Below are positions 1 through 64,000 of a stretch of 64,000 bases of DNA, piece after piece (position 1 is the first letter of the stretch; each line of letters begins with the position of its first letter). The translations under genes were made by a program, and so were the position numbers. The DNA is from Bacteroidales bacterium (lineage in GTDB: Bacteria > Bacteroidota > Bacteroidia > Bacteroidales > UBA1715), in assembly GCA_031286165.1 (NCBI GenBank), contig JAITUU010000029.1:1-64000 (forward strand), in the 5' to 3' direction. Under the pieces are notes generated by a model that worked only from the letters and a program-made list of their open reading frames with translations, was not told the DNA's origin and ran no database searches.

Positions 1-40
1 CGAACAATCCTACACGACCTTGTTGTTTGTATGTACTCAT
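1..40 (-). CDS. 5' end of an unidentified gene, cut by the window edge
   Basis: An ATG at 38-40 opens a leftward frame that reads MSTYKQQGRVGLF and then leaves the window. The support is a Bacteroidota-type promoter just upstream: a -7 box TATCTTTG at 71-64 and TTG 20 bases before it, leaving about 23 bases to the start codon. Thirteen residues are too few to assign a family, so no function is proposed. Confidence 0.5.
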   Translation of the reverse strand, partial: MSTYKQQGRVGLF

Positions 41-63
41 TATCTTCGTATTCTAATTTGATA

Positions 64-94
64 CAAAGATACAATTTATTATGCTGATTTACAA
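64..94 (-). promoter_or_regulatory. Promoter of the gene leaving the left edge
   Basis: Reading leftward, TTG (94-92), 20 bases, then TATCTTTG (71-64). This matches the Bacteroidota sigma-ABfr pattern. Confidence 0.55.
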
Positions 95-352
95 GTTTTT
101 AATTTTTAGAGGTGCCCTACAAAAGTATATATTTTATTTTCCATTCATTTTATCGAGATTATTTTTGACTTTCTTTGATATTCAGCACATTAATTTTCCT
201 TAGAGAAGCATACAATGGAATTTTTCGTGTATTGACAATGCTTTCTTTCTTATAATTTCTACACGCATACCCAAAAATTCCAAATTAAAATGCAATATTT
301 GCAGTCGAAAAACGTTCATACTTGAACTTTTACAGTAAAACGAACTCTTCTT
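95..352. other. Gene-free AT-rich spacer before the GH5 gene
   Basis: No credible gene, RNA or repeat is visible between the leftward promoter and the GH5 start. No clear TAnnTTTG box for the GH5 gene was found here. The short open frames have no family features. Confidence 0.5.
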
Positions 353-1507
353 ATGAAAAAACTTCTCTTTTTTTGTTGTGCTATTGCGCTTTTTTCGTGT
401 TCCACGAATACATCTCAATCTCAGAAAGTTACGCAACCATCTATGAATACCGTAGGTTTTGCCATTGACAGAGGTATTAATATTAGTCATTGGCTTTCGC
501 AGGAATATACCAAAAATCAGCGGGAAACATTTTTCACCAAAGACGATGTGCGATTGCTCGATAGTTTAGGTTTCGACCACATTCGCCTGCCCATAGACGA
601 AGAAAATTTATGGGACGAAGAAGGGAAACCTCTTGCCGAAGGATTTGATTATGTAAGAAAAGCAATTCAATGGTGCTTGGAATACAATATGCGCGTGATA
701 GTGGATTTACACATTATTCGCAGTTATTACTTCAACGCCGGCAATGAAGGCGGTGAAAATCAACTTTTTACAAGCCCCAAAGAACAGCAAAAATTCTACA
801 AACTGTGGGCTACGCTTTCCGATTCACTCCACAACTTCCCCGAAAGTATGGTGGCGTATGAACTTTTGAACGAAGCAGCGGCTCCCAATCCGCAAGATTG
901 GAATACATTGGTGGCAGGCGGTGTAAAAACCATTCGCAAAAAAGAACCCGAACGGGTAATTGTAATAGGTTCCAATATGTGGCAAATTACCAAAACCTTC
1001 CCCGATTTGAAAGTTCCAAGAAATGACAAAAACATTATTTTGAGTTTCCACAATTACGACCCCCTTCTGTTTACGCACTATCGTGCAAATTGGACAGAAT
1101 TTGCCGCTTTCGACGACAGTGTGGCATACCCCACCATTATTACCCAAGAAGTATTCGACCGCAATGTAGAGCGTTTTCCCGAAGGTCGCGCACGTGAATT
1201 TTTCAAAGAAGCACTACAAACATACAGCACCGAAAAATTTGAAGAAATATTTCAACCGGCTATTATAAAAGCACGCGAACTGGGTTTGCAACTCTATTGT
1301 GGAGAATTTGGCGCACTACCCACCACTCGCCGCGAATATCGCCTGCACTATTATAAAGACATACTCGAAGCCTTTAACAACAATAAAATTACCTACGCCG
1401 CGTGGGATTACAAAGGAAATTTCGGTATTCGCGAATGGAACGCCGAAACACAACAAAACGGCGCACTCGACAGCGAATTGGCTGCTCTTTTAACAGGAAA
1501 AAAATAA
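353..1507 (+). CDS. Glycoside hydrolase family 5 (cellulase-like) lipoprotein
   Basis: A 384-residue exported glycosidase. The N-terminus is a lipoprotein signal with a lipobox ending in LFSC (Cys16), followed by a Ser/Thr/Gln linker. The catalytic domain starts near RGINISHWLSQ, a form typical of GH5 endoglucanases. LLNEAAAP supplies the acid/base Glu174 and YCGEFGAL supplies the nucleophile Glu318, both expected for a retaining GH5 (beta/alpha)8 barrel. The length suits a single-domain enzyme with no carbohydrate-binding module. It probably cleaves beta-1,4-linked glucan or mannan at the cell surface or in the periplasm; the substrate cannot be read from sequence. It stands alone, with no SusC/SusD pair beside it, and converges with a small leftward gene 6 bases downstream. 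Confidence 0.88.
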   Translation: MKKLLFFCCAIALFSCSTNTSQSQKVTQPSMNTVGFAIDRGINISHWLSQEYTKNQRETFFTKDDVRLLDSLGFDHIRLPIDEENLWDEEGKPLAEGFDYVRKAIQWCLEYNMRVIVDLHIIRSYYFNAGNEGGENQLFTSPKEQQKFYKLWATLSDSLHNFPESMVAYELLNEAAAPNPQDWNTLVAGGVKTIRKKEPERVIVIGSNMWQITKTFPDLKVPRNDKNIILSFHNYDPLLFTHYRANWTEFAAFDDSVAYPTIITQEVFDRNVERFPEGRAREFFKEALQTYSTEKFEEIFQPAIIKARELGLQLYCGEFGALPTTRREYRLHYYKDILEAFNNNKITYAAWDYKGNFGIREWNAETQQNGALDSELAALLTGKK

Positions 1508-1513
1508 GCAAAC

Positions 1514-1717
1514 TTATATAGCCTTCTCAGCGGCAGGAATATACAAATACACCACACTTTCGGCATCATTGGTAGTGAGCGAAGACACACTCACTGTTTT
1601 GTGCGAAGAATTTTCGCTGCACGAAGTAATGGTAACACAAAGAAAAAGAACAGTGATAATGGCAAGAATGCCGATAAGAACTTCGCTTGTGCGGTAGAGG
1701 TCTAAACTTGCTTTCAT
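1514..1717 (-). CDS. Small single-pass membrane protein, function unknown
   Basis: A 67-residue protein with one hydrophobic stretch (about residues 12-33, LIGILAIITVLFLCVTITSC) after a short charged N-terminus, then a polar Ser/Thr/Asn-rich tail. It could be a membrane-anchored peptide, or a lipoprotein if the Cys near residue 33 is processed, although the lipobox is poor. It lies between the convergent GH5 gene and the end of the aminotransferase gene. A near-match -7 box (TATTATTG) lies upstream. I recognise no family, and the small size leaves real doubt that it is a gene. Confidence 0.5.
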   Translation of the reverse strand: MKASLDLYRTSEVLIGILAIITVLFLCVTITSCSENSSHKTVSVSSLTTNDAESVVYLYIPAAEKAI

Positions 1718-1788
1718 AATGGTACAATTTTAATCTATGTTTGCTCTGAATTATGGAGCAATAATAGATTTTTTTGAAAACAATCACC

Positions 1789-1805
1789 CTCATAGTCTGT
1801 ATGAG
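1789..1805 (-). terminator. Possible weak hairpin after the sugar aminotransferase gene
   Basis: CTCATA and TATGAG form a 6-bp stem around a 5-base loop, 34 bases past the aminotransferase stop. The T-rich tract on the leftward strand (TTGTTTTC) is not immediately adjacent, so this is either a weak terminator or an operator of the small gene at 1514-1717. Confidence 0.3.
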
Positions 1806-1838
1806 ATGTTTTTGTTTGGGCTATGATATTCCGCAGAA

Positions 1839-2960
1839 TTAATCAAGTATTTCACGCACATTTTGAACTATCCACTGCACTTGTTCTTCGCTCAATTCGG
1901 GGTGTATGGGCAGCGAAAGTACCGTTTCGCACAATTCTTCCGAAACGCTGCAATTCTCCGCAGGAAATTGAGAATATGCGCGTTGCGCGTGCAAGGGCTG
2001 CGGATAATACACACGAGTAGGTATGCCACGCTGCGCCAAATGAGTTTGTAATTCATTCCGCCTGCCATTTTTTACTTGTATGGTATATTGATGAAACACG
2101 TGCGCCGATTGCGAATTTCGTGCAGGAATTACAATATGCGGATTGCCGAAAAACGCACTATCGTACTGATTGGCAATAGTTTGACGCGCTAAGGTATATT
2201 CAGGTAAATATCGAAGTTTTACATTAAGCACGGCGGCTTGCAAGGTATCCAAGCGAGAATTTACGCCCACAAATTCGTGCCGGTAGAGCGTGCATGAACC
2301 GTGATTGGCTATCATGCGCATTGTTTGTGCAAGCGTATCATCATTCGTAAAAATTGCACCACCATCGCCAAAAGCACCCAAATTTTTCGATGGAAAAAAC
2401 GAAGTACAACCCACTGCACCCATACAACCCGACTGTGTTTTTTCACCGTTTGCAAACGTATATTCCGCAGCTATCGACTGACAAGCATCTTCTACTACAT
2501 ATATATTGTGCGCCTGCGCCACTTTTAAAATTGCTTCCATATCGGCATTTTGCCCAAATAAATGTACGGGAATAATTGCTCGTGTGCGCGGTGTAATTGC
2601 TCGCTCGATACTTTCTATGGAAATGCTACATGTATCGCGGCGCACATCTACAAACACCGGCGTGAGGTGAAGTAATGCTACAACTTCGGCAGTGGAAACA
2701 AATGTAAATGAAGGAAGTATAACTTCATCTCCCGGCTGCAAACCAAGAGCCATAAGTGCTATTTGCAACGCATCGGTGCCATTTCCTACCGGAATTACGT
2801 TCCGAACGCCCAAAAACTTTTCTAAATTATGCTGAAAATCAGAAATTTGACTTCCTTTAACAAAAGCATTACTTTCTATTACTTCCTGCATGGCAGCAGA
2901 AAGTTCCTGTTGTATTTTTCGGTGTTGGCTTGCAAGGTCAAGCATTAGAATTGAGTGCAT
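1839..2960 (-). CDS. DegT/DnrJ/EryC1/StrS-family sugar aminotransferase
   Basis: A PLP enzyme of about 373 residues that transfers an amino group to a nucleotide-linked keto-sugar, a step in making amino sugars for lipopolysaccharide, capsule or glycoprotein. Family marks seen: GNGTDALQIALMALG (cofactor phosphate site), PSFTFVSTAEV, VEDACQS (Asp contacting the pyridine nitrogen), and FFPSKNLGAFGDGG, whose Lys forms the Schiff base. The start MHSILMLDLASQ is 29 bases after the flavodiiron stop; a second ATG 15 bases later gives MLDLASQ, equally usual for the family. The longer open frame upstream overlaps the flavodiiron gene and is rejected. The two genes probably share a transcript, an unexpected pairing because the glycan island lies 37 kb away. 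Confidence 0.9.
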   Translation of the reverse strand: MHSILMLDLASQHRKIQQELSAAMQEVIESNAFVKGSQISDFQHNLEKFLGVRNVIPVGNGTDALQIALMALGLQPGDEVILPSFTFVSTAEVVALLHLTPVFVDVRRDTCSISIESIERAITPRTRAIIPVHLFGQNADMEAILKVAQAHNIYVVEDACQSIAAEYTFANGEKTQSGCMGAVGCTSFFPSKNLGAFGDGGAIFTNDDTLAQTMRMIANHGSCTLYRHEFVGVNSRLDTLQAAVLNVKLRYLPEYTLARQTIANQYDSAFFGNPHIVIPARNSQSAHVFHQYTIQVKNGRRNELQTHLAQRGIPTRVYYPQPLHAQRAYSQFPAENCSVSEELCETVLSLPIHPELSEEQVQWIVQNVREILD

Positions 2961-2989
2961 AAATACAGTTTCACATGAGCACATTGGAA

Positions 2990-4180
2990 TTATTTCCCCA
3001 ATACCGCCTGCGCCATTTTCAGCCCCAATTCGTAGCACTGTTGGTATTTTTCGGCTTTGAGGGCTTGTTTTTCTTCCACGCTGCCCACTATGTGCCAATG
3101 CAATTTTTCTGCCCACGGCACAAGTGTTTTTACACTCACTCCTGCCCATGTGCACGAACCAAAGGCTGCAAAAATACGATGTTTCACACCGCGCATCTCT
3201 ATTTTGTGGAGCAGCGCAGCCACACCGGGAAAAAGTTCGTTCATATAGGTTGGCGAACCAATTACCAAGCCGGAATATTTAAACACATCGGCAAGCACAA
3301 ACGAAAGGTCGGTTTTAGAAACATCGTGCAGCAGCACCTTCGACACGCCGCCGGCTACAATTCCTTCGGCTATCACTTCCGCCATTTGCTCGGTATGCCC
3401 GTACATAGAGCCGTAGGCAACTACTACTCCCTTTTCCAATGCTTCGTAGCGGCTGTATTTGTCGTACAATTCCACCACTTTTGCGCGGTGTTCTGTCCAC
3501 ACCGGACCGTGCGTGGAACAAATCGTATCAATTTCGAGCGATGAGAGTTTTTTGAGTGCATTTTGCACCGGCACACCGTATTTTCCCACAATATTGGCAT
3601 AGTAGCGGCGCATTTCACCCCAATATTTGTCGAGATTAATGGAAGTATCCACTACGCCGCCGTCCAACGTGCCGAAGCACCCGAAGGCATCGCCCGAAAA
3701 GAGAATTTTCTCTTGTTTGAGATATGTTACCATCGTTTCGGGCCAATGCACCATAGGTGCAAGATAAAATTGCAGTGTTTTTTCTCCCAATATCAGTTCG
3801 GCAGCATCGGTTACTTCAAGTAAATTATCAACTACGCCGTAGTAGCCTTTCAGCATATCGAAGGTTTTGGCATTGCCTATTATTTGAATATTGGGATACT
3901 GCTGCGTAATCAATCGAATAGAGCCGGAATGGTCGGGTTCCATGTGGTTGATAATCAAGTAATCCACCTTACGTCCTTGCGTTGCGGCTTCTATTTTTTG
4001 CAAAAAAATATCGAAATAGCCTTCCTCTACGGTGTCTATAAGCGCGATTTTTTCATCGACTATGAGGTAGGAATTGTATGAAACACCGTATGGCAGCGGC
4101 ATTTGGTTTTCAAAAAGCGATTTGCGGCGGTCGTTCACACCCACATAATGCACCGAAGGAGATATTTTTTGTGTTTTCAT
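2990..4180 (-). CDS. Flavodiiron protein (O2 or NO reductase)
   Basis: A 396-residue cytoplasmic enzyme that reduces O2 to water and/or NO to N2O, protecting anaerobes. The N-terminal metallo-beta-lactamase-like domain (to about 250) carries the diiron ligand motif H79-x-E81-x-D83-H84 in NHMEPDHSG, then the later ligand contexts MVHWPETM, SGDAFGCFG and CSTHGPVW. The C-terminal flavodoxin domain starts with VVAYGSMYGHTEQM, the FMN phosphate loop. The start MKTQKISPSVHYVG is chosen because the -7 box lies at 4214-4207, so a longer reading frame would begin upstream of the transcript. Rubredoxin, its usual electron donor, is the next gene upstream on the same strand but has its own terminator. 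The promoter carries a strong palindrome. Confidence 0.93.
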   Translation of the reverse strand: MKTQKISPSVHYVGVNDRRKSLFENQMPLPYGVSYNSYLIVDEKIALIDTVEEGYFDIFLQKIEAATQGRKVDYLIINHMEPDHSGSIRLITQQYPNIQIIGNAKTFDMLKGYYGVVDNLLEVTDAAELILGEKTLQFYLAPMVHWPETMVTYLKQEKILFSGDAFGCFGTLDGGVVDTSINLDKYWGEMRRYYANIVGKYGVPVQNALKKLSSLEIDTICSTHGPVWTEHRAKVVELYDKYSRYEALEKGVVVAYGSMYGHTEQMAEVIAEGIVAGGVSKVLLHDVSKTDLSFVLADVFKYSGLVIGSPTYMNELFPGVAALLHKIEMRGVKHRIFAAFGSCTWAGVSVKTLVPWAEKLHWHIVGSVEEKQALKAEKYQQCYELGLKMAQAVLGK

Positions 4181-4206
4181 GAAGTATAATTTTGATTTTA
4201 TGCACA

Positions 4207-4235
4207 CAAAGGTAGTAATTTTTTCCTGCGCACAA
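4207..4235 (-). promoter_or_regulatory. Promoter of the flavodiiron gene
   Basis: Leftward -7 box TACCTTTG at 4214-4207 and ATTG/TTG ending at 4233, 18 bases apart. It gives a leader of about 20 bases before the ATG at 4180. Confidence 0.65.
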
Positions 4236-4240
4236 TACAT

Positions 4241-4257
4241 TGCGCTATGATAGCGCA
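4241..4257. promoter_or_regulatory. Perfect palindrome upstream of the flavodiiron promoter
   Basis: TGCGCTAT-G-ATAGCGCA is a perfect 8+8 inverted repeat ending 5 bases upstream of the -33 element. It lies outside the rubredoxin terminator stem, so it is a good operator candidate for an O2-, NO- or redox-sensing regulator. It does not match the FNR/CRP half-site TTGAT. Confidence 0.5.
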
Positions 4258-4258
4258 T

Positions 4259-4296
4259 AAAAAACTCCGAACAAATGCGTGAGCACTCATTCGGAG
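4259..4296 (-). terminator. Rho-independent terminator of rubredoxin
   Basis: Stem CTCCGAA/TTCGGAG (4265-4296) with further pairing inside the loop, followed leftward by six T residues (4264-4259). It begins 22 bases after the rubredoxin stop. Confidence 0.8.
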
Positions 4297-4317
4297 CAAA
4301 CAATTTTTCGGCAGGAA

Positions 4318-4479
4318 TTATTCTTGCACTTCAAAACTATCTTTATCTACTCCGCACACCGGACAAGTCCAATCGGCAGGAATATCTTCAAAGGCTGTGC
4401 CGGGCGCAACGCCGCTATCGGGGTCGCCCACTGCAGGGTCATACACATAACCGCATACTGTACAAACATACTTTTTCAT
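4318..4479 (-). CDS. Rubredoxin
   Basis: A complete 53-residue rubredoxin starting [18 protein letters not shown]. The iron is held by two CxxCG motifs, CTVCGY near residue 6 and CPVCGV near residue 39, with the conserved aromatic and proline context ([12 protein letters not shown]). It is a small cytoplasmic one-electron carrier. Its best-known partners are flavodiiron proteins and rubrerythrins, and the flavodiiron gene lies 137 bases downstream on the same strand. A strong terminator separates the two, so they are probably separate transcripts. No clear TAnnTTTG box was found upstream. Confidence 0.95.
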
Positions 4480-4678
4480 AGTGGTAATTTTTTAGTTAAT
4501 TATTAGGGTTTATTTATACGGTAAATATGCGCTTTATTTTTTAAGAAATCATGTTTTTGAATCTGTTTTTGCGCATATTTTTACATAAAAAAAAGCAGAC
4601 TTCACGTTCGCAAAATCCACTTTTTTAAACAATCAACTCGTTATTTCAGAGCAAATTACAATATTTCAATTCAAGTAT
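4480..4678 (-). other. AT-rich spacer between mreB and rubredoxin
   Basis: No gene is visible. It must hold the end of the mreB transcript and probably the rubredoxin promoter, but no perfect TAnnTTTG box was found. Confidence 0.35.
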
Positions 4679-5701
4679 TTATCGAATAAGGAATTGGAAT
4701 TTGTCGATATTTTTGAGTGCCACACCCGTACCGCGAGCAACTGCGTGCAGAGGGTCTTCGGCTATATGGAACTTGATTTTGTGTTTGTTTTCAAATCGTT
4801 TTGCCAAACCACGCAACAATGCGCCGCCGCCTGCCAAATAAATTCCCTTATTGTAAATATCTTTGTACAATTCCGGTGGAGTTTGCTCCAAAGCCGAAAG
4901 TATGGCACTTTCTATGCGCGTGATAGATTTATCCAAACAATAGGCAATTTCGGTATATGACACCGGAATTTCCACCGGCAATGCCGACATTTGGTGTGGA
5001 CCGCGTACAATATAATCTGCCGGCGGTTCGTCCAAACCATCGGTAGCAGCCCCCACATTGATTTTAATATCTTCGGCTGTGCGTTCACCAATTTTTATAT
5101 TATGCTGATAGCGCATATATTCCTGAATATCGGCAGTGAAATTATCACCTGCCACTTTAATAGATTTATCGCACACAATACCGCCGAGTGCAATCACCGC
5201 AATTTCAGTAGTTCCACCGCCTATATCTACTATCATATTACCGTCGGGAGCCTCCACGTCAAGTCCTATTCCAATAGCAGCCGCCATAGGTTCGTGTATC
5301 ATATACACTTCGCGTCCGCCGGCATTTTCGGCAGAGTCGCGCACCGCACGAAGTTCCACCTCGGTACAACCAGAAGGAATACACACCACCACTTTGAGCG
5401 AAGAATTGAACATAGAACTTTTTTTGTCTATCATTTTTATCATGCCGCGAATCATAATTTCGGCAGCGTTAAAGTCGGCAATCACACCATCGCGCATGGG
5501 GCGAGTAACTATAATATTGCGGTGCGTTTTTCCCTGCATTTGGCGTGCCTTGTGCCCTATGGCAACCGGTTTCCCCGTGTGCGCATCTACCGCCACTATA
5601 CTTGGTTCGTCCACCACAATTTTATCATTCTGTATAATGATAGTGTTTGCCGTTCCAAGGTCTATGGCTATTTCTTGTGTTAAAAATGAAAATAATCCCA
5701 T
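4679..5701 (-). CDS. mreB: Rod-shape-determining actin homologue MreB
   Basis: A 340-residue bacterial actin that polymerises under the inner membrane and positions the elongasome. The actin ATPase marks are clear: AIDLGTANTII (phosphate 1), MIVDIGGGTTEIAVIALGG (phosphate 2) and YLAGGGALLRGLAKRF (adenosine loop). The hydrophobic N-terminus MGLFSFLTQ fits membrane association. It follows purH by 85 bases on the same strand, an arrangement common in Bacteroidota. There, mreC, mreD, a penicillin-binding protein and rodA usually follow, whereas here the next gene is rubredoxin. The rest of the shape operon must lie elsewhere, or the cell may not be a typical rod. Confidence 0.96.
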   Translation of the reverse strand: MGLFSFLTQEIAIDLGTANTIIIQNDKIVVDEPSIVAVDAHTGKPVAIGHKARQMQGKTHRNIIVTRPMRDGVIADFNAAEIMIRGMIKMIDKKSSMFNSSLKVVVCIPSGCTEVELRAVRDSAENAGGREVYMIHEPMAAAIGIGLDVEAPDGNMIVDIGGGTTEIAVIALGGIVCDKSIKVAGDNFTADIQEYMRYQHNIKIGERTAEDIKINVGAATDGLDEPPADYIVRGPHQMSALPVEIPVSYTEIAYCLDKSITRIESAILSALEQTPPELYKDIYNKGIYLAGGGALLRGLAKRFENKHKIKFHIAEDPLHAVARGTGVALKNIDKFQFLIR

Positions 5702-5786
5702 TGTATGTTAGTTTAAAAGTCTGTATGTCTATCTGTTTGAATATTCAATTATATCTTTAAGTCTATCTATCTAAACATCTACTATT

Positions 5787-7382
5787 TTAGTGTTTAAAGT
5801 GTCTTCGTCCGGTAAATACCATTGCAATGCCGAATTGGTCGCAGGCTTTGATAACGTCTTCATCGCGAATGCTGCCGCCGGGTTGCACTATGTATTTAAT
5901 GTTGTATTCGTTTGCCACCTCCACGCTGTCGCTGAATGGGAAGAAGGCATCGGAAATAAGTACCGATTGTTCTATTACCGCAGCTTCTTTCAAATTGAAA
6001 CGCGGAATGGTGAGCCAGCGCAAACTGTCCAAACGGTTGGGCTGCCCCATACCTGCGCCGGTGAGCCAATAGGAACCGTCAGCCGTTTGCGAAACAAGCG
6101 CAATGGCGTTACTTTTCAAATGTTTGCCTGCTTGCGTGCCAAATTTCGCTAAATCTATTTGCGTTGGGGTAAATTGTTTTTGCGTTACCGGTTTGTACTC
6201 GGTGTCAAGCCCTTCGTCTTCGTCTTGCACCAGCAAACCGCCATTGATGGAGCGATAGAGTTTTTCACCGGTAATTTCGGGTTTGATAGGAGTTACCAAC
6301 ACGCGCAAATTTTTCTTTTTCGCCAAAATTTCGAGGGCTTCCGCCGAATATGCCGGTGCTATGATAATTTCTACAAACTTATCGCTCAGCCATTTTGCCA
6401 CATCAGCCTCAACCGTTGCTGTAAAACAAAGAATCCCACCAAATGCGCTGATAGGGTCGCCTGCCCATGCAAGTTCCAATGCTTTCATTGCCGTATTGGA
6501 AACTGCTAATCCACAAGGATTTAAGTGTTTCACCACCGACACTGCCACTTTGTCTTTAATATTCGACACAGCATGATAGGCATCGCTGGCGGCTTTCCAA
6601 GCGGCATCGGCATCGAGCATATTGTTGTACGAAAGTTCTTTGCCTTGCAATACTTGCGAATTGGCGAGCGTTGCAGCGTTGTTTGTATTATTGAATTGAT
6701 AGAAGGTTGCTTTTTGATGCGGATTTTCGCCGTAGCGAAGCACCGAACCGTTGCTTACACTGATTTTTTCGGCGGCAGTTTTACTTTCACCTTGATTAAA
6801 GTAATTGAATATTGCAGAATCGTAGTGAGAAGATGTATTAAATGCCTCACGAGCAAATAATTTACGGTCATCAATTGAAGTAGTACCTTTCTTGCTTTCG
6901 AGCAATGAATCTAAGGTTGCATATTGCTGTTTCGATGCTACAATTACTACATCTTTAAAATTTTTCGCAGCAGCACGAATAAGTGAAATTCCACCAATGT
7001 CGATTTTTTCTATCACATCTTGTTCGGCAGCACCCGAAGCAACAGTTGCTTCAAACGGATACAAATCCACAATCACCAAATCTATTTCAGGTATTTCATA
7101 TTCAGCGAGTTGTGCCTTATCACCTGCATTATCTCTTCGGGCTAAAATACCGCCAAAAACTTTTGGGTGGAGGGTTTTTACTCGTCCACCCAGAATAGAA
7201 GGGTAACTTGTAAGATTTTCTACCGGAAGCACTGCACAACCCAACGTTTCCAAAAAGTCCTGAGTTCCACCTGTGGAATAAAACGTAACACCTAAGTCTT
7301 TCAGTTTCAGAACAATACTATCAAGTCCGTCTTTGTAATACACTGAAATCAACGCTGATTTAATTTGTTTTTCTGTATTCAT
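5787..7382 (-). CDS. purH: Bifunctional AICAR transformylase / IMP cyclohydrolase
   Basis: A 531-residue cytoplasmic enzyme catalysing the last two steps of purine synthesis: 10-formyl-THF-dependent formylation of AICAR, then closure to IMP. The N-terminal MGS-like cyclohydrolase domain shows STGGTQDFLETLG and GGRVKTLHPKVFGGIL. The C-terminal transformylase domain begins near RYGENPHQKA and contains VVKHLNPCGLAV, which carries the catalytic Lys-His pair. The protein ends FTGRRHFKH, a very conserved PurH C-terminus. The length is normal. A leftward TATATTTG box at 7410-7403 lies 21 bases before the start, and mreB follows on the same strand. Confidence 0.97.
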   Translation of the reverse strand: MNTEKQIKSALISVYYKDGLDSIVLKLKDLGVTFYSTGGTQDFLETLGCAVLPVENLTSYPSILGGRVKTLHPKVFGGILARRDNAGDKAQLAEYEIPEIDLVIVDLYPFEATVASGAAEQDVIEKIDIGGISLIRAAAKNFKDVVIVASKQQYATLDSLLESKKGTTSIDDRKLFAREAFNTSSHYDSAIFNYFNQGESKTAAEKISVSNGSVLRYGENPHQKATFYQFNNTNNAATLANSQVLQGKELSYNNMLDADAAWKAASDAYHAVSNIKDKVAVSVVKHLNPCGLAVSNTAMKALELAWAGDPISAFGGILCFTATVEADVAKWLSDKFVEIIIAPAYSAEALEILAKKKNLRVLVTPIKPEITGEKLYRSINGGLLVQDEDEGLDTEYKPVTQKQFTPTQIDLAKFGTQAGKHLKSNAIALVSQTADGSYWLTGAGMGQPNRLDSLRWLTIPRFNLKEAAVIEQSVLISDAFFPFSDSVEVANEYNIKYIVQPGGSIRDEDVIKACDQFGIAMVFTGRRHFKH

Positions 7383-7402
7383 TTCGTTATTTTTTTGCGT
7401 TG

Positions 7403-7410
7403 CAAATATA
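7403..7410 (-). promoter_or_regulatory. -7 box of purH
   Basis: TATATTTG read leftward, 21 bases upstream of the purH ATG. No convincing -33 partner was seen. Confidence 0.45.
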
Positions 7411-7549
7411 TAATTTTTATGAGTTTATGTATGGTGCAAGAGGTAAAATTATTTTAATTTTTTGCACTGATTTTTTTTGCCGATTTCTTTCTTCGGTGCA
7501 ACAATCAACAAAAATATATAATTCGCTGAAAATCAATTACTTATATTTA

Positions 7550-8515
7550 CTAAAAGAACATGGTTTTCCCTACGAACACATTGCTGCCTTCGACGACTTC
7601 TTGCTTTTTGTTGATTTTATTCAATTGAGCAAGTTTTTGCACTTTTACAGCATAGAGTTGTGCTATGGAATGGAGGGTTTCTCCGGCAGCAACCGTGTGT
7701 GAAACGTATGGTTTTTCGGCTTTCGCGCGTTTTGCTTCTATATATACCACATCGCCGGGGTTCAAAGAATCACCTTGCTGTAAATCATTGAAAGAGAATA
7801 ATTTCCACACAGGCATTGAAAGTTTTTGTGCAAGCGAAAATAGTGTTTCTCCGTCTTGCAAAATTACATATTCCACGTTATTGTTTTCATACACACTGCG
7901 TCCGTTAATAGCGCGTATGGCTTTGTTGAGCGCAAGGTTAGGCGGCGCAAGCGTAGGATTTGGAGCCGTGCCTTTTACTTTTTCCACTTCGTCTGCTTTT
8001 GCCACAGGTGCATTCATTGTATCGTATTTATGCAATTCGTGGTCTTCTATAATTTTTATAAGCATTTGCGCATACTGCGGATTGGTAGCGTAGCCCGCTT
8101 TTTTCAAGCCGTGCGCCCAATTTTTATAATCGGTTTTTTCGTATGAAAAAAGCGTAGCATAACGCGGTCCGTTTTTAATAAATTCCGAATGGTCTTTGAA
8201 GGATTCCGTAGCAGTGGGATACACGCGGAAACACTCGTTTTTCTCGTCATCATCGTGAACTACGCGCTTTCCCTGCCACGAACCGTAGCATTTTATGCCA
8301 AAATGATTGTTGCTTTTGCGCGTAAGTTCGCTATTACCATCACCCGATTCCAAACACGCCTGAGCAAGTGTAATACTCGCCGGAATACCCGTGCGGTGCA
8401 TTTCGGAAACGGCAATCGAAGCAAATTGTTCAATGTATTCAATGCGCGACACACGCTGCCCAAAAGCCGCACACGCACACGCAATCAACAATACTACACT
8501 AACAAAACGCTTCAT
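7550..8515 (-). CDS. Exported LysM glucosaminidase (peptidoglycan hydrolase)
   Basis: About 321 residues. A signal peptide ([20 protein letters not shown]) is followed by a GH73-type glucosaminidase domain: [19 protein letters not shown] holds the expected catalytic Glu, and [12 protein letters not shown] and [11 protein letters not shown] are typical of the FlgJ/AcmA fold. Two LysM repeats follow at the C-terminus, [19 protein letters not shown] and [19 protein letters not shown], which bind glycan strands. It should cleave N-acetylglucosamine-MurNAc bonds during growth or cell separation. An alternative ATG four codons upstream (8527) is possible; MKRF gives the better signal peptide. A TATTTTTG box at 8551-8544 supports a start close to here. 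Confidence 0.9.
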
Positions 8516-8630
8516 ATATCGGTACACTTCTTACAATATGGTGCAAAAATACTGATTTTTCTCATAGCATTTTTTGACGAATCTCAAAAAACTATTCACA
8601 AGTTATTAAACTCTCATTTGCCAAAAATAG

Positions 8631-8638
8631 TATATTTG
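8631..8638 (+). promoter_or_regulatory. -7 box of the small HTH gene
   Basis: TATATTTG, 27 bases before the ATG at 8666. No clear -33 element. Confidence 0.45.
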
Positions 8639-8665
8639 CTTACTAATTTTAAAAACTCAAACACT

Positions 8666-8845
8666 ATGACAACAGAAGAAAAAGTATTGGAAGCCATGCG
8701 CAAAGCAGGCGAAGCCTTGAATGCCGGCAAAATAGCCGAACTCACAGGCATCGACAAAAAAGAAGTGGAAAAAGCCATGAATAAACTCAAAGCAAGCGGC
8801 GCAATAGTGTCGCCAAAACGCTGCTATTGGAGTCCGGCAAAGTAA
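8666..8845 (+). CDS. Small winged-helix-like protein
   Basis: A 59-residue basic protein, [20 protein letters not shown] at its start, then a helix-turn-helix pattern ([20 protein letters not shown]) and a possible wing ending [11 protein letters not shown]. The layout resembles a minimal winged helix of the MarR/ArsR kind used to recognise DNA, but no sensor domain is present. It is monocistronic: its own -7 box lies upstream and a strong terminator begins 19 bases after the stop. It could be a transcription factor, a nucleoid-type protein or a partner subunit; the targets are unknown. Confidence 0.8.
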
Positions 8846-8863
8846 TTACAATTCACTTCAAGT

Positions 8864-8906
8864 AAAAACGCTCAAATTACACATTGTGTGTAATTTGAGC
8901 GTTTTT
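8864..8906. terminator. Strong bidirectional terminator
   Basis: An uninterrupted 20-bp stem around a 3-base TTG loop: AAAAACGCTCAAATTACACA pairs with the matching right arm ending GCGTTTTT. The A and T tracts on both sides let it serve the HTH gene (rightward) and panB (leftward), which converge here. Confidence 0.92.
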
Positions 8907-8925
8907 ATTTCAACTAATTTCTACG

Positions 8926-9750
8926 TTAATATTGTTCGCTTTGATTGGGGAAATCGCACGCTTTTACGTCGGCAATGTATGAAGACACTGCGCCGGTAAT
9001 TTCATCGAATAAATTATGATAGCGGCGCAAAAATCGTGGCGAAAAATTTTTATTTATTCCCAACATATCGTGCAACACAAGCACTTGACCATCCACGCCA
9101 CCGCCGGCACCAATACCTATTACCGGAATTTTCAAATTTCGGGCAACTTTAATACCCAGCGCGGCAGGAATTTTTTCGAGCACTATGCCAAAGCACCCGG
9201 CTTCTTCCAGCGCAATGGCATCTTCCACAAGTTTTTCCGCTTCAAGTTTTTCTTGCGCGCGCACTGCGTAAGTACCAAATTTATTGATAGATTGCGGCGT
9301 TAAACCCAAGTGCCCCATTACCGGAATACCAGCACTTAAAATTCGCGTAACCGATTCTATGATTTCTTGTCCTCCTTCTATTTTTACCGCACTGCACCCG
9401 GTTTCTTTCATAATACGAATAGCGGAATTAAGTGCCTCGCGCGAATTACCCTGATAAGAACCAAAAGGCAAATCGCACACCACCAAACTGCGTTTTACGG
9501 CTCGCTGCACCGATGCGGCGTGATAAATCATTTGGTCTAAGGTGATGGGTAGTGTGGTAACGTGCCCTGCCATGACATTCGATGCCGAATCGCCCACCAA
9601 AATAACATCAATACCGGCTTTATCTAAAATTGAGGCAAAGGAATAATCATACGCTGTGAGCATAGAAATTTTTTCACCACGCTGTTTCATTTCTACAAGT
9701 GTGCGCGTAGTTACCACTCGCGACCCAATATTTCCTTCTACTGACGACAT
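8926..9750 (-). CDS. panB: Ketopantoate hydroxymethyltransferase
   Basis: A 274-residue cytoplasmic enzyme that adds a hydroxymethyl group from 5,10-methylene-THF to 2-oxoisovalerate, giving ketopantoate, the first committed step of pantothenate and CoA synthesis. Family motifs: [32 protein letters not shown] (metal-binding Asp), [19 protein letters not shown], and [20 protein letters not shown] with the catalytic region near its end. The length is standard. It is transcribed divergently from cysS with overlapping promoter space and ends at a shared terminator. No other pan gene is adjacent. Confidence 0.97.
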
Positions 9751-9781
9751 AAAGAGAATGTTTACTATGTTTTTAATGGAA

Positions 9782-9829
9782 CAAAACTACGAAGTTTTTT
9801 TTTAATAACTAAAAATTCTCATACCTTTG
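9782..9829. promoter_or_regulatory. Divergent promoters of panB and cysS
   Basis: A leftward TAGTTTTG (9789-9782) faces panB and a rightward TACCTTTG (9822-9829) faces cysS. The -33 positions are poly-T/A and do not match the consensus well. Confidence 0.5.
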
Positions 9830-9848
9830 CGAAAAAAACAGTGTAATT

Positions 9849-11318
9849 ATGCAACAAGTAACTATTTACAATACCGCAACGCGCAAAAAAGAAGAGTTTA
9901 CACCAATAAATGCGCCGCATGTGGGAATGTACGTGTGTGGACCTACGGTGTATGGCGAGGCGCATTTAGGGCACGCTCGTCCGGCTATTACTTTCGATAT
10001 TTTGTTTCGTTACCTGCAACATATAGGCTACAAAGTGCGCTACGTGCGCAATATTACCGATGTGGGGCACTTGGAAAATGATGCCGACAGCGGCGAAGAT
10101 AAGATTGCAAAAAAAGCACGATTGGAAGAATTAGAACCTATGGAAGTAGTTCAGCATTACACGATTAACTATCACTACTGTATGCGACACTTGAACGTGC
10201 TTCCGCCGAGTATAGAACCTCGCGCTTCGGCGCACATTATAGAGCAACAGGATTATGTGCAGCGCATTTTGAATAGCGGCTTTGCCTACGAATCGCAAGG
10301 TTCGGTGTATTTCGATGTAGAAAAATACAACAAGAAACACCCCTACGGCATTCTTTCGGGGCGAAATATAGACGATATGCAATCGAACACGCGCAATTTA
10401 GACGGACAAGACGAAAAACACGGTTCGCTCGATTTCGCGCTGTGGAAAAAAGCAAAACCCGAACACATTATGCAGTGGAAATCGCCATGGAGTAAAGGAT
10501 TTCCGGGTTGGCACTTAGAGTGCTCGGCTATGGGCGAAAAATATTTGGGCAAAGAGTTCGACATTCACGGTGGCGGTATGGATTTACTCTTTCCGCACCA
10601 TGAGTGCGAAATTGCACAATCTACGGCGGCAAACGGAAAATCGGCGGTGCGCTATTGGATTCATAACAATATGATTACTATCAACGGGCAAAAAATGGGC
10701 AAATCGCTCGGTAATTTTATTACGCTGGCAGAACTATTTGCGGGCACGCACCCCTTGCTCGAACAAGCCTATTCGCCCATGACCATTCGTTTTTTTATTC
10801 TGCAAGCGCACTATCGCAGCACGCTTGATTTCTCGAACGAAGCACTGCAAGCCGCGCAAAAAGGCATGGAAAAACTCCTGCAATCCATAGACGTAATTGA
10901 AAAACTACCCACAGCAGCCACAAGCACTATCAACGTGGCAGAATTGGAGCAAAAATGCTATGCCGCGCTCAATGACGATTTGAACACACCCATTCTTATA
11001 TCACACCTATTCGTTGCCCTGCGCGAAATTCAATCTATTGCCAACGGCAGCGGCAGCATTACCGCCGAAGATAAAGAAAAACTTACAGAATTATACAAAA
11101 CATTCATATTCGATATTCTGGGTTTACAACCGGCATTAAATCAATCAAGCGATGCGCACGCCGAAATTCTGAAAGGAACAATAGATATGTTGCTCGAAAT
11201 GCGCTTGCAAGCAAAGCAACAGAAAGATTTTGCAAAATCCGATGAAATTCGCAACAAATTAACCGCACTTGGCGTAACGGTGAAAGATACCAAAGACGGT
11301 TTTGAGTGGAGTTTGTAG
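9849..11318 (+). CDS. cysS: Cysteinyl-tRNA synthetase
   Basis: A 489-residue class I aminoacyl-tRNA synthetase that charges tRNA-Cys. Seen: [19 protein letters not shown] with the zinc ligand Cys30 and the HIGH-type HLGH at 39-42; GWHLECSAM and [11 protein letters not shown] with further zinc ligands; and KMGKSLGNF, the KMSKS loop. The C-terminal helical domain (about 330-489) contacts the tRNA. Start and length are as expected, and the TACCTTTG box is 19 bases upstream. It converges with porB, leaving only 10 bases between the stop codons. Confidence 0.97.
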
Positions 11319-11328
11319 CGGCATGATT

Positions 11329-12231
11329 TTACACACTTCGCCACAATCGCCGCATTCGCTCCCATTTTCTGTCGCGCATTTCTTCTATATGTTCAATGTC
11401 GTGCGCCTGCAAGTGTTTAAACCGACCTTGACTTCGTAAATACTTTTCCACAGAAGTAAATGTTTTGGGATTTCTATTGAGAGTAAATTCATCACATTCA
11501 TATTCGGCTAAATACCACAATCCACAATCCACCACTTCTTTGGCAATATTGACGGTGGTATTGCTCGCCACACCCCAACCGGTAGGACAAGGTGCGTACA
11601 CGTGTATATACGAAGTTCCCTCCACCTGCGAGGCTTTCTGTATTTTATTGATAAAATCCTGCAAATAGCCCACACTCGCTGTGGCGGCGTAGTCTATGCC
11701 GTGTGCGGCAACTATTTCAAACATATTTTTTTTGTGCGTAACGCTTCCGCGAATATTTTCTCCGGCAGGTGTAGTAGTAGTTTTTGCACCAAAGGGTGTC
11801 AATCCGCTTTTTTGAATACCGGTATTCATATAGGCTTCATTGTCGTAGCATATATATATCACCTTATCGCGGCGGTCTATGGCTCCCGAAAGTGCTTGAA
11901 TACCAATATCGGCAGTACCGCCATCGCCGGCAATTCCCACTACATGAAAATTATTGAGTTTGAGTGCTTTTGCTCCGGCGGCTATGCCCGAAAGCATAGA
12001 TGCAGTGCCGGGAAAAGTGGAAATAATGGCATTACCTGTAAAACAGAGTTGCGGATAAATAAATCCCACTGCCGACATACAACCTGCAGGAATAGCGGTA
12101 AACGTGCGTTCGCCCAGCACTTTTAAAATATGACGCACCGCCAAACTGCCGCCGCAACCGGCACAGGCTTTGTGTCCGTAGAAAAACTCGCGGTCGGTAA
12201 TACTGCGGGCAGTTATTTTAGTGGTATTCAT
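11329..12231 (-). CDS. porB: 2-oxoacid:ferredoxin oxidoreductase, beta (TPP) subunit
   Basis: About 300 residues. This subunit binds thiamine pyrophosphate and a [4Fe-4S] cluster and carries out the oxidative decarboxylation of a 2-oxoacid to acyl-CoA. Seen: HKACAGCGGSLAVRH (cluster cysteines), VGIAGDGGTADIGIQAL and YDNEAYMNTGIQKSG (the GDG...N thiamine motif), FGAKTTTTPAG, and YIHVYAPCPTGWG with a further cluster Cys. The pattern fits the pyruvate or 2-oxoisovalerate branch rather than the fused one-chain pyruvate enzyme common in Bacteroidota. MNTTKI starts 4 bases after porA; an ATG at 12243 overlapping the porA stop is the alternative. It is the last gene of the ten-gene run. Confidence 0.9.
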   Translation of the reverse strand: MNTTKITARSITDREFFYGHKACAGCGGSLAVRHILKVLGERTFTAIPAGCMSAVGFIYPQLCFTGNAIISTFPGTASMLSGIAAGAKALKLNNFHVVGIAGDGGTADIGIQALSGAIDRRDKVIYICYDNEAYMNTGIQKSGLTPFGAKTTTTPAGENIRGSVTHKKNMFEIVAAHGIDYAATASVGYLQDFINKIQKASQVEGTSYIHVYAPCPTGWGVASNTTVNIAKEVVDCGLWYLAEYECDEFTLNRNPKTFTSVEKYLRSQGRFKHLQAHDIEHIEEMRDRKWERMRRLWRSV

Positions 12232-12235
12232 TGCG

Positions 12236-13429
12236 TTAGTCATTTGTTGCAACATTTAGGTTTAAAAACTCTACTATATTTTGCTCTGTATCATTAGTTT
12301 TCGATATTTTTTTGAGCGTAGAAAACAGTTCTCGAATAGATTCTTTGGAAATATCTCTACCGCCAAGTCCGGCAATAAAATTGTGCGTAGGAATATGCGT
12401 ATTGCCCCTACTCAAAGCCGAATTGACGTTGGTAAACACCGTGCCCTCAAAACCGAAAGAAATATCGCGGTCTATAACACCAATTGCTCGCGCGTGGCGC
12501 GTAATTTTCACAATTTCTTCTTCGGGGAAGGGGCGCATAAAGCGGATTTTGAGCACGCCTACCCTCCACCCTTCTTTACGCAATTCGTCTGCCACCACGC
12601 GGCATGTGCCGGTAGTACTGCCCAAACTTATTACAATCAATTCCGCATCTTCGCAGCGATAGGCATCCACAAGTCCACCGTAGGAACGCCCAAACGTTTG
12701 CGCGAAGCGAGAATCAATATTGCGAATTACCTGTTTTGCGTGCAATATTGCATGGTGTTGTTGATATTTGAACTCTGTATTGTCGGACGGTTGCGAACTG
12801 AATGCCAGATTTTTAGGATTATCCAAATCCATTTTGTAGGGAGTTTCAAACGGCGGCAAAAAAGCATCGACTTCTTCTTGTAAAGGAAGTTCCACCAATT
12901 CGTAGGTATGCGTAAGCGTAAAACCATCTAAATTGAGCATTACAGGCGTAAGTACGTCCAAATTCTCGGCAAGAGCGAAGGATTGAATCACCATATCGAG
13001 GCTTTCCTGCGCATCTTCTACATACACTTGAATCCAACCCGAATCCAACTGCGAAAGCGAATCGCGGTGGTCGCCATAGATACTCCAAGGAAGGGCAAGC
13101 GAACGGTTGGCGTTCATCATCACAATAGGAAATCGCCCGCCCGAAGCATAGTGCAAGCACTCAGCCATGTAGAGCAATCCCTGCGACGAAGTAGCGGTAA
13201 ACGTGCGAGCACCCACCGCACTCGCGCCTATGCAGGCAGAAAGCGCAGAATGTTCCGACTCCACGTGCAAAAATTCCGATTGCAAACTACCGTCTTCCAC
13301 CATTTCCGAAAGTCGCTCTACGGCAACGGTTTGCGGTGTAATAGGGTAGGCGGCTATCACATGCGGACGGCTTAACCGCACGCCTTCGGCTACGGCATCA
13401 TTGCCCGATATAAATGCGTTTCTCTTCAT
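12236..13429 (-). CDS. porA: 2-oxoacid:ferredoxin oxidoreductase, alpha subunit
   Basis: A 397-residue subunit carrying the pyrimidine-binding half of the thiamine site. VIAAYPITPQTVAVERLSEM is the PITP motif, EFLHVESEHSALSACIGAS holds the catalytic-site Glu, and ARTFTATSSQGLLYMAECL and PIVMMNANRSLALPWSIYGD are typical of archaeal-type PorA. A transketolase C-terminal fold follows (about 260-360). The start MKRNAFISGND lies 2 bases after the porD stop; a longer frame upstream would run through porD and is rejected. The substrate is uncertain between pyruvate and longer 2-oxoacids. Confidence 0.92.
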   Translation of the reverse strand: MKRNAFISGNDAVAEGVRLSRPHVIAAYPITPQTVAVERLSEMVEDGSLQSEFLHVESEHSALSACIGASAVGARTFTATSSQGLLYMAECLHYASGGRFPIVMMNANRSLALPWSIYGDHRDSLSQLDSGWIQVYVEDAQESLDMVIQSFALAENLDVLTPVMLNLDGFTLTHTYELVELPLQEEVDAFLPPFETPYKMDLDNPKNLAFSSQPSDNTEFKYQQHHAILHAKQVIRNIDSRFAQTFGRSYGGLVDAYRCEDAELIVISLGSTTGTCRVVADELRKEGWRVGVLKIRFMRPFPEEEIVKITRHARAIGVIDRDISFGFEGTVFTNVNSALSRGNTHIPTHNFIAGLGGRDISKESIRELFSTLKKISKTNDTEQNIVEFLNLNVATND

Positions 13430-13431
13430 AC

Positions 13432-13734
13432 TTATCTTTTTTCGGGTATCATAGTAATTGCTTTTGCTGCACACACTTCGGCGCAAATACCGCAGCCTTT
13501 GCAGTAATCGAAATCGAAATCTACCGCGCCGGTGATTTTGAAAACCGTAGCTTCGGGGCAGTACATATAGCATTGATAGCACAAAGTACATCGCTCCGCT
13601 ACCAACACCGGACGTTCGCTGCGCCAACCGGCATTGGTAGAAGTAAGAAAACCCGCACGAAACGCAGGTCCTACGGGGTAATCGCTAATATGTTTCGGAG
13701 AATTGAAGTGCTGTACGGTTGGTCTGTTGCTCAT
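13432..13734 (-). CDS. porD: 2-oxoacid:ferredoxin oxidoreductase, delta (2x[4Fe-4S] ferredoxin) subunit
   Basis: A 100-residue ferredoxin-like subunit that passes electrons from the catalytic subunits to free ferredoxin. Two full 4Fe-4S motifs are visible, CTLCYQCYMYCPE (about 49-61) and CKGCGICAEVCAAKA (about 78-92), after an N-terminal extension of the kind that packs against the alpha subunit in PorD. It is 98 bases from porC, and that gap contains a promoter, so porD-porA-porB may also be made as a separate transcript. The gap to porA is 2 bases. Confidence 0.93.
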   Translation of the reverse strand: MSNRPTVQHFNSPKHISDYPVGPAFRAGFLTSTNAGWRSERPVLVAERCTLCYQCYMYCPEATVFKITGAVDFDFDYCKGCGICAEVCAAKAITMIPEKR

Positions 13735-13759
13735 ACTTATATTTACATTGTGTATGAAA

Positions 13760-13807
13760 CAAAAATAGGTTGCGCTACTGAGTGCTACAATACCGCATTG
13801 AGGGTAT
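13760..13807 (-). promoter_or_regulatory. Internal promoter of porDAB with TACC-N8-GGTA inverted repeat
   Basis: Leftward -7 box TATTTTTG (13767-13760), ATTG about 19-20 bases upstream, and just beyond it ATACC-N8-GGTAT (13790-13807). The block closely resembles the promoter at the head of the same gene run (21065-21110), including the bases flanking both -7 boxes (CC before, TT..CATACA after). Confidence 0.65.
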
Positions 13808-13832
13808 TTGCGCGGGCAGTATGTTCCGGAAT

Positions 13833-14369
13833 TTATGTTAAAAGAGCGGCAATCACCGCAGGTATTATCTGTTTATTTTTCTCCAAAATAGCACCGTTCA
13901 TGTAATTTTCCAACGCCAAAATCAAGGCTTCAACACTCACAATATCCGAAATTCCCGATAATGCCGCCAGCATAGCCGTATTGGTAATAGGGCGACCAAG
14001 AATTTCCAACGCAATGCGCGAGGCATCTACGGTAAAAAGTTGTGAAGAATTGTAGGCGGCATATAATTCTTTATTGCCGGTGTTGAGAATTACGCGCCCG
14101 TGTGGACTGAGGTCATTGAAAAACGCGGGATTGAACAAAGTTTCGTCTAACACCACCACGTAGTCGCAAGTGTGCACTTCGCTGCGGTCGTAAATTTTCG
14201 TATCGTCTATTTTTACAAAGGCGAGCACCGGTGCGCCACGCCGTTCCGGTCCGAAGGAAGGAAAGGCAAGTGCTTGTTTTCCGCCATACATAGCAACTGC
14301 TTCGCCGAGTAATTTTGCTGCGGTAAAGGCTCCTTGTCCGCCTCTGCCGTGAAATCGAACTGTTATCAT
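13833..14369 (-). CDS. porC: 2-oxoacid:ferredoxin oxidoreductase, gamma subunit
   Basis: A 178-residue gamma subunit, which completes the heterotetramer and helps bind CoA. MITVRFHGRGGQGAFTAAKL is the family's glycine-rich opening, followed by GKQALAFPSFGPERRGAPV, also highly conserved. The start at 14369 forms an ATGA overlap with the stop of the upstream aminotransferase, implying translational coupling; an in-frame ATG three codons earlier exists. The gamma-delta-alpha-beta gene order is that of archaeal and Thermotoga pyruvate oxidoreductases. Confidence 0.92.
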   Translation of the reverse strand: MITVRFHGRGGQGAFTAAKLLGEAVAMYGGKQALAFPSFGPERRGAPVLAFVKIDDTKIYDRSEVHTCDYVVVLDETLFNPAFFNDLSPHGRVILNTGNKELYAAYNSSQLFTVDASRIALEILGRPITNTAMLAALSGISDIVSVEALILALENYMNGAILEKNKQIIPAVIAALLT

Positions 14370-15541
14370 TGCTTCCAACTTTTTTGTACTTTCTCGCGCA
14401 ACGTTTGCAATCTATCCAACGCCGCTTGCAAGGTTTCTTCGTTTTTGGCAAAATGGAACCGAATTAAATGGTGCACATTGCCGCGAAAGAAACTCGAACC
14501 GGGCACTGCCGCCACGCCTACTTCGCGAGCGAGCCATTCGCAAAATGCCACGTCATCGCTTACGCCAAACTCCGACACATCTACCATTACATAATAGGCA
14601 CCTTGCGGAGTGGTGTATTTCAACCCCAACTCATCTAATCCTTTCAGAAAAAAATCGCGCTTGCGGGTGTAGTGTTCCTGCAACTCTCGGTAATATTCTT
14701 CGCCAAAGTTGAGTGCGGTAACGGCAGCCTCTTGCAGGGGCGCGGCGGCACCTACGGTGAGGAAATCGTGCACCTTGCGTATGCCCTCCGTGATATGCGG
14801 CGGCGCAATCACATAACCCAATCGCCAGCCGGTGATGGAGTAGGTTTTGGAAAGCGAACTGCACGAAATGGTGCGGTCTGCCACGCTGGGAAGCGAAGCA
14901 AAATAAACGTGCGTATGTGGTTCATACACAATGTGTTCATATACCTCATCGGCAATCACAAACACATCGTATTTAATGGCAAGGTCGGCAATGAGTTGCA
15001 ACTCTTCGCGCGTAAACACTTTTCCCGTAGGATTGGACGGATTGCAGAGAATCAACGCTTTGGGGTGTTGGCGAAACGCCGCCTCCAACTCTTCCGCCAC
15101 AAAACCAAAATCGGGCGGATTGAGGTGTACATAAATCGGTTCTGCGCCCGAAAGAATGGCATCGGCACCGTAATTTTCGTAAAACGGCGAAAACACAATG
15201 ACTTTGTCGCCCGGATTGGTAACGGTAAGCATGGTGGCAATCATAGCCTCCGTGCTGCCGCACGTAACCACAATCTGCGTGTCGGGATTAATCTCGATGC
15301 CCATCAAGCGCGACTGCTTGCGTGCCAACGCTTGGCGTAAATTGGCAGCCCCCCACGTTACGGCGTATTGGTGAATACTCCCCTCGGCAACGGTTTTCAA
15401 GGCATCTTTCAGTGCCGCAGGCGGGTCAAAATCAGGAAATCCCTGCGAGAGATTGACTGCACCATATTGATTGGCAATCCGCGTCATTCGGCGAATGACC
15501 GAATCGGTAAAATGTTCTATTCGTTTGCTTAATGTTGGCAT
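14366..15541 (-). CDS. PLP aminotransferase, class I/II (methionine/aromatic/kynurenine-type)
   Basis: A 391-residue fold-type I aminotransferase. Seen: AVNLSQGFPDFDPP, the HQYAVTWGAANLRQALARK region typical of the YbdL/kynurenine aminotransferase branch, NPSNPTGKVFTREEL, VIADEVYEHIVY (Asp to the pyridine nitrogen, Tyr to the cofactor), SSLSKTYSITGWRLGYVI (Schiff-base Lys), and IRFHFA with the carboxylate-binding Arg. Members of this branch use methionine, aromatic amino acids or glutamine. It lies 5 bases after the acyl-CoA ligase and overlaps porC by 4 bases. The context suggests it makes, or consumes, the 2-oxoacid handled by the oxidoreductase. Confidence 0.92.
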   Translation of the reverse strand: MPTLSKRIEHFTDSVIRRMTRIANQYGAVNLSQGFPDFDPPAALKDALKTVAEGSIHQYAVTWGAANLRQALARKQSRLMGIEINPDTQIVVTCGSTEAMIATMLTVTNPGDKVIVFSPFYENYGADAILSGAEPIYVHLNPPDFGFVAEELEAAFRQHPKALILCNPSNPTGKVFTREELQLIADLAIKYDVFVIADEVYEHIVYEPHTHVYFASLPSVADRTISCSSLSKTYSITGWRLGYVIAPPHITEGIRKVHDFLTVGAAAPLQEAAVTALNFGEEYYRELQEHYTRKRDFFLKGLDELGLKYTTPQGAYYVMVDVSEFGVSDDVAFCEWLAREVGVAAVPGSSFFRGNVHHLIRFHFAKNEETLQAALDRLQTLREKVQKSWKQ

Positions 15542-15546
15542 AATCT

Positions 15547-16896
15547 CTAAATAGTATATGTAAATGACGTTTTTCTATTATCTATCAGTCGTTTCGCCTT
15601 GTGGGTGGCGCGTGGCAGGGTATCGTAATCGTGCACCACCACTTTTTTGGGCTTCACGCCCACGCGAGTTTTGATTTGCGAAGATACAATATCTGCCAGA
15701 ACTTCCTTCGATTCTATGTTGTTAATTGCTTGCTCCACCTCCACAATAAATTTGGTGCTGAAATTTTCGGTAATCGCCGTGATTTGATATTCGCCCGAAA
15801 GTTGCGGAATATTGCGCACCACATACTCTATGTCGCTCGGAAACACGTTCACGCCCGAAACGATGAGCATATCGTCCAAGCGTCCGTCAATGTAGATGCG
15901 CGTGTGGGTACGTCCGCAAGCACAAGGGCGGCGGTCAATGTGTCCTATGTCGCCCGTGCGAAAACGAATCATCGGTCGTGCCGATTTTTTGAGCGTGGTA
16001 AACACCAATTCACCCTGCTCGCCATCGGGCACCGGTTCTTTCGTTTCGGGGTTGATAAGCTCTACCAATATATTGTCTTCTGCCAAATGCAGTCCATTGT
16101 GCTCATCGCAGGCTCCGGCACAAGCACCGAAAATATCGGAAAGTCCGAAAAAGTCATACACCGTTGCGTCCCACAATTTTTCAATGGCATCGCGTGTGGC
16201 AGGAATGGAGCCGCCCGATTCGCCGGCTACAATTATTTTGTTGATAGCCAAATCTTTTGCCGGGTCTATTCCCTGTTTTTTGGCGGTATCGCCCAAATAC
16301 CATGCGTATGAAGGCGTAGTCCAAATCACGGTAGGCTGAAACTCTTTCAGAATAAACAGCAATCTATCCGAAGGAATAGAACCTGCCCAAATACAGAGCG
16401 CACCGAGATTTTGCGCCCCAATTACGTCCGGTCCGCCCACAAAAAGGCTGAAATTGAGCGCGTGCACATAGCGGTCAGTGGGGCGCATACCCATAGCCCA
16501 AAAAAGGCGGCTCTCTACGCTTTGAAAATCATCGAAATCCTGCTTGGTAAAGGGACTGAGCGTAGGCACGCCTGTAGAGCCGCTCGATGCCGACACAAAA
16601 ACCACCTCCTCTTCGCTCACGGCAAGCATATTGCCGAGCAACGGCTTTTTCTGTTGTTGTTCGCGCTCCACTTGTTTGTTGATAAACGGAAATTTGCGCA
16701 AATCGCTCAACTCCTTGAAATCTTCGGGCGAAACGCCTGCTTGGTCGAAGGCTTCTTTGTAATAGACCGAATGGTGGTAGGCAAAGGTCAAATGCTCTTT
16801 GAGCAATCGGGTTTGCAGTTTGTCCAACTCCGGGCGCGGAAGGGTTTCCAACGCTTCGTCCCAAAATTTTTTGTACTCTTTTTTTTCTGTTGTCAT
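15547..16896 (-). CDS. paaK: Phenylacetate-CoA ligase-type acyl-CoA synthetase
   Basis: A 449-residue adenylate-forming enzyme of the PaaK family, which joins an aryl or short acid to CoA using ATP (giving AMP and PPi). Seen: VFVSASSGSTGVPTL (P-loop), YDFFGLSDIFGACAGACDEH, MIRFRTGDIGHIDRRPCACG with the Arg-Asp pair and zinc-type Cys cluster, RLDDMLIVSGVNVFPSDIE (hinge) and a C-terminal Lys-rich cap (LPRATHKAKRL). In Bacteroidota and archaea such ligases often lie beside 2-oxoacid oxidoreductases, where they allow acid to acyl-CoA to 2-oxoacid by reductive carboxylation, or recycling of acyl-CoA. It lies 26 bases after metI, in line with the importer genes. The acid used is not deducible. Confidence 0.9.
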   Translation of the reverse strand: MTTEKKEYKKFWDEALETLPRPELDKLQTRLLKEHLTFAYHHSVYYKEAFDQAGVSPEDFKELSDLRKFPFINKQVEREQQQKKPLLGNMLAVSEEEVVFVSASSGSTGVPTLSPFTKQDFDDFQSVESRLFWAMGMRPTDRYVHALNFSLFVGGPDVIGAQNLGALCIWAGSIPSDRLLFILKEFQPTVIWTTPSYAWYLGDTAKKQGIDPAKDLAINKIIVAGESGGSIPATRDAIEKLWDATVYDFFGLSDIFGACAGACDEHNGLHLAEDNILVELINPETKEPVPDGEQGELVFTTLKKSARPMIRFRTGDIGHIDRRPCACGRTHTRIYIDGRLDDMLIVSGVNVFPSDIEYVVRNIPQLSGEYQITAITENFSTKFIVEVEQAINNIESKEVLADIVSSQIKTRVGVKPKKVVVHDYDTLPRATHKAKRLIDNRKTSFTYTI

Positions 16897-16922
16897 TGTG
16901 TTCTCTTTTTATAAATCGTCAT

Positions 16923-17588
16923 TTATTTTTTCTCTGCTTTTTTTGCCGAAAAATCGCCCAAACTTTGCAGAATTTGCACCAAAATAATGAGTAATACTAC
17001 GGTGATAATCATTACATCGGTTTGATAGCGGTAGTATCCGTAGCGGATAGCCAAATCGCCCACACCGCCGCCGCCCACAATACCCGCCATTGCCGAATAT
17101 CCCACCAAACTAATGGCGGTAATGGTCAATCCGCGCAGTAAACCGCCTAAGGCTTCGGGAAAAAGCACGTCTTTTATGATTTGGAAATGAGTTGCTCCCA
17201 TAGCCGTAGCCGCTTCTATCACTCCTTTATCTACTTCGTGCAAGGCACTTTCTACCAAGCGAGCATAGAATGCCACAGCCACTATGCCCAGCGGCACCGA
17301 TGCCGCCACAGGTCCTATGGAAGTACCCACCACCAATCGCGTGAAAGGGAGCAAAAGCACCAGCAAAATCACAAAAGGTGTGGAACGAATGATATTCACC
17401 AAAAATCCTCCCAAAAGATTCAATAAGCGATTTTGCCAAAAAAGTCCTCTGCCGGTAATAAATAATAGCGTGCCAAGCGGAATGCCTATTACAATGGCTA
17501 ACGCGAGCGAAATTCCGCACATTAAAAATGTTTCGTTGAAGGCAACAATCAAGTTGTCTATCAGTTCTGTGTAATTGGTATTAGCCAT
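16923..17588 (-). CDS. metI: Methionine-type ABC importer, permease
   Basis: A 221-residue inner-membrane permease with five to six hydrophobic segments, e.g. FLMCGISLALAIVIGIPLG and FVILLVLLLPFTRLVVG. The EAA loop that contacts MetN is VIEAATAMGATHFQIIKDVLFPEALGG (about 125-151). It overlaps metN by 8 bases. In the family it imports L- or D-methionine, but related NlpA-type systems move other amino acids or dipeptides, and here the downstream genes are catabolic rather than Met-biosynthetic. Confidence 0.93.
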   Translation of the reverse strand: MANTNYTELIDNLIVAFNETFLMCGISLALAIVIGIPLGTLLFITGRGLFWQNRLLNLLGGFLVNIIRSTPFVILLVLLLPFTRLVVGTSIGPVAASVPLGIVAVAFYARLVESALHEVDKGVIEAATAMGATHFQIIKDVLFPEALGGLLRGLTITAISLVGYSAMAGIVGGGGVGDLAIRYGYYRYQTDVMIITVVLLIILVQILQSLGDFSAKKAEKK

Positions 17589-18588
17589 GTAGCACCTCCA
17601 CTTTGTATGTTTTTTCTTTCAAATAATTGAGCACTTGTTCTGCTTCGGCGTGTTCGCCCACTATTTGCACCACCAGCACTCCAAAGGGTTTTCCGCCAAT
17701 GTATTCTATCTTTCCGTGCAGTATATTCAGGTCTATATTAAATTTTTGCACTGTTTCCGAAATAATTGCATGTTCGGCATGGTCGCCGTTATACACAATT
17801 TTCACTAAGGGATTTTTGCAATTTTCTACAATGCGCGTGGGCAAATCGAGATTCAGTGTGCGATTGACAAGCGATTGGGTAAACGGATGTAGCGGTGAAG
17901 CAAACACCGAAAACACATCGCCCAATTCGAGCAATTCTCCTCCGCTCATTACCGCTACGCGATTGGCTATTTTTTTCACCACCTCCATTTCGTGGGTTAT
18001 GAGCACTATGGTAATTCCCAACCGGCGATTGATTTCTTGCAAAAGAGCGAGAATAGAATCGGTAGTTTCGAGGTCGAGAGCCGAAGTTGCTTCGTCGCAC
18101 AGCAGGATTTGCGGATTGTTCACTATGCCGCGAGCAATTCCCACCCGCTGTTTTTGTCCGCCACTCAGTGTGGAAGGATACACCGAAGCCTTATCGGTAA
18201 GTCCTACCAATTCCAATGCTTCATACACACGAGTAGAGATTTCGGCACTGCTTTTTCCTGCCACTTTCATGGCAAATGCCACGTTTTCAAACACTGTTTT
18301 GGTATGAATCAAGTTAAACTGCTGAAAAATCATACCAATAGAAATGCGCAACGTGCGCAGCGCATCGCCTTGCAAATGAGTAACATCGTGCCCATCTATG
18401 AGCACTCGTCCGCTTGTGGGGCGTTGCAGTAAATTTATAGTACGGAGCAGGGTACTTTTCCCTGCTCCGCTGGTTCCCACTATACCAAATATTTCACCTT
18501 TCTCTATACGGAATGATACATTTTTTACCGCATCTACCGCGCTTTTTTTGTGCTGAAACCGAACACTAATGGTATCAAATTCTATCAT
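17581..18588 (-). CDS. metN: Methionine-type ABC importer, ATPase
   Basis: A 335-residue ATPase. Walker A GIVGTSGAGKSTLLRTINLL, Q-loop near GMIFQQFNL, signature LSGGQKQRVGIARGI, Walker B LLCDEATSALDLET and the switch His in ITHEMEV are all intact. The C-terminal NIL domain (about 260-335; the region ending YIGGKPFGVLVVQIVG) is the regulatory site through which methionine inhibits transport in E. coli MetN, so allosteric control by the substrate is likely. It starts 35 bases after metQ. Confidence 0.96.
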   Translation of the reverse strand: MIEFDTISVRFQHKKSAVDAVKNVSFRIEKGEIFGIVGTSGAGKSTLLRTINLLQRPTSGRVLIDGHDVTHLQGDALRTLRISIGMIFQQFNLIHTKTVFENVAFAMKVAGKSSAEISTRVYEALELVGLTDKASVYPSTLSGGQKQRVGIARGIVNNPQILLCDEATSALDLETTDSILALLQEINRRLGITIVLITHEMEVVKKIANRVAVMSGGELLELGDVFSVFASPLHPFTQSLVNRTLNLDLPTRIVENCKNPLVKIVYNGDHAEHAIISETVQKFNIDLNILHGKIEYIGGKPFGVLVVQIVGEHAEAEQVLNYLKEKTYKVEVLHG

Positions 18589-18623
18589 TGCAGTAAAATA
18601 TTCGGATTAAAAAAATACTTATA

Positions 18624-19502
18624 CTATTTGTTTTGAATACCCCATTTTTCTACATACCACTGCGGACGTTGAAAACTTGCGTAGTCGTATTGCGGATTTT
18701 CCACCACATTGCGAAATTGCTCCGATTGTATGATTTCTTTCACATCGGCAACCCATTGTTTGTCTAAATCGGCAGTACGCACGGCTACAATGTTTTCCGT
18801 TTCGGGCACAAGGTGCTCGTTGGCTATGGCGGTAGAGAGTTTAATGCCGGCAGAAATGGCGTAGTTTCCGCTGATAACTGCCAGAGCCGTACCGTCCAGC
18901 GCACGCGGAAGTTGCGCTGCATCTATCGGTTGAATTTTGAGTTTAAACGGATTTTGTGCAATATCCTTTTCGGTTGCTTGCGTAGGCTCCACGCCTTCTT
19001 TGAGCGTTATCAACCCCAGATTTTGCAGAAAAATCAACGCTCGCGCCAAGTTAGTCGGGTCGTTGGGCAGGGCAAGTGCGGTTCCGGTCTTCTCCGCAGC
19101 CAATTCCGTTTTCAGTTCGCTTATATTCGTTGCTTTCAGCGTGTGCGAATATAATCCGAGCGAAGCCGTAGGGATAGAAATCACCGGAGAGAGGTCGAAA
19201 CCTTTGTCGGCAGCGAATTTTTTCAAATAGCGCGTGTGCTGAAAGATGTTGGCATCAATTTCATTGTTGGCAAGCGCAATGTTTGGCGTAACCCAATCGG
19301 TCAGTTCCACTATTTTTATGGTGTAGCCTTTTGCCTCCAATTCGGGCTGAATAGCGGTTTTGAATAAATCGGAATACGGACCAGGTGCAAAGCCGAAGGT
19401 CAAGGTTTGTTTTTCTTCTGCTTTTTTACTTGTTTGCGAGCACGAAAACATTCCGAATGTCAAAAGTGCTACGACTACTGAGAATAAACTAATTTTTTTC
19501 AT
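18624..19502 (-). CDS. metQ: Methionine-type substrate-binding lipoprotein (NlpA family)
   Basis: A 292-residue periplasmic binding lipoprotein. The signal ends in a lipobox (GMFSC, Cys21). The NlpA-family body shows TLTFGFAPGPYSDLFKTAI, LADWVTP-like ELTDWVTPNIALANNEIDA, NIFQHTRYLKKFAADKG, and the characteristic ALPNDPTNLARALIFLQNLG. In known MetQ proteins these regions surround the methionine side chain. It follows the porin by 44 bases, so outer-membrane entry and periplasmic capture are encoded together. Confidence 0.94.
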   Translation of the reverse strand: MKKISLFSVVVALLTFGMFSCSQTSKKAEEKQTLTFGFAPGPYSDLFKTAIQPELEAKGYTIKIVELTDWVTPNIALANNEIDANIFQHTRYLKKFAADKGFDLSPVISIPTASLGLYSHTLKATNISELKTELAAEKTGTALALPNDPTNLARALIFLQNLGLITLKEGVEPTQATEKDIAQNPFKLKIQPIDAAQLPRALDGTALAVISGNYAISAGIKLSTAIANEHLVPETENIVAVRTADLDKQWVADVKEIIQSEQFRNVVENPQYDYASFQRPQWYVEKWGIQNK

Positions 19503-19546
19503 ATTGTTTAAATATTACATGATTTGTTACTATTTGTTTTTTGTAT

Positions 19547-20857
19547 TTAGAAATAGAATGTGGTTGCAAGAATACCTCTCACGCCCGATGTTTCTTTGGC
19601 GTCTTTCACCTTGCCTTTATCAGCATAATCAACTGTGCCGTAGGCTGCTACGTTGTAATCAACTTCTGCTTGAAAAGCCCATTGTTTATACACATATTTG
19701 AGCGAAGGCGAAATGCGGTACAAGTGGTCAATATTCTGCCAGCGACCGAAGAAATTGCTGCCGCCTGCCAAAATATTGTTGCTAAACCCTAAATTCTTTT
19801 GATAGCCGCCGAATAATCCTACTACCCATGTTTTTCCGTAGGTGGCATGAATCCAATACGAACTTGTGGTAGAAGCCGAGTATTCTTTTGCGCCGGTAGC
19901 GGGGTCTATTTCGGTAACTGCATAACCGCCTTGTTGGAATAGTTCGCTCAAATTTTGTCCGTAAATTGCACTTGCTATTACATTGAATAGGTCTTTTTTA
20001 TAGGTAGCATAGGCTCCAAGTGCATAGGAAGGGAGGGTTACATCGGTAGAGAATTTCTCGCCGGCAGCATTGCTTGTGTAGGTTGCAGGGCGCACTACCT
20101 TATATTCCGAAAGTGCTCCGGCTGAAAACGAAGGAGTTTTGTAATGCACTTGCAAGTGAAAATCGGGAATAGGATTGGAGCGAATGTCGGCACTTTGACT
20201 TGGGTCTAAGGTTGTTTTGTGCTCGGTTTGAAACACGCCGGCAGCCACTACGCTAAGTTTTTCCGTTGGTTTGTAGGTTACACGAATTTGGTCGCCGCGC
20301 CCAAACGGACGGTAGGGGATACCGGTGTGCAATCCGGCAACCGCAGGGAACGGTGTTTCTGCAAGTGGATTCCACGTTTTCCCTATCAACACATCGGCTT
20401 TTTGCCAACTCAATTTTGCCCACGCATGGCGCAAACGCACATTTACCGTATTGCCGCCCGAAAAATCAAATTCAAAGAAAGCACTTGATTTTGCCCCCAA
20501 AAAATCGGGACCGGTGAAGAGTGAATTGAAACGAGTTGCTTGCGTTGATAGATTTTGACGCACTACTTTGTTGAGGTCGTGTCCATTGGCATCGAGCAGC
20601 GGTGCTTCGGGAAAAAATCCGAACAGGTCATCTACCGCACCCACAATTTCGCGATTGTCGATGTAGTATTCGGCACGAACAAATCCGCCGAATTTTGCTG
20701 AAATATTGTTGCCAAGTTTTACCGCAGGCACAAGGTCTTGGGCAGTAGCCGGAGCCTGTTCTTGGGTGGAAGGTTGTGTTGGCGGCGTGGGCGTTTGCGC
20801 CTGTACCGCCGCGCTGCTTAGTGCAGCACATACAAGAAATATAGAAATTTTCTTCAT
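19547..20857 (-). CDS. Outer-membrane beta-barrel porin
   Basis: A 436-residue exported protein: signal peptide (cleavage after AVQAQ), a Pro/Thr/Gln-rich linker (about 22-45), then alternating amphipathic strands from NISAKFGGFVRAEYYIDNRE to the end, closing with the aromatic C-terminus ILATTFYF typical of outer-membrane barrels. The internal WAKLSWQKADVLIGKTWNPL resembles the DcaP/alginate-type trimeric porins. It heads the ten-gene run and is followed immediately by metQ, which suggests a dedicated outer-membrane route for the substrate of the importer. An unusually long (about 200-base), structured leader precedes it. Confidence 0.85.
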   Translation of the reverse strand: MKKISIFLVCAALSSAAVQAQTPTPPTQPSTQEQAPATAQDLVPAVKLGNNISAKFGGFVRAEYYIDNREIVGAVDDLFGFFPEAPLLDANGHDLNKVVRQNLSTQATRFNSLFTGPDFLGAKSSAFFEFDFSGGNTVNVRLRHAWAKLSWQKADVLIGKTWNPLAETPFPAVAGLHTGIPYRPFGRGDQIRVTYKPTEKLSVVAAGVFQTEHKTTLDPSQSADIRSNPIPDFHLQVHYKTPSFSAGALSEYKVVRPATYTSNAAGEKFSTDVTLPSYALGAYATYKKDLFNVIASAIYGQNLSELFQQGGYAVTEIDPATGAKEYSASTTSSYWIHATYGKTWVVGLFGGYQKNLGFSNNILAGGSNFFGRWQNIDHLYRISPSLKYVYKQWAFQAEVDYNVAAYGTVDYADKGKVKDAKETSGVRGILATTFYF

Positions 20858-21057
20858 ACTATTACATTTTTAAAAAGTGATTAAATACCTATAAACTCTC
20901 TTTCGATGAACGCTATGCACAAGAAGAGTTTACAATACAGTGTGTGCAATCCGGAACAATTTTTCCGGCAAAACTATTTCTCAGCGGGCGAAGCCGCACA
21001 TTTGAAAATGGGGGTAAATATTCTGTTTCATACTTGTGTTTTTTTTATGTGTTTTTG
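20858..21057 (-). promoter_or_regulatory. Long structured 5' leader of the porin/met/por run
   Basis: About 200 bases lie between the inferred transcription start (near 21058) and the porin ATG with no gene. It can form at least three local hairpins: GCGG/CCGC (20984-20997), CCGGAA/TTCCGG (20951-20968) and AAACTCT/AGAGTTT (20893-20931). I see no SAM-I, SAM-II or T-box core sequence. It may be an untyped regulatory RNA or a translational control region. Confidence 0.4.
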
Positions 21058-21064
21058 TATGGAA

Positions 21065-21110
21065 CAAATATAGGTGCACCACATTGCTGTAAAATACCAC
21101 AATAAGGGTA
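21065..21110 (-). promoter_or_regulatory. Promoter of the porin/met/por run with TACC-N8-GGTA inverted repeat
   Basis: Leftward -7 box TATATTTG (21072-21065), a TTTT at the -33 position, and TACC-N8-GGTA at 21095-21110 just upstream. The same arrangement and much of the same sequence is present at 13760-13807. Confidence 0.65.
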
Positions 21111-21126
21111 GATTTGAAAAGTCCAC

Positions 21127-21162
21127 AAAAAAACCCTCATAGTAGCAACTATAAGGGTTTTC
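21127..21162 (-). terminator. Rho-independent terminator
   Basis: The arms AAAACCCT-ATAGT and ACTAT-AGGGTTTT pair with one mismatch around a 4-base loop, followed leftward by seven T residues. It lies 20 bases past the broken small gene and insulates it from the porin promoter. Confidence 0.85.
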
Positions 21163-21182
21163 TGTGTTTATTTTTTCAATCG

Positions 21183-21404
21183 TTAGTTCTCATCATCATA
21201 GCAATCGCCGCCCGAAGATGCTCCTAAAATGCTTCCAATCACACGAATTTCTGTTCGGCGGGCTTTGCAAGCGTTGCACGTTTCAGCACTACCACCCGGA
21301 GAGTAGTCATATTCCCAACGGCATCATAAAAAAAAGATTTATGAAAAAACAGCATGAGCAATTAAACACAATAAGGCTATTGTGAAAAGTAGTGCTTTTT
21401 GCAT
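21183..21404 (-). pseudogene. Remnant of a small secreted cysteine-containing peptide gene
   Basis: ATG at 21404 begins a clean signal-peptide-like stretch (MQKALLFTIALLCLIAHAVF) that meets TAA, then TGA seven codons' space later. The same frame continues as CRWEYDYSPGGSAETCNACK and on to GGDCYDDEN before a final stop at 21185-21183, close to a terminator. The break surrounds a run of eight T residues. Signal sequence, in-frame continuation and terminator suggest one 70-odd-codon gene that has been damaged. Alternatives are a sequencing error at the T run or two chance frames. No family recognised. Confidence 0.4.
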
Positions 21405-21484
21405 GATACTTGGGTTTTACTTGGTTTGCTGAATATGCGAGTATAGAAAAAAATAATACGAATAAATGAAAAACCTGCGATTTT

Positions 21485-22081
21485 TTACTTATGGCGTTTT
21501 TCGAGCACTGCAATCACATCGTTGAGCGAATATCCTTTGTGTACCAAAAGCACCAAATAGTGATACATAAGGTCGGCGGCTTCGCCCAAAAACAGTTCTT
21601 CGTTGTTGTCTTTTGCCTCTATTACCAACTCCACAGCCTCTTCACCCACTTTTTGCGCAATTTTATTCACGCCTTTGCTGAATAGGCGGTTGGTATAAGA
21701 ACCCTCCACAGGATTGAGTTTTCGAGCGAGAATTACGTTTTCCAACTGTTGCAAAAAATCGCTTGCTGTGCTATTTTTTTCTTCAAAACACGTATCGCTA
21801 CCGGTGTGGCAGGTTGGTCCTTCGGGGCGGACTTTTATGAGTAGGGTATCGTGGTCGCAATCTTCGGCTATACTCACCACGTGCAAAAAATTTCCCGATG
21901 TTTCGCCTTTTGTCCACAGAGTTTGGCGCGTGCGGCTATAAAACGTTACTTTCTTCGTTGCTTTGGTTTTTTCAAATGCTTCTTCGTTCATAAAACCAAG
22001 CATAAGCACTTTTTGCGTGTGCGCATCTTGTACGATTGCGGGAAGTAATCCGTCTTGCGATTTCGAGAAATGTAAGGTCAT
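21485..22081 (-). CDS. hisIE: Bifunctional phosphoribosyl-AMP cyclohydrolase / phosphoribosyl-ATP pyrophosphatase
   Basis: A 198-residue fusion catalysing histidine steps 2 and 3. The N-terminal HisI domain (to about 105) shows KVTFYSRTRQTLWTKGETSG and the metal-binding CDHDTLLIKV and GPTCHTGSDTCF. The C-terminal HisE helical domain shows GSYTNRLFSKGVNKIAQKVG, EEAVELVIEAK and EAADLMYHYLVLL, the MazG-like Glu/Asp magnesium site. It is the only his gene in the window and follows queA by 48 bases on the same strand, so the histidine genes are probably scattered in this genome. Confidence 0.96.
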   Translation of the reverse strand: MTLHFSKSQDGLLPAIVQDAHTQKVLMLGFMNEEAFEKTKATKKVTFYSRTRQTLWTKGETSGNFLHVVSIAEDCDHDTLLIKVRPEGPTCHTGSDTCFEEKNSTASDFLQQLENVILARKLNPVEGSYTNRLFSKGVNKIAQKVGEEAVELVIEAKDNNEELFLGEAADLMYHYLVLLVHKGYSLNDVIAVLEKRHK

Positions 22082-22129
22082 AATTGTAAATTTTGCATTA
22101 TTTGAGGGCGCAAATATAGTACTTTTTTT

Positions 22130-23344
22130 TCAGTAATCACTGAATAATAGCGAACTATCGCCATAACTCAAAAAACGATACTCGTGCGCAAGTGCGTGGT
22201 TGTAAATTTCCTTCCACCGTTCGCCCACAAACGCTGAAATAAGCAGTAAGAGCGTGCTTTGCGGTTGGTGAAAATTGGTAAACAGCGCATTTATTACGCG
22301 AAATGTGTAGGTGGGCACTATCATAATTTGAGTAAAAAATCGTAATTCATTCACTTTATGCGCCGTGCAATATTCCAGCAATGCGGTCATAGATTCCTGC
22401 AAAGAAACATTCTGCGGCAGCGAATACGCCTCCCACTGTGTAAGTTCTTCGATACTCGTTTCGGGATTTTGACAGAGTTTCACACCCAACCAATACACAC
22501 TTTCCATAGTGCGTACCGAAGTTGTGCCCACCGCCACTCGTGCGCCGGCATGTGCGGCAATGGTTTCCACCAGCGAACGCTGCACTATGCAGTATTCGTG
22601 GTGCATGGTGTGGTTAGTGTAGAGTTCTGCTTTCACCGGTTTAAACGTGCCCGCGCCCACATGCAAGGTTACTTCGGCAGTGCGAATATGTTTTTTGCGA
22701 AGTTTTTCAAATACCGCCGGAGTAAAATGCAGCCCGGCAGTGGGTGCCGCCACCGAACCTTCGTGTTTGGCGTATGTGGTTTGATATTGCTGAGCATCGC
22801 TTTCTTCGGAATTTCTATGTAAGTAAGGCGGAATAGGAATTTTTCCTATCGTTTCCAGCACTTCGCTAAATGAAATAGGTGCACTCCACGAAAAACGAAT
22901 GTGAAAACCGGTATCATTGACTGCAAGTTTTTTTGCAGAAAATTGCACAAATTTTCCCTGTATTTCACAGTCGAGACACAGAATTTCGTCCTTCCACTTT
23001 TTAGCATTGCCCACTATACACTGCCATTCGCAAGTATTCTGCGCAGCAAAATTTTCCTCATAATTTGTAGGTGCAAGCGGTTCTAAGCAAAAAATTTCAA
23101 TCTGTGCACCGGTACTTTTGTGCATCACTATGCGTGCATGAATCACGCGGGTATTATTGAAAATCATGAGTGCGCCTTCGGGCACAAATTCGGCACAATC
23201 ACAAAACTGCGCATCGGTAATTTTGCCCGCTTTATACACCAGCAATTTCGACATATCGCGCTGCGCGAGTGGATAGTGCGCAATTTTTTCATCGGGCAAC
23301 GAGTAATTATACTGCGAAATTTGGTGCTCTTCGTTTGTAGGCAT
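22130..23344 (-). CDS. queA: tRNA preQ1(34) S-adenosylmethionine ribosyltransferase-isomerase
   Basis: About 404 residues. It moves the ribosyl part of S-adenosylmethionine onto preQ1 in the tRNA wobble position, making epoxyqueuosine. Seen: YSLPDEKIAHYPLAQRDMSK (the family's LPxELIAxxP opening), LMIFNNTRVIHARI, the GSVAAPTAGLHFT active-site loop, LHVGAGTFKPVK, VAVGTTSVRTMES and NFHQPQSTLLLLISAF. The start MPTNEEHQ is preferred; an ATG seven codons upstream (23365) is possible. An internal insertion (about residues 85-130) makes it longer than the usual 340-350 residues. It sits 37 bases after the Mur ligase. Confidence 0.94.
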   Translation of the reverse strand: MPTNEEHQISQYNYSLPDEKIAHYPLAQRDMSKLLVYKAGKITDAQFCDCAEFVPEGALMIFNNTRVIHARIVMHKSTGAQIEIFCLEPLAPTNYEENFAAQNTCEWQCIVGNAKKWKDEILCLDCEIQGKFVQFSAKKLAVNDTGFHIRFSWSAPISFSEVLETIGKIPIPPYLHRNSEESDAQQYQTTYAKHEGSVAAPTAGLHFTPAVFEKLRKKHIRTAEVTLHVGAGTFKPVKAELYTNHTMHHEYCIVQRSLVETIAAHAGARVAVGTTSVRTMESVYWLGVKLCQNPETSIEELTQWEAYSLPQNVSLQESMTALLEYCTAHKVNELRFFTQIMIVPTYTFRVINALFTNFHQPQSTLLLLISAFVGERWKEIYNHALAHEYRFLSYGDSSLLFSDY

Positions 23345-23381
23345 AGATTTTATAAAAATTTTCAATCATTCAAAAAGCAAG

Positions 23382-24764
23382 CTACGCACCCACTGCCCTC
23401 AACACAGCTTTCGCAAAATCATCGAGTTTGGGGTCGCGGGCACCCATAGTGAGTATGGCGCAATTATTGCTTGCTTGTGTGCGAATTTCCTGCAAACTTT
23501 CTTCTTTGGTGCCGCTGAAAATTGCTTGTTTCCCTTGTTTTGCAATGGCATCGCTCACAATTCGCGGCGAAATATTCATATCCACCGTACCACCGGCATA
23601 ATACACATTGCCTATCAAAAACACATCGTTCGGGCGCAGTGCCTGCGCTACTTCGTGGCTCAATTCTTCGTGCATAAATCGCAAAGGACCAAATCCATGC
23701 GGTTGGAAATAGGCTATCAATCGCTCGGCGCAAGGCTGACAGGCGCGAATGGCAGCAGCAACTTCGGCGGGATTGTGCGCAAAATCGTCTATCACGGTAA
23801 TAGTTCGTTCCGAATTTGTACCTACTAATTGCGTGCGGCGGTAAATTCCTCGAAACGTTGCCAAACTTGCAATCGCTTGTTGTAAATCCACACCTACGGC
23901 GCGTGCTACGGCTATTGCCGCAAGTGCATTTTCCATATTATGCCGCCCTATGAGGGGCAGTGTACACGGAAACCCATTCACGGAAAACGAAATTTCAAAT
24001 CCTCGTTGCACAAAATTTTCACCGAAAATTCCCACATTGTTCAACGTAGTGCCAAAATCAAATTCTGTATTGTGCGAAAGTTCGCGCGTGCGGTCGTAAT
24101 CGTTATTTACAATAAATTGCGATTTTGTATGTTGCTTGAATATGGTGAATAATTGTATTAATTCATCAAATTCTTTGTGGTCGCGGTCTATATTGAGCAA
24201 TACGCTTATTTCGGGTTTGTAGTTCACTATCGAACCGTCTGATTCGTCTGCCTCTATTACGAGCCACTCGCCGCTGCCGCACCACGCATTGCCGGGCAAA
24301 GATTTTTCTTGCAAACTCGAAAGTCCCGCGCCGGTAATAAGCGAAGGTGCACGTCCGCAGGTTTCAAGTATATGGAAAATCATGGCGGTGGTGGTGCTTT
24401 TACCGCTTGTACCGCCTACGGCTATGGTTTTTATGCTATCGGAAATTGCTGCCAGCAGTTCCGAACGTTTCACTATGGGAATGTTCAGCGCGAGTGCTTT
24501 TTGGTATTCCACATTACTTTCTTCTATGGCGGTGGAAACAATTACTGCCTGCGTTTTCTCGCTGATTCCGCTGCCATCTTGAAAAAAACATTCTATTCCC
24601 TGCGCTTCAAATTGCGTTTGCAGCAACATTTTTTCCGTAGGCGAGAATAATCGGTCGGAACCCGACACACACTTGCCTACACCTTGCAAATACTGCGCTA
24701 TGGCACTCATGCCCGTTCCGGCTATGCCCACAAAAAAGAAGGTATTAAAATCGGTTAGTTGCAT
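23382..24764 (-). CDS. Mur ligase family protein, MurC/Mpl-like
   Basis: A 460-residue three-domain ATP-dependent amide ligase of the MurC group. The N-terminal Rossmann-like domain shows FFFVGIAGTGMSAIAQYLQG, the central ATPase domain IAVGGTSGKSTTTAMIFHIL and VIEADESDGSIVNYKPE, and the C-terminal domain IDDFAHNPAEVAAAI. Two catalytic-region motifs depart from the textbook: the P-loop is GTSGKST rather than GTHGKTT, and DDFAHNP replaces DDYAHHP. It could be the murein L-alanine-adding MurC, the recycling ligase Mpl, or a third paralogue. No other murein synthesis gene is beside it; the neighbours are metG and queA. Confidence 0.8.
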   Translation of the reverse strand: MQLTDFNTFFFVGIAGTGMSAIAQYLQGVGKCVSGSDRLFSPTEKMLLQTQFEAQGIECFFQDGSGISEKTQAVIVSTAIEESNVEYQKALALNIPIVKRSELLAAISDSIKTIAVGGTSGKSTTTAMIFHILETCGRAPSLITGAGLSSLQEKSLPGNAWCGSGEWLVIEADESDGSIVNYKPEISVLLNIDRDHKEFDELIQLFTIFKQHTKSQFIVNNDYDRTRELSHNTEFDFGTTLNNVGIFGENFVQRGFEISFSVNGFPCTLPLIGRHNMENALAAIAVARAVGVDLQQAIASLATFRGIYRRTQLVGTNSERTITVIDDFAHNPAEVAAAIRACQPCAERLIAYFQPHGFGPLRFMHEELSHEVAQALRPNDVFLIGNVYYAGGTVDMNISPRIVSDAIAKQGKQAIFSGTKEESLQEIRTQASNNCAILTMGARDPKLDDFAKAVLRAVGA

Positions 24765-24787
24765 TTTTTTCGTAATTTATCATTGAC

Positions 24788-26824
24788 TTACTTCACTTCA
24801 CTACCCGGCAGCACTTCGCTCAGTGGCGTAATTACCGCCAAACGTCCATCGGCATTTTCGGCACTCAAAATCATGCCTTCGCTGGTAATTCCTTTCAGCG
24901 TGCGCGGTGCTAAATTGGCTATAAAACACACTTGCTTACCCAGCAAATCTTCGGGTTTGTAGTGTGCCGCTATACCCGAAACTATGGTGCGACCGCCCAA
25001 ACCATCATCTATTGTAAATTCGAGAAGTTTATCGGCTTTGGGTACTTTTTGGCAAGATTTTACCGTTCCCACACGAATATCGAGTTTTGTAAAATCATCG
25101 AACGTTATGGTTTCGCGTACTGCCGGAGCCTTATAATTATTGAGTTCGTTGGCTTTTTTGGTATCTAAAAGTTTTTGTACTTGCGCAGCCACCACATCGT
25201 CTTCTATTTTTTCAAAAAGCAGTTCGGGTTGTTGCAGTGGGTGTTCGTTCGGCAAAATAGCAATAGAACCCAAATCGCTCCAATTAAAGGAAGGCATAGT
25301 GAGGGTTTTGCGCAATTTTGCGGAAGTAAAGGGCAAGAAAGGTTCAAATGCAATTGCCAAATTTGCAGTGATTTGCAAACTAAAATTCATAATAGCGGCA
25401 ACACGCGCCATGTCGGTTTTCGCCAATTTCCAAGGTTCGGTGTCTGCCAAATATTTATTGCCAATACGTGCCAAATTCATTGCTTCTTTCAGCGCATCGC
25501 GAAAACGGTAGTTTTCCAACAATTTTTCCATTTCGCCTTTCACGTTCACAAATTCTTGCAAAGTTTCGCGGTCGTAGTCGGTCAATTCGCCGGCAGCAGG
25601 CACTTTCCCTGCAAAATATTTATGCGTAAGCACCAAAGCGCGGTTCACAAAATTGCCGAAAATGGCAACCAATTCATTATTATTGCGCGCCTGAAAATCC
25701 TTCCACGTAAAATCATTATCTTTGGTTTCGGGCGCGTTGGCGGTTAAAACGTAGCGCAACACATCTTGTTTTCCCGGAAAATCCTGTAAATATTCGTGTA
25801 ACCACACCGCCCAATTTTTCGATGTTGAAATTTTATCGCCTTCCAAATTCAAAAACTCGTTTGCCGGCACATTTTCGGGCAAAATATAAGAGCCATCGGC
25901 TTTGAGCATAGCAGGAAACATAATGCAGTGGAACACAATGTTATCTTTTCCAATAAAATGTACCAATCGCGTTTCAGGGTCTTTCCACCACGTTTCCCAC
26001 GTGTCGGGCAGTAATTCTATGGTATTGGAAATGTAGCCAATAGGCGCATCGAACCACACGTAAAGCACTTTTCCTTCGGCTCCCGGCACCGGCACGGCTA
26101 CGCCCCAATCCAAATCGCGGGTTACGGCGCGAGGTTGCAGCCCTAAATCAATCCAACTTTTGCACTGTCCATACACATTTGGTTTCCACTCTTTGTGGTC
26201 GTTCAAAATCCATTCTCGGAGCCACGCCTCGTGTTTATCGAGCGGCAAATACCAATGTTTGGTTTCTTTGAGCACCGGCGTAGAACCGGTGAGTGCCGAT
26301 TTGGGATTAATCAAATCAAGCGGCGAAATAGACGTTCCGCAGGCTTCGCATTGGTCGCCGTAAGCGTGTTCGTTTTTACAATGCGGGCAAGTGCCGGTAA
26401 TATAGCGGTCTGCCAAAAATTGCTGTGCCTCTTGGTCGTAATATTGCTCCGAAGTTTTTTCAATAAATTCACCTTTTTCATAGAGTTTTTTAAAATATTC
26501 CGATGCGGTTTTTCGATGCGTTTCACTCGTGGTGCGCGAATAAATATCGAAGGTAATGCCAAAATCTTCAAATGATTTTTTGATAATCGCATGGTATCTA
26601 TCCACCACATCTTGCGGCGTAATTCCTTCGTTTTTCGCTTTTATGGTAATAGGTACACCGTGTTCGTCCGAGCCTCCTATCATTATCACCTCTTCGCCTT
26701 TCAAGCGCAAATAGCGAGCATAAATATCGGCAGGCACATACACGCCGGCTAAATGCCCTATGTGCACCGGTCCGTTGGCATACGGCAGGGCGGTAGTTAT
26801 AGTTGTTCGTTTAAAATGTTTCAT
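24788..26824 (-). CDS. metG: Methionyl-tRNA synthetase with C-terminal tRNA-binding domain
   Basis: About 678 residues. A class I synthetase for tRNA-Met: [16 protein letters not shown] (HIGH), the zinc knuckle [18 protein letters not shown] (about 145-165), the KISTSKNW form of the KMSKS loop, then an anticodon-binding helical domain. The last 110 residues form an EMAP-II/Trbp111-like OB fold ([47 protein letters not shown]) that improves tRNA binding and dimerisation. The start MKHFKRTT is chosen over an ATG two codons upstream. A TATTTTTG box at 26855-26848 lies 23 bases before it. It probably heads a transcript metG-mur-queA-hisIE. Confidence 0.97.
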
Positions 26825-26847
26825 GTGCATAGTTTTTTTTAAGAGAA

Positions 26848-26855
26848 CAAAAATA
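26848..26855 (-). promoter_or_regulatory. -7 box of metG
   Basis: TATTTTTG read leftward, with TTTT at the -33 position. It faces the rightward LD-carboxypeptidase promoter about 110 bases away. Confidence 0.45.
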
Positions 26856-26962
26856 CACTTTAATTACAAATTGTAAAATGTTTCATTCAACGAAGTTAAT
26901 TGTAAATTGTAAATTGTTTTTAAAAGTCCCAAAGTCTATACGCAAGCAAGCAGGAAAATTCC

Positions 26963-26970
26963 TATCTTTG
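26963..26970 (+). promoter_or_regulatory. -7 box of the LD-carboxypeptidase gene
   Basis: TATCTTTG, 15 bases before the ATG at 26986. This box also argues against the upstream in-frame ATG at 26878 as the start. Confidence 0.5.
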
Positions 26971-26985
26971 CTCAAAAGAAAACAC

Positions 26986-27918
26986 ATGACCACACTTCCG
27001 GCATTTTTGCAACAAGGCAACAGGGTTGCCATTGTTTCACCTTCGGGACCTATCGACAATTCGTATATTGAGCGAGCGGTTGAAATTCTTGAACGTTGGG
27101 GATTGCAGGTGTGGATTGCTCCGCACGTGTGCGCTCACTGCGGTGTGTTTGCCGGCACCGATACAGAACGCGCCGCCGATATGCAAGCAGCATTCAACAA
27201 TCCCGAAATTCGCGCAATATTCTGTTCGCGAGGCGGTTACGGTGCAATTCGCATAGTGGAAACATTGGATTACACGCAGTTTTTGCAAAATCCAAAATGG
27301 CTTATAGGATTTAGCGACATTACCGTATTTCATTCCAAACTCAATACACTTGGCGTGGCAAGCATTCACGGTGCCATGCCCAAAAATTTTGAAAAAATTA
27401 CCGAGAAATCCTTACAATCGCTGCACAATGTACTTTTCGGCAAAGAAAATACCATTACGTGGCAGGCAAACGAACGTAACAAGCGAGGCACTGCACAAGG
27501 GCGATTGGTGGGAGGAAATTTGTCGATATTGTATAGTATTCGCGGACTTTCGCTGGAATACAACTACCGCAATGCCATATTGTTTATTGAGGATTTGAAC
27601 GAATATGTATATCACATAGATAGAATGTTGCAAAACCTGAAACTTTCGGGTATTCTTGCGCACCTTTCGGGTTTGATTGTAGGCGGTATGACCGACATGA
27701 AACAAGGCGCAGATACCTTTGGCATTACCATAGAAGAACTGATTTTAGATATATGCAAAGACTATTCCTTCCCCATAGCCTTCAATTTTCCATCGGGACA
27801 CGGTGCCCAAAATAAAGCCTTTGTGGTGGGCGAAGAATATTTTTTAACCGTTGGGGGAAACGAGTGCAAAGTAGAAATAGTAGATTCCAAACCGAAAGAA
27901 AGCAATGTATTGTTGTAA
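26986..27918 (+). CDS. ldcA: Muramoyltetrapeptide LD-carboxypeptidase (peptidase S66)
   Basis: A 310-residue cytoplasmic serine peptidase that removes the terminal D-alanine from murein tetrapeptides during cell-wall recycling. Seen: GNRVAIVSPSGPIDNSYI, the nucleophile in FCSRGGYGAIRIVETLDY, LIGFSDITVFHSKLN, and IHGAMPKNF. The C-terminal half holds the Glu/His pair, with ALFIEDLNEYVYHIDRMLQNL-type sequence and FPSGHGAQNKAFVVGE. The start MTTLPAFLQQGN is set by the promoter box; the longer frame has no family sequence in its first 36 codons. Smr/DUF2027 follows after 42 bases. Confidence 0.93.
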   Translation: MTTLPAFLQQGNRVAIVSPSGPIDNSYIERAVEILERWGLQVWIAPHVCAHCGVFAGTDTERAADMQAAFNNPEIRAIFCSRGGYGAIRIVETLDYTQFLQNPKWLIGFSDITVFHSKLNTLGVASIHGAMPKNFEKITEKSLQSLHNVLFGKENTITWQANERNKRGTAQGRLVGGNLSILYSIRGLSLEYNYRNAILFIEDLNEYVYHIDRMLQNLKLSGILAHLSGLIVGGMTDMKQGADTFGITIEELILDICKDYSFPIAFNFPSGHGAQNKAFVVGEEYFLTVGGNECKVEIVDSKPKESNVLL

Positions 27919-27924
27919 AATCGT

Positions 27925-27932
27925 TACCTTTG
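27925..27932 (+). promoter_or_regulatory. -7 box of the Smr-domain gene
   Basis: TACCTTTG, 28 bases before the ATG at 27961 and only 7 bases after the preceding stop. Confidence 0.5.
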
Positions 27933-27960
27933 CAGAAAAGAAATTTTCACTTATTCGATT

Positions 27961-28974
27961 ATGAAATTACAAGTTGGCGATACGGTACGATATTTAAACG
28001 ATGTGGGCGGCGGTGTGGTGCGGCGCATTTTGAGCAATTCTATGGTAGAAATTGCCGATGAATCGGGATTTGAAATTCCGGTGCAGGAACACGAATTGGT
28101 ATTGATAGAACGAGCACACAATGCTGAAAAACAAGAAATTACGGAAGAAAAACCGGAGATTTCAAAACAACAAATAGCACAAGCGGTGGAAATAGAAAAC
28201 AACGACACGCCACAGTTTTTTATGGCATTCACCCGAACTGTGCGCAAGGCGAATATGTTCGATTTATACCTCATCAACGATTGCAATTACAGTGTGGCGT
28301 ATTCCTTGCTTTTTGCCCATGGCAGCGTGTGGAATGTGTGCGAAACGGGCATCATAGAAAGCAACACGAAACTGTTTGTGCAGCAACTTTCGCTCGAAGA
28401 CCTTTCACAGATTGAAAAACTGAGTTTTCAGGCATTGCTGTTCAAGCAAAAAGAGTTTGAATTACAACCGCCTTTTGTGGCAACTATGGCGTTTTCGCCG
28501 GTGAAATTCCACAAACCGGGAGTGTTTACGGTGAATGATTTTTTTGAAGAAGATGCTTACGTAATAAAACTGCACACAAAACAGGAAGTACCCAAAATTG
28601 CAACGAGCGAAGTGCAGGATTTACAAAAAAAACTCCGTGCCGATTTACAGGAAAATACTGCGTTTACGGTAAAAAAACAGGAGAAAAACCACACAAAAGA
28701 GGTGGATTTGCACCTGCACGAACTTATAGAAAACGAACAAGGACTGTTGCCCGAAGATATGATTGCTATTCAAATGCGAAGTTTTGAAAAAGAACTTGCG
28801 GCGGCTATTGCGCAGGGTTACGAAAAAATTGTATTCATTCACGGTGTGGGCAACGGCACGCTTAAAACGCGCATTCGCACCACGCTGGAACGTGATTATC
28901 CAAAACTATTTTTTCAAGATGCTTCGTTTCAAAAATACAAATTCGGTGCTACGCTGGTGTATTTGAAGAGATAA
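27961..28974 (+). CDS. DUF2027 / Smr-domain protein
   Basis: A 337-residue cytoplasmic protein of a family common in Bacteroidota. The N-terminus (MKLQVGDTVRYLNDVGGGVV, RRILSNSMVEIADESGFEIP) looks like a small beta-barrel. A middle DUF2027 region contains FDLYLINDCNYSVAYSLLFA. The C-terminus (about 230-337) is a Smr domain: EVDLHLHELIENEQGLLPED, IAQGYEKIVFIHGVGNGTLK and a final FGATLVYLK. Smr domains in MutS2 and related proteins nick nucleic acid, and recent examples act in rescue of collided ribosomes, with the HGxG motif (here HGVGNG) at the active site. The role of DUF2027 members themselves is not established. Confidence 0.88.
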   Translation: MKLQVGDTVRYLNDVGGGVVRRILSNSMVEIADESGFEIPVQEHELVLIERAHNAEKQEITEEKPEISKQQIAQAVEIENNDTPQFFMAFTRTVRKANMFDLYLINDCNYSVAYSLLFAHGSVWNVCETGIIESNTKLFVQQLSLEDLSQIEKLSFQALLFKQKEFELQPPFVATMAFSPVKFHKPGVFTVNDFFEEDAYVIKLHTKQEVPKIATSEVQDLQKKLRADLQENTAFTVKKQEKNHTKEVDLHLHELIENEQGLLPEDMIAIQMRSFEKELAAAIAQGYEKIVFIHGVGNGTLKTRIRTTLERDYPKLFFQDASFQKYKFGATLVYLKR

Positions 28975-29028
28975 CTAATTGATTAACTGACTAATCGAAC
29001 TTTCCACGCTCCACTTTCAGTTCTCAAC

Positions 29029-30867
29029 TTATTCCACCGTTACCGATTTTGCCAAGTTTCGTGGTTGGTCCACATTGCAAGCGCGCAACACTGCCACGTG
29101 ATACGAAAGCAGTTGCAGCGGCACCACCGTAGTAAGCGGTGCTATAAACGAATCACATTCGGGCACTTCAAACACGTGGTCGGCAAGTTGCGCTATCACC
29201 GTGTCGCCTTTACTCACCACCGCTATTACTTTTCCTTTGCGGGCTTTCACTTCCTGAATATTACTCACCACTTTGTCGTACGATTTATCTTTGGTGGCAA
29301 TAATAATTACCGGCATATTTTCGTCTATAAGTGCAATTGGTCCGTGTTTCATTTCGGCAGCGGGGTAGCCTTCGGCATGAATGTAGGAAATTTCCTTCAT
29401 TTTGAGCGCACCTTCCAAAGCCACCGGAAATAAAATTCCTCTACCGAGGTAAATGCTGTTTGGCGCATCTTTATACAATCGCGCCACGTGCAAGTATTTT
29501 TCATTGTCGAGCAAAATTTCTTCTATAAGTGCAGGCACATTGTAGAGTTCGGTAATCAATTCTTCATAACGCTCGGTGGCGAGTTCTTTACGGCGTTTGC
29601 CCAAAAAGAGAGCCATCATGGTAAGCACGGTAACTTGTGCGGTAAATGCTTTGGTAGATGCCACACCAATTTCGGGTCCGGCATGGGTATAAACTCCGGC
29701 ATCGGTTTCGCGGGTAATACTGGAACCCACCACATTGCAAACTCCTATTACCGTAGCACCGGCATTTTTTGCCAAGCGCACGGCTGCAAGTGTATCGGCA
29801 GTTTCGCCGCTTTGACTGATGGCAATCACCACATCGTTCGCACGAATAATAGGATTGCGATAACGAAATTCCGAAGCATATTCTACCTCAACAGGTATGC
29901 GGGCAAGTTCTTCAATAGCGTATTCACCCACCAAACCTGCGTGCCACGAAGTTCCGCAGGCTACTACTATTATGCGGTCGGCTTTGTCCAACTTATCCAT
30001 TACGTTGTACAATCCACCCAAATAAATTTCCGGAGGATTTTTCGATGCTCGCCCACGAAAAGTGTCGGTTATGGATTTTGGTTGTTCAAAAATTTCTTTC
30101 TGCATAAAATGGTCAAAACCTGCTTTTTCTATACATTCTATATCCAAATCCAATTCTTGAATAATGGGTGTAAGCGTGTCGTTGAAAAGCGTTTTAAGCG
30201 AAAGTTCATGTTTTGAAATTACCGCTATTTCTTTATCATTCAAGTAAATTATGCGATTGGTATATTCCACTATGGGTGTGGCGTCCGAAGCAAGGAAATA
30301 TTCGCCATTGCCCACACCTATTACAAGCGGACTGCCATTGCGAGCGGCTATAATTTTATCGGGTTCATCGGCGCAGAGCACCAAAAGTCCGTAGGCTCCT
30401 TCCACTTGACTGAGGGCTATGCGCACGGCTTTTTCGGCAGACACGTGTTCTTTTTCATACACATATTCTATCAAATTGGCGAGAATTTCGGTATCGGTTT
30501 CGCTGGCGCATTTATAAGCACCTCGTTCGGCTAATTGCCGGCACAGAGAACTGTAATTTTCTATAATTCCATTGTGAATAATGGTAAATTTTCCGTGCAT
30601 GGAGGTGTGCGGGTGAGCATTCACATCATTCGGCTCACCATGAGTAGCCCAGCGGGTATGCCCTATTCCTATGCTCCCCGAAGTATTTTTTGTACACGAA
30701 AATTGCTCCAAATCGGCAACTTTTCCCTGTTTTTTGTATTGTACTATACCGTTTTGCACCAGCGCAATTCCTGCGGAATCGTAGCCGCGATATTCCAATC
30801 GTTTCAAACCGTTTATAATAATGGGAAATGCTTCTTTATTTCCTATATATCCTACTATTCCACACAT
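29029..30867 (-). CDS. glmS: Glutamine-fructose-6-phosphate aminotransferase (isomerising)
   Basis: A 612-residue enzyme making glucosamine-6-phosphate, the entry to UDP-GlcNAc for wall and LPS. The N-terminal class II glutaminase starts MCGIVGYIG, with Cys as residue 2 and nucleophile after Met removal. GHTRWATHGEPNDVNAHPH and IIHNGIIENY follow. Two SIS isomerase domains follow: VVACGTSWHAGLVGEY and ISQSGETADTLAAVRLAK, then YLGRGILFPVALEGALKMKE and EGYPAAEMKHGPIALID. It ends with the standard PRNLAKSVTVE. Its start is 1 base from the DUF4270 stop. No glmS ribozyme is expected or seen, since the leader is occupied by coding sequence. Confidence 0.98.
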   Translation of the reverse strand: MCGIVGYIGNKEAFPIIINGLKRLEYRGYDSAGIALVQNGIVQYKKQGKVADLEQFSCTKNTSGSIGIGHTRWATHGEPNDVNAHPHTSMHGKFTIIHNGIIENYSSLCRQLAERGAYKCASETDTEILANLIEYVYEKEHVSAEKAVRIALSQVEGAYGLLVLCADEPDKIIAARNGSPLVIGVGNGEYFLASDATPIVEYTNRIIYLNDKEIAVISKHELSLKTLFNDTLTPIIQELDLDIECIEKAGFDHFMQKEIFEQPKSITDTFRGRASKNPPEIYLGGLYNVMDKLDKADRIIVVACGTSWHAGLVGEYAIEELARIPVEVEYASEFRYRNPIIRANDVVIAISQSGETADTLAAVRLAKNAGATVIGVCNVVGSSITRETDAGVYTHAGPEIGVASTKAFTAQVTVLTMMALFLGKRRKELATERYEELITELYNVPALIEEILLDNEKYLHVARLYKDAPNSIYLGRGILFPVALEGALKMKEISYIHAEGYPAAEMKHGPIALIDENMPVIIIATKDKSYDKVVSNIQEVKARKGKVIAVVSKGDTVIAQLADHVFEVPECDSFIAPLTTVVPLQLLSYHVAVLRACNVDQPRNLAKSVTVE

Positions 30868-30868
30868 G

Positions 30869-32152
30869 TTATCGAGAATAACGTATTTCTACTCGTGTTC
30901 GTTCGTTTGCCGCATCTATTGCAAACGCATTGCCGTATCTATTATTGCTCGGCATAATAATTTCATACGAATATTCGCTTGCTTTGGCAGTTCCGCGCCG
31001 CAGCACGCTCATAAAGGGCGTAATGTTGAAATTATATATTCCATCGCTGCCCACTGTGGGCACAAAATCGAAAACATAACTTTTATCGGCATTGGAAATG
31101 CGCAAATACGGCGTTTTTGTAGGGCTATCAAGGGTATTTGCAGCATTCAAAAGCGTAATAGGCACAAACACATTCACTGCATTGAACACCACTGCACTAT
31201 CTTTCCAACGGTCAAAATCATTGAAATTCAGTTGCGATTTCACTGCCATAAATCCTGCCGCATAACTTGGCGAAGTTGCCACGCCTATGCTCGATTTCAC
31301 ATTGGAAGTAAATACGTGGTCGAATACCGAAAGTGCCTGCACATACAATTTTCTATCGGCATCGGTAACGCTGGTAGAAGCATCATCGTAGGCAATGGCA
31401 GAAGGTTCTAAATACGCAATTCCTTTATTGGTATGAATTTCTATGCGCGTAGAATAATTAATAATAGCCGCCCCTTGCGATGCTTGTATGTACAATCCTT
31501 TAAATATTGCATTGAGGGCGGAATCTTGAAGTCGTTCGGCGGCTTTGTCTGTTACCTGCTTGTAAAAACTTTGAATTTGAACAAATAATTGCAGTGCTCG
31601 CGTTGCCGGAAATTCAAATTGAAAATCCTTCGCACTATCGAGCATATTTTCCACCGAATAGGTTTTTGTACCAAGCAACGTTGCACTCGTAATAAGTGCC
31701 GTAGGGCGAATACCTTTATCGAAATAATCGGCTACAATTTCCCGTGTCAAAACACTTGTCAATTCGCTGATTTTAAATTCTTGCAGAGCGGCTGTATCGC
31801 CCGAAAACTGTTTATTGGGACGCAATCGCAGAATAATTTTTTCGAGAACAATATCCGGAGCGGTTAAATTTACGGCAAAACCTTTGAAATAATATCGACA
31901 CAAAAACGATGCCTTTGACGTAGAAAATCCCGGAACTTGCACATTGCCGAGCATATACACCAAATTGGTAGAGCGTAGTGCACTGTCTAAGCGCGTGGTA
32001 GTGGAAAATGTAGTGGAACTATCTATAAAGGCTCGCACCAAATCGGATTTATTTAAGTAATCGTGCCCAAAATCCATTTCGTCTTTATTGCAGGCAGAAA
32101 ACAACAGCGCACAAAAAGCAAAAACTGAACACAAGATATATGGTCGCTTCAT
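30869..32152 (-). CDS. DUF4270 lipoprotein
   Basis: A 427-residue exported lipoprotein (lipobox LLFSAC, Cys20; then NKDEMDFGHDYLN). The body is beta-rich, with DUF4270-like regions such as FSTTTRLDSALRSTNLVYML and LCRYYFKGFAVNLTAPDI, and a C-terminus with predicted beta-strands. In Bacteroidota this family is nearly always found in the order glycogen synthase, DUF4270, glmS, exactly as here. The function is unknown; a surface or periplasmic role linked to amino-sugar or envelope supply is a guess from context. Confidence 0.85.
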   Translation of the reverse strand: MKRPYILCSVFAFCALLFSACNKDEMDFGHDYLNKSDLVRAFIDSSTTFSTTTRLDSALRSTNLVYMLGNVQVPGFSTSKASFLCRYYFKGFAVNLTAPDIVLEKIILRLRPNKQFSGDTAALQEFKISELTSVLTREIVADYFDKGIRPTALITSATLLGTKTYSVENMLDSAKDFQFEFPATRALQLFVQIQSFYKQVTDKAAERLQDSALNAIFKGLYIQASQGAAIINYSTRIEIHTNKGIAYLEPSAIAYDDASTSVTDADRKLYVQALSVFDHVFTSNVKSSIGVATSPSYAAGFMAVKSQLNFNDFDRWKDSAVVFNAVNVFVPITLLNAANTLDSPTKTPYLRISNADKSYVFDFVPTVGSDGIYNFNITPFMSVLRRGTAKASEYSYEIIMPSNNRYGNAFAIDAANERTRVEIRYSR

Positions 32153-32231
32153 AATTTAGTTATTAGTGATTAGTGATTAGGTGTTAGTACTCATTACTCT
32201 GTACTCACATCTTGTGTCTAAAAATGTTGTT
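32153..32231. repeat. Short direct repeats between glycogen synthase and DUF4270
   Basis: The spacer contains tandem near-copies of TTAGTGATTAG and related TAGT-rich steps (32158-32185). No stem or promoter box is apparent. It is probably drifted low-complexity spacer. Confidence 0.35.
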
Positions 32232-33041
32232 TTATTGTAATAAACTATCGTAAAATTCGGAATAGGCATTGGTATAATTTTCGGTGCCTTGATAGGGTAA
32301 AATAGGTTTTCCCAATTTTTTGGCGTAGGCAAGCAATTCTTCATTTACCTGTTCTTCGCCGCACACTATACCATCGGCTTGTTCTATCACCAATTTATTG
32401 ATAGCAATCCAATCGGCTTTGGTGGCAACAGTGGCAATATCGCTTTCCGAAATACCATCGAAATGCACTTTTTCGCCGAAATTTTTAGAAAATGGCGTAG
32501 AAAACTCATTATTGTAGAGCGAATACACCACTTTTGCGTGTGCAAAAAGAGGGTCTTCGTAAAACGTTTTTTTCAAATAAATGGGCACCAACGCACTAAA
32601 CCAACCTATGCAATGCACAATATCGGGCGACCAACGCAGTTTTTTCACTGTTTCCAACACGCCGCGAGCAAAAAATATCATACGGTCTTCGTTGTCGTCA
32701 AATTCCACGCCGTCATCATCGGCAAAAAGTGCCTTGCGCTGAAAAAAATCATCGTTATCTATAAAATACACCTGCAAACGCGCCGCTTGAATAGAAGCAA
32801 CTTTAATAATAAGCGGGTGGTCGGTATCGTTGATAATCAAATTCATACCCGAAAGGCGAATCACTTCGTGTAATTGATTGCGGCGTTCATTCACCAAACC
32901 GTAGCGCGGCATAAAACAACGAATTTCCTTACCGCCTTCTTGAATATATTGAGGTAAATATCTACTCACAAGCGACATTTCTGTGTCGGGTAAGTACTTT
33001 GCTATTTCTTGCGAAACGTATAAAACTTTTGCTTTTTCCAT
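32232..33041 (-). CDS. Glycogen/starch synthase, N-terminal GT5 domain only
   Basis: About 269 residues matching only the N-terminal half of glycogen synthase (GT5): KVLYVSQEIAKYLPDTEMS, QYIQEGGKEIRCFMPRYG, SPDIVHCIGWFSALVPIYLK and ADGIVCGEEQVNEELLAYAK. The usual KxGGL loop of GlgA is replaced by PDTEMS, and the C-terminal nucleotide-binding half is absent. Short proteins of this kind are normal in Bacteroidota, so it is not a recent truncation. Whether it synthesises glucan is doubtful without the second domain. The start MEKAKVLYV follows a good TTTG-N20-TATCTTTG promoter. Confidence 0.85.
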   Translation of the reverse strand: MEKAKVLYVSQEIAKYLPDTEMSLVSRYLPQYIQEGGKEIRCFMPRYGLVNERRNQLHEVIRLSGMNLIINDTDHPLIIKVASIQAARLQVYFIDNDDFFQRKALFADDDGVEFDDNEDRMIFFARGVLETVKKLRWSPDIVHCIGWFSALVPIYLKKTFYEDPLFAHAKVVYSLYNNEFSTPFSKNFGEKVHFDGISESDIATVATKADWIAINKLVIEQADGIVCGEEQVNEELLAYAKKLGKPILPYQGTENYTNAYSEFYDSLLQ

Positions 33042-33085
33042 TGAGAAACACTGTGTTTTTTCTTCCGTACAAAGAATTTTCGGTG

Positions 33086-33117
33086 CAAAGATACAAAAAT
33101 TTTCTACATTTGGCAAA
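33086..33117. promoter_or_regulatory. Overlapping divergent promoters of glycogen synthase and the CPA2 antiporter
   Basis: Leftward TTTG (33117-33114), 20 bases, TATCTTTG (33093-33086). The rightward -7 box TACATTTG (33105-33112) lies between the two leftward elements, so the promoters physically overlap and probably compete. Confidence 0.6.
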
Positions 33118-33130
33118 AAAATATGTTTCT

Positions 33131-35398
33131 ATGCACAAAGACCTTAATTTAGTACACGATTTAGCACTTATTTTTATTTCTGCCGGTATTATTACGCTTA
33201 TTTTCCGCGCTTTAAAACAACCATTGGTACTGGGCTACATTGTAGCCGGATTTATTATTGGTCCGTATTTCAAACTTCTTCCCGAAAGTTTTTCTATTCT
33301 CGATGAAAGCACGGTAATGGTGTGGAGTGAAATCGGAGTTATTTTTCTTTTATTCGCGCTGGGTTTGGAATTTAGTTTCAAAAAACTCCTCAAAGTGGGT
33401 GGTTCGGCGGTTATTACGGCTGTTACCGAAGTACTTTCCATGCTGTGCATAGGCTTTGTGGTGGGTCATTTGCTGGGTTGGAGTAATTTAGAAAGTGTGT
33501 TTTTGGGCGGCATGCTTGCCATGTCGAGTACCACTATTATTATCAAAGCGTTCAATGATTTGGGCTTGCGCAATCAAAAATTTACCACCATAGTATTCGG
33601 TACGCTGGTAGTGGAAGATATTGTGGCTATTCTCATGATGGTAATGCTTTCTACCATAGCCGTAAGTCAGTCGGTTTCGGGCGGAGAATTGATTGAGGGT
33701 TTGCTCAAACTTGGTTTTTTTCTGGTGTTGTGTTTTTTGGTGGGAATTTTTGTGTTGCCCACGTTTTTAAAAAAATTCCGCACATGGATGAACGAAGAAA
33801 CACTTTTGATAATTTCCATAGGGCTGTGTTTCAGTTTGGTAGTTTTGGCTACTCATTTCGGATTTTCAGCGGCATTGGGTGCATTTATTATGGGTTCTAT
33901 TTTGGCAGAAACCATAGAGGGCGAGCATGTGGAACATCTCACAAAAAATATTAAAGACCTCTTTGGCGCGGTGTTTTTCGTGTCGGTGGGTATGATGGTA
34001 AATCCCGCGAGTTTGGTGGAATATTGGTTTCCCATTGTGGTGCTCACGGTTGTTACCATTCTGGGGAAAGCAACGTTCTCTTCGCTGGGTGTGTTGCTTT
34101 CGGGGCAATCGCTGCGTGTGTCGTTGCAGTCGGGTTTCAGCTTGGCGCAAATCGGCGAATTTGCCTTCATTATAGCATCGCTGGGGCTTTCGCTGGGCAT
34201 TATGAGCAATTTTATTTATCCCATTATTATTGCCGTTTCGGTTATTACCACTTTCACCACGCCGTATTTTATTCGTTTTGCCAATCCGTTTTACGAATGG
34301 CTCAATCCGCGCATACCACTCCGCATACGCACATTTTTAGATAATTACGCCCTGAGTGGAGAAATTGCCAAAAACGAAAGCGAATGGAAGCGATTTATGA
34401 AAAAATATTTTTCCAACATTCTTATTTACAGCACTTTATCTATTGCAATCATTCTCTGTTTTACCTACATAGTTGCTCCCTTTGTAAGCACAGAATTGCA
34501 AAAACTGCAATTTTCCGCACTGTGGATAGACGGCATCAATTCGGCAATTACCATAGTGGCACTACTGCCCTTTCTTATGGGAATTATTATGATAAGCCGC
34601 AGCAATAAGCAACTCTCGGAATCGCTCGCTGCCGTAAGTCCGGCAAATAGCCGCCGCTTGGCACTGCTTTCGCTTTTGCGATTATTTTTGGCTATGTTTT
34701 TCATTACACTGGTAGTGTTCATTCACTTTCGCCACACGCACAGTGTGTTCCCGGTGGTGTTCATACTGCTCACCACAGCACTTTTTGTGGTATTTGCACG
34801 CAAAAATTTTACCGTACATTGGCGTATTGAAGACCGATTTTTAGAAAATTTGAACCAAAAAGAAGAATATGAACGGCAAAAATCGCCGTTGCGCAGTTCT
34901 ATTTCCAAACAAATGGCACACAGCGATGTGCATTTGGCGGAACTTACCGTGTCGCCCGATTCGCCTTTTGTGGGAAAATCGCTGCAAGAACTCGATTTGC
35001 GCAAAAATTACAATGTGAATATTGCAAAAATTATTCGCGGACACAAAATGATTTATTTTCCCGGAGCGAACGATTACCTCTATCCTTCCGACCAATTGGT
35101 GGCAATAGGCACCGATAAGCACATCAGCGAATTTTCCAAAGTTATGGAAATGGAAGTAATAGAAACGCCGCAAACCAAAGAACAAGACATTGAACTGAAA
35201 TCGTTTGTGGTTACACCGCAGTCTTCGGTATATGGCAAAACGCTGGCACAAAGCAATGTACGCGCCGCAGGCTGCCTTATTATAGAAGTCGATAGAAGTG
35301 GAGAGTCTTTCATCAATCCCGACCTTCACTTTGTGTTCAACGAAGGCGATTTGGTGTGGATAGCCGGCACAAAAGAGCGGATTGAGAGCTTTGTGTAA
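33131..35398 (+). CDS. CPA2 (Kef-type) cation:proton antiporter with two TrkA-C domains
   Basis: A 755-residue inner-membrane protein. About 12 membrane segments form the Na/H-exchanger domain (1-380) with GYIVAGFIIGPYFKLLPES, FLLFALGLEFSFKKLLKVGG and VEDIVAILMMVM. An extra hydrophobic region (about 430-580) follows, then two TrkA-C (RCK-C) regulatory domains: LAELTVSPDSPFVGKSLQEL and ELKSFVVTPQSSVYGKTLAQ. There is no Rossmann TrkA-N domain between them, unlike KefB/KefC, so NAD or glutathione gating is not expected. It probably exchanges K+ or Na+ for H+. The start MHKDLNLVHD fits the promoter box 18 bases upstream. It ends exactly one base before the convergent glycosyltransferase gene's stop. 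Confidence 0.9.
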   Translation: MHKDLNLVHDLALIFISAGIITLIFRALKQPLVLGYIVAGFIIGPYFKLLPESFSILDESTVMVWSEIGVIFLLFALGLEFSFKKLLKVGGSAVITAVTEVLSMLCIGFVVGHLLGWSNLESVFLGGMLAMSSTTIIIKAFNDLGLRNQKFTTIVFGTLVVEDIVAILMMVMLSTIAVSQSVSGGELIEGLLKLGFFLVLCFLVGIFVLPTFLKKFRTWMNEETLLIISIGLCFSLVVLATHFGFSAALGAFIMGSILAETIEGEHVEHLTKNIKDLFGAVFFVSVGMMVNPASLVEYWFPIVVLTVVTILGKATFSSLGVLLSGQSLRVSLQSGFSLAQIGEFAFIIASLGLSLGIMSNFIYPIIIAVSVITTFTTPYFIRFANPFYEWLNPRIPLRIRTFLDNYALSGEIAKNESEWKRFMKKYFSNILIYSTLSIAIILCFTYIVAPFVSTELQKLQFSALWIDGINSAITIVALLPFLMGIIMISRSNKQLSESLAAVSPANSRRLALLSLLRLFLAMFFITLVVFIHFRHTHSVFPVVFILLTTALFVVFARKNFTVHWRIEDRFLENLNQKEEYERQKSPLRSSISKQMAHSDVHLAELTVSPDSPFVGKSLQELDLRKNYNVNIAKIIRGHKMIYFPGANDYLYPSDQLVAIGTDKHISEFSKVMEMEVIETPQTKEQDIELKSFVVTPQSSVYGKTLAQSNVRAAGCLIIEVDRSGESFINPDLHFVFNEGDLVWIAGTKERIESFV

Positions 35399-36817
35399 TC
35401 AAAGTCCTTGTTTCAAAAACACCGTGCGCACGGTATAAATCATAATTTTGAGGTCAATTACGAGCGACATATTATTGATGTAAATCAAATCGTATTTCAG
35501 GCGTTCCACCATTTCGTTCACATTCGAGGCGTAGCCGTATTTTACCTGCCCCCACGAAGTAATGCCGGGTCGCACGCGCAGCAAGCGGGTGTATTGCGGG
35601 GCTTGTTGTTTGATTTGTTCTATATAGTGGCGGCGTTCGGGGCGCGGACCCACCAGCGACATATCGCCTATGAGTACGTTGTAGAACTGCGGAATTTCGT
35701 CTAAACGGGTTTTACGCATTTTTGCACCAAATTTGGTAACGCGGCTATCGTTTTCCGAAGCAAGTTGATAACCTTTTTTCTCGGAGCCTTTGTGCATAGA
35801 ACGGAATTTATACATTCTGAATGGCTTTCCATTGCGCCCTATGCGAATTTGACGGTAAAAAATTTTACCCGGCGAAGACCTTCGCACACCAATAGCAGCG
35901 TAGGCATAGAGTGGCGATGCCACTATCATAAACACCAGCGACACCACTATATCTATCAGCCGTTTTGCTTTTTCTTGCCACGCAGGCATAGTGCGCTGCG
36001 AAATCAGCAGCAGCGGTTCATCGTAGAGCGACATAATAGTTACCCTACCCGAAATAATATCGTAATTATCAGGAATGGCATGAATATTTGCCGAAAAACC
36101 TTCTACTTGATACAAAATATTCGACAATTCTTCGTGTTCTTTGCTTTCTATGGCTATCACCACTTCGTCTATGTTGTAGTGTTTCATTATTTGTTTTATG
36201 TCCTTCAATTTGCCCAAATGCGGCATATACTGCGCCATTGCGTAGTGTTCTTGCTCAAACACATGCACAAATCCCACAAATTTATTGCCCGATGAATATC
36301 TGCGGTTCTGCAAATTTTTATATAGTTCTTCGGCTTTGGCATTGCTACCCACCAGCAGGGTATTAAACGTAATTTCGCGCGAACGGATTTTTGCATTGGT
36401 TTTTGTGATAAGTATATAGCGCGGAATGTAGGTTATTATAAAATGAATTCCTATGAGTATAGAAATAGATTTATAGTAGGTAAAGTAGGAAGAAACATCG
36501 TCGTCGAGCAATACAATAAAGAAAATAATAAGCGCACCTATCACAGTAATATACAGCGTATTGAAACATTCCGCCAATCGCGATTTGCGTACAATATTTT
36601 GGTAGGTTCCGCTAATGTAATACAAAAAAAGCCACATAAAAGGCACAAAAATTACACCCCACACATAACTCATTTCAAACGAGGCTTCGGCAAAACTAAT
36701 GGCGTAACTATTGATATACTGCTTACGCACAAAGAAAAAAACCGTCCACGCAAGTATGGCAGTGAGAAAATCAATGCCAACATACATTGTGGTATATCGC
36801 TGTTTGTTCATATTCAT
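35399..36817 (-). CDS. Polyprenyl-phosphate sugar-1-phosphate transferase (WbaP/WcaJ type)
   Basis: A 472-residue inner-membrane enzyme that starts surface-glycan assembly by moving a sugar phosphate from a nucleotide sugar to undecaprenyl phosphate. Four N-terminal membrane segments (to about 130) are followed by a CoA-binding-like domain (NTLLVGSNAKAEELYKNLQN), one further membrane segment (about 275-300), and the catalytic domain with PGKIFYRQIRIGRNGKPFRM, the KFRSM box, TRLDEIPQFYNVLIGDMSLV and PGITSWGQVKYG. It is probably the initiating enzyme for the polysaccharide island that begins 2.2 kb further right. The promoter is TTTG-N18-TATTTTTG. Confidence 0.94.
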   Translation of the reverse strand: MNMNKQRYTTMYVGIDFLTAILAWTVFFFVRKQYINSYAISFAEASFEMSYVWGVIFVPFMWLFLYYISGTYQNIVRKSRLAECFNTLYITVIGALIIFFIVLLDDDVSSYFTYYKSISILIGIHFIITYIPRYILITKTNAKIRSREITFNTLLVGSNAKAEELYKNLQNRRYSSGNKFVGFVHVFEQEHYAMAQYMPHLGKLKDIKQIMKHYNIDEVVIAIESKEHEELSNILYQVEGFSANIHAIPDNYDIISGRVTIMSLYDEPLLLISQRTMPAWQEKAKRLIDIVVSLVFMIVASPLYAYAAIGVRRSSPGKIFYRQIRIGRNGKPFRMYKFRSMHKGSEKKGYQLASENDSRVTKFGAKMRKTRLDEIPQFYNVLIGDMSLVGPRPERRHYIEQIKQQAPQYTRLLRVRPGITSWGQVKYGYASNVNEMVERLKYDLIYINNMSLVIDLKIMIYTVRTVFLKQGL

Positions 36818-36834
36818 AGTTCTATTTCAACACG

Positions 36835-36864
36835 CAAAAATACAATACAATTACGAATTACAAA
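36835..36864 (-). promoter_or_regulatory. Promoter of the sugar-phosphate transferase gene
   Basis: Leftward TTTG (36864-36861), 18 bases, TATTTTTG (36842-36835), 17 bases before the ATG. Confidence 0.6.
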
Positions 36865-36927
36865 TTGTGAATTACAAATTATTTTAGAAAGACAGTGCAT
36901 AAATTTCTTCATGCAATTAAAAAATCG

Positions 36928-36935
36928 TATATTTG
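36928..36935 (+). promoter_or_regulatory. -7 box of alanine dehydrogenase
   Basis: TATATTTG, 18 bases before the ATG at 36954; TTTC stands at the -33 position. Near-repeats of AATTACAAATTGTGAATTAC fill the space behind it. Confidence 0.5.
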
Positions 36936-36953
36936 TTCACATTATTTGGTACA

Positions 36954-38165
36954 ATGGAAGTAGTAAGCCAATTTTTATTCAGCCGCACAAGTCTGCTCAC
37001 ACAGGAAGAAATGCTCGAAATTTCTGCCGTAAAGCGTGGCATTTCGGTGGGCATACTCAAAGAAAGCGACCCCAACGAACGCGGAGTTGCCCTCACGCCG
37101 CAAGCAGTAGAAATACTTGTACAAAGCGGCAATAAAGTATTGTATGAACAGTATGCTGCTGAGGAAATTCGATTTTCCAACGAAGATTATGCCGCCGCCG
37201 GAGCCAAAATGTGCGCTTCGAGCAAAGAAGTATTTGAAGCCGATGTGTTGGTAAAAATAGGACAACTTACCGAAGAAGAAATTGATAATTTACGTGAAAA
37301 TCACATTATTATATCATCGTTTTTGATTAATAAACACGCCAAGCAGCAGTTGAGCAAATTGCAGCAAAAGAAAATTATAGCCATTGCCTACGAATACATT
37401 CACGATAGCGACAATCGCTACCCCTTTGTGCACTCCATGAACGAAATTGCAGGGGCAATGTCGGTGCTGGTGGCAGCCGAATATTTGAGTAATGCGGAAT
37501 ATTCCAAAAGTGCACTTTTGGGCGGTATTACGGGCGTTAGCCCGGCAGAAGTAGTGATTTTGGGAGCAAACACCGCCGGCGAATGTGCCGCACGCGCAGC
37601 ACTTGGTTTGGGATCGCAGGTCAAAATTTTCGATACCTCCATAGCACGGCTCACCACCATACAGCACACACTTGGGCAGCGCGTATTTACCTCCAATTTT
37701 CACCCTTCGGTACTCCGCAAAGCCTTTCAATCTGCCGATGCCGTAATAGGTGCCATGCACCAAAATTGCATAGAAACGCCCGTAATCATTCGCGAAGAAT
37801 TGGTACAAAGTATGAAAAAAGGTTCGGTGCTCATAGACCTCACCATGGGGCAAGGCGGTTGTTTTGAAAGCTCGCGCACAACAACTCATGCCCAACCGGC
37901 GTTTACACAACACGGCGTTATTCATTACTGCGTGCCCAATATCAATGCACGAGCGGCTCGCACGCTCAGCATAGCACTCAGCAATGGCGTAGTGCCTATT
38001 ATTTTGAGTATCAACGAAATGGGTGGAATACACAATTATTTAAAACACGATTATAAAATCCGACAAGGAGTGTATGTGTTCAATGGCATTGTGAGCAATA
38101 GTTTTATAGCATCGAAACTCAATATTCCCTTCAAACACATTGATTTACTCACTGCCATGCTATAA
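36954..38165 (+). CDS. ald: Alanine dehydrogenase
   Basis: About 403 residues. An NAD-dependent enzyme interconverting L-alanine and pyruvate plus ammonia. VGILKESDPNERGVALTPQA holds the pyruvate-binding Arg and nearby Lys; FVHSMNEIAGAMSVLVAAEY contains the catalytic His region and the MNExAG signature; VVILGANTAGECAARAALGL is the NAD-binding glycine loop. It has about 20 more N-terminal residues than B. subtilis Ald. The start MEVVSQF is placed by the promoter box; the frame upstream would start with a non-ATG codon inside that box. M48 peptidase follows after 24 bases. Confidence 0.93.
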   Translation: MEVVSQFLFSRTSLLTQEEMLEISAVKRGISVGILKESDPNERGVALTPQAVEILVQSGNKVLYEQYAAEEIRFSNEDYAAAGAKMCASSKEVFEADVLVKIGQLTEEEIDNLRENHIIISSFLINKHAKQQLSKLQQKKIIAIAYEYIHDSDNRYPFVHSMNEIAGAMSVLVAAEYLSNAEYSKSALLGGITGVSPAEVVILGANTAGECAARAALGLGSQVKIFDTSIARLTTIQHTLGQRVFTSNFHPSVLRKAFQSADAVIGAMHQNCIETPVIIREELVQSMKKGSVLIDLTMGQGGCFESSRTTTHAQPAFTQHGVIHYCVPNINARAARTLSIALSNGVVPIILSINEMGGIHNYLKHDYKIRQGVYVFNGIVSNSFIASKLNIPFKHIDLLTAML

Positions 38166-38189
38166 ATTGTGTAATAAATAATTAAAAAT

Positions 38190-39002
38190 ATGAAAAAAAT
38201 CCTCGTTTTATTCAGTATTGTGTGCAGTGGTTTCGCATTTTCGTGCAAAGAAAACGCCACAGTATTCACCCTTGCCCAAGAAAAAGATTTGGGATTGCAA
38301 GTAAAAACCGAAATTGAGTCCACTCCGGCGGAATACCCCATACTACCGCGCGTGGGTAATGAAAAAGCCTATCAATACGTAGAAAATATTATGTATTCGA
38401 TTTTGGAATCGAAGGACGTCAATCACAAAAAAGATTTTGATTGGGAACTTACCATTATCAATAAAAACGTATTGAACGCCTTTGCTTCGCCGGGAGGAAA
38501 ACTCTTTTTCTACACCGGATTTTTGAAATATGCCGAATCGGAAGCAGAATTGGCAGGCGTAATGGCTCACGAAATAGCCCACTCCGACCGCCGCCACAGC
38601 ACCAACACCATGACCAAAAGTTTAGGAATTTCGGTGCTGATACAAATTGCGCTGGGCAAAGACCCCGGCACACTCGGTTCGCTGGTGGGCGCACTCGCGC
38701 AAAATGGTATGGATTTGCGATTTTCGCGCAAACACGAATACGAAGCCGATGAATATTCCGTGCGCTACCTCAACTCCATTCGCGGCACAAAAACCTACGA
38801 CCCCACTGCCATTATGGATTTTTTCGACCACATGAAACGCGACAGCCTTAGCACGCCAAACGGCAATTTTGAATTTCTGCGCACCCACCCCTACGACGAC
38901 AATCGCAAAGAAAACGTAAACAAAGTGTGGCAAAAACTCGGCAGCCCCGCAGGACAAAAATATACCGCCGAATATACCGCTTTCAAACAATTACTCCCGT
39001 AA
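38190..39002 (+). CDS. M48-family metallopeptidase lipoprotein
   Basis: A 270-residue exported zinc peptidase. Lipobox FAFSC (Cys19). The peptidase domain shows NAFASPGGKLFFYTGFL, then the zinc motif HEIAH with His127, Glu128 and His131, and the third ligand Glu in RKHEYEADEYSVRY. This is the periplasmic BepA/YggG/LoiP-like branch, which degrades or helps fold outer-membrane proteins. It lies 7 bases before the Wzt-like ATPase gene, so it may be co-transcribed with glycan export, although the functional link is unproven. Confidence 0.92.
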   Translation: MKKILVLFSIVCSGFAFSCKENATVFTLAQEKDLGLQVKTEIESTPAEYPILPRVGNEKAYQYVENIMYSILESKDVNHKKDFDWELTIINKNVLNAFASPGGKLFFYTGFLKYAESEAELAGVMAHEIAHSDRRHSTNTMTKSLGISVLIQIALGKDPGTLGSLVGALAQNGMDLRFSRKHEYEADEYSVRYLNSIRGTKTYDPTAIMDFFDHMKRDSLSTPNGNFEFLRTHPYDDNRKENVNKVWQKLGSPAGQKYTAEYTAFKQLLP

Positions 39003-39009
39003 CACACCT

Positions 39010-40299
39010 ATGACTACCGCAATACGAATAGAAAACCTGAGCAAACAATATCGACTTGGCACCATAGGTACCGGCACACTGAGCCACGACCTCAACCGCT
39101 GGTGGACCATGAACGTGCGCCGAAAAGAAGACCCTTTTTTAACCGTAGGCGAAGTAAACGACCGCGCACAAAAAGCCACAAGCCAATACGTATGGGCACT
39201 CAAAGACATCAATTTAGAAATAGAGCAGGGCGATATTGTAGGTATTATTGGTAAAAACGGTTCCGGAAAATCCACCTTGCTCAAAATTCTTTCGCGCGTA
39301 ACCAAACCCACCACCGGCAATATTTCCTACAAAGGGCGCATAGCCTCGCTCTTGGAAGTAGGCACCGGCTTTCACCCCGAAATGACAGGGCGGGAAAACA
39401 TTTACATGAACGGTGCAATTATGGGCATGACCAAACGAGAAATCACCCAAAAGTTAGACGAAATTGTAGCCTTTGCCGGTGTAGAACGCTATATAGACAC
39501 TCCCGTAAAACGCTATTCGAGCGGCATGACCGTGCGCCTCGGATTTGCCATAGCCGCCCACTTAGAACCCGAAATTCTGGTGGTAGATGAAGTACTCGCC
39601 GTGGGCGATGCCGAATTTCAGAAAAAAGCAATCGGCAAAATGCAAGACGTTTCCCGCGGCGAAGGTCGCACAGTGCTTTTTGTGAGCCATAACATGGGCG
39701 CAGTGCAGAATTTGTGCAAAACAGGCGTATTGCTCAACAATGGCAGAGTGGATTTCAGAGGAACTATTGAAAACACAATAGATTATTATTTAGAAACAAC
39801 TACTGCCGACAAAATAACACACCGGAAGATAGATAATTCAATGCGCGTAAAAGGTCAAACGCTGACGGTGCAATTTGTGTCGGTGCAATACGCAAAACAA
39901 GAAAATTATTTTGCAAGCGATGAACCAATAGAATTTTTATTTGAAATTACGGCACACAGCGATGTAGAACAGTGCAGAATCAATACAACGGTACTCACAA
40001 TAAGCGATGTAGCCATTGGCAGCGTTTCCAACAGAGATTTTTTTTCCATACAAAAAGGCGAAACAAAACAAGTAAAATTTACGCTCGTTAATCACAATTT
40101 GGCTTTGGGCGAATATCAAGTTTCTTTTTCTTTGGGCACCGGTAATCTTTTAACAGGGCAAACCGATTTCGATATTATTCCAAAAATACTTTCTTTTTCC
40201 ATTACGCAATTCACCAATGAAGAAAATCTTGCATTTACGCAGTGGCACCGAAACTGGGGTAATATTTCTTTTCAATCAAAAACAGAAATGATACAATAA
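39010..40299 (+). CDS. Polysaccharide-export ABC ATPase with Wzt C-terminal domain
   Basis: A 429-residue ATPase of the Wzt/TagH type. Walker A GIIGKNGSGKSTLLKILS, signature YSSGMTVRLGFAIA, Walker B EILVVDEVLAVGDAEF and the switch His in VSHNMGA are intact. Residues about 255-429 form a Wzt-like beta-sandwich, which in O-antigen exporters reads the terminal modification of the finished chain. That suggests chain-end recognition, and a methyltransferase (FkbM type) follows 5 bases downstream. The cognate Wzm permease, normally adjacent, is not in this window. Composition drops to clearly AT-rich within the C-terminal domain. Confidence 0.93.
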   Translation: MTTAIRIENLSKQYRLGTIGTGTLSHDLNRWWTMNVRRKEDPFLTVGEVNDRAQKATSQYVWALKDINLEIEQGDIVGIIGKNGSGKSTLLKILSRVTKPTTGNISYKGRIASLLEVGTGFHPEMTGRENIYMNGAIMGMTKREITQKLDEIVAFAGVERYIDTPVKRYSSGMTVRLGFAIAAHLEPEILVVDEVLAVGDAEFQKKAIGKMQDVSRGEGRTVLFVSHNMGAVQNLCKTGVLLNNGRVDFRGTIENTIDYYLETTTADKITHRKIDNSMRVKGQTLTVQFVSVQYAKQENYFASDEPIEFLFEITAHSDVEQCRINTTVLTISDVAIGSVSNRDFFSIQKGETKQVKFTLVNHNLALGEYQVSFSLGTGNLLTGQTDFDIIPKILSFSITQFTNEENLAFTQWHRNWGNISFQSKTEMIQ

Positions 40300-40304
40300 A
40301 TGCT

Positions 40305-41291
40305 ATGATAGAAAAAATCAAAAAACTGCGCCTTTCAAAATTATTCCGAAATTGCTATTTCTTGTTTGCATACGATACTCGAAAAGAATTAAATGAACTA
40401 CGAGAAAAAATAGGAGAAAAACACGAAGAAATACAGATATTGAAAAACAAAGTATTGATTCTCAATATATTCAACTACTACCATGAATTTCCGGAGTTGA
40501 AAAAAAATCTTGAAACAGAATTATCCTTTCTCCTCAATAATTCTGAAGATATTATTTTCCCATATAAGCAAATAAAAAAAATGGATTCCGTGCAATCGGG
40601 TTACGATAGTGCAAAAGAAATGCCCTACGTTGTACACCACGAAAAACGCTTGTATTTTCCTAAAACATATTCCTGCGAAAGAGCAGTTTGGCTATATAGA
40701 AACTTTATTGAAAAAGAGAACCTTTTAGGCGGAAACTATACCGAAAAAGCACCTCATCAGTACGAAACGGAAGATTTTTGTGTACAAAACGGCGATGTGG
40801 TGCTCGACATAGGAGCCGCAGAAGGACTTTTTGCACTCAATGCAGTAGATAAAGCGAAGAAAATATATGTGATAGAATCTGATATTTTCTGGATTGAAGC
40901 ATTGGAAGCAACATTTGAACCCTACAAAAATAGCGTAGAAATTATCAACACATTAATTTCAAACAGCAATACGGAACATAGCATTACCCTATCGTCTATT
41001 TTGGAAAAAGAACAAAAATCTCCGATTTTCGTAAAAATGGACATTGAAGGCTATGAACCCGATGTAATTAAAGAAAGCAAAACAATACTGCCAAAATGCG
41101 TGGATATTCGTTTGGCGTGCTGCACCTATCACAAACAAAACGATGGCGAAGAATTACAACAAATATTCACTTCGCTCGGTTTCGACACTGAATTTTCGGA
41201 AGGATATATGTTATTTCACCTCGATGAACTCAATCCTCCCTATTTCCGGAAGGGAATTATTCGAGCGAGAAATCGCATAATAAAAACATGA
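40305..41291 (+). CDS. FkbM-family methyltransferase
   Basis: A 328-residue SAM-dependent methyltransferase. A coiled-coil-prone N-terminal region (about 28-50, KELNELREKIGEKHEEIQIL) precedes the catalytic domain. CVQNGDVVLDIGAAEGLFAL is motif I; KKIYVIESDIFWIEAL and PIFVKMDIEGYEPDVIKE are characteristic of FkbM enzymes, which O-methylate sugars and other hydroxyls. Next to a Wzt-type ATPase it could cap a polysaccharide chain so that it is recognised for export. AT-rich codon choice, unlike the flanks, suggests horizontal acquisition. Confidence 0.88.
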   Translation: MIEKIKKLRLSKLFRNCYFLFAYDTRKELNELREKIGEKHEEIQILKNKVLILNIFNYYHEFPELKKNLETELSFLLNNSEDIIFPYKQIKKMDSVQSGYDSAKEMPYVVHHEKRLYFPKTYSCERAVWLYRNFIEKENLLGGNYTEKAPHQYETEDFCVQNGDVVLDIGAAEGLFALNAVDKAKKIYVIESDIFWIEALEATFEPYKNSVEIINTLISNSNTEHSITLSSILEKEQKSPIFVKMDIEGYEPDVIKESKTILPKCVDIRLACCTYHKQNDGEELQQIFTSLGFDTEFSEGYMLFHLDELNPPYFRKGIIRARNRIIKT

Positions 41292-41387
41292 AACTGCGCA
41301 TTTTGCGTAACGCATTTTGCGCAAAATACTATACTTTGCATTTTCTTTTACAATGAAAAAGAATATGCAATTGCAAAAATTTTGCAT
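41292..41387. repeat. Palindrome-dense spacer downstream of the FkbM gene
   Basis: Contains the perfect palindrome ATTTTGCGCAAAAT (about 41313-41326), two direct copies of CGCATTTTGCG (from about 41298) and GCAAAA-A-TTTTGC (about 41373-41385). They overlap, so several alternative stems are possible. None has a clean terminator T tract. Confidence 0.5.
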
Positions 41388-41421
41388 TATATTTACTAAC
41401 GCAAACATCATTACGGTAATG
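41388..41421 (+). promoter_or_regulatory. Promoter-like box and CATTACGGTAATG palindrome before the pyruvyltransferase gene
   Basis: TATATTTA (41388-41395; one mismatch to the -7 box) is followed 13 bases later by the palindrome CATTAC-G-GTAATG (41409-41421). The same 13 bases occur 15 bases after the -7 box of the ATPase gene at 43016. Confidence 0.5.
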
Positions 41422-41450
41422 CCGATTACGATAATTAAAATTCAAAATCT

Positions 41451-42557
41451 ATGAAAAAAGTAGGTATTATAACCATGCACAAAGTATTTAATCATGGTTC
41501 GGCACTACAGGCGTATGCCACACAATGTGTATTGAAAAAACTAGGAGTGGAAGCGGAAATCATAGATTATATCTTTCCGAATAAATTTCATAAGGAAAAG
41601 AAGTCAATCAAAGACGTATTGCATACATTTTTGTCTGAAATAATTTCCGGATTTCCCCAAAAGAAACAACAAAAACACTTCAATATCTTTTATAAAAAAC
41701 ACTTCAAATTATCAAAACAAACCTACAATAGTCCAGCAGAAATTCATAGGAATCCTCCGAAGTACGATATATATATGGTGGGAAGTGATCAAACGTGGTG
41801 TCTTTTGCACAACCGTGGCGACAAAACCTTTTTTCTTTCTTTTGCACCCAAAGGAGCAAAAAAAATTTCCTACGCTTCGAGTTTTGGTCCGTATTCTTTG
41901 TGTGATTTACAACAAATCAAAAATGAATTGCATGATTTTACTGCACTTTCAGTACGCGAACGTAGCGGACAAAATGTAATTAAAGAATTGTTGCAAAAAG
42001 ATGCACAAATTTGTTTAGACCCCACTTTGTTATTAAATAACAAAGAATGGAGCAAACTTGCTTCGCAGTCGCAATTACAAATAAAAAAACCATTTGTATT
42101 GGTTTACATACTAACGTATGCGTATAATCCCTATCCGTTTGTTACACAATTTATAGAAAATGCTTATAAACAAACAGGCTTACACTTGGTGCTACTTCAC
42201 TACTCTCCATCTCAACCGTTGAGCATTAAAGATGTTACCAGCCTGAATAACGGTGTAAGTCCCTGCGATTTTTTGTATCTATTTCAAAATGCCTCATTAG
42301 TAATTACCACTTCGTTTCATGGTACTGCATTTGCTCTGAATTTTGAACGTCCTTTTTACTCTATTATTAACGACAAATCAACCTCTGATGATAGAATGTT
42401 GAGTTTATTACAAGAAGTTGGGGCAGAAGATAGAGCCATACTATGTAATTCGGAAATTTCTGATATTTCTTTAACTATGGACTATACTTCTATTTCAAAG
42501 AAATTAGAAGAAAAAAGAAAAAAATCAATTACATATCTAAGTTGTAATATTATATAG
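41451..42557 (+). CDS. Polysaccharide pyruvyltransferase family protein
   Basis: A 368-residue cytoplasmic enzyme of the CsaB/WcaK-like family, which adds a pyruvyl ketal to a sugar, giving the polymer a negative charge. Seen: GIITMHKVFNHGSALQAYAT at the N-terminus, YDIYMVGSDQTWC, KKISYASSFGP, ALSVRERSGQNVIKELL, CLDPTLLL, and ASLVITTSFHGTAFALNFER near the C-terminus. The SFHG region is the family signature. It is the first gene of an AT-rich transcript after the palindrome-dense spacer. A decayed glycosyltransferase begins 2 bases downstream. Confidence 0.9.
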   Translation: MKKVGIITMHKVFNHGSALQAYATQCVLKKLGVEAEIIDYIFPNKFHKEKKSIKDVLHTFLSEIISGFPQKKQQKHFNIFYKKHFKLSKQTYNSPAEIHRNPPKYDIYMVGSDQTWCLLHNRGDKTFFLSFAPKGAKKISYASSFGPYSLCDLQQIKNELHDFTALSVRERSGQNVIKELLQKDAQICLDPTLLLNNKEWSKLASQSQLQIKKPFVLVYILTYAYNPYPFVTQFIENAYKQTGLHLVLLHYSPSQPLSIKDVTSLNNGVSPCDFLYLFQNASLVITTSFHGTAFALNFERPFYSIINDKSTSDDRMLSLLQEVGAEDRAILCNSEISDISLTMDYTSISKKLEEKRKKSITYLSCNII

Positions 42558-42558
42558 C

Positions 42559-42928
42559 ATGAAAAAGCAAATAATCCTTACTATGTCTATCATAGTTCCT
42601 ATTTACAATCTAAAAAATATTTGAAATAAAACAAAATAAAAAAGTCTGTGTGGTTTTCGATATTTTGATAGAACATTTTTCTTATGGGAATACAAACAAT
42701 GTGTTTTGGAAAAACACATCATTACTCTTCAATAAATGGAAACGTGTATTGCCCATCGTAAGGAGTGTTGAAATGTCCGACAAATTTATAGATTATGTAA
42801 ATGAATCTACGGAAAGATATATTAAATTACACAACACAATATATGAAATTACAAACTCCAAAACATATCGTTTGGGTAATACCTTGTTACAACCACTGCG
42901 TGCAATGAGAAAATTATTGAAGAAATAA
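42559..42928 (+). pseudogene. Family 2 glycosyltransferase with most of its catalytic domain deleted
   Basis: ATG at 42559 starts MKKQIILTMSIIVPIYNLKN, the typical GT2 opening, and stops at 42622-42624. In another frame, from about 42614 to 42928, the sequence continues with NKKVCVVFDILIEHFSYG and then NKWKRVLPIV and a tail NSKTYRLGNTLLQPLRAM, which resemble the C-terminal third of Bacteroidota GT2 proteins. About 200 codons containing the nucleotide-sugar site and DxD motif are missing. The pieces lie in order on one strand, which argues for an internal deletion plus frameshift rather than unrelated fragments. Confidence 0.6.
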
Positions 42929-42951
42929 CATATTCACATAAAAATTTCACA

Positions 42952-42999
42952 TATATTTGCATTATCGAAATGCACATTACGGTAATGCGCGTTTCGATA
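42952..42999 (+). promoter_or_regulatory. Promoter and 18-bp inverted repeat of the first island ATPase gene
   Basis: -7 box TATATTTG at 42952-42959. Beginning 4 bases later, 42963-42999 forms an inverted repeat with 18-base arms (TATCGAAATGCACATTAC on the left), one central base and two G-T positions. It covers the expected transcription start and contains CATTACGGTAATG (42975-42987). Confidence 0.65.
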
Positions 43000-43015
43000 A
43001 AAAAACATTACGGAT

Positions 43016-44335
43016 ATGAAATTTTACAATCGAGAACAAGAATTACAAAGTTTGGAGCGAATCCGGCGTTTGTCGCTTTCCGAAGGACAGATGACTGTAT
43101 TGGTAGGACGAAGACGTATAGGAAAAACTCAACTATTACTCAAAAGTACCGAAAGACAACCTACATTGTATTTTTTTGTTACTCGCAAGGCTGAAAATAT
43201 GCTTTGTAACGATTTTGTGGAAGAAATACAAACAAAACTTGGCGTTCCCATAGGGAGTTATCATTCATTCGCCAAACTTTTTGAACATATTTTACTTTTA
43301 GCAAAAGAGCGTCCGTTTAATGTAATTATTGACGAATTTCAAGAATTTAGCCGCATCAACTCTTCTATTTTCAGTGAAATGCAAAAAGTATGGGATTTGC
43401 ACAAATCCACCAGTAAGATTAATCTACTTATCAGTGGTTCTATTTATTCGCTGATGCACAAAATTTTTGAAGACAAAAAAGAACCTTTATTTAGTCGTGC
43501 GGGGCAAATTATTCATGTAAAATCATTCAACGTATCGGTACTACGCGAAATTCTTGCCGATTATGCACCCACACACAGCAACGAAGATTTATTGGCACTA
43601 TATAGTTTTACCGGCGGCGTGGCGTGGTACGTGGAATTGATGATGAAACACGGCGCGTTTTCCTGCGACAGCATGATACGGCTGATGTGTGAAGAAAATA
43701 TGCCGTTTTTAAGTGAAGGAAAAAATGTACTCATTGAAGAATTTGGAAAAGATTACACCATCTACTTTTCTATTTTAGAGTGTATTGCACGCGGGCTTTC
43801 TACACGGGGAGAAATCGAAAATCACTTGGGAAATATTGAAATCGGTGGATATTTATCGCGTTTGGAACAAGATTTTTCTCTCATTCGCCAGCAACGTCCT
43901 ATTTTTGCAAAACCGTCATCGAAGCAAGTGTATTACCAAATTGACGACAATTTTCTAACATTCTGGTTCCGATTTATATATAAATACCAAAATGTAATAG
44001 CATCGGGAAGTTTTACCGTACTCGAAGAAATTATTCGCCGCGATTATACCACATTTTCGGGCATTATGCTCGAACGATATTTTAAAGCGCACTACAAAGA
44101 ACAAGGGAAATATACCGATTTAGGGCAATTTTGGGATAGAAAAGGAGAACATGAAATAGATTTGATTGCCGTGAACGAATTAGAAAAAACAGCAGAATTT
44201 ATTGAAATCAAGCGCAACTCAAATCGTGTTTCGCTGCAAAAACTACAAGAAAAAACAGCATATTTTCTGCAAAATACCGGAGAATGTAAAGATTATACCA
44301 TTACCTACAAAGGTCTTTCGCTGGAAGACATGTAA
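43016..44335 (+). CDS. P-loop ATPase with C-terminal DUF234 nuclease-like domain
   Basis: A 439-residue AAA-type protein. It starts MKFYNREQELQSLERI, has Walker A VLVGRRRIGKTQLLL and Walker B FNVIIDEFQEF, a sensor-like NLLISGSIYSLM, a winged-helix region (about 235-300) and a C-terminal PD-(D/E)xK-like core, GEHEIDLIAVNELEKTAEF then IEIKR. Such DUF234 ATPases are common in archaea and Bacteroidota; their biological role is not established, and mobile or regulatory roles have been suggested. It sits 4 bases before an intact GT2 gene and probably drives its transcription from its own palindrome-bearing promoter. Confidence 0.85.
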   Translation: MKFYNREQELQSLERIRRLSLSEGQMTVLVGRRRIGKTQLLLKSTERQPTLYFFVTRKAENMLCNDFVEEIQTKLGVPIGSYHSFAKLFEHILLLAKERPFNVIIDEFQEFSRINSSIFSEMQKVWDLHKSTSKINLLISGSIYSLMHKIFEDKKEPLFSRAGQIIHVKSFNVSVLREILADYAPTHSNEDLLALYSFTGGVAWYVELMMKHGAFSCDSMIRLMCEENMPFLSEGKNVLIEEFGKDYTIYFSILECIARGLSTRGEIENHLGNIEIGGYLSRLEQDFSLIRQQRPIFAKPSSKQVYYQIDDNFLTFWFRFIYKYQNVIASGSFTVLEEIIRRDYTTFSGIMLERYFKAHYKEQGKYTDLGQFWDRKGEHEIDLIAVNELEKTAEFIEIKRNSNRVSLQKLQEKTAYFLQNTGECKDYTITYKGLSLEDM

Positions 44336-44339
44336 ACTC

Positions 44340-45251
44340 ATGAAAATAGCGTCAATCATAGTAACATATAACGGTATGCGCCACGATTGGATTCAAAAAT
44401 GTTTGGATTCACTGATTGCATCGTCTATAAAAACCGAAATTATTGTTATTGATAATGGTTCTGCTGATGAAACAGTAGATTTTATTCAAAAAAACTATCC
44501 GCAAGTAGATGTAATAGAAGCAAAAGAAAATCTTGGTTTTGCAAAAGCAAATAATAGAGGCATACGCAAGGCATACGACAGCGGCGCAGATTACTTTTTT
44601 CTTCTCAATCAAGATGCGCGGGTAGAAACCAATACGATTGAAAAATTAATAGAAGTGTTTGAACAAAAACCACATGCGGGAATTGTATCGCCTATTCATT
44701 TGAATGGAGATAAAACAAAATTAGATTATGGGTTTTCGTGTTGCGTGGCACCGAGAATCACCCCCCATTTTATCTCCGATGTATATTGCAACTGCTTACA
44801 AAACGTGTATGAAACAAAATTGGTATATGCGGCAGCATGGTTACTCAATCGTAATTGTATTGAAACCGTAGGCGGCTTTGACACATTAGTATTTTATCAT
44901 TATGGCGAAGATGACAACTATTGCCATCGGGTTTTATATCATCAATTCAAACTATACATTGCTACCACTGCCTCAATCTGTCATGATACAATAACGTTCA
45001 AAAAAGAATATACAGAAGAGGATAAGCAACTACGAGAATATATTCGCAAATGCGTTTACTATGCCGACATTCAGAAAGATGATGCTGTCATTTTTGAATT
45101 TAAAAAATCATCAATAAAATCCATACTAAAAAACTTAGTTCATTTACGCTTGAACACTCTTCTAACACAGCGAATAGAAGATAAAAAATTCATTAAAAAA
45201 CAAACACAAAGTCGCGCAATTAACAAAACGAAGGGATTGCATTGGTTGTGA
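44340..45251 (+). CDS. Glycosyltransferase family 2 (rhamnosyltransferase-like)
   Basis: A 303-residue GT-A enzyme. KIASIIVTYNGMRHDWIQKC opens the domain, IIVIDNGSADETVDFI binds the nucleotide, ENLGFAKANNRGIRKA and FFLLNQDARVETNTI hold the metal-binding DxD-like motif, and GGFDTLVFYHYGEDDNYCHR carries the probable catalytic base. The pattern resembles WbbL/RfbF-type rhamnosyltransferases, although donor and acceptor are not known. The start is the ATG 4 bases after the ATPase stop; upstream in-frame codons overlap the ATPase and are rejected. Confidence 0.9.
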   Translation: MKIASIIVTYNGMRHDWIQKCLDSLIASSIKTEIIVIDNGSADETVDFIQKNYPQVDVIEAKENLGFAKANNRGIRKAYDSGADYFFLLNQDARVETNTIEKLIEVFEQKPHAGIVSPIHLNGDKTKLDYGFSCCVAPRITPHFISDVYCNCLQNVYETKLVYAAAWLLNRNCIETVGGFDTLVFYHYGEDDNYCHRVLYHQFKLYIATTASICHDTITFKKEYTEEDKQLREYIRKCVYYADIQKDDAVIFEFKKSSIKSILKNLVHLRLNTLLTQRIEDKKFIKKQTQSRAINKTKGLHWL

Positions 45252-45300
45252 AACCGGAACAATGCTAAGAAACACCAATATAATTCAAAACAATATAAAA

Positions 45301-45404
45301 AATTTTCCATTGTAACGGAAATTTTTATATGAAATTTTCCATTATGATGGAATTTTTATAAAAATATCAGTCAATTAAAAAAATACTACTATATTTGCAT
45401 AGTA
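45301..45404 (+). promoter_or_regulatory. Promoter of the second island ATPase with twin palindromes and a flanked -7 box
   Basis: Two related palindromes (cores TTCCATTGTAACGGAA and TTCCATTATGATGGAA) start 32 bases apart, about three DNA turns, upstream of the -7 box TATATTTG (45390-45397). That box is itself bracketed by ATACTA (45384-45389) and TAGTAT (45399-45404). Confidence 0.6.
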
Positions 45405-45428
45405 TATTGGACGTTATTTTCTCGCAAA

Positions 45429-46556
45429 ATGTTTAAACGATTAATTTTAGAACCTCTGCAAAACGATTTTTTTAAGAAAAAAGTTATCGTGTTGGTTGGA
45501 CCGCGACAAGTTGGCAAAACAACGTTGCTCCAACAGGTTATTGCCGATTTTGAACCAAACGCTGCACTTTTTCTTAATTGCGATGAACCGGAGACATTGA
45601 ATTTGCTCGAAAATGTGAGTTCTACGGAACTGAAAAATCTTATTGGAAACCGAAAACTTATTCTCATTGACGAGGCACAGCGGGTAAAAAACATTGGTAT
45701 TACACTCAAATTAATGGTTGATACTATTTCTGATATTCAAATAGTTGCAACAGGTTCTTCGGCGTTCGATTTGCGAAATAGTTTAAACGAATCGCTTACC
45801 GGACGAAAATTTGAATATCGCCTCTACCCGTTTTCCACGCAGGAACTTATTGCAAACACTTCGCTTTTGGAAGAAAAACGCCTGCTCGAACAAAGAATGA
45901 TTTACGGAATGTATCCCGATGTGGTAAATAATCCGGCAGAAGCGCAACGTATTTTAATAGAACTCAACAATAGTTATTTGTACAAAGATATATTTATGTA
46001 CAAAGAAATTCGGCAGCCAGACGCGCTGTCGAAATTGCTTATTGCGCTATCTCTGCAACTTGGCAACGAAGTATCGTACAACGAATTAGGGAAAACAGTG
46101 GGATTAAAAAGTGAAACCGTTGAACGCTATTTGGATTTGTTGGAAAAAGTTTTTGTCATTTTCCGCTTACCATCATTCAGCCGAAATATGCGGCAAGAAT
46201 TGAAGAAAAGTCAGAAAATATATTTTTACGATAATGGCATTCGTAATGCGTTGATTCAAAACTTCAAATCACTTGAATTGCGCACCGATACCGGCGCATT
46301 GTGGGAAAATTTTATGATTTCGGAACGCAAAAAATATAGAGAATACAATCAAATACACGCCAATAACTATTTTTGGCGCACACACGCACAGCAAGAAATT
46401 GATTATATTGAAGAAAAGGACGGAATGCTGTATGCCTACGAATGTAAGTGGAACGAGAAACGAAGTACCAAACTACCCAATTCGTTTGCAGCGAACTATC
46501 CTGACCACCAATTTTTAGTGGTTAATCGCACGAATTACTTAGAATTTATATCGTAA
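45429..46556 (+). CDS. P-loop ATPase with DUF4143 nuclease-like domain
   Basis: A 375-residue AAA_14/DUF4143 protein. Walker A VGPRQVGKTTLLQQ, Walker B KLILIDEAQRV, then QIVATGSSAFDLRNSLNESL, GRKFEYRLYPFSTQEL, the YLYKDIF region, a winged-helix stretch (YNELGKTVGLKSETVERYLD) and a C-terminal PD-(D/E)xK-like core (QEIDYIEEKDGMLYAYECKW). The family is very abundant in Bacteroidota, with no settled role. It differs clearly from the DUF234 ATPase 2.4 kb upstream. It is followed after 10 bases by a chain of four GT2 genes that probably share its promoter. Confidence 0.88.
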   Translation: MFKRLILEPLQNDFFKKKVIVLVGPRQVGKTTLLQQVIADFEPNAALFLNCDEPETLNLLENVSSTELKNLIGNRKLILIDEAQRVKNIGITLKLMVDTISDIQIVATGSSAFDLRNSLNESLTGRKFEYRLYPFSTQELIANTSLLEEKRLLEQRMIYGMYPDVVNNPAEAQRILIELNNSYLYKDIFMYKEIRQPDALSKLLIALSLQLGNEVSYNELGKTVGLKSETVERYLDLLEKVFVIFRLPSFSRNMRQELKKSQKIYFYDNGIRNALIQNFKSLELRTDTGALWENFMISERKKYREYNQIHANNYFWRTHAQQEIDYIEEKDGMLYAYECKWNEKRSTKLPNSFAANYPDHQFLVVNRTNYLEFIS

Positions 46557-46566
46557 AATCCTCACC

Positions 46567-47496
46567 ATGAACATAAACTACTCCATAATTATTCCCCACA
46601 AAAACATTCCCGATTTGCTGCAACGGTGCTTAAATTCAATTCCGCGCCGCGAAGATGTGCAAATAATAGTGGTGGACGATAATAGCGATGCCCAAAAAGT
46701 AGATTTTGAAAATTTTCCCGGACTGAATGACCCATTTGTAGAAGTTATTTTTGGCAAAAACGAAAACGGCAGAAAAGGAGCCGGCTATGCAAGGAATTTA
46801 GGTTTGGAGCGAGCAACAGGAAAATGGATTGTATTTGCCGATGCTGATGATTGTTTTACCGACTGCTTTAATGAAACGTTAGATGTATATAAAGATGACG
46901 AAGAAAGCGATGCAGTGTTTTTTCTTGTAACAAGCACCGATTTAGAACGTGGAAGACATATTGACATAAACAATGATTTGCATGAAATAAAAAAACACAA
47001 CAATTGGAATAAATTTCAATTCAAACTATGGCACCCTTATGGGAAATTTATAAAGCATAGTATTATAACAAACTATGCTATTTCATTTCCGGAGATTCAA
47101 TGTTCTGAAGATGTGTTATTTAGCATAAAAACGAATTTTGCAAGTCACAAAAAAAAAATAGATAACACTACCATTTATTGTATCACGGAAAGAGAAAATT
47201 CTTTAGTTACTACCGTAACGGTTAAGTCTTTGTCTGTCAATTTCAAAGTTCGATGTACGACTATTGACTTCTCAAAAAAAATAGGGATAAATGATGCTGA
47301 TTTAAAAAATGGACTATACAATGCGTGGTTACGAATTTTTAGAAAAAACAAACTTGCTGCCATCAAATTATTACCGCAAGCAATAAAAAGATGCGATTTG
47401 CAATCTTTTGTATTTGCAATGACACACAATTATCCGAAACTAAAAAGATACTGGTTGTGGGAAAAATTACAAAAAATAGCAAATTCACAAAAATAA
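46567..47496 (+). CDS. Glycosyltransferase family 2
   Basis: A 309-residue GT-A enzyme. YSIIIPHKNIPDLLQRCLNS and IIVVDDNSD form the nucleotide-binding half, KGAGYARNLGLERATGKWIV leads to the metal site FADADDCF (DxD). The C-terminal half is less conserved and Lys-rich. There is no membrane segment, so it is a cytoplasmic enzyme acting on lipid-linked precursor at the inner membrane. It is the first of four consecutive GT2 genes; the next starts at the following base. Confidence 0.9.
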   Translation: MNINYSIIIPHKNIPDLLQRCLNSIPRREDVQIIVVDDNSDAQKVDFENFPGLNDPFVEVIFGKNENGRKGAGYARNLGLERATGKWIVFADADDCFTDCFNETLDVYKDDEESDAVFFLVTSTDLERGRHIDINNDLHEIKKHNNWNKFQFKLWHPYGKFIKHSIITNYAISFPEIQCSEDVLFSIKTNFASHKKKIDNTTIYCITERENSLVTTVTVKSLSVNFKVRCTTIDFSKKIGINDADLKNGLYNAWLRIFRKNKLAAIKLLPQAIKRCDLQSFVFAMTHNYPKLKRYWLWEKLQKIANSQK

Positions 47497-48495
47497 ATGA
47501 AAAAAGTATCCATTATTACTCCTATGTATAATTCCGAAAAATATCTTTCAGAAACAATAGAAAGTGTATTGAAACAAACCTATACAAATTGGGAAATGAT
47601 ACTTATTGACGATGGGTCTTCCGATAATTCTATACAAATTGCAGAAAATTATAGAACACAAGACGAAAGAATTGTTGTTTACAAGAGAATGCGAGAACCA
47701 AAAGGTGTGAGTACTTGTCGTAATATAGGAATTGAAAATGCAAAAGGAGAATATTTACTTTTTCTTGATTCTGACGATTTATTAACAGAAACGTGCATAG
47801 AAAATAGAGTACAGTATATGATTGCAAATCCGAATTTGGATTTTGCTATTTTTCAAATGCTCCGGTTCAATGAGAACGGCATTATCCCAAATTCCCAAGC
47901 AACACATATAAGGGAAAATTATCTCTATGCTTTTTTATCATCTGATTTCGCTTGGACAGTTACTACTCCTATATGGAATATAGATTTTTTAAGAAAAAAC
48001 AACTTTACATTCAACGAACAATACATCCGATTAGAAGACCCAGAACTTATGACGAAGGTATTATTAATGAGTAATGTAAGGTTTGATGTACTAACATCTG
48101 ATACATATATTGACTGTTATTATAGAAATCCTATAAACAAAAAAGTAAATTTAAAAAATGCTTTAACTTCTCATCTGTATTTTCTACAAGATTTCTCCTC
48201 TCTTACCAATAATAGAATTGATATAGAAAAATGTAGAAAATGTTTGCAAAATCATTATAATGCTTCTTTTGTATGTTTAAATTATTCTACTTTTTCACAA
48301 AGAAAACAATGTTTTCACATTGCTCACAAAATAAACAAAATAGCAAAACAAAATAACATTATACCAAAAACAACATATATCTTCAAATATATTGAATTGA
48401 ATACAATAATAAAATACAACATACTGTATCCGTTAAAAAAAATATACCGCTTTGTAAAATATACATTATTACACTCTCCCACCAAATACTACTAA
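47497..48495 (+). CDS. Glycosyltransferase family 2
   Basis: A 332-residue GT-A enzyme: VSIITPMYNSEKYLSETIES, MILIDDGSSDNSIQIAENYR, RNIGIENAKGEYLLFLDSDD (DxD). The region about 140-200 (AWTVTTPIWNIDFLRKNNFT, EDPELMTKVLL) has the ED motif typical of the catalytic base in this group. It starts immediately after the preceding gene's stop. Codon use is extremely AT-rich, more so than the neighbouring GT2 genes. Donor unknown. Confidence 0.9.
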   Translation: MKKVSIITPMYNSEKYLSETIESVLKQTYTNWEMILIDDGSSDNSIQIAENYRTQDERIVVYKRMREPKGVSTCRNIGIENAKGEYLLFLDSDDLLTETCIENRVQYMIANPNLDFAIFQMLRFNENGIIPNSQATHIRENYLYAFLSSDFAWTVTTPIWNIDFLRKNNFTFNEQYIRLEDPELMTKVLLMSNVRFDVLTSDTYIDCYYRNPINKKVNLKNALTSHLYFLQDFSSLTNNRIDIEKCRKCLQNHYNASFVCLNYSTFSQRKQCFHIAHKINKIAKQNNIIPKTTYIFKYIELNTIIKYNILYPLKKIYRFVKYTLLHSPTKYY

Positions 48496-48530
48496 TAGTA
48501 TTGATTGAAGTAATCTATTCACAACAAACC

Positions 48531-49511
48531 ATGAAAATATCTATTATAATTCCCATATACAATGTTTCAGAACATATTATTCGCTGCATTAATTCTGTTA
48601 TAAATCAAACATATCAACATTTTGAATGTATTTTAATTGACGATTGTTCGCCCGATAATAGCATTGAATTAGCAACGCAACGATTGGAAACATACAATGG
48701 TAGTATTGATTTTAAAATCATTCATCACACACAAAACAAAGGACTTTCCGGAGCACGAAATACCGGCACACTTGCTTCTACTGGCGAATATGTATATTAT
48801 TTAGATAGTGATGATGAAATTACACCCGATTGCATGGAAACGCTGATAACGTTAGTTACAAGATATCCGAAAGTAGAAATGGTACAAGGAAATACGCAAA
48901 CCATACCTGCGTCAGCAGAACAAGACTATTGGCTAAATTTGTCGCATAAAAATTTTCCTGAATATGTGAATGATAATGATTGGATAAAACGGCACCTGTA
49001 TGACATAACTGTAAAAACCATTCCTCCAAATGCCTGCAACAAACTTATTAAACGTGATTTTATTTTTGCGCACAATTTGTTTTTCAAAGAAGGAATTGTT
49101 CATGAAGATGAATTATGGATGTTTTGGGTTGTAAAAAAATTACGAACCATTGCATTTACCACAAAATACACATACATTGCATATGGCAGAACCGGCTCTA
49201 TAATGCGTTCCGGAAATAATTATAAAAGCATTCAATCCGAACTGATTATTTTACAAGAAGTATTCACTAATATTGATGTCGATTACAGTAAAGAATTGTA
49301 TAAAAAAGGCATAACCCGATTATTTATTAATCTCACAAGAATAAATATGGACGATGAAAGAGAAAAGGTTCTTTATGCAAAATACCAGTCGTTCATTCGC
49401 ACCATAATTAGAAAAATTTCTCGTAACAACAAACAATTTTTAGTGCCATTACACTATCTTCTGCTACCACAATACTGCTTAAAAGGAAAGATATTTAAGA
49501 TAATTGTATAA
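48531..49511 (+). CDS. Glycosyltransferase family 2
   Basis: A 326-residue GT-A enzyme: KISIIIPIYNVSEHIIRCIN, CILIDDCSPDNSIELATQRL, GLSGARNTGTLASTGEYVYY and LDSDDEITPDCM with the DxD motif; EGIVHEDELWMFWVVKKL has the expected acidic pair. The ATG at 48531 is preferred over a non-ATG in-frame codon at 48501. It overlaps no neighbour and is 10 bases from the next GT2 gene. Confidence 0.9.
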   Translation: MKISIIIPIYNVSEHIIRCINSVINQTYQHFECILIDDCSPDNSIELATQRLETYNGSIDFKIIHHTQNKGLSGARNTGTLASTGEYVYYLDSDDEITPDCMETLITLVTRYPKVEMVQGNTQTIPASAEQDYWLNLSHKNFPEYVNDNDWIKRHLYDITVKTIPPNACNKLIKRDFIFAHNLFFKEGIVHEDELWMFWVVKKLRTIAFTTKYTYIAYGRTGSIMRSGNNYKSIQSELIILQEVFTNIDVDYSKELYKKGITRLFINLTRINMDDEREKVLYAKYQSFIRTIIRKISRNNKQFLVPLHYLLLPQYCLKGKIFKIIV

Positions 49512-49521
49512 CCCCTCCCTC

Positions 49522-50553
49522 ATGCCCCAAACCCCACTCATATCGGTCATTATGCCTTGCTACAATGCGGAACAGTTTTTGCGTGAAGCAGTAGAATCTA
49601 TTTTGAATCAAACCTACACAAATTTTGAATTATTAGCAATCAACGATGGTTCTGCCGACAATACACTCCAAATTTTAAAAGAATATGCCGCCGCCGATAG
49701 CAGAGTAATCGTGATTGATAACAAAGAAAATTTGAAATTGATACGCACACTCAATAAAGGAATAGAATTGGCACAAGGTGAGTACATTGCCCGCATGGAT
49801 GCCGATGATATTTCACTTCCTCATAGATTCGAGATTGAATTACATTATCTACTGCAAAATCCCAATGTTGATATAGTTTCCTGCGGATTTGAATACATGA
49901 GTGAAGAAGGAGCATTGATAGAAAAACATACAAACATTAATTGTTCCACCAAAGGTTCTTTATTTGCATCGTTTTTTTACACGCCCATTTGCCATCCGGC
50001 ATTGCTGGGAAAAACTTCTGTATTCAAAAACAATTCGTTTTCCTCCGAAAAAATTGCCGTACACACCGAAGATTCGGAACTTTGGGGACGTTTGTTGTTG
50101 CAAAGCTATCAAATTAATACTATTGACACCATTCTGTATCGGTTTCGCATCAATCCGCAAAGTGTGTCGCACACTTATACTTCGGTGCAAAATCATAATT
50201 ATGTGCAATGCTGTAAAAAACGTTACGAAGAATATTTTTCTCAACCATTTGATAGTGAATTAATTCAATTTTTGGTCAATCGCATTGATTCTAACATACC
50301 GAAACAAACGCTTATAAAAGGTTTTTCGTTTTTCAAACAATTCAAATCACAATTTATTGCAAAAGAGAATATTACAAACAAAACTATTCTCAAAGAAATC
50401 GAAAATATTTATTTCATTCATTTCTTCGATGTGTTGTGGCAAACGTTTAGAAAAACTCCGCATAAACTATTTGCATTACAAAAACTACTTTCTATTGTAC
50501 CACAATGCGTTACAAATAAAGCCGTGCGAACATATATTATGGCAAAATTATAA
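49522..50553 (+). CDS. Glycosyltransferase family 2
   Basis: A 343-residue GT-A enzyme: PLISVIMPCYNAEQFLREAV, LLAINDGSADNTLQILKEYA, RTLNKGIELAQGEYIARMDA followed by DDIS (DxD). VHTEDSELWGRLLL holds the ED pair. The ARMDADD form is typical of SpsA/EpsE-like enzymes that add hexose or N-acetylhexosamine. It is the last gene of the rightward glycan run and ends 5 bases from the convergent third ATPase gene, with no visible terminator between. Confidence 0.91.
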   Translation: MPQTPLISVIMPCYNAEQFLREAVESILNQTYTNFELLAINDGSADNTLQILKEYAAADSRVIVIDNKENLKLIRTLNKGIELAQGEYIARMDADDISLPHRFEIELHYLLQNPNVDIVSCGFEYMSEEGALIEKHTNINCSTKGSLFASFFYTPICHPALLGKTSVFKNNSFSSEKIAVHTEDSELWGRLLLQSYQINTIDTILYRFRINPQSVSHTYTSVQNHNYVQCCKKRYEEYFSQPFDSELIQFLVNRIDSNIPKQTLIKGFSFFKQFKSQFIAKENITNKTILKEIENIYFIHFFDVLWQTFRKTPHKLFALQKLLSIVPQCVTNKAVRTYIMAKL

Positions 50554-50558
50554 TCACC

Positions 50559-51698
50559 CTACCTCCGCACATTTTTCATAAACCACAATTTAAAAACAGG
50601 GTCGTTAAAATACACTTTACCATCGGTAATATCTATTATTTCGCGGTCTTCCAACGATTTTTTTATACGCTGCACGTTGGTAGATGTTCCTATATTGTAC
50701 GTATTCAATACCTCTTTTCGAGTAAAATTTGTGTGAATATTGTCGCAAATTGCAAAGAGAAAATTCATTTGAAACCGTGTCAATTCAGCAACATATTGAT
50801 AATATAAATTGGAATTTTGCTGCAATAAATCAATTTTCGCAGCCTCCACATACTCGCTCTGTACTTCATTTTCGGTGCGTATCCATGTGAGCCACGCCAA
50901 CTGCTGCACATAGTACGAGTGATTTTCCACATACGTGCAAATTTCACGAGACAAGTGTTCCGAAATTAGTTTTCCGGAAACTGCAAAACGCTGCACAATG
51001 AAGGAAATCCAATCTTCGGTTTTTATTTTTTGTAAATATATAATGTCGCCAAATTTGTAAAACGGCATACTTTGTTTTGAAAACATTGTGCTCAGTACGT
51101 GTTTTTTGCTCCCAAAAAGACAGTAACTCACCTTATTCTGTAATTGCCACACCGAGCGGAGTTTCTTTTGAAACGACACCTGTTCCGGAAATTCGGCTAT
51201 TTGCTGAAATTCATCAAAACACACTACGATTGTAATATCTTTTTCTTCGGCTATTTTTTGTGGAAGTTTCAAAATTTCCTCATTTATTTTCTTATCCGAA
51301 AAATCCAGAGAAATCGAAAAGTCGGTTTGCGGGTCTATTCCAACACTAATTTTGGGAACAAGTGCCGACAAAAACCTCTTTGCATTATCCATCCATTCTT
51401 CCCATTTATTGGCGGTTTGTTTTATGAGTTCTACGGCAAAAAGCCTATAAAAATCTTCTTCGCATTTACACGCAAATACATCAATACACACTATTTTTAG
51501 TGTATCGCTATGTGCTATTTTGCGTACTTTTTGTATCAGCGAAGTTTTTCCCCAGCGACGCGGCGAAATTAAAATAGTATTGATACCATGTTCAAAATTA
51601 AGGTTCAAACGTTTTGCTTCTTCTTCGCGGTCGGTAAACATTTCGCTACTCGTAGAGCCGCCAAAAACAAAAGGACTGTGTTTTTCTTTATCTCTCAT
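50559..51698 (-). CDS. P-loop ATPase with C-terminal winged helix
   Basis: A 379-residue STAND/archaeal-type ATPase. It begins with a short GGSTSSEMFTDREEEAKRLN segment, then Walker A ILISPRRWGKTSLIQKV, Walker B DITIVVCFDEFQQI, and a CLFGSKKHVLSTMF sensor region. A winged helix (NFTRKEVLNTYNIGTSTNVQ, about 320-360) ends the protein with NDPVFKLWFMKN. Unlike the other two island ATPases it has no nuclease-like tail. Such proteins resemble signal or regulatory ATPases of unknown target. It is transcribed against the GT2 genes from a promoter carrying a perfect 15-bp tandem duplication. Confidence 0.85.
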   Translation of the reverse strand: MRDKEKHSPFVFGGSTSSEMFTDREEEAKRLNLNFEHGINTILISPRRWGKTSLIQKVRKIAHSDTLKIVCIDVFACKCEEDFYRLFAVELIKQTANKWEEWMDNAKRFLSALVPKISVGIDPQTDFSISLDFSDKKINEEILKLPQKIAEEKDITIVVCFDEFQQIAEFPEQVSFQKKLRSVWQLQNKVSYCLFGSKKHVLSTMFSKQSMPFYKFGDIIYLQKIKTEDWISFIVQRFAVSGKLISEHLSREICTYVENHSYYVQQLAWLTWIRTENEVQSEYVEAAKIDLLQQNSNLYYQYVAELTRFQMNFLFAICDNIHTNFTRKEVLNTYNIGTSTNVQRIKKSLEDREIIDITDGKVYFNDPVFKLWFMKNVRR

Positions 51699-51713
51699 TG
51701 CAGTGTTTTTTTA

Positions 51714-51770
51714 CAAATATACATATTTATTTTTATAAAACAACTTTGTTTCAAACAACTTTGTTTCAAA
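51714..51770 (-). promoter_or_regulatory. Promoter of the third island ATPase with a 15-bp tandem duplication
   Basis: Leftward -7 box TATATTTG (51721-51714), 19 bases, GTTG at -33. Two perfect tandem copies of CAACTTTGTTTCAAA (51741-51755 and 51756-51770) overlap and extend beyond -33. Read leftward, each contains the small dyad TTTG-AAA-CAAA. Confidence 0.65.
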
Positions 51771-51814
51771 TTTTCCACACAATAAAACCCACAATTTCAA
51801 AGTTTACAACTATG

Positions 51815-51848
51815 GAATTGCTCGCAATTCATATTTTTATTATATTTG
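51815..51848 (+). promoter_or_regulatory. Promoter of the exported protein at 51867 with palindrome over -33
   Basis: TTG at 51818-51820, 20 bases, TATATTTG at 51841-51848. The inverted repeat GAATTG-CTCG-CAATTC (51815-51830) covers the -33 element. Confidence 0.6.
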
Positions 51849-51866
51849 CGTAATTTTTTGGAACAC

Positions 51867-53309
51867 GTGAAACTTTTTTTTAGCAAAATACTCATTCTCA
51901 GTTTTTTGAGTCTTTGGATACCTTCCATTGTGTGCGCTCAGAATGATTTAAAAATTTTCGGACAAATTTCCGTTGATGACGAAAGTGTGGTGGGCACCAC
52001 CATTCGCGTGGTGGAACGCTATGCCACCATTCAAAAAATAGAGTTAGACGAATACGGCAGTTACGAACTCTACCTGCCTTACGGGCAGAATTACATGATT
52101 ATTTTCGACAAACCGGGCTATACCAAAATCCAGATTGCGGCGCAACTCAAACTCCCCAAAGAAGCAAAACAAGGCGGCTACCGACCTATGGAACTCTCGT
52201 TTCACATGTTTAAACCGCAACCCGAACACGGCGATTTGTTCAAAGGCGTGTTTCACACCATTCAGCACTCGCAAAAAATGAAGGGATTTTTCTACGATGT
52301 GGACGTGGATTACATGGTGCAGCAGCGCATAGTGAATGATAGAATTTTCAAACAAAAATTGAGCGATGCCCGTCAAGGTACAGAAGTGCAAAACGATTCT
52401 ATTCTCTCCGAAAAAAAATATTTGGCACTTATCAATCAAGGAACGGAATTTTACAATCAGCGGCAATTTTACGCTGCGCGAAAATTTTTCATAGAGGCAG
52501 CCAAAATCAAGCCGGAACGCCAATATGCCACCTATAAATTGGAAGACATTAAAACCGAATTGGAACATTTTGAGGTAAAAGCCGAACTGCTCGGCATAGA
52601 TATAGATTCACTCATAGCGCAGGAATTACGTTCTATAAAACCAAAAACTGCCGAAGATATGTACTATCCATCGTTTGTGCCGCTTACCGACAAAGAAGTT
52701 GATGAGATTTTTAAACGCGATTTGCGCAAGCAAATTATAGCATCGAGTGCCAATGCCGCCGAAGCAAACCGCACGCTTGCGCTTATGAACGATTTGTTCA
52801 ACGAAAATTACCGCACCATAGCCGCCCACGATATGCCGCAAAAACGCCAACCTGCGCCGCAAGCACCGCGCCAAACGCCCGATTTTGCGAAACCTGCGCA
52901 AAAAAGCATACAGGAAAAACCGGTGCAAATAGCACAAATAAACGAAGCTGCACCAGCCACCACCACTCCCGACCCGGTAGAAAAAATGCAACAACTCACC
53001 CAACAGCCCGCTGCCGAAAAACCGAAACCGGACAATAACATTAAATACCCGAAAGTAGTAAATTTTTCAACCTTTCAAGATTCTTTGCGCCTGCGCTATC
53101 CAAGCAATCGCACCATAGAAGTAGAAAAAGATGCCTACAAAACCACCACGCGCGTATTTTTGAACAACGGCTCGCTTATAGAAGTATATCGCATGGTGGA
53201 GCACAAATGGGGCGCAACCTATTACTTTATAGAAGAATACCCCAGCGGCACACAAAGCATAGGCTACACCGCCTTTATGAACAAAACCAAATTGCACGAG
53301 GAGAAATAA
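51867..53309 (+). CDS. Exported protein, N-terminal carboxypeptidase-regulatory-like domain, function unknown
   Basis: About 480 residues, not recognised as a named family. A GTG start at 51867 gives a good signal peptide (MKLFFSKILILSFLSLWIPS, cleaved near VCAQ) 18 bases after the -7 box; codons further upstream lie too near the transcription start. Residues about 30-105 resemble a transthyretin-like/carboxypeptidase-regulatory fold (LKIFGQISVDDESVVGTTIR, YELYLPYGQNYMIIFDKPGY). A helical part follows with one TPR-like unit (ALINQGTEFYNQRQFYAARK), then a Pro/Ala/Gln-rich linker (about 325-385) and a C-terminal beta-rich segment ending SIGYTAFMNKTKLHEEK. This layout resembles some gliding- or secretion-associated periplasmic proteins, which is only a guess. 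Confidence 0.75.
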   Translation: MKLFFSKILILSFLSLWIPSIVCAQNDLKIFGQISVDDESVVGTTIRVVERYATIQKIELDEYGSYELYLPYGQNYMIIFDKPGYTKIQIAAQLKLPKEAKQGGYRPMELSFHMFKPQPEHGDLFKGVFHTIQHSQKMKGFFYDVDVDYMVQQRIVNDRIFKQKLSDARQGTEVQNDSILSEKKYLALINQGTEFYNQRQFYAARKFFIEAAKIKPERQYATYKLEDIKTELEHFEVKAELLGIDIDSLIAQELRSIKPKTAEDMYYPSFVPLTDKEVDEIFKRDLRKQIIASSANAAEANRTLALMNDLFNENYRTIAAHDMPQKRQPAPQAPRQTPDFAKPAQKSIQEKPVQIAQINEAAPATTTPDPVEKMQQLTQQPAAEKPKPDNNIKYPKVVNFSTFQDSLRLRYPSNRTIEVEKDAYKTTTRVFLNNGSLIEVYRMVEHKWGATYYFIEEYPSGTQSIGYTAFMNKTKLHEEK

Positions 53310-53367
53310 AACTCCTTACATTAAACAAAAACACTACCCGAATCACTATTTTCACAAAAAAAAACGT

Positions 53368-55485
53368 ATGAATACTATTTCAATCAACCATATTTGGAAA
53401 ATTGTTGGATTGGGCATATCCTTTGCACTAATAACCGTATCTATGAAAGCACAAGAGAACATTTTTTTTCAAGAATTCAACACGCCGCGCGAAACCTTTC
53501 CCTTCGATAAAATTAAGACAGACGACTATTTGCCTGCCATGCGCGAGGGAATCCGCAAGCACGAAGCCGAAATAAAGGCAATCACCGAAAACAAAGCGAA
53601 ACCCACGTTTGAGAACACCATTGTTGCGCTCGAACGCTCCGGTGCCGCCCTCTCGCGCGTGCAACAGGTGTTTTACAACCTGCTTAATGCCGAAACAAGC
53701 GATGCTATGGACGCCATTGCCAACGAAATTGCACCCGAAGAGAGCGAACACGCCAACAACATTTTTCTGAACGAAAAATTATTTAAACGGGTAGAAACCG
53801 TTTATAAACAAAAAGATAAACTGACACTGACCCCCGAAGAGCAAACCTTGCTGCGCAAAACTTACGAGGCGTTCGTCAGTCGCGGTGCCGGACTTTCGGC
53901 TGCCGACAAAGAAAAATACCGCGAACTGTCCAAAAACCTGAGCCTTGCCGAGTTGCAATTCGGGCAAAACGTACTCAAAGCCACCAATCACTACCACCTG
54001 ACCATAAGCGATGAGGCGCAACTTGCCGGACTGCCGCAAAATATCAAAGAGGCTGCCGCACTCAAAGCCAAAGAAAAAAACACCGAAGGATGGGTTTTCG
54101 ACCTCTCCGCACCGAGTTATATTCCGTTTATGAAATATGCCGAAAACCGCGACCTGCGCCGCACGCTCTACTTGGCATACAACACCAAAGCCACTGCCGG
54201 AGAGTGGGACAACCGCCCCGTGCTGGTGAACATAGCCAATACCCGTATGCACATAGCCAATCTGATGACCTACGAAGACTATGCCGCGTATGTGCTTCGT
54301 AAACGAATGGCGGAAAACAAAGAAAACGTATATGACCTGCTCTACAAACTGCTCGATGCCTACAAACCCATTGCCGTAGAGGAGATTGCCGAAGTGCAGG
54401 ATTACGCCAACCGCAAAGGTGCCGATTTTCAAATCATGCCGTGGGATTGGTCTTTCTACTCCGAAAAACTGCGGGACGAAAAATACAGTATCAATGACGA
54501 ACTGATTCGTCCCTATTTTGCCTTAGAAAATGTAAAAAAAGGCGTATTGGGACTTGCCGCGCAACTCTACGGACTGCAATTCAAGCGCAATACCAATATT
54601 CCGCTCTATCACCCTGACGTGGAGGCGTATGAAGTGTTCGACAAAAACGGCGAGTATCTATCCGTATTCTATATGGACTTTTTTCCGCGCGAAGGCAAAC
54701 GCAACGGCGCGTGGATGACCGAATTTAAAGGACAATGGATAGACGACAAAGGTATAAATCACCGTCCGCACATCTCCATTGTGATGAACTTTACCCGACC
54801 GACCGAAACACTGCCTTCGCTACTCACCTTCGACGAAGTTACTACCTTTTTGCACGAATTTGGGCACGCGCTGCACGGTATGCTTGCCAACGGACACTAC
54901 GAAAGCCTCACCGGAACAAACGTCTATCGCGACTTTGTAGAACTCCCTTCGCAGATGATGGAAAATTTTGCGTTGGAACAAGAATATTTAGACCAATTTG
55001 CCGCCAACTATCAAACCGGCGAAAAAATTCCTGCCGACCTAATCCGAAAAATCAAAACCGCCGCCAACTTCAACGTGGGCTATCAAACACTTCGTCAGTT
55101 AAGTTTCGGACTGCTCGACATGGGCTGGCACACGCTGAACAAAGAATTTACCGGCGATGTAAAAGCCTTTGAACAACAGGCGTGGGGCAAAGCACAAACC
55201 CTGCCGGTGGTAGAAGAAGCGTTGATGAGTACGCAGTTCAGCCACATATTTTCGGGAGGCTACGCCGCCGGCTATTACAGTTACAAGTGGGCAGAAGTGC
55301 TCGATGCCGATGCCTATTCCATGTTCAGCAAAAACGGTATTTTCGACCCCGCAACGGCAAACTCCTTCCGCACCGAAATTCTCTCCAAAGGCGGCTCCGA
55401 ACATCCCATGATTTTATACAAACGCTTTCGCGGACAAGAACCAACCATAGAACCGCTACTCCGCCGAACAGGGGTGGTGAAATAG
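53368..55485 (+). CDS. dcp: Peptidyl-dipeptidase Dcp (peptidase M3), exported
   Basis: A 705-residue zinc peptidase that releases C-terminal dipeptides from oligopeptides. The zinc motif HEFGH (His496, Glu497, His500) lies in TFLHEFGHALHGMLANGHYE, and the third ligand Glu falls in the VELPSQMMENFA segment. The N-terminus MNTISINHIWKIVGLGISFA to VSMKAQ looks like a signal peptide, so it probably acts in the periplasm. GC and codon use are higher than in the island to its left. It follows the unknown exported protein by 58 bases on the same strand; no promoter box was confirmed between them. Confidence 0.94.
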   Translation: MNTISINHIWKIVGLGISFALITVSMKAQENIFFQEFNTPRETFPFDKIKTDDYLPAMREGIRKHEAEIKAITENKAKPTFENTIVALERSGAALSRVQQVFYNLLNAETSDAMDAIANEIAPEESEHANNIFLNEKLFKRVETVYKQKDKLTLTPEEQTLLRKTYEAFVSRGAGLSAADKEKYRELSKNLSLAELQFGQNVLKATNHYHLTISDEAQLAGLPQNIKEAAALKAKEKNTEGWVFDLSAPSYIPFMKYAENRDLRRTLYLAYNTKATAGEWDNRPVLVNIANTRMHIANLMTYEDYAAYVLRKRMAENKENVYDLLYKLLDAYKPIAVEEIAEVQDYANRKGADFQIMPWDWSFYSEKLRDEKYSINDELIRPYFALENVKKGVLGLAAQLYGLQFKRNTNIPLYHPDVEAYEVFDKNGEYLSVFYMDFFPREGKRNGAWMTEFKGQWIDDKGINHRPHISIVMNFTRPTETLPSLLTFDEVTTFLHEFGHALHGMLANGHYESLTGTNVYRDFVELPSQMMENFALEQEYLDQFAANYQTGEKIPADLIRKIKTAANFNVGYQTLRQLSFGLLDMGWHTLNKEFTGDVKAFEQQAWGKAQTLPVVEEALMSTQFSHIFSGGYAAGYYSYKWAEVLDADAYSMFSKNGIFDPATANSFRTEILSKGGSEHPMILYKRFRGQEPTIEPLLRRTGVVK

Positions 55486-55556
55486 TTGAGGATTGAGAGT
55501 TGAGAGTTTTCAATTCTCTGCCATCAATTAAAAAGATAATTTCTAATTATTAAACA

Positions 55557-56855
55557 GTGAACTACACCCAAACCATAGAATGGCTCTTTGCGCGAGCAGC
55601 CTGCTACCAAAAAGTGGGTGCGGCGGCATATAAACCCGATTTAAGCAATACGCTCGCCTTGCTCCACACGCTTGGAAATCCGCACACAAAACTGCGCTGC
55701 GTGCACATAGCCGGCACCAACGGCAAAGGTTCCACTTCGCATCTCACGGCTTCTATTTTGCAGGAATCCGGCTACACAGTGGGGCTTTACACCTCGCCGC
55801 ATTTGCTCGATTTTCGCGAACGCATACAAATCAACGGCGAACAAGTGAGTAAACAATTCATTACGGCGTTTATCAAACGCATAACACCGCAGATAGAAAG
55901 CCTGCAACCTTCGTTTTTTGAAATCACGGTGGCTATGGCGTTCGATTATTTTGCACGCAAAAAAGTGGATTATGCCGTAGTGGAAGTGGGTTTGGGTGGG
56001 CGGCTCGATTCTACCAACGTAATTACACCGCTTGTGAGCGTGATTACCAACATTGGCAAAGACCACTGCAATTTGCTGGGGCATACGCTCGAAGCCATTG
56101 CCGGAGAAAAAGCAGGGATTATAAAAGAAAATGTGCCCTGCATAGTGGGCGAACAGCACGATGAAACCGAACAAGTATTTGAAGATATTGCCCGCGAAAA
56201 ACACGCACCACTTACATTTGCAAGCATAAATTACAGTATAAAGTCTGCGCACGGCGACCGTTGGCACGATACATTTTCCATTATTCGGCGCGGCGAAGTG
56301 CTTTATAAAAATCTTTACAGCGAATTGCAAGGCGCGTATCAACGGAAAAATATTTGCACCGTAGCCGCAGTGTGCGATGAACTTATTCGGCAGGGAGTGC
56401 GCATTAGTTCGCAGAGTTTCGCCGCAGGACTTGCGCGTGTAGTAGAAAACACCGGACTTTTGGGGCGGTGGCACATTGTGCAGCAAAATCCACTTGTGGT
56501 GTGCGACACTGCGCACAATGCCGATGGAATAGCAATCGCCATGCAGCAACTTTCCAATCTGCACAATGCCGACCTGCACATAGTGTGGGCTATGGTGAAC
56601 GATAAAGATGTAGCGGCAATCACGCCTCTTTTGCCCACAAATGCGCGGTATTACATTACCCAAGCAAACATAGAACGTGCACTGTCGGCAAACGAACTTT
56701 TTGCGCATTTTAGTAAAAAAAATGCCCTGAAATACGAAAGCATTGCCGAAGCATATCGCGCTGCCTTGCAAAACGTTAGCCCACAAGGAGTGGTGTATGT
56801 AGGAGGCAGTACCTTCACCGTAGCGGAATTTTTATGTAATTTTTTCGCAAAATAA
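55557..56855 (+). CDS. folC: Folylpolyglutamate synthase / dihydrofolate synthase
   Basis: A 432-residue ATP-dependent ligase that adds glutamate to dihydropteroate and folates. P-loop VHIAGTNGKGSTSHLTASIL, YTSPHLLDFRERIQINGEQV, VEVGLGGRLDSTNVITPLVS, and ITNIGKDHCNLLGHTLEAIA with the Mg-binding His; the C-terminal domain has NPLVVCDTAHNADGIAIAMQ (DxAHN). The start is a GTG, giving MNYTQTIEWLFARAACYQKV, a standard FolC beginning; no ATG lies nearby in frame. The tRNA-Val promoter begins right at its stop. Confidence 0.95.
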   Translation: MNYTQTIEWLFARAACYQKVGAAAYKPDLSNTLALLHTLGNPHTKLRCVHIAGTNGKGSTSHLTASILQESGYTVGLYTSPHLLDFRERIQINGEQVSKQFITAFIKRITPQIESLQPSFFEITVAMAFDYFARKKVDYAVVEVGLGGRLDSTNVITPLVSVITNIGKDHCNLLGHTLEAIAGEKAGIIKENVPCIVGEQHDETEQVFEDIAREKHAPLTFASINYSIKSAHGDRWHDTFSIIRRGEVLYKNLYSELQGAYQRKNICTVAAVCDELIRQGVRISSQSFAAGLARVVENTGLLGRWHIVQQNPLVVCDTAHNADGIAIAMQQLSNLHNADLHIVWAMVNDKDVAAITPLLPTNARYYITQANIERALSANELFAHFSKKNALKYESIAEAYRAALQNVSPQGVVYVGGSTFTVAEFLCNFFAK

Positions 56856-56886
56856 TTTGCATGAAATAAAAAAATGGCTACCTTTG
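56856..56886 (+). promoter_or_regulatory. Consensus promoter of tRNA-Val
   Basis: TTTG (56856-56859), exactly 19 bases, TACCTTTG (56879-56886). A perfect Bacteroidota sigma-ABfr promoter, starting on the base after the folC stop. Confidence 0.85.
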
Positions 56887-56915
56887 CACCGCATTAGAGA
56901 AATGCACCCAACTTC

Positions 56916-56990
56916 GGGCGAATAGCTCAGCTGGTTCAGAGCATCTGGTTTACACCCAGAGGGTCGGGGGTTCGAATCCCTCTTCGCCCA
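56916..56990 (+). tRNA. tRNA-Val (anticodon UAC)
   Basis: A 75-base cloverleaf. Acceptor GGGCGAA pairs with TTCGCCC, the D arm has AGCTCAGCTGGTTCAGAGC, the anticodon stem TCTGG/CCAGA encloses TTTACAC with anticodon TAC, and the T arm is GGGGG-TTCGAAT-CCCTC. The discriminator is A and only CC of the CCA end follows in the DNA, so CCA is finished enzymatically. It is a single-gene unit with its own promoter and terminator. Confidence 0.97.
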
Positions 56991-56993
56991 CCG

Positions 56994-57029
56994 AAAAAAA
57001 TCCTGTTAGTTTTTCTGACAGGATTTTTT
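56994..57029 (+). terminator. Terminator of tRNA-Val
   Basis: TCCTGTTAG and CTGACAGGA form a 9-bp stem (one G-U) with flanking A/T pairs and a T-rich loop, followed by six T residues. Confidence 0.88.
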
Positions 57030-57054
57030 GTTTTGTAGATATAGCAACACAAAA

Positions 57055-57095
57055 GTAAAGAGGCTGCCCACTTTTAGGACAACCCCTCTTTTTAA
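57055..57095 (-). terminator. Hairpin after the giant secreted protein gene
   Basis: AAAGAGG and CCTCTTT form a 7-bp outer stem with partial pairing (TGCCC/GGACA) inside. It lies just past the stop of the leftward gene at 57099. The T tract is good only for rightward reading (CTCTTTTT), so it may back up the tRNA terminator as well. Confidence 0.5.
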
Positions 57096-57098
57096 GTG

Positions 57099-60000
57099 TT
57101 ATCGTATCAGCGTTACATCGCCCTTTATGGAAAGTGTTTTGCGTTTCTGCGTTTTAGGGTCTATGTCTTGGCAGGTTGCCTTGCAGTGATACACATACAC
57201 GTCTTGTTTCGCCGGTTCGCCTTTGTAGCTTCCGTTCCAATATTCGTTCGGGTCGTTGGTGCTCCACACTTCGGCACCCCAGCGGCTGAATACGCGCAAT
57301 TCAAATCCTTCGGGCACTACGCCATTGGTATAGAGTGCGCCGAATTTGTTGTTATCCATTTTTGCCGGCGTGAAAAAATTCGGCAGCGTGGCTATACAGT
57401 TCGGGTTTGGTTCTACTTCGAGCGGTTTACTGAATGTGGTTCTGCAACCCCAAATAGTATCCACCGCGTGCAGTTGCACAGTATAGTGTCCCGGTTCGTG
57501 ATATATGCTTGTAGCATTGTAATTTTTTTCGGAAAACACGCCATCGCCGGCAAAATCCCAATAGTATTGCACATTAGTTGTATTGCCCACCAAGTGCGAT
57601 TCATTGATAAATTCCACCGGAATATCGGTGTAAATAGAATCGGTGAGGCGATACGCCGGTTCGTTTTGGAAATACATCATACTGCTGCCATCGTAGCGGA
57701 AATACGCCGGAGGATTTTGATGAATAAATACACCGAGGGCGGTAGTGTTGGCGCAACTTTTGGTAAAACTGCCATAATCCACCGTATTGATAGCCTCTAC
57801 TATCAGTTGGTCGGTGGTAATGATTCCACCATCGTTGCGCAGCCACTCTATGGTAGCGGTGCGGCTGTATGCACCGTCTATTATCAGTTGGTCTTCATCG
57901 CTTTGCAATGCCCACGAGAATGTAGCATTTGGCACATTGTCGCTCAACACATTGTATTTTTCTATATCGCCGTAGCACACATTCACTTTTCCACTAATGC
58001 TCACATCGGGTACATCGGTTACATACACATCTTTGGTTTGCACTATTGGCGGGTCGAGTACTTGATTGTCGGGAATTATTTCACAAATAATCATATACGC
58101 AGCAGGCGCGGTATAGTACTGTACGGTAAATGTTTCCGCAGTAGAAGAACCTTGAATACTAAAACCCGAATTTTGCGGCAAAATAGACCACTTGAACTCG
58201 GCACGCGGTGTGAGCGGAATGAGCGAAGTATTGAGGCTGTATGTTATTACATCGTCTTTACAGGGTTGCTCGCCCAAAATTCCCGGAGCCGACACCGGAT
58301 TGACATATACCGCCACGTTATCTACAAACATCGTATTGTAGTCTTTTGCATCGTTGTAGGTATCGAATATAACGGTATTGGGTACTTGGTCGTTTTTGGT
58401 GCGGCGGTGAATAAAGGCATTATTCATAATGTAGGTATCGGCACCGCCCACATTTTGTACGGTAATTACCAGCGTAGCCATATCGCCCACACCCAAAGCA
58501 CCCACTTCCCAATCGCCGCTCGCAGCAGTGTAGGTTCCTTGACTTGCGCTGTAACTGCGATACGACATTTGCGCAGGCAGCATATCGCGCACTACTATAT
58601 TACCCATAGTAAAAAGCGATTTATTTTCCACCGTGAGCATATACGTAAAGGTATCGCCGGCATTGATTTGAGCGGCAGAAGCGGTTTTTGAAAGCACCAA
58701 ATCTTCGCAATCGCGACCGGTGATAGCCACCAAAAAGTCGAATTGACAGCCGTAAGGTGAAATTGGGCGGAACACCCAATATTGCGGCGTGGTGGTGGTA
58801 GGTGCGGTAACAGAAATCGTTGCCACATTGTTTGTTGCCGTCCACGTGCCGCTTTGAATAGGTAAGCCTATAACATTTCCACTTGCATCGGCATTGTAAA
58901 ATTGGTAGCGTCCGTTGGCGGGAATTTCCACCGCAAACGAATAGCTTTGCCCAAAACACCAATTATCTATAATATCATCGTAGTGATAATGCTCAAAATC
59001 CACCGTAATTACATTCGATTGCAAATACATATTACTGCACGAAGGTTGGGTAATAGTGCCATTGCCAAGTCCGTCTATGGTAGCCTGCGAACCGGCTACC
59101 ACTATGCGCCATTGGGTAATTCCTCTGAATACATTTGCGCCGTGGTCGAGCAGAATGTTGATGGTATTGCCCTGCGTAGAGAAATTTTTCCACGTAGTGC
59201 CGTTGTCGCGGCTATATTGGAACTGATAAATCGGATTCGGGAAAATATCGGTAACAGTTCCGGTACTCAGGCTTGTTTTTGCTTCCAAAGGCACTGTTAC
59301 CATATCTTTACACACGCCTATATCTATATCGTTACCAAATTCTATGACACTTGGGTCGGTGAGTTCTATGTCAATTTTCGGAACACAGATTGTTACCGAA
59401 ATATCGTCTATCAAAATATCGTTACCACTGCCGCTTTCGCCGTTATTCACAAGTTGCACGTAGTAACTTTCGCCCGGGTCCACATCGAACATAAACGAAA
59501 GATTTGCCCATGCCTGCATGGCAGTTGTTTGTGTACGCACAAGTACTTCGCCCGAAGAAATTGAATAGAGTGTTTTCGATTTATCTTGATTCAATATATC
59601 GAGGCGCACATCTACCGGCGTTTGTCCTTTTATGGTGGCATTGTTAATAAATGCCGAAAACAGTACTTTTACATCGGAACAACCGCCTGCTATGTCAATT
59701 TTTTGTTCATATATCACTTCGCCTACGTTGCCGCCGCCCACGTTTACAAAGAGCATTCCGCCATTACCGTTGCCGGTGTGGTCGCTTCCGTTCCAATAAT
59801 CCAAATTTCCGCAATCGCCGCTTGCAGGATTATTCACTATGGCATAGTAGCCGTCTTCTATACGTCTGCCGCCATTTTGAGGGCACCACCCATACACACC
59901 GCCTTGTTCCCACGCAAAGGTGTGATTTTTTACGCGAGGAGGATTATGCGGGTCGGCAGCCCAATACGAACCTGCGGGATAGTTCAAAGGATGAACATCG

Positions 60001-62189
60001 GTAGTAGTGCTTTGATTGGTTCCGTAATAGTAGGTTCCACTCTGAAAACGCCCGAAATTTTCACTGAACAAACTGAATGTGCTCCCTCCGGTGCAGTCGT
60101 AAATAAATCGCACCAACGAAGAATCGGAGTAGAACAAATTACAATTACCGGCATCGGCACCTTTTATGCGATATTTTGCGCCAAATTCGGGATTGAGTGT
60201 AAATATCACTTTGTTGTCGCTCGTAAAAGCAGGAGTAATAGTGGTATCGCGCCACTGCGAACCCACTGCCAAACTTTTGTATTGCAGCGTGTAGGTTGTA
60301 ATTGCGCTCATACCCGGAACGGTGAATACCAGCGTACTTCCGGCGCGAGTATTGTGTTCGTAAGCATTCAGTTGTACGGCATAACCGCTCAAAGTCATGC
60401 CCGGCAGTGCTTGCGGTGGTTGAAAACTCACGGTTATAGTATTCGATGTTACTTGCGTTGCCAATCCATCGTCTATCACAGCATAGTAAGTATCGCCGGC
60501 ATCGGGAGCATTGTCGGTAAATGTTCCCGAACTTGCACCACTCACGGCTGCGCCATTTTTATACCACTGAATAGTGGTGTAGGCACTCGGCGTACAACTT
60601 GTGAATGATATAGGTGTACAGCGCGGTATTTGACTTCCGCCTGTGGCGGTAATGAGCGCAAAAGGAATGTTTCTGTCGGGTTTTCGCCCTTGAATTACAG
60701 TGCCCCACGAATTGCGCAAATCTAAATAGATGGTTATTTCGGCGTCATCACCCGAATAGCGATAGGCAGGAGTTCCATCGCCGCCCATTTCCATTCGTAA
60801 TTCCGGCACATCGTAATCCACTATGGCATTCACCGGACTCCCATCGAGCAAGAGCGCGAAATGCGCATCTTTTTGCACACTGAGTGTAATACGAAAATAG
60901 GCTTGACAAGCGTCCATAGCGCAAAACGTTCGTATTTGCGCTCGATTGTACCATTGGTCGGTGGTCAATCGTCCATTGTCGCAAAATCCTGAAAAAAATA
61001 TTGTTTCGGTATTCGATTTTGTGCCGCCGTTTACTATCACGTTGTAGTCGGTACCATTTGCCGGAGGCGTTACGGTAAAGGTATTGGTAGGCGAAGATGT
61101 TCCGCCCTTAAACACATCGTTCTCAGTCCATTCAAAGGTATAATTTCCGGCAGGACACACATCGGCAGTGAGCAGCACCGACTGACCGGCATTTATAACA
61201 GTTCTATCGGCAGTAAGGGTTACTTCCATATACGTTGGGTCGAAATACGGCAGTGAACCGCTCAATTCATACGGAAAACCAGTGCGTGTGTTCAAATAAC
61301 AGGTAAAATGCGTTCCGCTTGGTCCGCCGTCATACACCATATTGTTGTTGTTCCACGTAGTAACTCCGGGCACGCCATTGAGCGAAAGTGTAGAAGACGT
61401 TAATTGCGTAGCACCTTCTGAAATTGAAAACTGACTATAATATGAGTTGCCCGTAATGGTTACATCTATTTGATAGATTGAAAAACACTCATCGAGAGCC
61501 GTAGAAATTATTTGCGCCTCACCACTTGCGGTAAATCTACTATCTCGCGCCGAAACAAAAAGCACTCGTTTTTCTTCACTTTGCAGCGAAGTACCGTTGG
61601 AAAGCTGCACTTCGCAGTAATATACCGCGCCATTGTGCGGCGGAATTTCACTCAATATATTGCTGCTTTGCCCTGTTATTACCTGCCCATCGCGATACCA
61701 CACCGTACTCAAAATACTGCTTCCGTCAAGAATTACCGGCACGGCAGTAAACGTTACCAAAGAACCGTCCGACACTAAATTCTGCGGTGCTTGCGTGAGC
61801 GAAAGAGTGTTATTGGTAGGCGGATATGAAGAAAGCGAATAGGGAATTGTGCGCGTATCTAAATACATTCGCTCCGTGCTCGCCGTATTACTGTTATTAT
61901 AACTAAATCCGCCGTTATACGATTGACAATTCATGGCTATGCTCACCGAAATTTCGTTGCATTTCAACTGCACACCATTGTAATACAGCATAATATCGCC
62001 GCAATAGTACGTACCCGGAATATTCAAATCTATTTGCAAAATAGACGGAAAGCCATTATACGGCGTAGAACTTGCCGTTATGCCGCAACCCGAAGAAACC
62101 GTAATTTGCGCCTGCGCATGAAACCCTAAAATCAATAAAAAAGAAATTACAACGAAAGAACGTACAAATCTTCGTATCTTTGGTACCAT
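57099..62189 (-). CDS. Giant secreted protein with type B type-IX-secretion sorting domain
   Basis: About 1,696 residues, exported and probably anchored or released by the type IX secretion system. A signal peptide (RSFVVISFLLILGFHAQAQ) is followed by several Ig-like/beta-sandwich modules with repeated SLTQAPQNL-, AVYYCEVQLSNG- and FTVTPPANG-type strands, and an adhesion-like module around 780-950 (DVKVLFSAFINNATIKGQTP). A DUF11 repeat lies near 1160 (LVLSKTASAAQINAGDTFTY), a PKD domain near 1545 (VQYYWDFAGDGVFSEKNYNA), and the gliding-motility-type C-terminal domain (about 1605-1696: NCIATLPNFFTPAKMDNNKF, FELRVFSRWGAEVWST, KQDVYVYHCKA). The ATG at 62201 is an alternative start. It is likely an adhesin or surface filament protein. 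Confidence 0.9.
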   Translation of the reverse strand: MVPKIRRFVRSFVVISFLLILGFHAQAQITVSSGCGITASSTPYNGFPSILQIDLNIPGTYYCGDIMLYYNGVQLKCNEISVSIAMNCQSYNGGFSYNNSNTASTERMYLDTRTIPYSLSSYPPTNNTLSLTQAPQNLVSDGSLVTFTAVPVILDGSSILSTVWYRDGQVITGQSSNILSEIPPHNGAVYYCEVQLSNGTSLQSEEKRVLFVSARDSRFTASGEAQIISTALDECFSIYQIDVTITGNSYYSQFSISEGATQLTSSTLSLNGVPGVTTWNNNNMVYDGGPSGTHFTCYLNTRTGFPYELSGSLPYFDPTYMEVTLTADRTVINAGQSVLLTADVCPAGNYTFEWTENDVFKGGTSSPTNTFTVTPPANGTDYNVIVNGGTKSNTETIFFSGFCDNGRLTTDQWYNRAQIRTFCAMDACQAYFRITLSVQKDAHFALLLDGSPVNAIVDYDVPELRMEMGGDGTPAYRYSGDDAEITIYLDLRNSWGTVIQGRKPDRNIPFALITATGGSQIPRCTPISFTSCTPSAYTTIQWYKNGAAVSGASSGTFTDNAPDAGDTYYAVIDDGLATQVTSNTITVSFQPPQALPGMTLSGYAVQLNAYEHNTRAGSTLVFTVPGMSAITTYTLQYKSLAVGSQWRDTTITPAFTSDNKVIFTLNPEFGAKYRIKGADAGNCNLFYSDSSLVRFIYDCTGGSTFSLFSENFGRFQSGTYYYGTNQSTTTDVHPLNYPAGSYWAADPHNPPRVKNHTFAWEQGGVYGWCPQNGGRRIEDGYYAIVNNPASGDCGNLDYWNGSDHTGNGNGGMLFVNVGGGNVGEVIYEQKIDIAGGCSDVKVLFSAFINNATIKGQTPVDVRLDILNQDKSKTLYSISSGEVLVRTQTTAMQAWANLSFMFDVDPGESYYVQLVNNGESGSGNDILIDDISVTICVPKIDIELTDPSVIEFGNDIDIGVCKDMVTVPLEAKTSLSTGTVTDIFPNPIYQFQYSRDNGTTWKNFSTQGNTINILLDHGANVFRGITQWRIVVAGSQATIDGLGNGTITQPSCSNMYLQSNVITVDFEHYHYDDIIDNWCFGQSYSFAVEIPANGRYQFYNADASGNVIGLPIQSGTWTATNNVATISVTAPTTTTPQYWVFRPISPYGCQFDFLVAITGRDCEDLVLSKTASAAQINAGDTFTYMLTVENKSLFTMGNIVVRDMLPAQMSYRSYSASQGTYTAASGDWEVGALGVGDMATLVITVQNVGGADTYIMNNAFIHRRTKNDQVPNTVIFDTYNDAKDYNTMFVDNVAVYVNPVSAPGILGEQPCKDDVITYSLNTSLIPLTPRAEFKWSILPQNSGFSIQGSSTAETFTVQYYTAPAAYMIICEIIPDNQVLDPPIVQTKDVYVTDVPDVSISGKVNVCYGDIEKYNVLSDNVPNATFSWALQSDEDQLIIDGAYSRTATIEWLRNDGGIITTDQLIVEAINTVDYGSFTKSCANTTALGVFIHQNPPAYFRYDGSSMMYFQNEPAYRLTDSIYTDIPVEFINESHLVGNTTNVQYYWDFAGDGVFSEKNYNATSIYHEPGHYTVQLHAVDTIWGCRTTFSKPLEVEPNPNCIATLPNFFTPAKMDNNKFGALYTNGVVPEGFELRVFSRWGAEVWSTNDPNEYWNGSYKGEPAKQDVYVYHCKATCQDIDPKTQKRKTLSIKGDVTLIR

Positions 62190-62270
62190 TATATGTGTCA
62201 TATAAGTAAATAAATGTATAATAATCTGAAACTAAATTGCGTAACTGCCCCATAAGGACAATTAAACTCG

Positions 62271-62278
62271 CAAATATA
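62271..62278 (-). promoter_or_regulatory. -7 box of the giant secreted protein gene
   Basis: TATATTTG read leftward, about 70-80 bases before the start codon. No clear -33 partner. Confidence 0.45.
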
Positions 62279-62303
62279 CCACGTTATAATATGATAAAAC
62301 TCA

Positions 62304-62381
62304 TATATTTGCAAAAAATTTTGTAAACTTCAAATAATTTTACGAATGTTCGTAATTTCACGGCGAACAATGTAATTACAT
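62304..62381 (+). promoter_or_regulatory. Promoter and two palindromes in the pspC leader
   Basis: -7 box TATATTTG (62304-62311). The transcribed leader then carries TTACGAA-TG-TTCGTAA (62340-62355) and ATGTAATTACAT (62370-62381), both perfect inverted repeats, before the ATG at 62408. Confidence 0.5.
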
Positions 62382-62407
62382 CACAATACTTAAAATTCAC
62401 GGAAACT

Positions 62408-62584
62408 ATGAAAAAATTAACTCGTTCTACCAACAAAAAACTTCTCGGCATAGCCGGCGGCATAGCCGAATACTTAGGCATAGACCCCACCGTAGTGCGC
62501 GTAATATGGGCGTGTTCCATACTTATCGGCGGCTTCGGACTTTTGGCGTATATTATCTGTATTTTTGTAATCCCTGAAAAATGA
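62408..62584 (+). CDS. Small PspC-domain membrane protein
   Basis: A 58-residue protein that is essentially one PspC domain. KKLTRSTNKKLLGIAGGIAE and YLGIDPTVVRVIWACSILIG are the diagnostic halves, and one hydrophobic segment (about 32-54) ends in FVIPEK. In enterobacteria PspC senses inner-membrane stress, and short PspC proteins are common in Bacteroidota. Its TGA overlaps the ATG of the next gene (ATGA), so the two are translationally coupled. The leader contains two perfect palindromes. Confidence 0.92.
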   Translation: MKKLTRSTNKKLLGIAGGIAEYLGIDPTVVRVIWACSILIGGFGLLAYIICIFVIPEK

Positions 62585-64000
62585 CCTTCCCCAGCTCCAA
62601 AAAAGAACTCGAACAACTCGGTTGGGATTACGTAGATGTAATTCTGGTGAGTGGTGATGCCTTTATAGACCACCCTTCGTTTGGTGTGGCTATTATAGCA
62701 CGAGTACTCGAAGGCTGCGGACTGCGTGTGGCTATTCTGCCGCAACCGAATTGGAGGGACGATTTACGCGATTTCAAAAAACTTGGCATTCCCCGTCTCT
62801 TTTTCGGCGTTTCTGCCGGCAGCATGGATAGCATGGTGAATCACTACACCGCCACAAAACGCCTGCGCAGCAACGATGCCTACACACCCGGCGGACTTGC
62901 CGGGCAACGCCCCGACTACGCTGCCACCGTATATAGTACTATTTTAAAAGATTTATTCCCCACCGTTCCCGTTATTTTAGGCGGCGTGGAGGCTTCGCTC
63001 CGCCGATTTTCGCACTACGATTATTGGAGCAATTCTGTGAAACCTTCTATTCTCATAGACAGCAAAGCCGATGTAGTGGTGTATGGCATGGGTGAACGAG
63101 CAATGACCGAAATTGCAACTATTCTGAAAAACGGCGGCTCTATTCACGATGTGTATGCGCTACCGCAAATAGCATACATTTCTAAAAAAGCACCCAAAAA
63201 AGCACTTCTTTTGCCTTCGCACGAAGATTGCGTGCAAAGCAAAAAATCCTACGCACGAGCATTTGTGCTTATGGAAACCGAAACCAACAATCCACACACG
63301 CGCACTATGGCGCAAGCACACGAAAATTCCTTTGTGGTGGCGAATCCACCATACCCGCAACCCACCACCGAAGAACTCGATGCCGTGTATGCCCTGCCCT
63401 ACACGCGCCTGCCCCACAGTCGCTATGCAAAAAAACCGCCCATTCCGGCATTTGAAATGATACAAAATTCCGTAACCATTCATCGCGGATGCTTTGGCGC
63501 ATGCAGTTTTTGCAGTATTGCAGCCCATCAAGGCAAATTTATAGCCAGCCGTAGCGCGGAATCTATTGTGCAAGAATTACAACTGCTCGCACAAATGCCC
63601 TATTTCAAAGGACACGTGAGCGATTTGGGCGGACCTTCGGCAAATATGTACGCCATGAGCGGTAAAAACAAAGATTTATGCGCACAGTGCACTCGGTCTT
63701 CTTGTCTTTTTCCACATAAATGCAAAAACCTGAACGACAGCCACAAAGCACTTCTTGATTTATACAAAAAAGCACTCGCCGTGCCGGGCATACAGCGCAT
63801 AACCATAGGTAGCGGCGTGCGTTTGGATTTACTGCAAGGCAGCCCCGAAGAACAGCAATATACCGAACAACTGCTGCGACACCACGTGTCGGGGCGGCTC
63901 AAAGTTGCTCCGGAACACAGCCAAGAACACGTGCTCACCCTCATGCGCAAACCACCTTTTGCTTCGTTTGAAACATTTAAAACAAAATTCGACACCTATA
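62581..64000 (+). CDS. ygiQ: YgiQ-family radical SAM protein, 3' end beyond the window
   Basis: The first 473 codons of a YgiQ-type protein (full family length usually 600 or more). MTFPSSKKELEQLGWDYVDV is the typical opening, with ILVSGDAFIDHPSFGVAIIA, GGLAGQRPDYAATVYS, PVILGGVEASLRRFSHYDYW and the radical-SAM cluster in HRGCFGACSFCSIAAHQGKF (Cys304, Cys308, Cys311). A second Cys group (CAQCTRSSCLFPHKC, about 367-381) may bind another cluster. GSGVRLDLLQGSPE and LKVAPEHSQEHVL follow. The chemistry of the family is not established. The ATG overlaps the pspC stop. Confidence 0.94.
   Translation, partial: MTFPSSKKELEQLGWDYVDVILVSGDAFIDHPSFGVAIIARVLEGCGLRVAILPQPNWRDDLRDFKKLGIPRLFFGVSAGSMDSMVNHYTATKRLRSNDAYTPGGLAGQRPDYAATVYSTILKDLFPTVPVILGGVEASLRRFSHYDYWSNSVKPSILIDSKADVVVYGMGERAMTEIATILKNGGSIHDVYALPQIAYISKKAPKKALLLPSHEDCVQSKKSYARAFVLMETETNNPHTRTMAQAHENSFVVANPPYPQPTTEELDAVYALPYTRLPHSRYAKKPPIPAFEMIQNSVTIHRGCFGACSFCSIAAHQGKFIASRSAESIVQELQLLAQMPYFKGHVSDLGGPSANMYAMSGKNKDLCAQCTRSSCLFPHKCKNLNDSHKALLDLYKKALAVPGIQRITIGSGVRLDLLQGSPEEQQYTEQLLRHHVSGRLKVAPEHSQEHVLTLMRKPPFASFETFKTKFDTY

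Follow-up and report, generated by a model that had tools for sequence, protein, structure and literature searches.

The window analysed here, a 64-kb stretch of DNA from a Bacteroidales bacterium, carries an operon on its minus strand in which genes for methionine uptake are followed by an acyl-CoA ligase, an aminotransferase and a 2-oxoacid:ferredoxin oxidoreductase (Table 1). All four subunits of the latter are present in the gamma-delta-alpha-beta order of PorCDAB; unlike the usual PorCDAB genes, however, they lie within a methionine-uptake operon that bears sulfur-regulon sites. Models specific for pyruvate and ketoisovalerate scored this enzyme under their cut-offs, and its substrate may be 2-oxobutyrate or 4-methylthio-2-oxobutyrate. 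In relatives, por genes are followed by cystathionine-beta-synthase-like and cystathionine-lyase-like genes. The best solved relative of the aminotransferase is YbdL (1u08; E = 2e-81), and the protein scored 363 bits against NF006569 (cut-off 420). No Pfam or NCBIfam model matched the porin-like protein, the ortholog of which leads the same operon in genome G071. The listed reading frame of porA starts at 13627, although the start is probably at 13429.

Table 1. Features of the operon and its two putative operators in the 64-kb window.
Feature	Position	Strand	Remark
Site A palindrome TACCCTTATTGTGGTA (TACC-N8-GGTA)	21095..21110	-	putative operator, operon head
Site A predicted -7 box TATATTTG	21065..21072	-	spacer to palindrome 22 bp
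Porin-like outer-membrane protein, 436 aa	19547..20857	-	first after site A; 'porin' by eye
MetQ/NlpA-family binding lipoprotein	18624..19502	-	PF03180; MetQ models below cut-off
MetN-like ATPase	17581..18588	-	best NCBIfam model TIGR02314, below its cut-off
MetI-like permease	16923..17588	-	best NCBIfam model NF008049, just below cut-off
PaaK-like acyl-CoA ligase	15547..16896	-	profile searches
Class I/II aminotransferase, YbdL/methionine-aminotransferase-like	14366..15541	-	
porC, gamma subunit, 2-oxoacid:ferredoxin oxidoreductase	13833..14378	-	TIGR02175 above cut-off
Site B palindrome TACCCTCAATGCGGTA (TACC-N8-GGTA)	13791..13806	-	putative operator in porC-porD gap
Site B predicted -7 box TATTTTTG	13760..13767	-	spacer to palindrome 23 bp
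porD, delta (ferredoxin-like) subunit	13432..13734	-	first after site B; TIGR02179 above cut-off
porA, alpha subunit	12236..13429	-	PF01855 and PF17147
porB, beta subunit	11329..12255	-	PF02775; PorB models below cut-off

Within the window, TACC-N8-GGTA occurs nowhere but at sites A and B. The first-pass annotation had placed this element 22-23 bp before a TAnnTTTG box at both promoters and had aligned the two blocks with one single-base gap, a common CC before the box and a TT..CATACA context after it. Both descriptions were borne out: the palindrome and the box, which is the -7 element of Bacteroidota sigma-A promoters, match exactly at each site, and 43 of 59 columns of the local alignment, including the CC and TT.CATACA contexts, are identical. 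A weight matrix trained on the genomic sites other than A and B scored 39.1 at site B and 32.4 at site A; the next-best independent position within the window reached 24.7, and shuffled windows did not exceed 13.7. The long leader that follows site A gave no sign of a riboswitch, the sole Rfam match within the window being a tRNA.

The observation proved to be real and even understated. The genome-wide scan that had been proposed as a check, performed as a whole-genome pattern search with gene context read in the stretches around the sites, gave 17 occurrences of the palindrome and box in the 2.5-Mb genome and none of the reversed control. The palindrome spans 16 bp and is usually followed by T, and the spacer is exactly 23 bp in 16 of the 17 sites, site A having 22 bp. 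At this almost fixed geometry, the site stands before about twenty genes, most of which serve sulfur acquisition, such as cysD, cysN-cysH, sulfite reductase, siroheme synthesis, cysK and metY, as well as a PatB C-S lyase, sulfonate transport and a nitrogenase-like cluster. Genes for sulfate reduction, for cysteine synthesis and for organosulfur compounds thus share the site, as in a sulfur-assimilation regulon, and a few sites front genes not obviously linked to sulfur (TolQ/ExbB-like, leucine-rich repeat, prismane). Since the sites mostly precede sulfur-acquisition genes, the window operon is best read as serving methionine and sulfur scavenging rather than central pyruvate metabolism. The nitrogenase-like cluster, with NifH-like, two nitrogenase-component-1-like and sulfhydrylase/lyase-type genes, resembles in content methylthio-alkane reductase (Mar), which frees methanethiol for methionine salvage (PMC12552129). 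Its function here is judged from that content, and it may instead be a genuine nitrogenase or an enzyme of the isethionate type (PMC11423573).

The best candidate for the switch, judged from sequence and gene position, is a 213-aa LuxR/NarL-type protein encoded outside the window (G000:C37:13186-13824), where its gene immediately precedes metY and a site separates the two. Its C-terminal GerE/LuxR helix-turn-helix (HTH) scored 58.4 bits against PF00196 (cut-off 23.5), while the N-terminal receiver reached 24.7 bits against PF00072, below the cut-off of 30.2; its full-length solved relatives are VraR, RcsB and NarL. The phosphorylation pocket (two acids, Asp, Ser/Thr and Lys) is incomplete in the clear orthologs, which retain the Asp, Ser and Lys but carry Asn, Thr or another residue as the second acid, and no partner kinase adjoins them at the loci read. 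On these residues, the candidate is therefore classed among LuxR-HTH proteins whose receiver is atypical rather than among typical response regulators. Next to a weaker homolog in G149, a kinase was noted by eye.

The site and the regulator gene co-occur across genomes. A site before cysK, seen in about ten families, is present in 15 of 17 genomes with the regulator ortholog (the exceptions being G015 and G019) and in none of nine without it (p = 1.8e-5, Fisher test ignoring relatedness); counted by family, the figures are 10 of 11 and 0 of 7. Of the 17 genomes with the ortholog, 15 have a site somewhere, against 82 of the 230 that lack it (p = 2.4e-5, again with relatedness ignored); the at least one pattern match in each of the 82 is partly of a different flavour, before feoAB or RIC genes. 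Furthermore, orthologs in many families adjoin cysK, metY-like or patB-like genes (genomes G129, G223, G026, G166, G160, G169 and G136), and in G071 the ortholog gene and the counterpart of the window operon diverge from either side of a site.

Comparison with orthologous loci, which had also been suggested, separated the two window sites. Site A has its counterpart at the same place in G071 (L181:4868, minus strand). For site B, 24 genomes were searched through porC orthologs, which were found in G071 and G160 alone; porC and porD overlap by 4 bp in both, and site B is absent from both. Since this overlap leaves no space for a promoter, site B is a predicted internal promoter specific to, and gained in, the present lineage.

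Taken together, sites A and B are probably two operators of a genome-wide sulfur-acquisition regulon, bound and activated most likely by a dimer of the metY-linked LuxR/NarL-HTH protein. The earlier proposal of one regulator for both promoters, with an internal promoter for porDAB, thus stands as the best-supported reading, except that the regulon is genome-wide and not local. Each palindrome would lie just upstream of, and abut, the -33 region of a sigma-A-type promoter, and a regulator dimer with an atypical receiver, bound there at about -43.5, would most likely activate transcription when cysteine or reduced sulfur is short; activation is preferred to repression because the spacing is near-fixed, which is the basis for that choice. 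Site A would turn on the operon as a whole, and with it the uptake and breakdown of methionine; site B would add, in this lineage, a further point of entry into porDAB.

Several other explanations were weighed. The first-pass annotation had also raised a duplicated promoter cassette; in the form weighed here, site B would have arisen recently by copying of site A, and there would be no wider regulon. This idea draws on the A-B pair ranking second in similarity among 210 site pairs. However, A-B is tied with the best pair, which sits at two unrelated loci; site B is almost as near to sites C41b and C14b as to A, and when its stretch was compared with the rest of the genome, the hemC site rather than A gave the top DNA match. 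With the geometry common to 17 sites, duplication is refuted as the sole explanation and superfluous, and we regard it as highly improbable. The expectation that unrelated intergenic DNA would not align in this way was right, the reason being the regulon, in which sites at unrelated loci are equally alike. A common extended housekeeping promoter with no dedicated regulator might be suspected, as TAnnTTTG serves the phylum as its general promoter element (PMC9723704); yet the window alone holds 102 such boxes, whereas the full element occurs at just 17 places in the genome, mostly before sulfur genes, and tracks the regulator gene across families, which makes this idea scarcely credible.

Other regulators are also less convincing than the metY-linked protein. 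The genome encodes exactly one CRP/FNR-family protein (C16:20433-21110; the single PF13545 match above cut-off), and a palindrome near -43 recalls class II activation. Nevertheless, two genomes that have no sites encode orthologs in which the recognition helix is the same: G247 (76% identity), a close relative that also lacks the metY-linked ortholog, and G004 (61%). The gene neighbours, hisIE and a dipeptidase gene, have no sulfur relation, and no site lies upstream; this protein was rejected on the G247 and G004 comparison as a very unlikely regulator. An Rrf2-family regulator of the CymR/IscR kind would be attractive, CymR being the cysteine regulator of Firmicutes, but no protein in the genome passes the PF02082 cut-off (best score 16.6 bits against 30), and an overlooked gene is possible but unlikely in a draft 98.7% complete, so that this candidate was rejected as extremely improbable. 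Another LuxR-HTH paralog is unlikely rather than implausible, the genome encoding further LuxR-type proteins. Such a switch seems to hold for the feoAB/RIC flavour of other genomes, where a related palindrome, TACCTA-N4-TAGGTATTG, precedes those genes at the same spacing and a LuxR paralog adjoins RIC in G223. The two flavours are nevertheless kept apart by gene content, inner bases and synteny, and the cysK site tracks the metY-linked ortholog.

Among the closest known systems are the Escherichia coli response regulators NarL and NarP, which share the LuxR-type (GerE) HTH with the candidate. Their operators are 16-bp inverted repeats of 7-2-7 layout that start with TAC and end with GTA; TACC-N8-GGTA has the same length and ends and resembles them in layout. 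A NarL 7-2-7 palindrome can activate from -44.5 while abutting the promoter (PMC7419079), and the palindrome here would likewise abut it. Against TACYYMT-N2-AKRRGTA, the outer TACC/GGTA and the length agree, the inner positions partly so, the inner bases here (TACCYY...RNGGTAT) being unlike those of NarL/NarP operators. The candidate also differs from NarL/NarP in lacking the second acidic residue of the receiver and, at the loci read for clear orthologs, an adjacent kinase, and in its association with sulfur instead of nitrate genes.

Single factors that govern sulfate assimilation, cysteine synthesis and organosulfur uptake are known in CysB and CymR, and the regulon described here resembles theirs in scope; however, CysB is LysR-type and CymR Rrf2-type, whereas the candidate is LuxR/NarL-type. 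In the open-access literature searched, no sulfur-assimilation regulator has been described for Bacteroidales, although work beyond that may exist, and nothing relevant on a Bacteroides or LuxR-type sulfur regulator was found. A broader proposal, which we offer tentatively and with some doubt, is that an undescribed LuxR/NarL-type family, in which the receiver is degenerate (DN-Q for DD) and a conserved Cys precedes the HTH, may act as the master regulator of sulfur in many Bacteroidales families. Its members would sense cysteine or reduced-sulfur status themselves with no partner kinase, and would activate from a 7-2-7 palindrome of the NarL kind kept at 23 bp from the -7 box.

Under such a regulon, the por operon, which might be presumed to belong to central pyruvate metabolism, would be assigned to methionine and sulfur scavenging, and the supply of sulfur would be tied to nitrogenase-like genes and to Pst-like transport genes. 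For an order that is dominant in the gut, a short motif and a named candidate regulator would provide a testable switch for the use of cysteine, methionine and organosulfur compounds.

The element TACC-N8-GGTA followed by a TAnnTTTG box was re-found on the minus strand at both blocks reported by the first-pass annotation, site A at the head of the porin-metQNI-ligase-aminotransferase-porC run and site B in the porC-porD gap, in the positions that it gave (exact coordinates, palindromes and boxes in the table). The two blocks align with 43 of 59 columns identical and one single-base gap, and no other TACC-N8-GGTA is present in the window. The own genome is a 2.51-Mb draft (98.7% complete), in which the window belongs to contig 47. 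Here, TACC-N8-GGTA-N(20-26)-TAnnTTTG occurs 17 times, compared with 0 for the reversed control; the first-pass annotation had itself named a random genome-wide frequency as the outcome that would refute a shared element. The spacer between palindrome and box is exactly 23 bp in 16 of these 17 sites and 22 bp at site A. A weight matrix from which A and B had been left out gave them scores of 32.4 and 39.1, respectively, whereas shuffled windows reached at most 13.7. A mismatch-tolerant search gave plausible extra sites before hemC-cysG, a NifH-like gene, a prismane-family gene and metY. Furthermore, all 21 sites carry a pyrimidine at position 6, a purine at 11 and a T at 17, positions that were free in the original search, T at 17 being a selection condition for the few relaxed sites among the 21.

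Coordinates of sites and associated features
Feature	Location	Strand	Remark
Site A palindrome TACCCTTATTGTGGTA	window 21110-21095	minus	
Site A box TATATTTG	window 21072-21065	minus	spacer 22
Site B palindrome TACCCTCAATGCGGTA	window 13806-13791	minus	
Site B box TATTTTTG	window 13767-13760	minus	spacer 23
TACCGTAAACGCAGTATTTTCC	window 28671	minus	matrix rank 3 in window; spacer 24; box imperfect
16-codon ORF MKQNIYPHFQMCGFAR	window 21031-20981	minus	has Met and Cys codons
Apparent OmpA-type gene tail and terminator-like hairpin	window about 21120-21300	minus	upstream of site A
Low-GC block	window 40001-52000		GC 0.32-0.35; surroundings about 0.44
Nitrogenase-like cluster behind a site	G000:C27 about 4460-13409 (L137)		own genome
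Sulfite/nitrite-reductase-type protein	L133:5510-7858		TusA sulfur-carrier domain fused C-terminally
Pst-like ABC transporter genes	L133:7898-8764; L135:8592-10503; L128:5483-6448; L136:6075-6998; L183:7570-11435; L184:8141-12597		own genome and G006, G193 loci
Sister palindrome stretches	L059, L060-L062, L066, L068, L074-L076, L079		other genomes of the order

The genes downstream of the sites, named by family support unless marked as by eye, are a sulfur-acquisition set. Directly downstream lie CysD, CysN followed by CysH, CysK (contig 29), a CysK-like pair (contig 2), MetY (OAH/OAS sulfhydrylase) and a PatB-family C-S lyase. Further sites stand before a Pst-like ATPase, behind which comes a sulfite reductase that ends in a TusA domain, and before an SsuC/TauC-like permease, an SsuA-family binding protein, a DsrE2-like protein with an adjoining TusA-like frame, MoeB/ThiF, a ThiS-like protein (so named by eye), and PstC/PstA-like permeases as well as PstS-like binding proteins. 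Siroheme, the cofactor of sulfite reductase, is represented by hydroxymethylbilane synthase, which is joined to uroporphyrinogen methyltransferase and synthase. The nitrogenase-like cluster contains NifH-like, NifB-like (by eye) and two nitrogenase-component-1-like genes, together with sulfhydrylase-like (by eye), cystathionine-lyase-like and cystathionine-beta-synthase-like genes; it may encode a methylthio-alkane reductase or else a related system for sulfur salvage. Outside this set fall a TolQ/ExbB-like gene, the prismane-family gene and genes recognised by eye as leucine-rich-repeat. Because the Pst-like genes carry sites and in G006 and G193 stand inside cysK-cysH or sulfhydrylase clusters, their sequence context suggests that these transporters import sulfate, not phosphate.

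In the window, site A is followed by porin, MetQ, MetN, MetI, a PaaK-like ligase, an aminotransferase and porC, and site B by porD, porA and porB. Of all solved structures, the one that the aminotransferase matches best is E. coli YbdL, a methionine aminotransferase. In the relative G071, one contig carries the regulator gene described below, a site, porin, metQNI and ligase. A second carries ligase, aminotransferase and porCDAB, behind which stand genes that by eye are cystathionine-beta-synthase-like, methyltransferase-like and cystathionine-lyase-like; G160 has this order from ligase to cystathionine-lyase-like gene as well (names by eye). We read the window operon as one that would serve methionine uptake and conversion to cysteine, and infer that the oxidoreductase acts on a methionine-derived 2-oxoacid, either 2-oxobutyrate or 4-methylthio-2-oxobutyrate. 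Since porC and porD overlap by 4 bp in G071 and G160, site B is a putative internal promoter gained in this lineage.

The 16-codon ORF between site A and the porin gene is possibly a leader peptide or a chance occurrence. The stretch upstream of site A is closely similar to that before the CRP gene on contig 16 (L028, about 690-870); in relatives hisIE, crp and a dipeptidase gene stand side by side, and the junction therefore seems rearranged. The low-GC block was possibly acquired horizontally.

The only CRP/FNR protein of the own genome was rejected as the regulator, as the site-less genomes G247 and G004 have orthologs that share its recognition helix, and the genes next to it are unrelated. 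Among the proteins of this genome, none was above the Rrf2 cut-off. A second candidate, found in the stretches around sites, is a 213-aa LuxR-HTH protein (PF00196, 58 bits; receiver match under the cut-off) whose gene immediately precedes metY, a site lying between the two. Its receiver keeps the phosphorylatable Asp, the second acidic position being Asn, Thr or other, and a Cys before the HTH is kept in nearly all clear orthologs. Clear orthologs (E <= 4e-37) occur in 17 of 247 genomes of the order, own included, and adjoin cysK, metY-like or patB-like genes in G129, G223, G026, G166, G160, G169 and G136. G071 has its ortholog arranged divergently to that of the window operon, and a site separates them. 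G006 and G193 have weaker homologs whose neighbours are cysK, cysD, sulfhydrylase and Pst-like genes, and TACC-N8-GGTA palindromes occur at these loci. Neither the ortholog nor sites occur in G004, G112 and G195, which belong to the own genome's family, or in the closely related G247, save one overlapping pair in G112.

The palindrome precedes the main cysK in 15 of 17 genomes with the ortholog, always with a spacer of 23 (exact in nine, one mismatch in two, two mismatches in another two, and in the last two a perfect palindrome with a poor box), and in none of nine without it (Fisher p 1.8e-5, or 2.7e-5 without the own genome, in a test that ignores relatedness); counted by family, the figures are 10/11 versus 0/7. 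Shuffled sequence reached one mismatch or fewer 0 times in 1200 trials. Any site in the genome was found in 15/17 with the ortholog versus 82/230 without (p 2.4e-5, again ignoring relatedness). A second palindrome flavour, TACCTA-N4-TAGGTATTG, explains these 82 genomes at least in part; likewise spaced by 23 bp, it stands before feoAB and RIC/hemerythrin-type genes elsewhere in the order. It has the look of a separate regulon under a paralogous regulator, the LuxR paralog adjoining RIC in G223 being a candidate for that role. The relative G248 (L120, L122, L125), a draft of only 1.6 Mb with no clear regulator ortholog, has three perfect palindromes TACCGCATTTGCGGTA that are nearly identical and stand at the same spacing, one of them being inverted inside; another factor or a missing gene could account for them.

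In a flavobacterium with mapped promoters the TAnnTTTG box extends from -12 to -5 (PMC9723704), which puts the palindrome just upstream of the -33 region, its centre near -43.5. NarL, a LuxR-HTH protein like the metY-linked candidate, can activate the ogt promoter from -44.5 and binds a 7-2-7 inverted repeat (PMC7419079) equal in length to the palindrome. The near-fixed spacing argues for polymerase contact and hence activation; the candidate regulator would touch polymerase from this position, activating transcription. The signal that it receives may be phosphorylation, a metabolite or a thiol; there are known atypical receivers that work independently of phosphorylation (PMC4395418).

Neither this regulator nor the motif was found described in the open-access papers searched. 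A single transcription factor per sulfur regulon is well known elsewhere, as with CysB and CymR; new for Bacteroidales are the candidate regulator family, the putative operator and the promoter geometry.
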